Assembly (NCBI RefSeq): GCF_910592395.1 | Contig: NC_088311.1 | Coordinates: 8,682,501-8,746,500, forward strand | Length of the DNA: 64,000 nt | Origin: Lineus longissimus | Lineage: Eukaryota > Nemertea > Pilidiophora > Heteronemertea > Lineidae | Direction: 5' to 3' | In this document: positions 1-64,000 of the stretch, in pieces | Layout of the letters: the number at the start of each line of letters is the position of its first letter | Position numbering within the stretch: position 1 is the first letter of the stretch | Notes under the pieces: model-generated | The model's input: the letters and a program-made list of their open reading frames with translations, nothing else | Told to the model about the DNA's origin: nothing | The model's database searches: none | Made by a program: the position numbers and the translations under genes

Positions 1-2056
1 GCAGATTTTTTACATGAATAAAACTACTCGGGTACACGCAGAGCACATTTTTAGGTACAAGTTGAATTCTAGCGGACAAACAAAATCAAAGCAGGAGTCC
101 CGTGGCCACAATATCAATACCCACACTGTGGACTTTAGCGAATCAATCATGCAAGCATTGTAGCATGCTATTTCAAGCGACATGCCCAGAGCAGTTTGAT
201 ACAAAGGCATAAAAGAAAAAAAAATGGCTGCGTATGAACTTGTTGACCATAGATCTCCAGATGTCAAACATTTCATTTTAATGTTTTACTCATATGGTCA
301 AGACGTTGTCATTTAAATTAAAGCCTAACTAAAGATCTGTGCACTGGACATTTTAAAAGATATTATGCAAAAAATAAGTACAATATATTATACCACCCAT
401 GTAGGAACAAATATGTTCTTTACAAATTTTTGCTATGAGATGAGTACAGAGGGTTTACAGTATCTAAATGACATGCTGGAGGTTGAGTGTGACTTTATGT
501 CATGTAAAGATCATAGCTGTAAAATACAAAACCCATGCCAACATGTTTATACAATAACTAGAAGCAAAAGCTTGTGGCCACAGAACCATGACAAATAAAC
601 GATTAAAAAAACAACTTCCTCATACCAGCACCACTGGTGATGAAGTGATTGTCTCAGCGGTCAGTCTTGTCTCGACTCAAATTTACAGAGTTCCTCGTTT
701 ACAACAATACAGATTGGTTTCAGAAGTTACATTGTACATTCAAGCAGGTCTTGGAAAACAATACATGAAATATAAAAAGATGGCGAGATCTACATGTATA
801 TTTATTATGCAGACCGGACCTGAACGAAGCATTTTTTAAAAGGAAGAAATTATCTTGCAGCTCATCCTGGACACCACAAAAAAGTTGGGTTCATCTCATG
901 TCCACGCAATGTTCTTTTCTTGCACTATTGTACTGATAATCGAGATGGTATTGGTGCTGCAGCTGGTATGAATGGATTTTCAATCGAAAATACAACACAA
1001 AAAGGAAGACAGACATGTCAATCTATGAAAGGCCCCGTTTTTCATTCAACGCTACAGGAATGTGTGACAGAGAGAGAAGTCATTGGATGCAACCAGTAGA
1101 AGTAAAGGATGATTTGTTTGTTTACGCCTCCTGTTTATCTATTCCCTGCCCATGGAGATTGACTGAGTCTGGTCCAGCCTCTTCAATGTGGTAACAAACT
1201 GAGTGTGCAAACTCTAGTTTCACTGAACTAAGACTGTGCCTGTATTTTCAATCAGAGAGCTCTTCCACCATTTGTGTCGACTGCTACAATGTAAGTTGTT
1301 TGATGGTCATTACTTAATGCCCCATGCCTGAAGGCAGTCATGTCCTGAATAAAATAAGGCTGTCCTATATGTATGAAACTGGAGTATGCACGGTTCATAA
1401 TGATACATCACATGCATTTTAACACATGACAAGACAACTTACTGCACACACACATGTACATGCAACAAAACAAGACAGCCCATTTGAACTTGATACAACA
1501 TATCCTGTGAAAATAATACAACAACCACACAACTTGAATGATTTCCCAACTTCAGTCCAAAGGCAAGGGTTGAAATGAGATGAAGCATCTAGCTGTAGAC
1601 AGCAAACCACAATCCATTTTTGGCTACATCGGTATGAAAGCATAACACAGATGGTTTCAGCGTTACCTTTTTTCTAAAACATTTTTAGATTGCCATCAAT
1701 CATCGTCAATATCAATACGCTGAACTGCCAATCCACTTCAAAAGCCTGTTTCAACCCCTGCCATTGAGCTTGGCTGTTGAACCTGTTTTAAAGGGAGTCA
1801 GTCTATAAGTAGGAGCAGGGTAGGTCAGATTTTAAAGTTACACAAAATCGTCCATAGGGTTGTGCGAGGGATACACTTTACATGTATACTGAATGAAACA
1901 TGACCAAGAGAAGGTTAACAGCCCGAAGACGACCAATTTGACCCACAAGCTCCTCCTTAAAGTTCCCTTATAAAGAGGTACGGTTAGAACACAACACCCA
2001 CTGACATTCGCACTGACAATTTCACTTGGGTAAAAAGGGATCACAATTGGCTTGGT
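1..2056. other. Intergenic / likely 3' flank of the kelch gene
   Basis: I see no supportable coding exon here. The open frames are short, lack splice signals in register and show no domain. Part of this stretch next to 2056 is probably the 3' UTR of the minus-strand kelch gene, but I could not place its polyadenylation site with confidence. Confidence 0.4.
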
Positions 2057-3790
2057 TTACATACAAATGGTTACAGCACCATGACAGGCTCTTGCATTCC
2101 TGATAGACTTCCCAATGCTCCACTGATCCAACTCAGGGTCATACACCTCTACAATTCGTGTCGGCTTGGAATCGATTAATCCGCCAGAAATGTAGATCTT
2201 GTCGTTCAAAACGACGGCACCACTATGAATGTGCTGGTACTGCATATCCGGAAGGCGTCGGAAGGTTCGTTTTTCCGGATTCAATGAGATCACCATCTTC
2301 GAATCTTCCCAGATTATGTAGAATATGCTGTCAAGCACAACAATTTGTGAGTACTGTATCGGATCGGGCAGAACAAACTTTTCACCTGAGTAGCGTATGG
2401 AAGTGTCCGTGCATAGGTAACTCTCAATGGTTTTAACCTTGACGTCACCCTGTAGGCCACCCAGCTCGATGAGTGTGCTGTTGAAAGGTACAACGTGGGA
2501 CTGTTTGCGTGGAAACGGACATTGTCCGGCGAATGTCCACTGATTGGTCTTCAGGTCATAGCACTCAATGCTCTCCACGGATATGATCTTCTCAACGAGG
2601 TTTATACCTCCAATGATGTAGAGTTTGTCCTTTAGGCAAGCAGAGGAGTGTCGCGCACGAGGGTTTAACATTGGTGTACCCTCATTCCAAGTCCTATTAG
2701 AAGAATCAAACACCCAGTGGGTTGACATAATATGACCATCTACAATGCCGCCCGTCACGTGGATATTATTCCTCAGTGCCGTCGCGCTAAACCATGAGAT
2801 ACTTTGTGGAATATCGGGTAGGAAGCTCCATTTGTCTTTTGATGGTTCGTACATTTCAACTGACTGCAGCATGTAGGTATTTAACCCCCCTATCAGCACC
2901 ATGACCTTCTTAGCCACAGTGGAAGGTCGTGGTAAACACTGCATGCTACGGCGACGCTGTCCAACTCGGTCTGTGACTGTCTCATGGAATTTTTTTGCAT
3001 CCTCGATGAGCTGTTTGCATTTCTCACTACTGCGTACCAAAGGATCATGTGATATTACATCATCGAGATACTTCACATTTACAGTTGTTAGACGTACTTT
3101 CTCCAGTAGATCCGGAAAGTCCTCCCGTCGATGATCAATATCATTTTCCACCCATTTCACAATTGATTCATAGACAATGCTCTCAGACCTAACGTCAATG
3201 AAGTCACTGGTAAGATAGGTTTCAAGTCTGTCAAATGGAAGGTCCAAGAACTCTTCTTGCTCAACAACAGAACTGAAATTATCTAGTGCAAACTGGCGAG
3301 CATCTTTTCGGAGAACCTCACAGGAATGTAGGTGGGCAAAATGTTCGATTCCCAAACAGTTAGAGCAGTGTAGATGTTTCCTTAAGAAATCACAACAAGC
3401 ATCAACAATTTTCGGATACTCAAACAGACTAGCTGCTGCTAACATTGCTTGTGCGTTTTCAACTGTTATCTCTAATTTCCCACAGTAGGCATAGTCAATA
3501 ATACGCTTCATCGTCCAGGGTGAGATATCGTTGATGCAGATCTTAATCGCATTTTTCTCTTTCAAATCACAAGAGAACATGGCCTGGAAGTACGGGCTGC
3601 TCACCGCCAGCACATTCCGGTGACATGGGAATTCCTCATGCCCCACGCAAAGAATGGCATCTGTGAAACCTGAATGGGTCCGCAACATGTTAAGACGACC
3701 AAGCATATCATGTCCATAGTTCGGAACTTGGAGTGTCACTGATTGTTCGATGATTGGCTCGCTGCCTCGTCTATCCAAGGAGTACGACAT
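2057..3790 (-). CDS. BTB-BACK-kelch (KLHL family) protein, single coding exon
   Basis: An uninterrupted 577-codon frame. KLHL proteins are usually substrate adaptors of cullin-3 ubiquitin ligases: BTB binds CUL3 and the kelch propeller binds the substrate. The BTB domain lies at about residues 40-145 (GFTDAILCVG, FPCHRNVLAVSSPYFQAMF). The BACK domain is about 150-255, with the typical RSESIVYESIVKWVEND stretch. Kelch repeats run from about 295 to the end, with IGG/GG and paired Y-W blade signatures (VEMYEPSKDKW, IECYDLKTNQW, VEVYDPELDQW). Blade five is degenerate and lacks the double Gly. The length is normal for a KLHL protein. The ATG at 3788-3790 sits just before the conserved N-terminus. 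The whole CDS is intronless, unlike every other gene here. The fold and family are clear; the paralogue is not, so no symbol is given. Confidence 0.9.
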   Translation of the reverse strand: MSYSLDRRGSEPIIEQSVTLQVPNYGHDMLGRLNMLRTHSGFTDAILCVGHEEFPCHRNVLAVSSPYFQAMFSCDLKEKNAIKICINDISPWTMKRIIDYAYCGKLEITVENAQAMLAAASLFEYPKIVDACCDFLRKHLHCSNCLGIEHFAHLHSCEVLRKDARQFALDNFSSVVEQEEFLDLPFDRLETYLTSDFIDVRSESIVYESIVKWVENDIDHRREDFPDLLEKVRLTTVNVKYLDDVISHDPLVRSSEKCKQLIEDAKKFHETVTDRVGQRRRSMQCLPRPSTVAKKVMVLIGGLNTYMLQSVEMYEPSKDKWSFLPDIPQSISWFSATALRNNIHVTGGIVDGHIMSTHWVFDSSNRTWNEGTPMLNPRARHSSACLKDKLYIIGGINLVEKIISVESIECYDLKTNQWTFAGQCPFPRKQSHVVPFNSTLIELGGLQGDVKVKTIESYLCTDTSIRYSGEKFVLPDPIQYSQIVVLDSIFYIIWEDSKMVISLNPEKRTFRRLPDMQYQHIHSGAVVLNDKIYISGGLIDSKPTRIVEVYDPELDQWSIGKSIRNARACHGAVTICM

Positions 3791-5145
3791 CTTACCCAGT
3801 CTCTCTCTCTCAGTCTCACTTCTCTACTCACAACGGGAAGATAGGCCAATGTTGCTCTTATTTCTGCTGTGTCTGTAAAGATAAGAGGTGATTGGCATTA
3901 GTTTACCACACAATCTATTGTTAGCAATGATTAACATAGTGAGAACAACAAGGAGCGGACAGCAACAACCCAATGTTTTTCACATGTCATGACAGGCTAT
4001 ATAATGGCTATATCTGGTTTATTGCAATTTGACAATGCCTGGCAGTCTGAAGTGGCCATTCAGAATCAGACTCAGAGTCTAAACAAACAAAAATATACTG
4101 TAGGCACAACGAACATAGGATTGGTATGCAACCAAACAGTGTTGTGTTTGCTGCTGGTTTGTTGTGCACTGTGGCTCTCAACACGGACCGCCTCTTCCGA
4201 CTGGTGTGTAGTGAGGTCGAGGGCTTAATTCAACTATTACCATATGCATATGCATGAGACGGGATAGCACACTCGAGAGAACGAGTAAGAATATATAGGC
4301 CTACTCTCAGCACTTCCATCATGATCATGTCCACGTCACTTCGTCTGTCATCTGTGAGGTCGAGGTGAGGTGCAGAGAGGTCAAATGACGTTACGGTGCG
4401 AGTATGTCGGAGTATTGATATAGAGGGATAGACTTCATGCACACAGTGCTGACTGCAGAGGACAATAACAGTAACACTTGACTTTGGTTGTGGAGCAACA
4501 GAGACAACGCTGGATTCAGCATAAGTGGTGTCAGTGAAGTCATGCAAGAAGAAACAAAATCTGCAACAGTTGACAATACAAATAAGTATGTGCGTACGTA
4601 CATGCATGCATGCATGAACGTGCACCATACGTGCTAATACAAACCACCGCAAAATACAGAGAAATTTATGAGATATTTGAACACGAATAATCTATAAAAT
4701 TTGAATGGAATATATGATTAGTTGGTGTATCAAACGATGCAAAGTATCTAAACAGACGCGTACATATACTTACTCTTCGCAAGAAAGTCTTTTTTATATT
4801 GATATTTAAGGTTTTATCGAATAAATCTGACAAGCCGACAGCGCACAACTCGCCATATTGAAAGGTCCGGGAATATACCTCCTTTGGAATGACGTCATGC
4901 TTGTGCATGTGGGAATCCCCAGCATTTTTTAACCACTTGTGTGCAGTTTTGGAACAACAATAAATCATCCAATACCCTGTTATCTGAATATGTCACCCAT
5001 TATAAGAACTAAGAACTGATCAATTACTGCTAGAAGAGCATGTAAATTCACAAAAGTAACTTTTTCTACGTTCAGTTTTTGCAAAATTATGGGAAATAGA
5101 GCCAGCTGAAAGGGGGCGTGGCACGACACTAGACTGACAGCAAAC
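3791..5145. other. Divergent intergenic region
   Basis: About 1.35 kb separates the minus-strand kelch start from the plus-strand hotdog gene start, so it should hold both promoters. A CT-rich run occurs just upstream of the kelch ATG (about 3796-3825). Open frames on the minus strand at 4230-4968 show no domain or coding texture. I see no clear TATA box. Confidence 0.4.
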
Positions 5146-7312
5146 ATGGCTTCCAAAGAGTTGCATGTTGTTGGATTTCCATCTTATTTAGACATAGTTT
5201 TCATCATATTCATCCTTTTATTGGCAGCTTTTATGTATCTGTATAGAACAATAGCCCTCATAGACACATTTCTGTATGACTTCGATAAGAGACCACGGTT
5301 ATCATCCTTGTATTTTAAGGGGTTGTGTAGAGGTGTGTTGATGAAACAAGGGAAACTGTATGATGGGGATGCAGATGCTCATGCAGTGCAGATCTATGCA
5401 AGGAAATGCAGGTGATTGTCTACTAGGCCAGGGTGCAGCTTTGTAGTGTACCAGTTGGAAGCATTCATTGAACAAGAGCCACATTCATATTCAATAAGTG
5501 TGAACCGGCAGCAGTGAACGAAAGACACGGGCCTAACACGTAAAGATGGCAACACCATACCACCTTCCTAGCTGCCTTCTCTGCATCTTCAGTTGTCACG
5601 GGACTTCAAGGTTCTGGTAACTACTACTAGCAGAGTGCAATATCCCCAACGGTTACCATAGAGTATTACTTATTCTCATGGATTTATTAATTATTTCAGG
5701 GTTGATGTAGGACACCTTAGACTTTACAAGGCAGTATGTGGTTATCCTCATACCTGCAAGATACCAGTTTACTACATGGAGTGTTTCTCTATTCCTGTTG
5801 TCACAACACTCGTCACGTCTTCCAAGTTCAGGCTTAGTCCTTTAGGTGTGTATGCATTCATGATACCCACTGCCCAGTCTCCCAGTGGTCAGATTGAAGA
5901 GAAGTCAACAAAACTTCACCATCAGGGCCTGAAGATCCTCATACATGTCAAATTTCATTTGCCATTTGCAGTGTCTCTCTGTCCCTCTGACAATGACTCC
6001 TTTCACTAAAAAAATATGGATGGACTGTTACTGTGCAGAAGCACAACTTGACCACTGTCCCACTTTATGACTAAATGGCTAAGTGAGCATTTTCGTTGGT
6101 TGGTTTTTGCCTATATTTCATGTATTCCACGCAGGGTTAATCCATATCAGAGAGGTGACGGATCAGTATGAAGACATCTTGGTCGGAACGTACAACGTAT
6201 CTGCCAAGGTTTCAGAATACCGGGAGACAGAACGTGGTGTTGAAGTGGACATTAAGGTCGAGACGTTTAATGAAGACGAAATATGTGTTGTGAAAAGCAT
6301 TGTTACTCTACTCTCAAGATCAAAGGCAGCACAGAAGGGTGGAGGGAGGAAAACACATCCTGAGACAGCTGAAGAAGGTAACTACTACTACTGGACTCGA
6401 TGTGCTGTGTGAAGCGGGTGTGCCAGATTTCGCTGGGCTGAGGTCGAGGTTTTAAGGAAATTTCAGCTGTTGGATTACCATGAATAAACAAGTCAAGACA
6501 CATGTAGAGTCCTTAGATTGTTTAATGTTACTGGTAGAATATCCGTTTGATATCCTATTGAATTTTCGGGAAAAACCTTGCAGTTGCATTGATATGCATG
6601 GAAGATTTTGTGTCTCTATTTGGGTTCAATCACATATGGCAAGTTGTACAGCCCTTTACTTGGACCCTTTCATGCCCATGCTCTGAGTGCATTTGAGGCA
6701 GTAATACTTGCTCTGGCTTCCTACCACAAAAAGGCCTATTGGATACTGCTCCTTTCAAGGTATTTGTCTTCTCTGTTTCAGGTGACTCGCCTGAAACCAT
6801 TGCATTTGAAGTTCCTCCAGGTATTGGTGTGAAGTATGCTCGTGTGTCGGGAGATTATAACCCTCATCATCTCTACAAGTTGACTGCCAAAGTCTTTGGT
6901 TTTAAGTCGCCTATAGCACCCGGCATGTGGACTGTTGCACATACCCTGGCGGAACTCCATAAAAATGGTAAGAGCCTATTACCCCGATTGTGAAAGTAAT
7001 GGCGTCCTGCTTTACGGACTTGTCTTCTGGGCAGGGACAGAAACGCTGCCAGACATGAAAAAACGACCTACTCTAAAAGAGTTTTGTGTGAATGTCTCTC
7101 ATCGTCTTGTTACAGGGTTTGTCCAGTTGGGTGCCCCACTCCATGTGGAAGCCTTCTTCAAGAGGCCATTATTCATTCCTGGTGACGTTCTTGTAAAGCA
7201 TACGATGGACAGCAGTGAAGATGGATGCACTTTCCGCGTTGAAAACAAGGATACGAAAGAACCACATGTGATTGGTTCTATTTCAAATACAGCTAAAAGT
7301 GTTGCCAGATAG
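5146..7312 (+). CDS. Membrane-anchored double-hotdog (MaoC-like) protein, 5 exons
   Basis: Exons 5146-5411, 5700-5845, 6135-6377, 6782-6967 and 7116-7312 join in phase to 345 aa plus stop. Residues about 14-36 form one hydrophobic segment (FIIFILLLAAFMYLY), which suggests an N-terminal membrane anchor. The middle (PVVTTLVTSSKF, GLIHIREV, VSAKVSEYRE) resembles the N-terminal hotdog of bacterial-type acyl dehydratases. The second hotdog carries SGDYNPHHL, matching the MaoC catalytic Asp and His motif, then SPIAPGMW and KRPLFIPGDV. The likely activity is hydration/dehydration of an acyl thioester at a membrane; the substrate is unknown. An alternative acceptor at 7034/7035 would add 27 in-frame residues. 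I prefer 7116 because its acceptor (tcttgttacag) follows a better pyrimidine tract and restores a compact hotdog. I do not recognise a gene name. Confidence 0.8.
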
Positions 7313-7898
7313 ACTGCCTAAGTAAGAACATGTACACATACAGAGTGGTGTTTCTCTCTGAGGCTTGGTATCCATTGATCGTTTTCTTGTGGACTTGTAG
7401 CACTGTGACCTTGTGACCTGGCAGAAGAATGAGCTTGTTCATTCTTTATATTCCCAGTGGCTGTCCCAAAGCAGTGGGTGTAGTTTTACTTAAACACCCT
7501 ATTTCAATGCAGTCCAGTTACATGCAGTGTACATGTAATCGCAGTTGCCATGTTCAGATATTCTAAATATATTGAGATGTATACATATATATTTGTATGA
7601 GTGCACAGTCTATTCTCTGTAATCCAACTCTTGGGCGATCTTGATATTCGTTTAAAAAAGACGCTGCCATTTAAAATGAGAATTTGAATGAATCACTCAA
7701 GATTGGAATTTGACGCTGTCCGTTTTTGTAGTCTTCCCTAAATGTACAATGTACGGAGCCAAGTAAGTAGTGCAATTTATGTTTTTCTTAACGCATTTGA
7801 ATATTTTCGGGGCAGTTTCTGTTGCTCCTGATGTGCCAATGCTATGCACTCATTGTTAATGCAAATTGTTGATGCAAATTTTGTATTGTTGTGGAAGA

Positions 7899-7904
7899 AA
7901 TAAA
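7899..7904 (+). terminator. Polyadenylation signal AATAAA of the hotdog gene
   Basis: A canonical AATAAA lies about 590 nt after the stop at 7312, giving a 3' UTR of ordinary length. A T-rich stretch (tccaaattttcttccg) follows within 30 nt. Confidence 0.6.
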
Positions 7905-10068
7905 CTCGCAGCCTTTGAATTTTATCCAAATTTTCTTCCGTCTTTTATCTTTGTAAGGAGACCTTGCATGAACTTAGGATTAGTCAACTAGGTTGAGGAG
8001 GAGTCCCAAGATTATGCAGGCAGGTAAGGATTTCCCCCACCAATATTTGGAAAAGTACAGATGAATAATTCAGTGTTTTGCTGAAACACCCAAATTTTTG
8101 GTTTTACCCTTTTCCAGGGAGTACCTCCCTACCCCTTCTGACCTCCTGGATTCATGGCAGGCAGTCTCAGCACAGATGATTGTTAAAGAATTCTTGTGCA
8201 GATGGCTCTACATGTACGGGGATACGTACGCATCTGAAAGAAACAAGTCGTCAGTGAAAATGTGTGAATATTTTCTTATGCAAGATTCATTGTTCTCTAT
8301 ACAAGAACTCTGTAAAAGCAGTAAAAACTAATATAAGGATAATTTGTACAAAAAGCATGACTGTTTATTAAAACTTTCAATCAAAATGCATGATCTGTTC
8401 CATTCGTACATGAAGTGTAACGATTGTCAAGATGTGACAAACTCGAGAAGAATACTTTCTTACATGTTGGAACAGGGTTTCCTGCTAGACAAGCTCTGTG
8501 ATTACTATCATTTAACGTTTCATGACTTGATGAAGAGAGAAAGATAAGGTAGTACAGGCTAAAGACTTCTCTTCTTAGAAGAGTGATGTGTCAGTGTTTG
8601 ACATGTGGTGGCTAATAATATCCACTCTCCTTCAGCACACTACAAGTCATTTTAAAAGCAGTATTCAAACCATTTGAGACATGGCTTGAAAGTTATTTGC
8701 ACTGAAAACGTTCAACAGGTCAGTCTTGAAACACACGTAGCACCAAAAGTTGAGCAATAGTTTTGTATTATGACTGACCCAGCATACGTGCCTAGGGGTT
8801 TTTTTCCTTCGTGCAGATCAAAGTAAATGCGAGCGAGTAAATGCAAAATAAACAAAAAAAACAGATCTTGACTGCCAAAGTGTTCGACATCGTCTTCAAC
8901 GCAGATACCCTCCTTTTGTGCTGGTGAGGCACTGGAAACTAAATGTATCAGATTTTCTAGATTTTAAAATGGATTTTTCAATCAAACTCAGGCACAATTG
9001 TATTGCTGGTATGAAATTCGCTTCAACCACAAATTTACATGATTGTTTTAATTTCACAATTTCCGCATATGCACTGTCAAACACGAACTTGAAAAGCGTG
9101 AAAATTCAACATGCATTGACCATTAAATTTCCAAAGCAAATACGATATTTAATCTACATGTACCACCAATCAAAAAGAGGCCGAGCCAATTCGTCACTTT
9201 TTAGCTTTGTGAACATTTCACGGTTTACAATACCGGATAGGTAAGAGAATGATCTAGAGAACAGCAGTAAATAACACTTTTGCAGACTGTGAAAGCCTCC
9301 GTTTTGGCAAAATAATGCTCCACTAAACTGGCAACGGCACCAGTCCTGAGATAAACTACCGCCCATTTCCTGTGTTGAACAAGAAAGGACTATACATGTA
9401 CGTTTCAGCCAATTTAACAACATTACAATAAGTAGCAATCCTGTACACTTCCAAATTTACGTAGGCCTTTTCTTTTCACATCTTATAATCCTTAGAATTT
9501 GGCATTTTACCTACATAACAACAACACAACACAATAAGTAGCAACAACATAATCTCCTAGTATTTTTACCACCAAAGGTTCGTCGTACATGTACTCCGCA
9601 GGTGTATGTTTAACTCTTTTGCTGCGACAGCTTTTTTGGGCAGGAAACGTCTGATTAAAGATTTCAGAGAATCTAACACTTCAATGTGATCAGTTTGTGA
9701 AAATTGTCTGGCTTGTGCGTGGATCCCAGCAGTGGATACCATTGATATTCAAAAATGTTGCAATCTACAGTATAGGTAGATACTAATGTTCCCCTGGTGC
9801 ATTTGGCATGTTAGGAGAGGCTGCAACCAAGTGCTGATGAATCAAAATTTTAGTAGGACATGACGTGCTATGCACATCACCTGCACATCATGGGGACCTG
9901 GGTATGATGTGTCATGCACGTCATCGCAGCAAAATGGTTAAATTAGAGCACTCATGACAAGCTGGTGTTCAAAACACTTGGCAATCCTGCATCGACTGGT
10001 CAGTCAGTTATTCAGATGATATACCCGGAAGCCAAGTGGCCTAGTTCTATCCCTGATTAATCCATTGT
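7905..10068. other. Intergenic; includes the tgs1 3' flank
   Basis: Two short plus-strand frames at 8098-8331 and 8344-8547 lack splice signals, domains or homology that I can see. Part of the right side should be the tgs1 3' UTR, transcribed on the minus strand. The one structured item is the piggyBac-type element at 9610-9941, listed separately. Confidence 0.4.
9610..9941. mobile_element. piggyBac-like MITE flanked by TTAA
   Basis: A 332-bp segment begins with TTAA (9610-9613) and ends with TTAA (9938-9941). Inside are inverted ends: the left end reads CTCTTTTGCTGCGAC and the right end, reversed, reads CCATTTTGCTGCGATG. A duplicated TTAA target is the hallmark of piggyBac transposition. 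There is no transposase inside, so it is a non-autonomous copy. It lies about 130 bp past the tgs1 stop, probably in the tgs1 3' UTR. Confidence 0.65.
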
Positions 10069-21472
<11,404 letters not shown>

Positions 21473-24400
21473 GATCTGAAACAAAAAGTTGCATTTAAAT
21501 CTCTATAGATACTTTGTAATAAATGTAACCTCCTCAATAGGATTATCATTTTACTGCGGACCAACCTCTGCAATGGCAAGCCAAAATAAAACCTTATTTA
21601 ACGTGAGCATGTGCATAGTAGTTGTCTATAGACTATACAACATCTCAGAACTTTGGTCCCGGATATGACGAGGGTACTGTTTGCGCATAACTGACCAATC
21701 AGCAAACTCTAACAATAACACTACAGAGCCAACAAATGATGTAAAGCATCAGATTAGTGATTATGCATGATTTGCGTCATTTTGCTGGCTGATTTGACAG
21801 TTATGCACAAACTGAACCATTGTCATATCCGGGACAAAGTTTTTAAGTGTCGTATTGATAACAGATCCACACATCACAAGACATGTAGGCCTACCACTGT
21901 CGACTTGCACGACACAGACACTGCTCACTGACAAGGACAGGCAACTGCAATCGATTCAAAGCTTGTTTGTGGGGTGCTGCGTCTACTCTGATGATATGAC
22001 GTCATGGCAGGTGCAATGCGAATGCACTGGTTCCTAGACTTCACTAATCAGCTTCTTCTGTTATGCATGTATGTTGCATGACAGCATGTTGAGTGTTTAT
22101 GCCTAGGGCAGCCCAATTCTTTTACTTGTACTTCAGACGCCAGACCGAGACGGTCGTTTCGGTCCCCATCATCCCATTCCCCGCCATATCGATATCATGG
22201 ATGCAGATGATGAACTCGCTGAAAGGCAGGAACTATTTCTACTCCAATACCTGCAATTTTAGAACGCAGCCCTATTTCAAGTACCACCAAGTAATTACCA
22301 ACAAAAAAGCCAAAAATCGTCGACTTTTTTCATATCATGGAGGCTACCATATTGAAAATGCCCGGATGATAGCAATGTTGTTACGATCGGTTACGCTTCC
22401 TGATCTGCCGGGAATGACATAAGGTCTCAATTGCCAGTGCGGTGGACCCCTCCGGGCGCGACGTCAGACGTGCCCCTGCCGCATGGCATGTCTTGTATTA
22501 GACTCCCTGGGCAGCCCATTGCATCGTCCTAATTTGGTCTCCTTATTTATCCCATGCCCGAGGTCAATGAAATCCAGGGCACAAACTCATGTTTTGTCGG
22601 ATTCCGAAAAATCACACAAAACCAGCCAAATTTGTTGCAGGTGTGGCCTACAACCGTAGCGGAATATCGCAGATTTTTGCAAAGCGAAAAATCGCGTCAG
22701 TGGGTTCAGGCCTTTACGCACAAATGTTGAAACCCGAGTTGCAACATCGGTTTGAAAGTCTGACCAAGACCCCTTGGGTGCACTTGCATAGCCTCGCTAC
22801 AGTCCATACTGGGACTTTGTTTACAGTCCGAAGCTGGATTTGCCCGGAGAGGTGGTTAACCATTGCTCGGAGAGGTGCTCGAGAGATACTCGGAGAGGTT
22901 GCAGCTGATTCCACGGGGTGGAACTTTACGATAAAAACGAAGATGAAGACCAACAGTTGGAAATTAAAGAAGTGGTTACTTGCCCATTCGGCCAGGATCA
23001 GGAACTGGACGTAAAAAGTAGAGTTGCGATTATTAACCAAAAAAATCCTAATTCGTAAAATCGCAGTTTGTGATTGTCACTGTCTTGATGACCATAGATA
23101 GGCATTGTGTTCCTGACCAGTTGAATACCATTTTAACCCTCTCGTAACCAGATACTTTCAGAAATCACAACTTTTTGTCAACTGGATTTGGTATGCATTA
23201 ACCAAAAAGGCAGGCAAAGCGTACCTCGGAACTGAGATGTGCCAAACACGATTCACGCGAAGCTGACCAAATACGCCAAAAGGGAACAACGCTGAAAGGG
23301 TTAGCAGCATATTGATGCATTTCTGATCCTCACCTTCTTCGGCACCAGATTGCATTGATTATTTCCGGCCAAAAGTTCCTTTGCACAGATTCAGGGTTGC
23401 AAAATATTGGAACAGCTGAATTCTATACCGAAACTTCGATTTTATGAAAAAACTTTCTTGAACATATGATATTTCATCCCTCAACAGATGTTGAATCGAT
23501 GCTCAAGTCGTATTGCAAACATCAGTTTAATTGGAACAAGAACCAATTCATCCACCATGTGGTCCACAGATTTACTGTGACATCTGTGAAAGACGAAATT
23601 TGTCAAGAGGTTTTAATAGGGAACAAGTGTTGTCTCGAACCAGTTTTCCGCTGACAGTCAGTGGCATCAAGAGTGCATGCTATAGCTCGCTGTCCGTTCT
23701 TCAGGAAAATTGGTGAAACTCCATCCGAAGGTAGGTTCAATTCCTGTTAGACAACGGGTTAACAAATTTGAAGAAAAATTATTTTTTTTGTTACATTGGT
23801 TGGATTATTTTTTTCTTTTGTGGATAAACTAGTATTTAACGCAACATCATACAAAAGCTAGAATAACGAATGAATTATGGGCATCTCCCGGGCAAGGGAA
23901 AGTGTTGAATGATTGAAGGTGCAACTGAAATATTTATACATTGTAGTTTCAAGTAACATAAAAAATATTTGACAATCTGGTTGACATGGCCAGTGTTTTG
24001 TGTTCCTAGAAAACTATATTTTTCTTTAAGTTTTTTTACATTGATGAGGTTTTTCACTCTTAGATGGTGAAAAAACGCATTATGCATTTTTTCAAGCACG
24101 CACGCTTTCAATTATCTCCTAGCGCAGGAATACTTTTCGCGCCAGCCTATATTCATTGTACCCGTGATGACACTACGTGAGAGAGTCGTCGCAGAATCGG
24201 GATAATCATAGACACGACGCTGACATCACGCTGATGTCCCTCCCTTCCGCGCACCACGTTTCCCATGCAACGATCCGCACAAGACAGTAGCTGCACGGAG
24301 GGCTCATAATATGTCAACATTAAGTTAAAAGTCTATGGCAATGTTTTGGCCTCTCTAACTAGCCCGATGACTGTTCCTTTAGCCGTTCTGACAACTATTC

Positions 24401-24541
24401 TTAGTTGTCGATTTATAACAACTGCACCGGGTGCTTTCATCACGTAACAATATGATATTCGTATCTACCCAAATAAAAATCAATTTAACTATGTCTTTAA
24501 CCAGATTTTTTGTCTTTTACAATGGCCATCTCACTTGCAGA
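21473..24541. other. Region between the divergent tgs1 and mosaic-gene starts
   Basis: About 3 kb separates two divergent start codons, so it should hold both promoters and any 5' UTR exons. Open frames at 22093-22422, 22589-23014 and elsewhere show no domain and no paired splice sites. The MITE at 21649-21841 is listed separately. The rest I cannot annotate. Confidence 0.4.
21649..21841. mobile_element. MITE with ~55-bp imperfect inverted ends
   Basis: The left end (aactttggtcccggatatga...) and the reversed right end (aactttgtcccggatatgac...) match for about 55 bp with scattered differences, including the shared gcataactg and atcagc blocks. There is no coding content. It lies just upstream of the first tgs1 coding exon, so it may sit in the tgs1 promoter or 5' UTR intron. 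Confidence 0.7.
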
Positions 24542-27500
24542 ATGCAGTTGTCGCTACCTTTGGTGGCCATCCTGGTCATTGCAGCGTTAGTTTTACCAGG
24601 TAAGACATTTTAGATTATATACTGGTCTTGTAGGACTAAACTCATTGTAGGCTTTTTATCTCAAAGGCATTTGACTGTTGTTGGCTCAATGGCATTACCG
24701 AGAATGAGTTGATGATACACATGTAAACTGTAGCCAGAGAAATTGCCAGTGAACAACCTAGTGAAATACTGAACCCCTGGCCAGAGTCTTTCGTTTCAGT
24801 AACTGAGAACCTATACCGCCCGTAGGTCCAATCTGTCTTCGGTCCATTTTCCTTTTCTTTGGCAGTGTATGTTTTCCCGGGGGTATCAGGAGACCTGCGT
24901 TGCCAAACAGAGTTACCCTTTCTATCACTTGAGTATACTGCCACCGACCGGGAATCGAACCCGGGATCCACCTAAGCCCGGAACCCTAGCTCTAATTGGC
25001 ATCAAGGAATTTTAAGACCACATTCTGATTCACAAATACTGTCTTTTCATCGATGTAAGACCGGTTCATTAGGCTTAATGCAAACGCCTACCGCGAGCAC
25101 AGGGCACAATACCATTTCACTCATTGGTCGAAAGTTGAATGAAGTAGGTGTGTTACTAGTAGAAGGACAGATTGGCCTTACGAGACACATAGGATGCAAA
25201 GCGCTCGCGTTTATTGTGGTTTACGGTCTGAGTTTGCGGTTTCAGTGCGGTTTTTCGGTTTGGGTCTGTTTGATAGATCAACGTTAACCCTTTCTCACAT
25301 AAAACGCGTTGGAGTGGGCATCACAGGCCTTTTGGTGGCTCTACCAGCATCGCTTCAAGACAGCGACGCTTCATGCATTCAGGTTTATTCAGATTGGCTT
25401 TCATCCAATCTTTATTCATCTTTTTTTGCCTTTATTTATTGTTTTTATTTTTTATTTCTCATTTCTGTTTTTTAAAATATTTTTATTCATTATTTTGGAT
25501 TTTTATTCTGGTCCGGTTGCCGATTGTCTCTGTTGACCCGATTGCTTACTGCCCTGCTATCTCAGGCTCAAACTCACCAGGCAGATTGAGGAATTCTACC
25601 CCCTGTTCGTCGTCATCGTCGTCATCTGGAACTGGGTGTGGACCTGCGTCTATGTTCTGTGGGCGTAACGCTTTCTCAAATCCATGCTCGACGACCTCTG
25701 GGCTGATCGCTTCCAAGCCGGCACGGCTGACCATGTTGACAACATCTCTGAGTCCAATTGGATCACACTGGCCTGCTTCGTTGGTGTTTTCGGTCTTCCA
25801 TGACTTCCATGCTTGTCTGGGGTGACATTTGAAGGATCTCATGACAGCCATATCCAGAGGTTGTGCCAAAGGTGTGCATCCGGCCGGTACAAAGTTGAGT
25901 CTGCCCCCTTCTGCAGTGAGACGATTCCTGAAGTTCTCCGTTTGATGTACTCTGAACTGATCCACCAAAAGTATGAACTGTTCAGCATGGGCCTCATGAA
26001 CGTATGGGATGAAGATTTCGTCAAGCCAATGGTGAATCGTCTCCTGTCTGACCCATCCCGTGGCGGACGATGTGACCACAACGTTTTCGGGCAACTCGGC
26101 CTCTTCCAGAGCTCGAAGCGCGCGAACAAATCCTCTTCTCGGAAAGGTGATGTGGGCTCGCGTCTTATCGCCATTCGCCGCCACGCAAAGTGTAACAGAA
26201 CATCCCAGCTTTGGATTCTTCCTGGAGGTTCATACATCAACAGCCTTGCCGCCTTTTTCATTGAGGGTGTACATTAGGCGGAGGTCAAAAAGGAGGAAAG
26301 TCTGGTCCATGTTGAAAAACAGGCGCATTGGTATACCAAAAGTTTCGATGGTGTTGGTTATTTCATCGCGAAAGTTTCGAACCAGGACAACGGCGTTTTC
26401 TGGAATGGTGGTAGTGTTCTTCGTGACTTTTCGCAGGCTGATGTCCTTCCTCTTCATAAAAAGTTCCACCCAGCCGTTGGATGCATGGAAATCATGCATT
26501 AGTGGTTTTGCCTCTGTGGCGAGTTGTCGGCGCTCTTCTGGAAGGGCATCCCACCAGGTCTGGAATAGTTGCACGGCCTTCTCCTGGACATCCTGCATCA
26601 CAACAGGTAGACATCTTCGCCGAACATCCCGGAACCAAATTTCTAGTTGGTCTTCGACCTCAGGCCAGTAACCAATCAACCTCTGCTTCACCTTTCGGTC
26701 TTTGCCCCGGTTCTGCTCCTCCTTCAATTCCAGGTCATGACGGTTCCACCTGCGAAACGTCTCAAAAGGTATGTTGTGGTGGTTGGCAAATTCTGTCATC
26801 GTTCGCACAGTGCCATTTCCAATGGCAATCTCAAAGTCTCGCAGGTATCGCAGCTTCTCCGACACGGAATAACTACGCTTTCTTTTAGGCAGTGGCTCAT
26901 CCATATTTCTACAAGTTGTAGGCAAGGCAAGAAGAGGTTTCCGCCAGTACCCAAACTTTATATACGCCTGAAACCTCACTGATTACTCAATAGTTTTTGC
27001 CCTTTTAGGCCTACGTGGTGTCCCAACTAAAATGCTAAGGTAATTCTCCCGGATTCCAAACTAGGGACCAGACATTGTTGTTGGAAGTTCCTTTCTTTCA
27101 ATCATCCATTACACTTAGCAAACAAGCCTTGATATGCCTTTTTTACACTTTTTAAGGTACTCAAATTTTGAAATTAAACACCCCGTAAAAACCGGTGGAG
27201 TATTTTGTGGGACACCCCGTATTATTCCGCCGCGGCACTCGTCCGTACAAATGACACAACCCTATTAGGTCACCTGCGAAACATACAGCAGCCCCTCTAA
27301 AACCTAGGCCTGCCTTCCAAGTTGACAGTCTACTGCTATTGGTCCTCGGCCTCAAAACTAGGTGTGCATGTTCATTCCCTATCGATTGCCCTGTTCACAA
27401 ATTTATTACTGCTGGAATCTTGCTGAAATAAGATCCGCTCAGTGGTCCACGTCCTCCCCCCCCCCCCCCCCCCTCCAGATGAAGTTGCTGATTGAATCGA

Positions 27501-30500
27501 CTTCAACAGTTGTTGTGAAGGGGATCATGGGATTGTTCGCCAGTTGTATTCAATATTTTGATTTCTATTGTTATATAATCTGTTAGTATTGTTGACCGAT
27601 TTCCTTTAAGGTATTAATACTCAAAATCAATCAGTAAGCCGTAGACACTCAGGCGGCAAATTGGACAGCAGGTGGTGGGTGGGGTCGACCAGCCAATGGC
27701 AATGGCCGTCAAAAATTCCCCAACAAAATGATTGTATCTATAAAGATGTCAAATATGTTTTACATTGTTGTGTAGCAATTAGAAAACATAAAAAATCTGC
27801 AAAAGGAATGTCCGTTTCGGAAAGGCAGAAATGTTCGAAAATGCACAGGTCATTCATTTCTACATTGGCAAAATGTACTCGTATTCGATTATTCAGTACT
27901 TCCTCCCACTTGTACGCATTCCGAAAGCCAGATCTCTTTTATCTGGTGTGCAAAAAGATCGTCGGTCTATACTAGTGTTAGAGTCAACAGCATAGTTGAT
28001 GTCGTATGCTTGATATAAATAAATACAACAAAGTTTGTTTTTGTACGAATTTAACTTTTAACGTTCGAACTCAAGCAACGTTAATTGTTATCAGATTTAA
28101 CCTGAACGCCTCATCTTTTTCATACTTTGGTGACATGTTACGGCGAATAAATGTTCAGATCATATTTTCAATCCGCCTCACCTGTATAATAAGCACGCTT
28201 TCACATAATTGACCACCAATTTAAAACTGCTGACGTGGTACATTTACGTTACGTACTGAATGAACGGCACCAGGTCAAACGCTCTTAAATCCACGACATT
28301 TTAGACCTTATTTAATCTTCAAGATATGATAAAAGCAAAGCCACGCATTTGTCATGCTTTATCTCAGAGCCATCTGGTTACAGGGGCAAATATAAAGTAA
28401 TTATCGAATTTTACGATATCCTTTTGTCTATTATAAATGTAATATTCCTTTGTTCCAGATGCTGTTCGCAGTGCAGGTAGGTATATATGCAATAATCTTC
28501 ACTTGACAGAGTATTCAAATATTACTAATGTACATCCTCCTCTACCCTTTTAACACACTTTAATTGACTTGCAGACGTGCACCTATTCCATGTATACTGA
28601 ACATTTTACCCCTTCCTTACTATTTTCCGTAATGGTAATATCTTCTTAAGTATGGTAATAAGTTTGATGTCTATGTCGATATGAATTCAATGCTGACAAA
28701 TGTTAGGTTAACCAGCTTCATATGCAATGGAATGATGATTTCTTTCATCCCCCCCCCCCCCCCCCCCCCCACACACACACAAACATACCAGGCTGAAGTT
28801 GCATAGACATGCATGTTTAGCCACTACAGCTAATGATAATACCCAGAAACATCCGAAGTACCGTGGCATAGCAAACTCAGTAGCTTCTTTTCTTCTACCG
28901 TGAAATGACCATCAGACTTGATCCGACTTCTGGAATTGCATTGTAACTGTGTATACTTTCAGTCAACTACCAACAGTTCGCTGCGTCAAATGGACTCACA
29001 TATCGTCATGGCAGCTGCCGAGGAAATGACATCCAATTTCTCTCTAATACAAACCTTGCGAGCTGCAATACGCAGTGTAAGGCCAGGTCCAGTTGCATCT
29101 GTTTCCTCTGGAATGAAGCCAATCACTGCTACTTGAAAAGCAAAACCTGTTCAAATGTCGGCACATCGAACCCGAGGAATCATTTCTTTGATAAAGGCAC
29201 CGGTAAGATATTTTCATTTAATTAAACTACCAAGTGTTCATGCACACATCAGTGCCCGTTTAACACAACTTCGATATACTTGTCCACCATAGAACAGGAG
29301 CCGTGCACTCTGTTTGTGTCGTCACAGCTTGTCACATTCTAACACATCTTTGACTATTCTCGACTATTTTGCGTCATGGTAATATCTTCTGAAGTGTGAT
29401 AATAAGTTTGATGTCTATGTCGATATGAATTCAATGCTGCCAAATGTTAGGTTAACCAGCTTCATATGTAATGGAATGATGATCCCCCTCCCCCTCCCCC
29501 ACAACACACTAGGCTGAAGTTGCATAGACATGCATGATTAGCCACTACAGCTAATGATGATATCCAGAAACATCCAAAGTACCGTGGCATGGCATACTCA
29601 GTAGCTTCTTTTCTTCTACCGTGAAATGACCACCAGACTTGATCCGACTTCTGGAATTGCATTGTAACTGTGTATACTTTCAGTCAACTACCAACAGTTC
29701 GCTGCGTCAAATAGACTCACATATCGTCATGGCAGCTGCCGAGGAAATGACATCCAATTTCTCTCTAATACAAACCTTGCGAGCTGCAATACGCAGTGTA
29801 AGGCCAGGTCCAGTTGCATCTGTTTCCTCTGGAATGAAGCCAATCATTGCTACTTGAAAAGCAAAACCTGTTCAAATGTCGGCACATCGAACCCGAGGAA
29901 TCATTTCTTTGATAAAATCGCCGGTAAGATATTTTCATTTAATTAAACTACCAAGTGTTCATTCATAAATCACATACTTGTCATATCATACTTGTCCACC
30001 ATAGAACAGAAGCCGTGCACTCTGTTTGTGTCGCCACAGGACAACGTTTTTTCGAAAAGTGGATGACCGTCCGAACCAATTGATATCATTTGTAATTGTG
30101 AACAAGACACATCGATATTTTCGCTTTACATAATGAACCCCAAGGTTGCAAACCTAAAACAATATACATGTAATACTGTTAATGGTCTTTACTTCGAATG
30201 CACCTTGAATGCATCGCGAATACCACAACAGCGACTGAACTTGTGGAATCTGCAATATTTACTGTAAAAAGGTTGTTCAGTGGAAGTATTATCTGAAGTA
30301 TATCATTCTTGTTTATCAGATATCAACGAATGCACTGCAAATACACACAACTGCGACAGGACGAACGGCATATGCACCAATACACCGGCAGGATCATTCA
30401 CATGTTCTTGTAAAAGTGGTTTCACTGGAAACGGGAGAACATGCACTGGTAGGTAGGCCCACTGTCTCCCAGGTCAGAAGTTTCTGAAGTCTACTAATGG

Positions 30501-33500
30501 TGTTAGGGTATACATGAGCATTTATAAGGTATTAATGTTTTTCTTGTATTTCGTGATGTTTGTCTTCAATAAGATAAGAAGAGGTTTACAATTGAACACA
30601 GAACAATGAACGTTTTTCGAAAAGTAGATGACCTTCCGACCCAATCATTTGTAATAGCGAACAAGACACATCGATATTTTCGCTTTACAAAGAACTCCTA
30701 GGTTGTAAACCTAAGAAAATATATTAGTGTTAATGGTATTTACCTCGAATGCACCTCGAATGCACCTCGAATACCACAACTGCGACATAACTCGTAGAAT
30801 CTGCACAATTCACAGTGAGAAGATTTTTCAGTGGAAGTATATTTGAAGTATATCATTCGTGTTTATCAGATATCAACGAGTGCACTGCGAATACACACAA
30901 CTGCGACAGGACGAACGGCATATGCACCAATACACCGGCAGGATCATTCACATGTTCTTGTAAAAGTGGTTTCACTGGAAATGGGAGAACATGCACTGGT
31001 AGGTAGGCCCACTGTCTCCCAGGCCAGAAGTTTCTGAAGTCTACTAATGGTGTTAGGGTATACATGAGCATTTATAAGGTGTTAATGCTTTTCTTGTATT
31101 TCGTGGTGTTTGTCTTCAATAAGATAAGAAGAGGTTTAGAATTGAACACAGAACAATGAACGTTTTTCGAAAAGTAGATGACCTTCCGACCCAATCATTT
31201 GTAATAGCGAACAAGACACATCGATATTTTCGCTTTACAAAGAACTCCTAGGTTGTAAACCTAAGAAAATATATTAGTGTTAATGGTATTTACCTCCAAT
31301 GCACCTCGAATGCACCTCGAATACCACAACTGCGACATAACTCGTAGAATCTGCACAATTCACAGTGAGAAGATTTTTCAGTGGAAGTATATCTGAAGTA
31401 TATCATTCTTGTTTATCAGATATCAACGAATGCACTGCGAATACACACAACTGCGACAGGACGAACGGCAAATGCACCAATACACCGGCAGGATCATTCA
31501 CATGTTCTTGTAAAAGTGGTTTCACTGGAAATGGGAGAACATGCACTGGTAGGTAGGCCTATTGTCTCCCAGGCCTTAAGTTTCTGAAGTCTACTGATGG
31601 TATTAGGGTATACATGAGCATTCATAAGGCATTGATGCTTTTCTTGTATTTCGTGGTGTTCGTCTTCAATAAGATAAGAAGAGTTTTACAATATTGAACG
31701 GGGAACGATGAAAGTTTTTCGAAAATTTGATGACCTTCCGATCCAATCATTTGTAATATGAACAAGACACATCGATATTTTCGCTTTACATAATGGACCC
31801 CTAGGTTGCAAACCTAAAACAATATATTACTGTTAATTGTCTTTACCTCGAATGTACCTCGAATGTACTGGTGTGGCGGGGATAGTAGTCCTAGGGCTGA
31901 TAGTCCGTGTAACAATAGCCCGCATTGCTAAATGTTTGGTTAGGGTTAGCGGTACAATAGATCATGCTGCTTAATTGGTCAAATACAATGCTACCGGACT
32001 ATGACTCCAGGGGGACTATATCCGCTGTCACACCTCGAATACCAAAACTGCGACAGAACTCGTAGAATCTGCACAATTTACAGCAGTGAGAAGATTGTCC
32101 CGTGGAAGTGTATTTGAAGTATGTTATTCTCGTTTATCAGATATCAACGAATGCACTGCGAATACTCACAACTGCGACAGGACGAACGGCAAATGCACCA
32201 ATACACCGGCAGGATCATTCACATGTTCTTGTAAAAGTGGTTTCACTGGAAACGGGAGAACATGCACAGGTTAGTTATAAAGAGGAAAGTGTGTGAGGCA
32301 GTTGGTTTAAAAGGAAAGGGTGGGTGGGTGTCGCACAAATAAAGTTTGTCTGCATACCGTTATTTTTTTACCTGGAGCTACAAATCTGGCTTCACTGGAG
32401 ACAGGAAGCAAGCACAGGTAAATTAAAGAGGTGACCAGGCTGAAAGCATTATATTATTCACCAGTATGAGTGAACTTGGAACAGTTTGAGACTTAACAGT
32501 TCCTCTTTATTGAACAATGAAATGGTTTGGTCAACCCAATAAAATTGAGGCTCGATCTATCAAAATCTGTGCGAATTCCTCTGCCTACTTTCTGGTGATT
32601 ATCACTTTTTTATCCCCCTTCGTTCTAAATGTCAGTGACCAAATGGACATAATTTTCTGTTATATTTCCCCATTATTTAGTGAGTGCTATTCCGTTTATT
32701 CGCCTTCTAGTCAATTTCTATAAGAATTGAATCGTTCCCCGGTTCTCATATGAGGCGCAAATTTCTTCCTGGAAGATTCTTGGGTCTCCTGCTGGTTGAA
32801 ATATGGTCGTCCTGGGTTTTTGCAATCCTTTATAAGGCTTTAGCAATAGCATTTAACTCTTTTCCACTCATTTCACTTCGTCTGATCTCATTTCAAATCT
32901 ATCCTTTTTAAAGATATGAACGAGTGTCAAGCAACTTACCAGCCATGCACTGCAGCCAACATAGAATGCAAGAACAGTTGGTTCTTACCAGAGCGTCTGT
33001 AAAACTGGTTTCACTGGAAACGGCCAGATATGCACAGTCAATACACACCAAATCCTCCGCAACTCTACAAAGTGCCTTCAATGCAGTCCCGTGGTTAATG
33101 GTAACATGAAATCGCCTAAGCGTTGTGAGATTCCTGAATCTGCATTGTATGTGCAACTTGATCCAATAAAGAGCTGCAAAATATTTTTCAGCCTTGTCAC
33201 TCTGCTATAAAAGTAAAGTTCTGGAATATTGCATCTTGGTGGATGAGGCAGGCGTTATATGATGGTTTGAATCGAAAACAAACAAAAAAATACTTCGACA
33301 AACATTAATTGTGTTAAGTTATTGTCAACATTGGTGGTATGGATTAATTCTCAGCGAGTAAAGTCATATAGTGATGGTATAAGTTTTGAGATTTGTTGAC
33401 TTCATTTGCCGACACCGCAACAATGTAAAAAAACTCTGCTTCTTTTCACATTCTAACACACCTTTGTCGATCCTCGACTATTTTGAGTCATGGCAATATC

Positions 33501-36500
33501 TTTTGAAGTGTGATAACAAGTTTGATGTCTATATCGATATGAATTCAAGGCTGACAAATGTTGGGTTAACCAGCTTCATATGGAATGGAATGATGATTTC
33601 TTTCCTGTCGCCCCTCCCCCCCCCCCCCACCACCAACATACTAGGCTGAAGTTGCATAGACATGCATGCTTAGCGATTACAGCTAATGATAATATCCAGA
33701 AACATCCCGAAAGTACCGTAGCATAGCGTACTCTGAGTAGGTATATATGCAATAATCTTCACTTGACAGAGTATTCAAATATTACTAATGTACATCCTCC
33801 TCTACCCTTTTAACACACTTTAATTGACTTGCAGACGTGCACCTATTCCATGTATACTGAACATTTTACCCCTTCCTTACTATTTTCCGTAATGGTAATA
33901 TCTTCTTAAGTATGGTAATAAGTTTGATGTCTATGTCGATATGAATTCAATGCTGACAAATGTTCGGTTAACCAGCTTCATATGCAATGGAATGATGATT
34001 TCTTTCACCCCCCCCCCCCCCCCACACACACAAACATACCAGGCTGAAGTTGCATAGACATGCATATTTAGCCACTACAGCTAATGATAATACCCAGAAA
34101 CATCCGAAGTACCGTGGCATAGCAAACTCAGTAGCTTCTTTTCTTCTACCGTGAAATGACCACCAGACTTGATCCGACTTCTGGAATTGCATTGTAACTG
34201 TGTATACTTTCAGTCAACTACCAACAGTTCGCTGCGTCAAATGGACTCACATATCGTCATGGCAGCTGCCGAGGAAATGACATCCAATTTCTCTCTAATA
34301 CAAACCTTGCAAGCTGCAATACGCAGTGTAAGGCCAGGTCCAGTTGCATCTGTTTCCTCTGGAATGAAGCCAATCACTGCTACTTGAAAAGCAAAACCTG
34401 TTCAAATGTCGGCACATCGAACCCGAGGAATCATTTCTTTGATAAAGGCACCGGTAAGATATTTTCATTTAATTAAACTACCAAGTGTTCATGCACACAT
34501 CAGTGCCCGTTTAACACAACTTCGATATACTTGTCCACCATAGAACAGGAGCCGTGCACTCTGTTTGTGTCGGCACAGCTTGTCACATTCTAACACATCT
34601 TTGACTATTCTTGACTATTTTGCGTCATGGTAATATCTTCTGAAGTGTGATAATAAGTTTGATGTCTATGTCGATATGAATTCAATGCTGCCAAATGTTA
34701 GGTTAACCAGCTTCATATGTAATGGAATGATGATCCCCCTCCCCCTCCCCCTCCCCCACAACACAATAGGCTGAAGTTGCATAGACATGCACGATTAGCC
34801 ACTACAGCTAATGATGATATCCAGAAACATCCAAAGTACCGTGGCATGGCACACTCAGTAGCTTCTTTTCTTCTACCGTGAAATGACCACCAGACTTGAT
34901 CCGACTTCTGGAATTGCATTGTAACTGTGTATACTTTCAGTCAACTACCAACAGTTCGCTGCGTCAAATAGACTCACATATCGTCATGGCAGCTGCCGAG
35001 GAAATGACATCCAATTTCTCTCTAATACAAACCTTGCAAACTGCAATACGCAGTGTAAGGCCAGGTCCAGTTGCATCTGTTTCCTCTGGAATGAAGCCAA
35101 TCATTGCTACTTGAAAAGCAAAACCTGTTCAAATGTCGGCACATCGAACCCGAGGAATCATTTCTTTGATAAAATCGCCGGTAAGATATTTTCATTTAAT
35201 TAAACTACCAAGTGTTCATTCATAAATCACATACTTGTCATATCATACTTGTCCACGATAGAACAGAAGCCGTGCACCCTGTTTATGTCGCCACAGGACA
35301 ACGTTTTTCGAAAAGTGGATGACCGTCCGAACCAATTGATATCATTTGTAATTGTGAACAAGACACATCGATATTTTCTCTTTACATAATGAACCCCAAG
35401 GTTGCGAACCTAAAACAATATATTACTGTTAATGGTCGAATGCACCTCGAATGCACCTCGAATACCACAACAGCGACTGAACTTGTGGAATATGCACAAT
35501 TTACTATTAAAAGGTTGTTCAGTGGAAGTACATCTGAAGTATATCATTCTTGTTTATTAGATATCAACGAATGCACTGCAAATACACACAACTGCGACAG
35601 GACGAACGGCATATGCACCAATACACCGGCAGGATCATTCACATGTTCTTGTAAAAGTGGTTTCACTGGAAATGGGAGAACATGCTCTGGTAGGTAGGCC
35701 TACTGTCTCCCAGGCCAGAAGTTTCTGAAGTCTACTAATGTTATAAGGGTAGACATGACCATTTATAAGTTATTAATGTTTTTCTTGTATTTCGTGGTGT
35801 TTGTCTTCAATAAGATAAGAAGAGGTTTACAATTGAACCCAGAACAATGAACGTTTTTCGAAAAGTTTATGACCTTCCGACCCAATCGATATAATTTGTA
35901 AGATGAACAAAAACACCTGGAAGTATATCTGAAGTATATCATTCTTGTTTATCAGATATCAACGAATGCACTCTGAATACACACAACTGCGACAGGACGA
36001 ACGGCAAATGCACCAATACACCGGCAGGATCATTCACATGTTCTTGTAAAAGTGGGTTCACTGGAAACGGGAGAACATGCTCTGGTAGGTAGGCCTACTG
36101 TCTCCCAGGCCAGAAATTTCTGAAGTCGACTAATGGTGTTAGGGTAGACATGAGCATTTATAAGTTATTAATGTTTTTCTTGTATTTCGTGGTGTTTGTC
36201 TTCAATAAGATAAGAAGAGGTTTACAATTGAACACAGAACAATGAACGTTTTTCGAAAAGTTGATGACCTTCCGACCCAATCGATATTATTTGTAATTGT
36301 GAACAAGACACATGGAAGTATATATCATTCTTGTTTATCAGATATCAACGAGTGCACTGCGAATACACACAACTGCGACAGGACGAACGGCATATGTACC
36401 AATACACCGGCAGGATCATTCACATGTTCTTGTAAAAGTGGTTTCACTGGAAACGGGAGAACATGCACTGGTAGGTAGGCCTACTGTCTCCTAGGTCAGA

Positions 36501-39500
36501 AGTTTCTGAAGTCAACTAATGTTATTAGGGTTTACATGAGCATTTAAAAGGTATTAATGCTTTTTTGCATTACGTGCTCTTTGTCTTCAATAAGATAAGA
36601 AGAGGTTTCTAATTGAACACAGAACAATGATCGTTTGTCGAAAAGTTGATGACCTTCCGACCCAATCGATATAATTTGTAAGATGAACAAAAACACCTGG
36701 AAGTATATCTGAAGTATATCATTCTTGTTTATCAGATATCAACGAATGCACTCTGAATACACACAACTGCGACAGGACGAACGGCATATGCACCAATACA
36801 CCGGCAGGATCATTCACATGTTCTTGTAAAAGTGGTTTCACTGGAAACGGGAGAACATGCACTGGTAGGTAGGCCTACTGTCTCCTAAGTCAGAAGTTTC
36901 TGAAGTCTGCTAATGGTATTAGGGTATACATGAGCATTTATAAGGTATTGCTGCTTTTCTTGTATTTCGTGGTGTTTGTCTTCAATAAGATAAGAAAGGG
37001 GTTTACAATTTAACAGAGAACAATGAACGTCTTTTGAAAAGTTGATGACCTTCCGACCCAATCATTTGTAATTGTGATAAGACACATCGATATTTTCGCT
37101 TTACATAATGAACCCCCAGGTTGCATACATAAAAGAATTACCGTTAATGGTCTTTACTTTTAACGCACTTCGAATACCACAACTGCGACTGAACTCGTAG
37201 AATCTTCACAATTTACAGTGAGAAGGTTGTTCAGCGGAAGTATATCTTAAATATATCATTCTCTTTTTGTTAGATATCAACGAATGCACTAAGGATACAC
37301 ACAACTGCGACAGGACGAACGGCATATGCACCAATACACCGGCAGGATCATTCACATGTTCTTGTAAAAGTGGTTTCACTGGAAACGGAAGAACATGTAC
37401 TGGTAAGTAGGCCTACTGTCTCCCAGGTCAGAAGTTTCTGAAGGCTACTAATGGTATTAGGGTATACATGAGCATTTATAAGGTATTAATGCTTTTCTTG
37501 CATTTCGTGGTGTTTATCTTCAATAAGATAAGAAGAGGTTTACAATTTAACACAGAACAATGAACGTCTTTTGAAAAGTCGATGACCTTTCGACCCAATC
37601 ATTTGTAATTGTGAACAAGACACATCGATATTTTCGCTTTATAATTACATAATGAACCCCCAGGTTGCATACATAAAAGAATATATTACCGTTAATGGTC
37701 TTACTTTTAACGCACCTCGAATACCACAACTGCGACTGAACTCGTAGAATCTTCACAATTTACAGTGAGTAGGTTGTTCAGCGGAAGTATATCTTAAATA
37801 TATCATTCTTGTTTATCAGATATCAACGAATGCACTGCGAATACACACAACTGCGACAAGACGAACGGCATATGCACCAATACACCGGCAGGATCATTCA
37901 CATGTTCTTGTAAAAGTGGTTTCACTGGAAATGGGAGAACATGCACTGGTAGGTAGGCCTACTGTCTCCTAGGCCAGAAGTTTCTGAAGTCTACTAATGT
38001 AACTAGGGGATACATGAGCATTTATAAGGCTTTAATGCTTTTTTGCATTACGTGCTGTTTGTCTTCAATAAGATAAGAAGAGGTTTCCAATTGAACACAG
38101 AACAATGATCGTTTGTCGAAAAGTTGATGACCTTCCGACCCAATCGATATTATTTATAATATGAACAAAAACACCTGGAAGTATATCTGAAGTATATCAT
38201 TCTTGTTAATATCAGATATCAACGAATGCGCTCTGAATACACACAACTGCGACAAGACGAACGGCATATGCACCAATACACCGGCAGGATCATTCACATG
38301 TTCTTGTAAAAGTGGTTTCACTGGAAACGGGAGAACATGCACTGGTAGGTAGGCCTACTGTCTCCTAGGCCAGAAGTTTCTGAAGTCAACTTATTTTATT
38401 AGGGTTTACATGAGCATTTATAAGGTATTAGTGCTTTTTTGCATTACGTGCTCTTTGTCTTCAATAAGATAAGAAGAGGTTTCTAATTGAACACTGAACA
38501 ATGATCGTTTGTCGAAAAGTTGATGACCTTCCGACCCAATCGATATAATTTGTAAGATGAACAAAAACACCTGGAAGTATATCTGAAGTATATCATTCTT
38601 GTTTATCAGATATCAACGAATGCACTCTGAATACACACAACTGCGACAGGACGAACGGCATATGCACCAATACACCGGCAGGATCATTCACATGTTCTTG
38701 TAAAAGTGGTTTCACTGGAAATGGGAGAACATGCACTGGTAGGTAGGCCTACTGTCTCCTAGGTCAGAAGTTTCTGAAGTCTACTAATGGTATTAGGGTA
38801 TGAGCATTTATAAGGTATTACTGCTTTTCTTGCATTTCGTGGTGTTTGTCTTCAATAAGATAAGAAGAGGTTTACAATTTAACACAGAACAATGAACGTC
38901 TTTTGAAAAGTTGATGACCTTTCGACCCAATCATTTGTAATTGTGAACAAGACACATTGATATTTTCGCTTTACATAATGAACCCCCAGGTTGCATACAA
39001 GAAAGAATATATTACCGTTAATGGTCTTACTTTTAACGCACCTCGAATACCACAACTGCGACTGAACTCGTAGAATCTTCACAATTTACAGTGAGAAGGT
39101 TGTTCAGCGGAAGTATATCTTAAATATATATCATTCTTGTTTATCAGATATCAACGAATGCACTGCGAATACACACAACTGCGACAAGACGAACGGCATA
39201 TGCACCAATACACCGGCAGGATCATTCACATGTTCTTGTAAAAGTGGTTTCACTGGAAACGGAAGAACATGCACTGGTAGGTAGGCCTACTGTCTCCTAG
39301 GTCAGAAGTTTCTGAAGTCAACTAATGTTATTAGGGTATACATGAGCATTTATAAGGTATTAATGCTTTTTTGCATTACGTGCTGTTTGTTTTCAATAAG
39401 ATAAGAAGAGGTTTCCAATTGAACACAGAACAATGATCGTTTGTCGAAAAGTTGATGACCTTCCGACCCAATCGATATTATTTATAATATGAACAAAAAC

Positions 39501-42500
39501 ACCTGGAAGTATATCTGAAGTATATCATTCTTGTTAATATCAGATATCAACGAATGCGCTCTGAATACACACAACTGCGACAAGACGAACGGCATATGCA
39601 CCAATACACCGGCAGGATCATTCACATGTTCTTGTAAAAGTGGTTTCACTGGAAACGGGAGAACATGCACTGGTAGGTAGGCCTACTCTCTCCTAGGCCA
39701 GAAGTTTTTGAAGTCAACTAATTTTATTAGGGTATACATGAGCATTTATAGGTATTAATGCTTTTTTGCATTACGTGCTCTTTGTCTTCAATAAGATAAG
39801 AAGAGGTTTCCAATTGAACACAGAACAATGATCGTTTGTCGAAAAGTTGATGACCTTCCGACCCAATCGATATAATTTGTAAGAAGAACAAAAACACCTG
39901 GAAGTATATCTGAAGTATATCATTCTTGTTTATCAGATATCAACGAATGCACTCTGAATACACACAACTGCGACAGGACGAACGGCATATGCACCAATAC
40001 ACCGGCAGGATCATTCACATGTTCTTGTAAAAGTGGTTTCACTGGAAACGGGAGAACATGCACTGGTAGGTAGGCCTACTGTCTCCTAGGTCAGAAGTTT
40101 CTGAAGTCTGCTAATGGTATTAGGGTATACATGAGCATTTATAAGGTATTAATGCTTTTCTTGCATTTCGTGGTGTTTGTCTTCAATAAGATAAGAAGAG
40201 GTTTACAATTTAACACAGAACAATGAACGTCTTTTGAAAAGTTGATGACCTTTCGACCCAATCATTTGTAATTGTGAACAAGACACATCGATATTTTCGC
40301 TTTACATAATGAACCCCCAGGTTGCATACATAAAAGAATATATTACCGTTAATGGTCTTTACTTTTAACGCACCTCGAATACCACAACTGCGACTGAACT
40401 GGTAGAATCTTCACAATTTACAGTGAGAAGGTTGTTCAGCGGAAGTATATCTTAAATATATCATTCTTGTTTATCAGATATCAACGAATGCACTGCGAAT
40501 ACACACAACTGCGACAGGACGAACGGCATATGCACCAATACACCGGAAGGATCATTCACATGTTCTTGTAAAAGTGGTTTCACTGGAAATGGGAGAACAT
40601 GCACTGGTAGGTAGGCCTACTGTCTCCCAGGTCAGAAGTTTCTGAAGTCAACTAATGTTATTAGGGGATACATGAGCATTTATAAGGTGTTAATGCTTTT
40701 TTTGCATTTCGTGGTGTTTGTCTTCAATAAGATAAGAAGAGGTTTACAACTGAACTGAGAACGATGATCGTTTTTCGAAAAGTTGATGACCTTCCGACCC
40801 AATGTAATTGTGAAAAAGACATATCGATATTTTTGCTTTACATAATGAACCCCTAGGTTGAAAACCAAAACAATATATTACTGTTAATGGTCTTTACTTC
40901 TAACGCACTTCGAATACCACAACTGCGACTGAACTCGTAGAATCTGCACAATTTACAGTGAGAAAGTTGTTCAGTGGAAGTATATCTGAAGTATATCATT
41001 CTCTTTTATCAGATGTCAACGAATGCACTGCGAATACACACAACTGCGACAGGACGAACGGCAAATGTACCAATACACCGGCAGGATCATTCACATGTTC
41101 TTGTAAAAGTGGTTTCACTGGAAACGGGAGAACATGCACAGGTAAGTTATAATGGGGAACGTGTGTGAAGCGGTTGGTTGAAAAGGAAAGGATGGGTGGG
41201 TGGGTGTCACATAAATAAATTTGTTAGTATACCGTTGTTTTTTACCTGGAGCTGAAAATCTGGCTTCACTGGATACGGGAAGATCAAGAACTTTGAGCAC
41301 ACAGTGACTATTTCGAGCTGATGATCACCTTCTCCATCTCACTTGATAAATGTGAATTTCTTTTCTTTCAAACTATTGATTGGTATGATTGAGAATTGGT
41401 ATAACTAATTTGAGGCAATGACACAATAAATCAACAATTTGACAACTAGATTTATTGTCACCACTGAGTAACGGAAAAGAAAGCACAGCGTCATTGCGAG
41501 GTGTTTCTGCCATTCTTTCAATCACTGAAATTGCTGCTGATGGTCGTGTTTTCATCCACAGCACCAAAGACAACACCAAAACCACCTCAAGGTAAGGAAG
41601 CTTTTTTAAGACCGTGTTTAAGTTGGTTCTTATGCCGAGTATGTACCACAGTGCATGACATATGTGCTATGAAAACCTCTCACTTGCTGCTCAGCCATAA
41701 GTATAAACTTAAGGTGACCTGTTATCTTCGACCTTTTTATAGCGCAGGTGGGCTAATTTCTTACTATGAAATAGATAGAGCCACTTTATGATTATCATAC
41801 ATCTATAGTCGTGTGGTCAAGCAGTGATTGCGACTACATGTACGTAATATGTATGAACTAGTATATGTTAAATGCACTGATGAGGCAAGTTATATAAAAT
41901 GATAATGCAGTCCCGTAAGAAAGTATTTTTACTGCAGCACTAATTTTTTGCTATTGCATTTCCCTATTGTAGACCTTTTGTTGAATGTGACCAAATCAGT
42001 TTGTAATATATTTCACAAAAGGTCAACAATAGGGAAATGAACAACAAGTCCGTATCAACCTGTCAAGTTCAGATGCGACAAGCGCCTAGTTTTGGTAGAG
42101 CGAGTCACATATTGTTACCTTTTTTTAGCTAGAACAACTAATTAATGGTTAGTTTCACTACCTTTTAAACTGATTTCACAGTTGGTGCAATGGAAAATAC
42201 CAGATTAGTTGTTTTTTACGATTAAATTTTAAGAGCGCTTGTTGACACTTACCTTGTCTTCGAAACGAAGTATATAACTAAAAAGCGCAATATTGACCTA
42301 TATATTTCAGCATGCACTTATACCTATGAGAATGCAGATTGTGAAGGACACAATATAAAACCGGGGATGGAGCGGAACATGGATCAGTGCCTAGACGCCT
42401 GTACCAAAAGGTCCGACTGCAAGTCAGTCCAGCATCGCAAAGTTAATAACGTAGATACTTGCTGGTTGAAAAACCATGTTTGTACTCCGACTCAACTTAC

Positions 42501-45500
42501 ACATAAAAAGAAAAATGGATTTGCTCAGTACACAAGTAAGTACTGATCTCTTTTAAAATACCGATATTTTCTTCAGTCACAATGAGTACGTGTGACAAGG
42601 TCATTCCTGAAACTGATTGAGGGTTTAGTGACAAATGTAACCGGAATAATGTACCCTTTCTTTGGTTGCTAAAACATATGCTAAATATTCCTTATTTTTT
42701 TCCAGAGAAATCGTGCGACGTTGGTAAGTTTATGAAGTTGTCTTACATATTATTTGCTGTTTGTCACATGTCGTCCGTCTTCATGAAATACGTTCTTAGT
42801 GACTACTAATATTCCTTTACTTAACATGCTAACCACTCTCTTTCTTTTAGTTTCTACTAGTTTTAAATGCATTTCTCCATTTTTCATTATCTCATTCTGA
42901 TTTTTAAAAGGTATCTAGTAAGTTACGTCAAATCATCATTCTTTGACGCAATTGTTCACCTCATTTACACATTTCCTGTACATTAAATACCGGTGCTGTG
43001 GCTTAATAGTTGTCACAAATTCAAGGTTGGTGTACTTCGAAAGGCCAAAATACTTGTGAAAATAGATTTCAGGAACAGCGTTTTATATATTATGACAATA
43101 ATAATTCGATTGAAGAAGTTGAGTGATATAGGAAAAGAGATATGCTGATAAAATTAGGATAATTTATCAGTTGATGTACTGGATATACTTTATTAAGATT
43201 TATAACATCCCGGGTCTTCCTTGTTGTAGCAAGCCAGGATCCGATTCTCGTATTTTACCAAAATAATGATTTTATTCCACATTTCATTTTTTAATCAACA
43301 GAGAATGATGTTATTAGTAAGTATATGTTCGTTAACCTTCAATGGAAATATATATTATGGCCCGAACTGTGGTTGTGCAGTTTGATAAGAAGAGGTTTGC
43401 AACTAAGAACTTTGGTTCAAAATCAAATCCTCTTCGAACTAGATTTACATTCACGTGACAGATGACAAACGTCACTTTAGAAACTTTCAGATGATTTCAG
43501 ATGATTTCAATTACGTGTATTGTACAAACTGATTCTCTCAAACCATTATTTCTCATTCCCGTATAAATGTAGGAGGCCATTCATTGAAAATTTGCAGTTA
43601 TTTTTTCAAATATCTAAATGGCATTCGGAAGTATTTAATTTGTCATTCTGTATGGTTTGATGACATCTTTTTTTATGACAACTTTATTGCAGCGTTCCTC
43701 AAGATTTTCCCTCCTATTTTCATTCAAGTTAGAAAAAAGCGAAAGAAAAACTTCGAGAAACGTTGAGGCAAAGTTACAAAAAAAAGAAATCATAAGACCA
43801 CACAAAAAGACATTAAGCTCTTTTTATGTTTATGCTTTCTCCGAATTTCGAATGTGTTGATACGATATTAAACAATGTCGTCGTATTTCAGGTTGTGCCT
43901 CTGACACCAAGTTGGAACCAAACAGTCAGACATGCATTCCAAGTAAGTGCTCGCCCTATTTTGCTCTGATATAGTTAGTCAGAAGGAGTTTCAGTGTCTT
44001 GTATCAAAGTTCTTTCGATGTTACCCAACCTACACCAGGTCATTGTTTTATCGTCAAATGATGTGGTCCTCGAAAGTATGATAGAAGAAATGTATTCATA
44101 TTCCAGCAATCTTGTGTGTGTAGGTGTTAGTCCTGTCTGCTCAACTCAGTAATTGCAATAGCTCCGCTATGATTGGCATGACCTGACACCTGTTCGACTT
44201 GCAAACTTCTTGAAATGTCATCTCGTAACTATTATGAGTTCCTCCAAGCTCATATTTGTTGTGTTTGTGGAGAAGAAGGCCTAAATTCGAGCTGTTCGTG
44301 TGTTTTTTTCTTTGTTCCAGTTGTTGTTTTTAATCATTATCATCAGATGGAACAATATTCCTATCCTATAATCTTACTTCGTTGTTAACCCTGAAAGTTG
44401 TCCCTATAATTTCCAGGATGTCCCGATGTTCAGACCAAATGGAGCGGCACGATATGTGAACCTCGTAAGTTGATTATTAACTGCCAGTGCCTTGACCCAT
44501 ACATGATTGTCAATATTGTCTGAAGACTCACTTTAGCTTATACCTTTAAGTGTACGGAACTCCTGAGTTGTGTTACTAATGCTTTTCATCTGTAGTTGCC
44601 AGAAATTGACACCCAGTTCATTAACCGTTAATCATAGATTAGTATTTCATAGCGCTTTATTTCCAATAGAGTTGCTCACGTGCGTTAGAGTGCAGTTTGA
44701 AATCGGACAGAGTTTCTTCTGTTTATCAGAAATAAAGTATTTAATTTGTAGGAAATCGTTTTCTTTGCATTTTATCTCCATTTCGTATATAATACAGCCG
44801 AGTTCATTCCACAGAGCATGGTTGTTATATATCAAATGTTTGCCTTTTAGGATGTGTTAATCCAGACACACAATGGTCCACGACCAAAGCAGAATGCATT
44901 CTCCGTAAGTATCGTCTGGGACAAATGAATCAAATCTGTCTTTGTTATTGTTCTATTTCTATGGTTGCAAACGACGGAGTGAAATGAAAACGATTTGTAC
45001 ATACACACAACGGAATATATAGGTCGAGTTGTTTGACATAACCAGTGCGCTTTGCTAAGTAAAACACATTTAAAGAATATATTAACCTATCTTTCACAGT
45101 TGGACAGAAATGCAATAATAATTTTCACCATCACGCTTACCATTTGCAGGTTGCCCAGAAGAAAAGACCAAGTGGAACCAAGAGAAGAAGACATGTGTTG
45201 ACCGTATGTATCTATTTTCCATCTAACATACACTGTAGAAAAGGTAATCGAACTCAATAATCTTTTTTTTAATGAGGTATCTTCGAATAATATGCCATGG
45301 AAAATATGGAGTGTCTGCACAATCAGTCGAACTTTAAATGGGCACCAATATCTGTCATATCGCCGTACATGCATACATGACCACTGTGAGCAATGGTGCA
45401 CTTAGCTACTACAAGGAAGAGCGAGTCCATTGGCTATTTTCTTTGTCTTTCAGGGTGGTCAATTCCACTCGGCCCGGAAAATGTCTTCGACAATTAGGTT

Positions 45501-48500
45501 TTTGTTTATCTCCGCCCTATTGGTGTGTGCACTTGGATCATCCTTCGAGTAATACAACAAGTGTATCATAGGCCACAGTGATGTATCCTGAGATCATTTT
45601 TACTCCATAAAAAAGTGATGACGACCGAGGATGATCCAGTCAGTGGTGGTCCCATTTCTGTATAATCATATCACATCGCATTGTCTATTTCTTTGTATTT
45701 ATAGGTTGTGCTAGTCACAAGCAATGGATTGTGTCGTCCAAGAAGTGTAAAGATCGTAAGTTAGATTAATTTAACTTCTCCCTTGTTTATAACAATAAAC
45801 TGAAATATCATACAGAAACACCACCTTAGTGTATCCACGTTAATTTATAGTTTTGCCCAGACAATAAACTTTTTTATTTGCTCTATTAGATATTGAAAGG
45901 CGGAAGTAATTATATATCAACCGAATCTGCTAGCCAAAGAGCAAGACGTCTGCCCAAGAAAACAAAGCATGCGACCAGTATTCGGTCCTCTTTCATGATT
46001 TTTCAAAGTTCGTGTTACTTTAATTTTAGGTTGTTCTGCTGAAAACCAATGGGTCGATGCCAAGAAGGAATGCGTTGCAAGTAGGTATACGACTTGGTTA
46101 AATGTTTGAATAAAACAATTCTGCAGATAGATGTAGGAGATCTTTTCTTAACTAGTATAAGTATGTGACATTTTCTATATTTTTATAGGAATGTTTCCCG
46201 AAGTGCTCCCTTCGCTTTATCAAGCTGAAATCCCTTGGCTCTTACCATGCATTCCAGCTTGATAACTTGATAACTTGATAATGCGAAGGGAGCACTTGGG
46301 GAAACGTTGTTGTAAAGCACCAGAAACAACTCTTAAATCTTAAATCTTAGAAAAAAAGACGACTTGTATTAGATGTATTTAAATGAGTTGATACAATTTA
46401 GAGTTTCTAATCATGTGCAGAAGAATAGCAAAGGGTTTTTGTTTTTTTTTACTTTTTTCTTTCATATCTAGTTGAAACGAAAGGCAGACTCAAAAAGACA
46501 ATTTGCAACAAAATATGCTTACTCTTATGATAATCACGCAGCTACGCTTCGTGGAATGCTGTCCATGCGTTTTTATACAAATTCTCTCTCAATTTTATCT
46601 CACGACATGATTACACTTATTCTCGAATGTTTTTCTGACCCCCAGGATGTCCAGCTGAGAAGAAATGGGAGACGAACAAGTGTGTTGACCGTAAGTAATC
46701 TTTTTTTACGACATCGACATTACAAGCTTTTGAAAATATCTTATTCTTGTTTGGAAGGATTCATTTTTAAGATGGTCTCAGTAGTCTGTGCATGCAGCCG
46801 CGTAAATTTCTCTGAAGATCCATTAATGAACACACCCAGCCCTTTCACTTCTCTACTTTAATTATGTTCAATCAAGATACTCTTCTAAAAAAGAAGTTTT
46901 GAGTTTTGAAAAATCAAGTTCCTTTGGCCGAATAAGGCATAATGTTTGCTGGCATCTGGAACATTACAAGTCACGTTGGAATCCAGTCAATTAATTGCAT
47001 AAGTGGCCATATCAAAACTAATCATGTACTATGATCTGTTACTTTAAGGAGTTTTTACTCCATACCTCTTACTCATTCGAATTTCCTTCCATCAGCTAAC
47101 CTCGTTAATATTTCCTTTATAATAAGTTTATCCAAAGGAAAAAATAATCGGTGTACTACCCTGGCAGCCATCACCAACGTAATGGTTAAAGTTCTAACAA
47201 TTTCTTTTCAAAAATGAAATGATAGTGTTGGCCTATGGTACATAAAGTCGTAGTCATATCCGAAACATTCGTTTTATTTTACATACCAGGATGCACAGAC
47301 GCAGCCAAGCAGTGGTCTGTAGTCGAGACGAAATGTGTTACACGTAAGTCTAGCATTCTTATAGATAGATAATAGAATACTGTTTGATAAGAAAGAATCA
47401 CGTCGCATCAATGTGTATGGGTCGTTGCATACGATGTACACATGTAAGTGGTAAATGCATTATAATTGTTTACTCAATACACCACCTTGGTATTAAAATG
47501 GAGAATTTTCAAGTGTGATATCATACTCTCTTTTACAGGATGCCCTGATGTCAACACAAAGTGGGACAAAACACAGGGCAAATGCATCGATCGTAAGTAG
47601 AAGTTCTCTATCCCATTTGTACTACATATCAACGTACGTTTTATTGCTGATACTTCTTTGCTTAGGTCATCAATGTTACTACTTTTATAGGGTCGTGGAA
47701 AATCATTCCACTTGGATATTTTGATGGTGTTATTTTAGTAAACAGTGCCGTCAATGGATATCTATCCTTTGACACTTGTTGGACTTATTTGATACATTTT
47801 CAGGTTGTGAAAAACACCGGGAGTGGGATAACGAGGCAAAGAAATGTACAGACCGTAAGTTATATTGACAGTGATTTTTATTGCTGTTTTTATACAATGT
47901 AATGCAATGCAATGCAATTGTATTAATTATGGCTTTGGCTCATTATTAGTAATTCCATAAAAAAACAAATTTCACTTTTTAATTTCTTATTTATTCATTT
48001 GATTATTGTTCATCATAATTTCAATCACCGCCTCCCTTCTCTCCAGGTTGTGCTGATTCTGACAAATGGAATGACGCAACGAAAAAGTGTGCAGCAAGTA
48101 AGTAAGACTAATATATACCAGTACATTTGTTTCGGTTCGGATTAAGATGACATCCTAACTAGACTTCCAGATTCACGTAAGGGATACAACCAGCAGATTG
48201 TGCATTCTTCTCAAAATAAGGAGGCAAATTGTTTTATTTAAGATGAACTTTCACAACTAGTTGTATATAATGGCGTACTTAATGGCGTAACGCGAATAAC
48301 TTATCTTCAGGGTGTCCAGCAGCTGATAAAGAATGGAAGGGGAATAAGTGTGTCGACCGTGAGTATCATCATCAAGTATAATTTATACTATAAATTAGAT
48401 AATCAATACTGTATCATTCATGTAGTTATCAACACACTAAACTTTGAAATACCGGAATGGTTCATCATCCCCAGAGGTCATGTCATACCGATTTATAGTG

Positions 48501-51500
48501 GCGACCTTAAGACTTTAAGGTGACTGCACACTGACCCCCCCCCCCCCCCGAGTTCTCTGGAGCACCGCCGGAAGAATTTCTCATAATGCATCATCCAATG
48601 CTTTATAGTACCAGAGTTATTCAAATAAATTTATTTGAAAGACTCTGATGGTGCTATCGCTAGAAAGCTATTTAGATAAGCAGTGAGAGAAAAACTGCTG
48701 GGATAAGTCATAGTGCTGCGTCAGCGATTCCCTGTCTATAAGATTGACGTGTTTTGCCTGGCTGGTTATACTCCAAGATAATTCATGAAAACTAGTCACG
48801 ATAACCCAATGGCATAGGAAGCCCCTGATCATGATGCTGGTTAGTATTCAGGTGGAACTATCTACATTATAACAAACACAATACATTTAGCTGTACATTT
48901 GCATATTCTAGGTTGCACTGACCAAGCAACAAAATGGTCCAGTGAGAAGAAGGAATGCGTTCCACGTAAGTCCAACCAACAACCTAACTTGGCTTCCCCT
49001 GTGGAGTTATTTGCGTGCAGTATCAGGCGTAGATTTACCTCGGCCAGTTATGCATGAAGTATGTTAGTTCAGGTTGGGACTCGATGGTCTGAAGTTTGAC
49101 GAAGTTGTGCTTTTACGAGCGAGCCGCAGTTTTACAATTTCATGATGTCATTATGTATACCAATAGAGGCTCGCACATGCTAATTAACTGGCTCTGGATG
49201 TTTTTGTTTAGGATCTTGACCAAAGTTACATCATGCCACGGAGTGATGACCAAGTGACAGTAACATTAGTTTTTCAAGATTGCTTCCTATGATTGATGCC
49301 GAGTTTGCTTTTTAGGTTGTACTGATGCCAAGACGACGTGGGACCAAAAACAAACCAAATGCGTGGACCGTAAGTTGCTCTACACTTCCATCATAAATAA
49401 AATTTGTATCCACAGAAAATGTCAGATTCATATAAGAACAGTAGTCACATAGGTCACGAAAAATAGCTGCATTGTAACTGGCAAAAAATCTAAAAAATTG
49501 CGTAGGCTACAAATGAGTGGCTTCATTATTCGAAGTAAGAAGTGATGTCAACAAAAATGTTGTAAATTTCTTGATTAGCAATATTTTTTAAAACAAGTAA
49601 ACAAGTAAATTTAGTAAGCAAGTTGTGAGTCTTCTGTGTCTTTTGCCTACAAGTCTTCAATTGGAGCTGGAATCGCTGCTTTCAATCACGGACACACGTA
49701 GTCATTTTTGTTCTCCTCAGGTTGTGGAAGTGCTGAACGATGGGACGACGAAACAAAGCATTGCGTTAGCCGTAAGTAACAGTCCTAGAGTTACACAGTG
49801 AACAAAATTATGGAATTTGTTAGCGTTTATGTCAAACAGTGGCCTTAGCTTGCCGAGGCACATAGCGTACAATGCTGTTCGACAATTCCTGAATCTGTAG
49901 TATTGTGATATACTTCATCACTTTGGATTTACAAGACTGTGAAATAGTCACACCTTGGGACTCTCCAATCATTTGAATTTTGCATTCTATTCACACATTT
50001 CCTAGAAGAAAATCTTATTTTCACTTTGCATTACCAAATTATAAACATTTTACATTTTTGCATTCAATGTTATAACAGGTTGTGATAGTGCAGCAGATAA
50101 GTGGGATGAAGCAACAAAACAATGTGTACCAAGTAAGTACATGTACTTATGTATTCATAACATTCTTACGCATTATTTCAGCAAGAAATTGTGTTTCTAT
50201 TATTACATTTTATGAAATGTGCAATCACCGTTCATTTACTTGTTTCATTGATTAAGTGACCGATGTGAAGAATGTTACCACTGCAACCAGGTGGTGTGGG
50301 GCGGCAACATCACGCCAGTTTTCGTTGCTGTAAAAACCAATTGGACTCCCTGCAACCAGGTGGTGTGGGGCGGCAACGTCACGCCAGTTTCCGTTGCTGT
50401 AAAAACCAATTGGACTCCCTGCAACCAGGTGGTGTGGGCTGGCAACGTCACGCCAGTTTTCGTTGTGGTAAAAACAAATTGGACTCCCTGCCCAACAGAT
50501 AATTATTCCCTGTACGTTTTTACATAAAATATTTTGGTATCGGTGGATTTAATCCTCTTGTCTGTGGTAGTATCATGAAAATTTCCAACCTTGAATGGGA
50601 AGAAAAGGATAAGCAATCTATAAAACTGCAGCAGAACTGTGGCTAGACCACCTCAAATTTGCGGTTTTGTAATAAAATGCCAACATTCGAGCATTGTAGT
50701 ACATGAACCTGGCCACGAGAAAAACGTGAGGTTGCGTGCGACATATCCGAGCCTGCACTGAAACAATATCGTCGCAAATGCTTTTTCAAAATCGAAGCTC
50801 TTCTTGGGTTTACTTCACATGATAGTTCGGTGTCACACCGTTCTCTTTACAAAATTGCCGAGTGGTTACTTCTGAAGGCGCTGTAGATTAAGCAGACATA
50901 TTTTGATTGTGAGAATAATAAGTGCACCATAATTCCTAATGCATTGTTTCCCGCTTTAGGATGTCCAGCCAGCCAGGAGTGGAAAACAGATACGTGCGTT
51001 GACCGTAAGTTTCCATCATAAAGTTCATTATAATTCGGAGAGACTTTCTGTATATCTTAAAAATCAGGTTTTGTATTCGAGAACTTTTCAGGTTGTAATC
51101 AATGTATTGTATTTATTTTGTCCTTACAGGATGTGGAACGAACGAAAAATGGCATGAACCATCAAAGAAATGTTACCGAAAAGGTAATACCTACCGAAAT
51201 ATCTATACATGTATATACATTTAAAACCGCGTAGATGTTGTTATTGACCACAAGCCAAATAAACAGTTGTGCATATTTCACATTGAAATTATAGTAAAAC
51301 AATTATTTTTGTATTAGAATTCATTAGAAGTAACTCACGCATCACTTTCACACACCAGGCATGAAAAGATAGAAAAAATATTTTGAAGGCGTATATTTTT
51401 GTTTCAACGCAGAGGTTTTTTTGGAGAGTAATCCATATAAGCTTACACGTATGAAAGCCGTGAGTATGCAGCATTAAATTTCGGTAAGGCCTGCTTGAAT

Positions 51501-53844
51501 TTACATTTACACAACCCTTTTATTTGCTTCAGGCCCCTATCCAAAGACGACGGGAGGAAATGCTGAAGGAGCTCGTTGTGCCATACCATTCTTGTATGGT
51601 GGATACTGGCAGGAGGACTGCGTCCAGGGAGACGCGAAGAAATGGTGTGGTACTAAAGAGACTTACACTGCGGAGGAAGGGCTAAAGTGGGGTTATTGTG
51701 CAGGTAATTTTTTTATTATCCAACAATTCTCTAAAATGAAAAAGACAATTGTTGTGAGGCCAACATTAAACGTTGATCTACATGTGCAGTTCTGGTGCTT
51801 TTGATGGAAGATATTTAACCTTCGATTTTTCACATTTAACTCCAACTTACTTTTTATTTAGGAACTTTGATTAAAATAACACTGTCACTAAATTCCAGTT
51901 ACATGTCGAACGAAGGCAGGTCTGAACAAGAATCCTGGTGAAGCTTGGACAGAGGGCACTGAAAAGCTCTTCTGTAAGACTGATGGAGAACTTGGCAAGA
52001 TCCCATCAGGTAGGTATCATTGTTTCTTTGAACCATGCAGATTGCCAGATTTATAGATCACAATACACAGCCTCAAATAAAACCGTTACTGAAATGTAGG
52101 TCGATATGTGTTCTTCTCGCCGTGTAAATGAAATCAGCTCGACTCGGGTACATTTTGTAAAAGAGTAATCATCAAGCTTTTCCTTGTCGGTCCTTTGTGT
52201 TATAGGAGTACAGTTGAGAATCATCCGACATGCTTGGGTGGGTCTTGGGTTAAATTCGTGTAGTGGACTATGCGTAATTTACAACAGTCTCAAAGCGTTT
52301 TTTCATCTCCAGCCTATTACTGCGACATTAATTTTTCTGTGTAACCCAACGAGTGCACATATACTGCACTGCACATGCGAACTTTGGGAGTACTAACTTG
52401 ATGATTTATTGCCACTCGTTCTATTCGTAAATGCATCAGTTGCACGAAGTTGCTAAGATACATGCAACCATCATAACCGTGTCACTGTGTTATGTATATT
52501 ATATTCATTCAAATGTTCGTATTCTTCAGAGCAAACCACGAAAAGTGGTAAGAAATGCGTGTTTCCCTTCAAGTACGAGGGCAAGTACTATGGCGAATGT
52601 ACAGGCAGCAACCCATGGTGCGCGACCGTGGCAGTTTTGGATGCAACTAGTAGTAATGACTGGGGACGTTGTCTACGTAAGTTGTCACCTGTCCAATACG
52701 ACTTACTGTCATCGTTTCTTCGACACTTCATATAGTATACATTTAATTAAAATAGATGTGTATAATGGCAACTATCCATACTTGGTACTGGTGGTTTGTC
52801 CGGCATTTCCATTTTTATTCTACTGTTAGTTCCGAAGGTAGAACCGTATAGATTATACCAGGAGCGAATACTTTATTGGCTTATGTTGAAAGTTATATCA
52901 CCGTCCCCTCATTCCACTTGACATTAATGACAATATTTACTGTTGTGTACTTCTCCATTCTACTCATCCCATCGATCGTCCTTTTGGATTCTTCTCACTT
53001 CTCACTTTTCACTTCTCTGTCTCCCCCCAGTGTTATCGGAACCAGGGTCCTGTGGATTTTGCGAGTAAATATGGGATACAGGATGCCATTTGGTATGCGT
53101 TGCAATGTGTCGTCAGTCTTTCATACATCTTTGTTAGCCTGCATTCTCAGTGAACACTTCGTTTCTACAAAATGAACAAAAAAATACAATGCACAGATTA
53201 TCTATAATCTTATCTATCACCTACTCTCAAAAGTTTCTTCTGAACACATGAGTTTTCAAGCAATCCTTAACACTGCCAATGCCCTTAACTGTTCTCACCA
53301 AATTTGATTTCTGATTTATAGCAAAAGGTTTCAACATTTCTATTTCAGCTACATGTGAGACACAAGATCATAAGCAAGTGAATGCAGGCGCAACATGGTT
53401 CAATGAAGGAATTGAATATTGTTGTGGATTGGATAAAAAGGCTAGGAAAAGTAAGATATAACCAGATGGACTCCTGAAGATAATACTGATATATTTAGGG
53501 GCCAATGTAGTGCACGAGAGCGTACATTGCATGGCATATTCATAGCTTAAAGCAAGTTTGACCATGTGTAAGTTCGAAATTGGGAATTCAAGACGCCATC
53601 ATTAGAAGTCATCTCGTGTGGTCCCCAAGAAGTCGCGATATAGTCTGCTATTTAACTATCATTAAAACAAGTATATTCAACTTGCCATGGCTGTCTCTTT
53701 TCAGACGTAAAGTCACACACTGGAAACTGTCTCTTCCCGTTCACTTACGCGGACACCAAGTACGAGACGTGTATTGAGGCTGACTCTCCCGGTAAACCGT
53801 GGTGTTACATCGACGAGGCTCAGACTGCGTTTGGATATTGCTAG
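24542..53844 (+). CDS. Secreted mosaic protein: PAN, EGF array, 18 two-Cys modules, FN2; 50 exons
   Basis: Hand-built model of 5,112 nt and about 1,703 aa. Exon 1 (24542-24599) encodes a signal peptide (MQLSLPLVAILVIAALV). Exon 2 (28459-28476) is an 18-nt micro-exon. Then come PAN x2, EGF x4, PAN x2, EGF x13, a linker, one PAN, two micro-exons, 18 two-cysteine modules and five exons of the FN2 region; each block is listed separately. Every internal exon starts and ends in phase 1, so any of them can be skipped without a frameshift. The whole protein should be extracellular and disulfide-rich, likely a matrix, mucus or recognition protein; that role is inference. A strong poly(A) signal follows the stop. 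Uncertainties are the link from exon 1 over a 3.9-kb transposon-bearing intron, and which copies are actually spliced together. I know no named homologue with this layout. Confidence 0.8.
24660..24990 (-). mobile_element. SINE-like element with a tRNA-type B box
   Basis: On the minus strand a tRNA-like head carries cccgggttcgattcccgg, a perfect B box with paired T-stem arms. A GC-balanced body of about 270 bp follows. The A box is poor. An open frame crosses it on the minus strand, but the frame includes the B box and has no domain. I could not define the target duplication or tail. Confidence 0.5.
25546..26904 (-). pseudogene. pogo/Tigger-type DDE transposase with an in-frame stop
   Basis: The frame starts at an ATG at 26904 (MDEPLPKRKRSYSVSEKLRY), a CENP-B/psq-like helix-turn-helix start. 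It continues through a second DNA-binding region (RCLPVVMQDVQEKAVQLFQ). DDE motifs follow: FFNMDQT, ILLVDQFRVH and CTPLAQPLDMAVMRSFK. A single TGA at 26230-26232 breaks the frame about two-fifths from the end. The reading frame is otherwise continuous to the stop at 25546, and an acidic DDDDDD run lies near the C-terminus. This suggests a young element killed by one nonsense change. It lies antisense in the first intron of the mosaic gene. The terminal inverted repeats were not found with certainty. Confidence 0.85.
27012..27221. mobile_element. Small inverted-end element (mariner-type MITE candidate)
   Basis: The left end reads tacgtggtgtcccaactaaa and the reversed right end reads tacggggtgtcccacaaaat, both starting with TA. 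A TA target and a GGTGTCCCA end are common in Tc1/mariner relatives. It is 210 bp long and non-coding. The match is imperfect. The right end could instead belong to the neighbouring transposase element. Confidence 0.4.
28963..29923 (+). CDS. PAN/apple exons A and B of the mosaic gene
   Basis: Two exons of exactly 240 nt (28963-29202 and 29684-29923), phase 1-1 and almost identical. Each encodes an 80-aa cysteine-rich domain: GSCRGNDIQFLSNTNLASC, then QCKARSSC, then HCYLKSKTC. The spacing of central Cys pairs and the CYLKSKTC strand suit the PAN/apple fold, usually a protein or carbohydrate binding domain. The flanking intron DNA is also duplicated, which shows a recent tandem copy at a 721-bp offset. 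Confidence 0.8.
30320..32269 (+). CDS. EGF-like exons 1-4 of the mosaic gene
   Basis: Four exons of exactly 129 nt: 30320-30448, 30870-30998, 31420-31548 and 32141-32269. Each encodes one 43-aa EGF domain with six cysteines: DINEC, HNCDRTNGIC, SFTCSCKSGF and GRTC. The DINEC start is the calcium-binding EGF signature. EGF 1-3 use the donor gtaggt and EGF4 uses gttagt. EGF4 is followed by intron sequence shared only with EGF17, so it marks the end of the first block. Confidence 0.9.
31866..32033. mobile_element. MITE inserted between EGF exons 3 and 4
   Basis: About 168 bp absent from the matching place in sister copies. The left end reads ggtgtggcggggatagtagt and the reversed right end ggtgtgacagcggatatagt. 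The insertion splits the ctcgaat-rich sequence seen intact in other EGF introns. It is non-coding. Confidence 0.6.
32385..32418 (+). pseudogene. Remnant of an EGF exon 3' end
   Basis: The stretch tctggcttcactggagacag resembles the SGFTGN end of the EGF exons but lacks the upstream part. A similar remnant (about 41252-41283) follows EGF17, so it predates the block duplication. Confidence 0.5.
32914..33036 (+). pseudogene. Degenerate EGF exon
   Basis: It starts with an acceptor and a MNEC-like start, and ends with GFTGNGQICT in another frame. A frameshift puts a TAA inside, and the normal donor GT is replaced by tc. It cannot be used as an EGF exon. The two frames cover the EGF cysteine pattern only in part. 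Confidence 0.75.
33440..33735 (+). repeat. Truncated copy of the PAN-exon intron
   Basis: This segment matches the intron just upstream of the PAN exons (atgtctatatcgatatgaat, a poly-C tract, ctaggctgaagttgcataga), but the PAN exon itself is missing. The sequence instead jumps to gtaggtatatatgcaa, which is the start of the intron after micro-exon 2. It marks the junction of the block duplication. Confidence 0.65.
34214..35180 (+). CDS. PAN/apple exons C and D of the mosaic gene
   Basis: Exons 34214-34453 and 34941-35180, each 240 nt and phase 1-1. C matches A and D matches B almost base for base, including the FDKG versus FDKI ends and the flanking introns. The offset from A to C is 5,251 bp and from B to D is 5,257 bp. 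The pair was therefore copied as a unit together with the EGF block. Confidence 0.8.
35561..41141 (+). CDS. EGF-like exons 5-17 of the mosaic gene
   Basis: Thirteen exons of exactly 129 nt start at 35561, 35956, 36342, 36736, 37274, 37820, 38216, 38610, 39148, 39544, 39937, 40478 and 41013. Variation clusters after the first cysteine: CTANT, CTLNT, CALNT or CTKDT. Elsewhere it is limited to R/K, I/K and one P-A-G to P-E-G change in EGF16. EGF17 starts DVNEC. Exons 10-12 and 13-15 form two copies of a 1,328-bp triplet. The introns are almost as alike as the exons, which indicates recent unequal exchange or gene conversion. All keep six cysteines and open frames. Confidence 0.9.
41562..42535 (+). 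CDS. Pro/Thr linker exon and fifth PAN exon
   Basis: Exon 41562-41591 (30 nt) encodes PKTTPKPPQ, a rigid, possibly O-glycosylated spacer. Exon 42311-42535 (225 nt) encodes a PAN/apple domain (CTYTYENADCEGHNI, MDQCLDACTKRSDCKSVQH, CWLKNHVC) that is clearly diverged from PAN A-D. Both exons are phase 1-1. Confidence 0.8.
41957..42039. mobile_element. Short foldback element
   Basis: The left arm catttccctattgtagacct and the reversed right arm catttccctattgttgacct match for about 30 bp with few mismatches. It is intronic and 83 bp long. Confidence 0.6.
42706..43316 (+). CDS. Two micro-exons of the mosaic gene
   Basis: 42706-42723 (18 nt, KKSCDV) and 43302-43316 (15 nt, ENDVI) each have a good acceptor and a gtaagt donor in phase 1-1. 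They link the fifth PAN domain to the mini-module array. Either could be skipped without a frameshift. Their small size makes them less certain than the other exons. Confidence 0.55.
43892..51183 (+). CDS. Array of 18 mini-exons, each a two-cysteine module
   Basis: Exons: 43892-43942, 44417-44464, 44851-44904, 45150-45203, 45705-45755, 46030-46080, 46646-46690, 47290-47343, 47539-47592, 47804-47854, 48047-48097, 48311-48358, 48912-48965, 49316-49369, 49721-49771, 50079-50132, 50960-51004, 51130-51183. Each is 45-54 nt, phase 1-1, with a pyrimidine-rich acceptor and usually a gtaagt donor. Each encodes 15-18 aa of the form R-C-x(5-6)-[K/E]-W-x(3-6)-K-x-C-V-[D/P], for example CPAEKKWETNKCVD and CTDAKTTWDQKQTKCVD. 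Cysteine spacing is 10-13 residues. Trp is present in all but the first (Leu). Unlike the EGF exons, neither the introns nor the codons are near-identical, so this array is old and maintained. One internal disulfide per module is plausible. I do not recognise the module. Confidence 0.85.
46190..46308. mobile_element. Foldback element between modules 6 and 7
   Basis: The arms (aatgtttcccgaagtgctcc and, reversed, aacgtttccccaagtgctcc) pair for about 35 bp and continue into cttcgc and tatcaag. The right arm holds three tandem cttgataa units. Intronic and non-coding. Confidence 0.7.
50281..50489 (+). repeat. 69-bp minisatellite, three copies
   Basis: Units begin ctgcaaccaggtggtgtggg at 50281, 50350 and 50419, with few differences. 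The period is divisible by three, so two frames stay open through it. It lies in the intron between modules 16 and 17. No splice signals place it in the mRNA. Confidence 0.8.
51533..53844 (+). CDS. C-terminal FN2 region of the mosaic gene (5 exons)
   Basis: FN2 exons 51533-51703, 52530-52676 and 53705-53844 alternate with short exons 51899-52009 and 53349-53450. FN2 signatures are CAIPFLYGGYWQEDC with KKWC, CVFPFKYEGKYYGEC with NPWC, and CLFPFTYADTKYETC with KPWCY; each has four cysteines. FN2 domains usually bind gelatin/collagen or sugar-bearing ligands. The two short exons (TCRTKAGLNKNPGEAWTEG and TCETQDHKQVNAGATWFNEG starts) share a C...NxGxxWxEGxE...C pattern and are related to each other; the second has a double Cys. 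The TAG stop at 53842-53844 follows the last FN2 cysteine directly. Confidence 0.85.
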
Positions 53845-53911
53845 ACTGTGCTTCGCCAAATACCACTGAATCTATGTAGACATTTGTGAAACTTCTGTCA
53901 TGTCTAGCTCT

Positions 53912-53917
53912 AATAAA
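53912..53917 (+). terminator. Polyadenylation signal AATAAA of the mosaic gene
   Basis: AATAAA sits about 68 nt after the stop codon, followed by a T-rich stretch (gttttctttgaatttttatt). This supports 53844 as the true 3' end of the coding region. Confidence 0.75.
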
Positions 53918-54229
53918 AGACATTCTCATGAAATGTTTTCTTTGAATTTTTATTCATTCTCATCATTTATTCATGATAGATGGTATCTATTCGATGTTGA
54001 AAGTGAAGGAAATCTTGCGCTAGTTGTCGATGAGAAAGTTGATTGAGTATGATCAATGATGTGCACGTGTATTAGAAATGTTTCTCAAATTCGACTTGAT
54101 CAAGTTACACAGCAATTACCGGTTTTACCCCCAGACGAGTGGTTATTATATCGTTAATCGCAGCCATAATTGCAAACCGTTGCGATGAAAATCATTTGTT
54201 TGCAGGGTGCTGACGAAACGAGTGCGACC

Positions 54230-54555
54230 TGTGCCTTGCGATATTACAGAACCCGCACTGTAATGGAAGCATCATATACATACTTGAGGTCAACGCAATA
54301 AACTTTGGTTGTATCTTTAGTCACGGTTACCAAACCATATAAACTATTCATCTTGATCTGGAGGTGAGGTTGATGAAATGCAGGCAGTGCAATCCAATGA
54401 TGTAAAACCCAGCGTCCAGCGTCCAGAGTCCAAAATCTGAGTCCAGGTTTTACCAACTACCACCAGTTTGCATACGTTCTTGAGTTTGTACATAAGTACA
54501 TGTATGTACATGATGCTTCCGTTACAGTGCGGGTTCTGCAATATCGGAAGGCACA
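54230..54555. mobile_element. 326-bp MITE with ~54-bp inverted ends
   Basis: The left end (tgtgccttgcgatattacag...) and the reversed right end (tgtgccttccgatattgcag...) match for about 54 bp, including agaacccgcactgtaa and ggaagcatcat. The element is non-coding. The outer flanks were not resolved into a target duplication. Confidence 0.8.
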
Positions 54556-55569
54556 TGTCGTGTGGATGTTCTCAAATGGTTGTGTCCAAATAATTACGCT
54601 CGACTGTGCACCATGTTTCCTCAATGTATTTGCAAAATGATTTACCTGAAATCAATAAGCCACCGAGACCCCTGCATGCCCGGTGAATTCAGGTACTGGG
54701 CTGACCCCCTTTATCAAATATACATGTACTATGATTATAATTGAAATCGAATCTTGGAAGGTTTATATTGTTTTTCCTCTGCACTGGTAGATGGACAGCG
54801 GATGTCCATAGTCGCCGGAAATTGACGCTCGATAGATTCCCGGTGCGCAGAATTCTCATAGGACTGTTTAGACTATTTGATAATGACCAGAACGGAGATA
54901 ATTGACACAACCAGATGCTGAATAAACTGACAACTATTTGTCAATGATTACAAACGTTGACTCAATTCAAACACAATATCAGGATAAAACGATTAAAGGC
55001 TCCTTTGCCCGAGTTCGACGTCATTCTTACTCTGGTATTCGAAGGAGAACATTGCCGACCTCGATCTGCAGAAGCTAAGTCAGGTAGGACGATCTGGCAT
55101 TCCAGGCATTTTTGTAAGATAATACTTACTAGTAATAGTCACCAAAGCCTTGCTTATCTTCGTCATTGTCGTGTAACATTGGGGACCGGGTTTTGCAGCA
55201 ATGACGGTCAAATATTGAGACAGGTGCATGAGGAGAAGAAACTGTGCTTCACTCCCTGAAATAGCGTATGTGCTTAATACTTGCGCTCAAAGGAATTGCT
55301 TTTCTTTAAAACAATAACGGGTCTGACACCACGACTGACATATACATTAGATCGCATAGTTTCAGCGTTCAAAGCAGTTTAGTAACATTTGACACATTTT
55401 AAAACATTTCTAAGAAAATAGTCTGATGTATTTTAAGCCATCCCATAAAAATCAGGAATAAATGTAACTATATTTGCTCTTACTCTTACCTTGAAAACTT
55501 TTGATAGTAGATTTTAATCTGTTAACAAGCAATGATCTTTTGTCACTGATAATTTTTCAGATCGAAAAC

Positions 55570-58500
55570 ATGATTTGGTTCGTTGTTATGGCTGGCCTGA
55601 TCAGCCGCCTTCAAGCAGGAGAAGGTAAATCTCATAATATATAAAAAATAAGTCTTTAATAGGGCTAGTACAAATACAGTTATTGCTCACACTAGTACAA
55701 GTCTTATGCCAATTTTGAGGGATACGCGAAAAGGACGTCAGCCTAGTTAGCCTAAGTGTCCTGGTGCTACAATGAATGCCATTATAAGTGTTTTAGGTAA
55801 AAGCTGTGAGATTTGTTTCACCCTGTCGATTGATGGTAAAGATCATAAAGAAGCCAACACAGAAAATCAAACGCGGCGACATGGACCCTTATGGTTACTG
55901 AGGTTTGATCCCGGGATTTAATGCAGTTAAACGCCGTATTTTAAAATGCAACATCGATACTATTTCAATATCTTTTGTAGTATTGGCGTCTGCTTACTTT
56001 CAGTTTTGTCATTCGCTAACTTTGACGGAGAAGACCAGGGCGACCTGTAAGTCGTATTCAGATTCTGTTACTTCCTTGATCAGCATGTCTCCAGCATATT
56101 CTTTTTTGTGCGCATTCTTTTTGCGAAAGATATTTCCATAGTTGTCAAACAAGTTGTTTTTTTTCTTAATCTCATATCTAATTTTAATTACACGTACATG
56201 ATTAAACTGCCAATTTGTCTTTCGATTCGCCCATGAATTTGACAACGCTTTCCTTTCACATGGAAACCAAATCATTCGCATTTAAGTTATACGGGAGTCG
56301 ATAGACCTATCCATGTCACCGTGGACAACCAGAGTTTGTAGAATTATGTTTTCCCATGCAGGGGTATAGAACGGACCCCGTCCTGCTGCTATGTCTCATG
56401 ATGTCACTAAACAAGCGATTTGCACATTTCATGTGCACATCACTGTTGCTTAGAGAGCAGCCAAAACGGTATTCCGCCCAGAAAGTTGCAAATAAGTAAT
56501 TTTTGCTCTCAGTTCATTGCTTAATCGGTAATTGACCCTTCAAAATGGTTACAAAGATAAACCAGCTCCAGCTATCGAGAGATAAGCTTAAGACCTTCCT
56601 TCCAAAAGGACCTGACTCTGACCCCTTTATATGTGGCCTTTGTCAAGCAATCAACGTTCTATACTCAACCCGTTAAAACGGAGAACATCATGCATGGAGA
56701 AAGTCGGAGCGGTGAACGAACAGAGGGATGGAGCAAGCTGTTATAACAAGTCGAAGGCTGCCTGAGCTCGGCCATCTTTGAACCGACCGGAGATCGCTGG
56801 GTCCGTCTTATTAACAGTTTGGGTCTTAACTATTGTGCCAAAAGGACAGCTATCGAGCAGATCTTTCTTTGATTGCAGACTACATTGCGGTGCTGAATAC
56901 AAGCCTGACGGGACATTTGGCACCGCAGCCTACTTCAACGGCGACACTGGTTACGCCACCATCCCTAAGCCGGCGATCACCAAGACCTCATTCACCATCA
57001 CAATGTTCATCAAGATGAAGACATTTGGAGAGAGGCAGACGCTGATCGCTGATTGGATGAAACCGTGGCAAATGTTGCTCCAAATTGAATCTAATAATGA
57101 ATTGCGGATGGTTTTGAGACGTGATATCTGCAGCACTGGTTCTCTTGATGGACAAAACCTTGTCAACCTTCATGGAGGTAATGTCATGGGGAAGCTCAAG
57201 AACAGATGGCAACTAGTTGAATTCACTTGGGATCGGGAGGCGAGGACAGGTACTCTCTACCTTAACGGTGAGAAAGTCGCTGAACAGACAGATACAGCGA
57301 ACGCCACTGCCGATGTCCAAGATAACTATCACGAGACATGGGATGTTGGGCTGAAGCGAGACCAATGTGATGGCATGGTCTTCCATGGGTGGATGGCAAG
57401 AGTGGTCGTCTCTGAGGGGGTACAGAGAATGGAGATATTCGACAATAACCCTTCAAAGAGTAAGTAGGGATGTGCATATTGTACGACGTTGAGTTTACAC
57501 AAAAATTGCCAGAAATAGGCCATTCAAGTTAGGGTCTATCTAACCGTTTTATGTAAGACCGGTAAATGATACATACGTCCGTCCCAGCAGTTTGCTGATA
57601 ATCATTGTCCCAATATGTATTCAATCATTTATTTCATTTTTTTTTTTTAAATTTTGGGAATATAAATTTTAGACTGAAGTTGTTTTTACCAGTATGCATT
57701 ATTCGTGTTACAGCAATGTTATCAAAAACAGGGAATTGCTGCTGGTGGACAGTGCTATGCTTTCTAATCCAAGGTACCAATGCTGCGGCTGATGCACTAT
57801 AAGAACATCCTCCTGTCCTACTTAAGTAGGGACTGATGGGAGATCGGCGATGATCAGTGGAGACTCAGTCCGAGTTTAGTTTTGTATGCCCTTTGATTTT
57901 TATCATCGTGTCTCACATCTTCCTAGGTATCAACCTTGCTCTGGGAAGACCTGCTTACCAGATCGATAGCTATTCAAGCTATGAAGCGTCTGGACCGCAG
58001 AAAGCCGTGGATGGTAATCATGCCAACAAGTGGAGAGCGAAGAGCTGTGCAGGCACCAGATATTCCGAGATGGACGCCCAAAGAAACCAGCCAGTCAAGC
58101 AAACCAACTGGTTGGCAGTGGAACTAGACCGCGCCTACCCGATTACTCTGGTCAGGCTACAGAACAGGGGCGACTGTTGCGGTATGTCATGTCGTGGTTT
58201 TGTATTCTTTTTGGTGTGACGGAATTATAAGTACTCTCTTTTAACAAATATATAAATGTAAAATCTCAGCTTGTATAAGTGTAAGCCGTACAATTCTTCA
58301 TACACTCGTGGTAGCCACTCCTTGGGGAGGTGCAGGCTGCAGTATACGTTTTATTCCTGGCGTTGTCGGGGGAGCAATTGAAATAAGGCTAAGTTGCCGA
58401 TTTCGGCCTAAACAGCATGCATAGATGGTGCTTCCACTTTAAATCTGTCAGAATGACATAACATTTGAATGTATGCAAATGAAATTGATATCATGATTTA

Positions 58501-61500
58501 TATATTTTCCAGGAGAGAGACTGGCTGATTTTGATATTGTTGTAACCAATGTACTCCCTACTTCCGGTCAGGATTTTAAGAAGGGAAGTGACTACAACAA
58601 TGGTCAGATATGCTATCATAAGACAGGGCAGGTTAGCCAAGGCGCGAGGGAGGAATTCGTGTGCACCACAGTTCTGACTGGGAAGTATGTCGTGGTGGTT
58701 AAGGCTAGGGAGACTCAGCTAACACTATGTGAGGTTGAGGTATATCAAGGGGTCGATGTGACATCTGGCATAGGTAAGGCGCAATTTTTCAGTGTCGTTA
58801 TCTATTAGAAAAATGTTCGTCAATTCAGCGAAATTGATTCAGGAATATAGAAATGCAGTCACCTACACAATGCCGTAGTGCAGTTATCATGAATACGGCG
58901 AATTTTCTGAAACTTGCTATTGATAGTAGGCTATTGCACATCTGTCCACTCAACGGCATTGTTGAAATCAATGTTCAGTGAGGTATTTGCACAATTTGGA
59001 ATTTTCAAATTCGGTTACAGACTTCCAGTATTTAACGAGCGGCGATGGCCTTTAAATGGCCGATCTAATTACTTGCAATTTCTAAGCACACCTCTATCAC
59101 ACGGTGCCACAGTCTATGGTTCCAGGCCAGTGAAGTTGCTGCTTTCCTCGACGACTGACAAGCCAATGCACTAATTTAGCGGCCTCGGAGGTCTTAAATG
59201 ATGCACAACTTTTATTATATCACTCCTCCTCTCTAATGCCCGTTACATCTAAGCTCATTGCGACTCTCAATGTGGTGGGATGCTTGGTTGATGGAATATG
59301 CCTTTTGTTGTATCTAGATGAAGATCCGGCAAATATACGAAATTGAAGTCTTACATTTTCTTTTCAAGGATCTTGTTATAGCCCTCATAATGGTGAATGC
59401 AGACTAAGCTGGAGAGAAAACATTGTATCGTTATCAGGGAAGACGGTGGAACAATGTAAGGCAGAATGCACCCATACATACCTTGAATGTAAATCGTTCA
59501 ATGTACGCCCTGGCAGTTGTGACCTGAAACGTGCTACCTGTCCCACCGGCACGCTATTTAGAGTAACTGACACTTCACGGCTCTACTATTCCAGTTAGTA
59601 ACGTTGTTTTATTTCATTTTATTCTTATATTTCATTTCATTTTTTATTTTACTTTATTTCATTTTTTTTCATATCATTTTATTTTACATGTATTCATTCA
59701 TCACCTTTTTAATAACATGTATAACACAATATTGCATTGCACGGTGATACCTTAAATCACATGTCTAATTGAAGACTTGGGTATATACCCATGTGGAAAA
59801 TATCAATTTATAGTAGTGTACGTAAAAGTCGTTAGTGAGGTTTCGCAACCACCCGGTTAGGCCCTACGACGACGTTTATCTATTGTTCGGGTGAACTCAC
59901 ACAATAGATAAACGTCGTCGTAGGGCCTAACCGGGTGGTTGCGAAACCTCACTATTATTACAATCGGTTTTTTGGGTCGAATAGGTTTTACCATTTATTA
60001 TCTCTTTGGCAACGTCATTGACAGTTGTGGTAGCCCTCAGTGGCCTAATAAGCAAATAATGTAGTCTCTCGACATTTCGACCTTTCATTACATGTTGTTA
60101 CGCCACAGTCTGAAATCAAGACGAAACATAAGATTTTTGTTTTTCTGTTACACTTCAGGGCACACTTATTTTATCTTAACCTTTTTTTGGCAGAGAATAG
60201 CTGCACGGACATTGGTACTGGAGCAACAACAGCAGGTTGGTAAATAATTAATGAGTTCATTAGAATTTGTTTAATGCAATGTTATTAATTAATTTTAATA
60301 ATTACTCAATCAGCCCTGATGAAAAGCGAATGGTAGCCTCTAAGCAGATGTCAAAAGTACATGTAGAACTACTGATGTGCCACGGTGGTAGCACTCTGGA
60401 CAGTGAAGTTTGTAATCAACAAACCTTTTCTAGGTGGACTATTCCATTTTTGTTCCACTTTTCTTAGGGATTTATTTACAGTCTAATCTACCTTAGAAGG
60501 ACGTTTTAGGCCTGCAGATTTACCACGCATGTACAAGCGTCCAAGAAAATGCCATAATACAAAATTCTTATTGTTTCCCCTTTTACCAGAACTTCTTCTG
60601 TCTTTCAGATATCGAATGATTTTTGTTTATGTGTGTTAAACACCGTTTGCATAAGATTGCACGTTACTAAAAAACAAAGCGCCAAACTTGTGGAGTTCTT
60701 CTTTGAGTCGAAATCGTTCGTTAAAACACAAAGAGCATATTGTCGTTAATTTGATAATAACTGGATGATAGTTAAGAAATTCATATGACTGAAATAATTG
60801 TCAAGAATGTCAATAAAGAGTGGCATATGGCTGACATAAAGCAGTCAGAACTCCAGAGAATATAGATACTGCCTCGGTGCATACATTGGGCACATCTTGT
60901 AAAATGTCGAACTTTGGTTTGTAAATCTTGAAGATTATGGGGGGATGGGTTTCCTCGTAAAATGGCGTGACCAAAAGTGAAATAATTTTATAAAAACACT
61001 CAGAAAACTCCCTGACCTATGCTTCAAGATAGTACGTGAAAGAAATCAATATGCAAAGGTGTAAAGATTTCTGATACTATTTCTTTTTTGGCCCTCCAAT
61101 TCACGAGGAACTGCGAAGACCACCCGCGCTGAAACCTATACTTTGTTGCCAAAGCTGCGAAAGTCCAGAAGGAATAACCACTCATCTCGCACTTACCGCC
61201 ATATAAAAGGAATGGTAGCCTGACTATTGTAGTCAAAAATAGAAAGAGTTGTGAGATGTTTATGTTCTAGCGATATTGACTGTGTCGGTGTTATCAGCAA
61301 ACTATTGGTATTCTTGTGCTACTAGTAATCACATTATGGTCAAAATTTCAGTGAAACCTCCAGTTAACAGCAATGGCAACCTAGCGCTTGGCAAAACGGC
61401 ATGGCAGTTAGGAACGACAAGTGGAGGAGTTGCGAGTAGGGCAGTTGATGGGAACACCAATGGTGTATTTAATAGAGGCACGTGTACCCATACGAGCAGT

Positions 61501-62300
61501 GATATGAGGGCTAAAAATCAAGGCACCAAGAACTGGTGGGCAGTTGACCTTGAGAAGGAAACCAAGGTTAAACGCGTCATACTGTACAATCGCGCGGACT
61601 GCTGCGGTAAGTTGGATCGTTAAGCCATGTATTAGAGCACAACCGTTAAAGTCGTTTAAATACGACACCATATTGTGGTCCCGCCTAGGGCTTTCAGTGG
61701 AGGGTTTGGGGAGGGGCGCCTTTCCGGGCGTCGGTTACAAGATTGCACCGCCGAAGCCCCCTAGCCCAATTTCCTGGAACCGCTTCTGCTCTTGGCATAA
61801 CGATGATGACTCCGAAAGCTGTACACATTCAATATTAAATGGAGCGGGACTGCGAGGAAGGCTTCACGGCGGGTCATGACCAGAGCCCGTTAGTCGCAAT
61901 TTCGTTTCAGAGAATGGGAAAATGGGCACATCTTACCAATCACCTCTATTTTGATTTGTTAAAACTCACTGCCATTTTGTATCATCATAAATTTATATCA
62001 ATTTACATTTGTAATAAACTTGCAAGAAAACAAACTGACTGAGCACTGATTGCATGACTCTTCATTCAAGGCGACCGGCTTGCTGATTTTGACGTTGTAG
62101 TGACCAATGCCAAGCCCTCTGAAGGAAAGAAACTCGAATACAACGCCGCGACGGACATCTGCAGTCATCAAAGTGGCAAAATAGGGGCATCCAAGTCGTT
62201 TACCTGCAGTGACGGCGGTCTTACCGGCAGATATGTGGCGGTCGTAATCAGCAGAAAACAAATCCTTACATTATGTGAAGCTGAGGTATTCGACAACTGA
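55570..62300 (+). CDS. Secreted LamG / F-type lectin / PAN / F-type lectin protein, 9 exons
   Basis: Exons 55570-55624, 56004-56046, 56879-57459, 57927-58181, 58513-58773, 59369-59593, 60194-60235, 61352-61606 and 62071-62300 total 1,947 nt and 648 aa. The signal peptide is MIWFVVMAGLISRLQAGEG. A LamG/concanavalin-like domain spans about 19-226 (FGTAAYFNGDTGYATIP, GTLYLNGEKVAEQ). F-type lectin 1 (about 227-398) and F-type lectin 2 (about 488-648) are each split over two exons at the same point, after RGDCC or RADCC. Between them is a PAN domain (399-473: CKAECTHTYLECKSF). Both lectins keep the R-x-D-x4-R fucose-binding motif (RGDCCGER, RADCCGDR). Such proteins bind fucosylated glycans and often act in invertebrate immunity; the role here is inferred. 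A strong acceptor 9 nt before the ATG implies a 5' UTR exon. Confidence 0.9.
59833..59954. mobile_element. Perfect 54-bp inverted repeat (TA-flanked foldback)
   Basis: Arms 59833-59886 and 59901-59954 are exact reverse complements around a 14-nt loop. Both ends are TA followed by gtgaggtttcgcaaccaccc, so a TA target duplication is possible, as in Tc1/mariner MITEs. It lies in the lectin-gene intron between the PAN exon and the small linker exon. Confidence 0.9.
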
Positions 62301-64000
62301 ATGGTGCGTATTATATTCATTAGTAAACTTTCGACCGATTCAACAAAGGTTTCGGTGCGTATTAGCATTATTTTCGAGTGATTGGAGCGTAGATAGAGTT
62401 TTTTTATGAATGTAATGGTTTCAGGGTAATCTCCGAAATCTGTGGCTCTTAACAGATGGATCCGGACTTTGTGATATAATGACCTCTTGGGTACCCAGCG
62501 CTATGACCTGGCTCTTCCACACTTGATTTAATATCAGAACACTGTGGGTTTTTACAACTTTTTATTTGCGTCCAATAACTGATTAAATGTTCTCATGACG
62601 TTATCAATCCAGGCTATCACTTAATTTCTGTTGTGCTTTTCAGAGTCCAACAATCGACCGATGGCGGCGATGGCGCATGAGATGATACGTGACTGATGCG
62701 GACCATCAGCAGAACGCGGACCTTTAAGGAGATATCTATGATCGAGATCAACCGACTTATATAGATAGCCAGATGGATTGTATAATTTGGTCGATCTCGG
62801 CATCTGAATACATCATTCGGAACCATAGAACTATGAAATAGCCTATCACTAAAATACGTCGTCTTCAAGGATATCGTATATCTGATAATCACAATGTAAC
62901 GTATAGTAAGCGATTAAACATAGACAGCTTCATTCTGCTTTGTTGTCGTCCTTTCTGATCTTAAGTTGTCAAATATAACTTTAATGGAAAATACTTTATC
63001 TACGAGTTTAGTCGCAAAAAACCTAAGGTACTAATGCTGACTGGTATACTATACCTTCCCGAGTCAGACCGATGCCGAGCATTCGGAAATGTTCGTAAGA
63101 TTGGATGTAATCTAGGATTTGAATGAGTGTGATTCAATTCTGATTTCTACTCAATCCCTCCAATGGGTGCAACCGAAAGCGAGGCCAGCCTCTGCCGAGC
63201 ACAAAAGTGTGCTCTTTCACTTAACACTTTTCAAGAGAAACAGTCTGTAAAGTCCTAAAAGGTCTCAATATGTAGAAGGGGACTGTAGACAGAGAGGTGG
63301 TCTTCATGCGACTAATAAGTGGTTTTTTTGTTTAGCGATGTTCCTTTTACAAACATAAGCAGTTTCGATATACTGTGAGATAGGATAGACCCCTTATGGC
63401 GATTTCCTGTGACGTAAAGTTGCCAATTTAGCTGCTGCCTATTGGCTTTATCTATCCCTCGAATCATCACAGCCACATTGCAATTCGGCAGCTTGGGTCG
63501 TCATCTTACAGCTGGCTCTATTACCTCTGCTTTCCCGGACCCCGGAATAATATGAATATACTGGGTTGGCTGGAGATGCCGAGCGAGGAAGCAATATTTA
63601 TCGAATTCAAACAAGGCGTGAGCGTGCAAACACCATCTAACTCCCGCTGGTAAACAAATCAATGGCACTGCACCGAAGACATGGCGACCTTGCTCTAAAA
63701 ATGAGGTCGGTCGTGCTTATTTTGAGTTAGATATAGGTTCAGAATTCCAAACATCAATTAGCAGGTTCTGTTGGTGACTGACACAAGATCTCGGAGTTTC
63801 CATTTAACTCTGCGATCTTACAATGGTACACTGATGGTTAGTAAAAACCAACATCAGGTTATACAATAAATCCAATGTGTTTTTGATTAAATGTATACTG
63901 ATGTTATTTCTTCGTACAGTCTCCGAACATATACTTTTCGGTTTCACTATGTGCGATGGAATCAACCATGGTTTGACTCACAAACGCTTTGTGATGCCTC
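62301..64000. other. 3' flank of the lectin gene; no gene seen
   Basis: A possible ATTAAA signal at 62913-62918 could end the lectin transcript and is followed by a T-rich stretch. The rest holds short frames with no domain. A next gene could begin beyond the window. Confidence 0.4.

Follow-up and report, generated by a model that had tools for sequence, protein, structure and literature searches.

An array of 18 consecutive mini-exons, confirmed as genuine in the window (the whole stretch of 64,000 nt of Lineus longissimus DNA that was analysed), probably encodes a stalk of one-disulfide hairpin modules resembling the A1 modules of TNF receptors. Evenly balanced in our judgement is the broader reading that the modules form an undescribed family, in which a minimal Cys-Trp-Cys one-disulfide beta-hairpin is encoded by each mini-exon and duplication of five-exon blocks has given stalks of differing length in a multigene family; this family would extend to two database proteins, P0001 and P0002, and so be either ancient or repeatedly invented.

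Anatomy of the mini-exon array

The array spans positions 43892-51183 of the forward strand and comprises the following exons, with borders derived from the sequence.

43892-43942 (+): module exon 1, A-ending, without Trp
44417-44464 (+): module exon 2, short-loop, opens block 1
44851-44904 (+): module exon 3
45150-45203 (+): module exon 4
45705-45755 (+): module exon 5
46030-46080 (+): module exon 6, A-ending
46646-46690 (+): module exon 7, short-loop, opens block 2
47290-47343 (+): module exon 8
47539-47592 (+): module exon 9
47804-47854 (+): module exon 10
48047-48097 (+): module exon 11, A-ending
48311-48358 (+): module exon 12, short-loop, opens block 3
48912-48965 (+): module exon 13
49316-49369 (+): module exon 14
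49721-49771 (+): module exon 15
50079-50132 (+): module exon 16, A-ending
50960-51004 (+): module exon 17, short-loop, would open a further block
51130-51183 (+): module exon 18, distinct last module, donor GTAATA

All 18 exons of the original prediction were recovered in place, each 45-54 nt long and in phase 1 at both ends, and the predicted rule of one module per exon held throughout (exon borders coincide with module borders between phase 1 introns in 18/18). The two cysteines of each module are separated by 10-13 residues and Trp is present in 17 of the 18 modules (Leu in exon 1), in agreement with the predicted spacing and near-invariant Trp. The predicted module pattern stood as regards these residues, but its restriction to K or E before Trp was too narrow: K precedes Trp (or Leu) in 9/18, Q in 4/18, E in 3/18, R in 1/18 and T in 1/18. 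The introns measure 125-827 nt and not about 200-950 nt as had been given. The donor is GTAAGT at 14/18 exons and the acceptor CAG or TAG at 18/18. The array consists solely of C-x(10-13)-C units joined by an invariant C-x3-C junction (17/17), and the codon split at the junction encodes Arg in 17/17. These split Arg codons were dropped as proof of splicing: A-ending exons always precede GA or GG (P 0.029), yet they recur every fifth exon, so that shared ancestry accounts for the dinucleotides following them. The module exons would be spliced into one transcript.

A filter for Trp-bearing mini-exons found 16 on the forward and one on the reverse strand of the whole window, compared with a mean of 0.3 and a maximum of 3 in 60 first-order Markov simulations of it, and a genome scan for the module-exon pattern gave 74 matches versus one in a backward-read control; chance origin of the array was ruled out by these simulations and this control. 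When the 18 modules were made into a profile, they scored 18.3-28.3 bits against it (by construction) and the rest of the window never rose above 9.2 bits.

Five-exon period, sister arrays and selection

Among the 18 window exons identity peaks at lag 5, as do exon length, the class of loop and the type of split codon, the short-loop modules being exons 2, 7, 12 and 17 and the A-ending exons 1, 6, 11 and 16. Nucleotide identity is 0.587 at lag 5 versus 0.45-0.48 at lags 1-4 and 6-9 (0/20,000 permutations), exon-length periodicity at lag 5 has a p of 1.5e-4, and module pairs of the same class are 0.563 identical versus 0.505 for other pairs (2/5000 permutations). With gaps counted as mismatches, in-register pairing was the best of five rotations in all three block pairs and for 15/18 modules the best partner belonged to their own class. 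The array may thus have grown by duplication of five-exon blocks.

The genome holds 120 module exons including those of the window, and their lengths are 45, 48, 51 or 54 nt only, although the filter allowed 39-63 nt; the scan for sister exons presupposes one module per exon and so cannot test that rule. Module arrays lie on C4, C9, C10, C12, C15 and C17, and hence at more than one gene locus, those on C9 and C17 extending to the ends of the stretches analysed. Six sister arrays were compared, and their last 4-9 modules keep the five-class order of the window. Taken in order, the modules correspond to window classes as follows: 0,1,2,3,4,0,1,2 and then module 18 for the nine recovered in C10b; 2,3,4,0,1,2,18 for the final seven of both C4b and C12; 2,3,4,0,1,2 for the final six of C4a; 4,0,1,2,18 for the final five of C10a; and 1,2,3,4 for the final four of C10c. 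Module 18 is the best partner of the last module in C4b, C12, C10a and C10b, and its donor GTAATA recurs in C10a and C10b. Three FN2 motifs follow C4a, C4b, C10a, C10b and C12 (5/6 compared arrays). Module number varies between arrays, and sets of three also occur. Neither the five-exon period nor the sister arrays had figured in the original prediction.

The array introns had been described as fully diverged, and no mutual similarity was found among them at E 0.05; with relaxed scoring, introns 6 and 11 formed the best pair (67% over 51 nt, E 0.009). In the 30 nt flanking the module exons, identity ranges over 0.27-0.34 for lags 1-8, and on the downstream side it peaks at lag 5 (0.321). A recent satellite-like expansion of the module array was ruled out on the absence of intron similarity at E 0.05 and the low identity of the exon flanks. 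Purifying selection had been argued from the diverged introns, and intron divergence by itself is no proof of it. Between old paralogous modules dN is well below dS, which supports the claim for these: dN/dS is 0.19/0.88, 0.31/0.93, 0.32/2.04 and 0.23/3.3 for window versus sister modules and 0.32/1.33 for window block 2 versus block 3. In the recent paralogue pair C4b/C12, dN/dS is 1.0 and introns are as conserved as exons.

Nature of the module

The module can be written as C-x(5-6)-W-x(4 or 6)-C-V-x-R, a small, probably extracellular unit of about 15-18 residues repeated in tandem. Its profile scored the module parts of P0001 and P0002 at 84.5 and 30.3 bits, respectively, each above 300/300 Cys-fixed shuffles. 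The AlphaFold model of P0001 has a beta-hairpin in 6/7 modules, all but the first, and for five of these six the block-mean pLDDT is 69-87; that of P0002 has a hairpin in 4/4 complete modules (pLDDT 70-85). From these models the window module is predicted to be one two-stranded beta-hairpin with Trp on strand 1 and the second Cys-Val on strand 2. Of the minimal one-disulfide hairpin originally proposed, the hairpin is thus modelled in the relatives; the single disulfide is drawn from analogy with TNF receptor A1, by which each hairpin would most likely be closed by its own. The A1 module of TNF receptors has a single disulfide and includes an aromatic residue, and the array module resembles it in its size of about 15 residues and as one element in a chain of small modules. 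PMC3412742 places the A1 module of TNFR1 at residues 15-29, and 4-1BB is assigned A1 and B2 modules in PMC6224509. The TNF-receptor family was not among the Pfam matches of the window array, nor was a TNF-receptor chain found among PDB sequences by phmmer or a module-pair profile; Foldseek gave no match at E 0.001, and the TNF-receptor rows cover partly low-confidence residues.

Pfam and NCBIfam contain no family of its own for the module, the PDB searched by sequence gave one chance match (E 1.8), and no title or abstract found among open-licence PMC texts describes it. To this extent the claim of an undescribed family stands; against it, the window array scores 32.3 bits (E 1.1e-7) with the Pfam Furin-like family (PF00757; EGFR domains II and IV), above the gathering cut-off of 26.8, so that a profile match to a known family, named beforehand as grounds for refutation, formally occurred. 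That the array is a diverged Furin-like cysteine-rich member of EGFR/insulin-receptor type, reduced to one-disulfide C1 units, would also explain the chain of small disulfide modules and the linker, as EGFR chain 1yy9 reads C-x11-C-x3-C-x14-C at residues 271-305 with the same three-residue spacing. The match was absent from five Cys-fixed shuffles of the array (of ten made), appeared twice (10.0 and 13.0 bits) in six column-permuted arrays (of eight made) plus one reversed, and recurred in C4b at 27.5 bits. Membership nevertheless fails on other tests and is improbable. The alignment is partial, its best stretch covering positions 73-139 of 147 in the window and 74-138 in C4b; C10b, C9, P0001 and P0002 gave no match, so that the cut-off is passed in 2/4 arrays; and the reverse profile tests were negative, the module profile scoring the EGFR C1 stretch at -6.7 bits (275/289 scored shuffles equal or better) and a profile of nine module pairs finding no receptor among PDB sequences. 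The array moreover differs in having only C-x(10-13)-C units. EGFR cysteine-rich subdomains are themselves likened to laminin and the TNF receptor in PMC5492017.

The invariant C-x3-C junction would also suit a continuous ladder in which cysteines pair between adjacent modules and an exon does not correspond to a unit of folding, and the five-module period could mean a folding unit larger than one exon. We consider this unlikely, though less so than Furin-like membership: the models put the hairpin inside single modules, and the variable module number and the sets of three suit autonomous modules. That the Cys- and Lys-rich array is a vanabin-like metal-binding or storage segment is very improbable, as the weak Pfam Vanabin-2 matches of the window array (12.6 bits) and C4b (17.4 bits) are both under the cut-off of 25, and 4/6 column-permuted arrays reach 12.5-19.6 bits, so that the match is attributable to composition and the spacing of the cysteines. 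The TIL family (PF01826) shares short Cys-rich segments and a weak profile match with the array, but at 20.2 bits the window array is under the cut-off of 24.5. The TIL domain has five disulfides.

On the preferred reading of one-disulfide hairpins, the fixed three-residue linker joining the modules should make the array an elongated stalk, and the arrays would be a natural series of stalk lengths. If the module folds alone, each exon would encode a natural folding unit of very small size; the family allows a direct test of exon against fold against duplication unit, since the exon would equal one hairpin and growth is apparently by five. The Cys-Trp-Cys motif is common to otherwise different proteins, which raises the question of whether the hairpin was inherited or reinvented. 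Prokaryotic or viral arrays were considered and rejected: the frames of 50 prokaryote and seven viral loci, selected by one strict DNA pattern of one spacing, held no array, and phage tblastn and a comparison of P0001 with viral contigs gave no match. Single weak profile matches of up to 19.6 bits occur among the pattern-selected loci, and two loose module matches were seen in an archaeal frame (L013).

The mosaic host gene

The array sits between PAN/EGF exons and FN2/laminin-G/F5-8C exons.

30322-41137 (+): span with 17 calcium-binding EGF exons (by motif; Pfam EGF_CA on one copy)
42311-42535 (+): PAN-like exon directly upstream of the array, phase 1-1 (PAN_1 20.5 bits, just short of the cut-off of 21.4; predicted borders)
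51533-51703 (+): first of the FN2 exons that follow the array, phase 1-1 (fn2 37.3 bits; predicted borders)
52530-52676 (+): second FN2 exon (fn2 35.1 bits; predicted borders)
53656-53841 (+): open frame with third FN2 domain (fn2 34.7 bits)
56818-57459 (+): Laminin_G_3 exon, likely of the same gene (43.7 bits; predicted borders)
57927-58181 (+): F5/8 type C exon, likely of the same gene (29.7 bits; predicted borders)

The host gene is animal-like and is predicted to encode a large extracellular mosaic protein, secreted or at the surface, in which the stalk may separate the PAN/EGF half from the half with FN2, laminin-G and F5-8C. The predicted neighbouring exons are also of phase 1-1, the sole class that the scan sought. 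With all module exons in this phase, whole modules could be gained, lost or skipped without a frame shift. Class 1-1 modules of metazoan mosaic proteins are characterized in PMC8001218 as extracellular units on symmetrical phase 1 exons, fit for shuffling and exon skipping. The array exons resemble them in being symmetrical in phase 1 and present at several gene loci; they differ in that the neighbouring EGF, FN2 and PAN exons are 129-225 nt long, whereas those of the array have 45-54 nt, one module each and a five-exon period. The 17 nearby calcium-binding EGF exons share at least 93% nucleotide identity (median 97%) and contrast with the module array as regards recent expansion.

Anatomy and gene setting of the array

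The mini-exons are 45–54 nt long with introns of 125–827 nt, and each encodes C-x(10–13)-C; all but one of the 18 contain Trp. The linker to the next Cys was three residues in 17/17 junctions, and all 17 split junction codons of the window array encoded Arg. A mini-exon filter returned 16 hits on the + strand of the 64 kb window and one on the − strand; on 60 simulated windows the same filter gave a mean of 0.3 and a maximum of 3. Synonymous change is frequent, as 344 of 805 same-residue codon pairs differed. Domain search and an exon scan for neighbours, in which the phase 1-1 class alone was searched, yielded a chain of candidate phase 1/phase 1 exons on the + strand:

30322–41137, +, at least 17 near-identical calcium-binding EGF domains
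42311–42535, +, PAN-like domain (PAN_1 score slightly below the cut-off)
43892–51183, +, 18 mini-exons (module array)
after the mini-exons, +, three FN2 domains, a laminin-G-3 domain and F5/8 type C domains

Because strand, order and phase agree, we infer that the EGF, PAN-like, mini-exon, FN2, laminin-G-3 and F5/8 type C exons form a single gene.

The EGF exons (30322–41137, +; 17 by motif) share at least 93% nucleotide identity (median 97%), and their downstream intron stretches align over 100 nt in 106 of 136 pairs (median 91%); a large share of the region is a 395 bp tandem unit. These exons are a recent expansion or homogenisation adjoining the old module array. Two candidate small Cys-containing exons (51899–52009 and 53322–53450, +) lie between FN2 domains and matched nothing in Pfam at E 0.01. 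A 69 bp minisatellite of ∼3 copies (50281–50491, +) sits in the intron that separates module exon 16 from 17, and the intron 3′ of module exon 6 holds a 43 nt inverted repeat (46182–46316; 86% complementary, 49 nt spacer) that may be a small mobile element. Upstream of the EGF exons, reading frames on the − strand (25546–26982) carry Tc5-type DNA-binding and DDE_1 transposase domains. A unit of ∼301–305 bp forms tandem arrays in several pieces at 13085–18204, and an open frame for an RNA cap guanine-N2 methyltransferase (10620–11036, −) and a long one for a BTB-BACK-Kelch protein (2057–3823, −) occupy the opposite strand.

Relatives and known domain families

With the array as query against ∼5.8 billion predicted proteins, the sole matches were two database proteins, P0001 (E 1.4e-15) and P0002 (E 7.2e-4); P0002 as query returned the same two, and eight window modules as query gave no match in this search, which reaches solely relatives with exact shared words and similar length. 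P0001, which we take to be protist-like in appearance, comprises an EGF-like part, seven modules and then a predicted helix. Scored with the module profile, each protein surpassed 300/300 Cys-fixed shuffles. Their resemblance to the window module may reflect either common ancestry or convergence.

In Pfam the window array scored 32.3 bits for Furin-like (PF00757; cut-off 26.8), TIL and Vanabin-2 stayed under the cut-off, and NCBIfam gave no match to the array. By shuffle and permutation controls, the Furin-like score exceeds the effect of Cys spacing and repetition alone. Furin-like membership was nevertheless judged unlikely, since the match is partial and is missing in two of the four arrays tested and in both P0001 and P0002, and since neither reverse test, a module-pair profile against the PDB and a module profile against an EGFR C1 stretch, supported it. 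The window module appears alike in design to the C1 and TNFR A1 modules, small disulfide modules of receptors (EGFR type and TNF receptor, respectively), and we do not class it as a member of these families.

The five-exon period

A short Trp–Cys loop recurs in modules 2, 7, 12 and 17, and exons 1, 6, 11 and 16 end in A, with an AGR split codon in place of CGN. Mean nucleotide identity was 0.587 at lag 5 versus 0.45–0.48 at lags 1–4 and 6–9 (0/20 000 permutations as high), accompanied at lag 5 by signals in amino-acid identity (p 0.0001) and exon-length difference (p 0.00015); the period persisted after gapped columns were dropped (nucleotide 0/20 000, amino acid p 0.004). Module pairs of the same class (position modulo 5, classes 0–4) averaged 0.563 versus 0.505 for others (2/5000 permutations), the best partner fell in the same class for 15/18 modules, and the lag-15 pairs (n = 3) averaged just 0.414. 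With gaps counted as mismatches, in-register pairing topped all three block pairs (0.565, 0.573 and 0.655); with gaps excluded, blocks 1 and 2 paired higher one step out of register (0.587 versus 0.572). The simplest reading would be that five-exon blocks were duplicated as the array grew. The array ends in module 18, which is set apart from the rest.

Sister arrays and selection

A DNA search pattern with two Cys, Trp and GTAAGT-containing splice sites, derived from exons of the window, gave 74 matches in the 391 Mb genome and one in a backward-read control. The window lies on contig C4 (8682501–8746500), and the pattern recovered 14/18 window exons; the remaining matches lay on contigs C4 (8 more), C8 (2), C9 (5), C10 (16), C12 (2), C15 (2) and C17 (25). 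Twenty regions, which do not take in three clusters on C10, the greater part of C17 or one C8 site of two, were examined with a general scan that presupposes, and so does not test, phase 1-1 and two Cys; arrays were found in nine clusters, named by contig, and none in the C8 stretch. A 39 nt match on the opposite strand of the C9 stretch was excluded. Window and sister exons number 120 (97 distinct modules, Trp in 82/97), and all 120 are 45, 48, 51 or 54 nt long under a filter range of 39–63.

A module-by-module comparison with the window covered six arrays (C4a, C4b, C10a, C10b, C10c and C12). All nine modules of C10b track the window classes in order (0, 1, 2, 3, 4, 0, 1, 2 and module 18), as do the last modules of C4b (7), C12 (7), C4a (6), C10a (5) and C10c (4); this order does not extend to early modules in C4a, C4b and C10a, and C9 exon lengths have no five-exon cycle. 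Like the window array, C4a, C4b, C10a, C10b and C12 have three FN2 motifs on the 3′ side; C10c has one, doubtful. No such motif appeared at C9, C15 or C17, although the C9 and C17 arrays reach the ends of the examined stretches. An unusual last donor, GTAATA, is common to the window, C10a and C10b. The junction residue, all Arg in the window, is mixed in other arrays.

Comparisons among arrays used equal-length modules (four of unequal length were skipped in all) and gave dN/dS of 0.19/0.88, 0.31/0.93, 0.32/2.04 and 0.23/3.3 for window versus sister modules and 0.17/1.82 for C4a versus C4b. Within the window, blocks 2 and 3 gave 0.32/1.33, with dS saturated in the two other block pairs. Window and sister-array introns of up to 1500 nt had no similarity at E 0.001. 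The recent pair C4b/C12 carries 14 nonsynonymous and three synonymous changes (dN/dS 1.0), its introns being 96.0% similar versus 96.1% for exons; C10a and C10b differ by a single nonsynonymous change over five modules. Since dN < dS in the old comparisons but dN/dS is 1.0 for C4b/C12, constraint is visible over long times and not over short times, where changes are few.

On C15 and C17 (loci L104–L107) a three-module set (51, 45 and 51 nt) recurs in near-identical copies every ∼5–6 kb, which, together with 25 matches on C17 to the pattern of its third exon, suggests a large tandem gene family.
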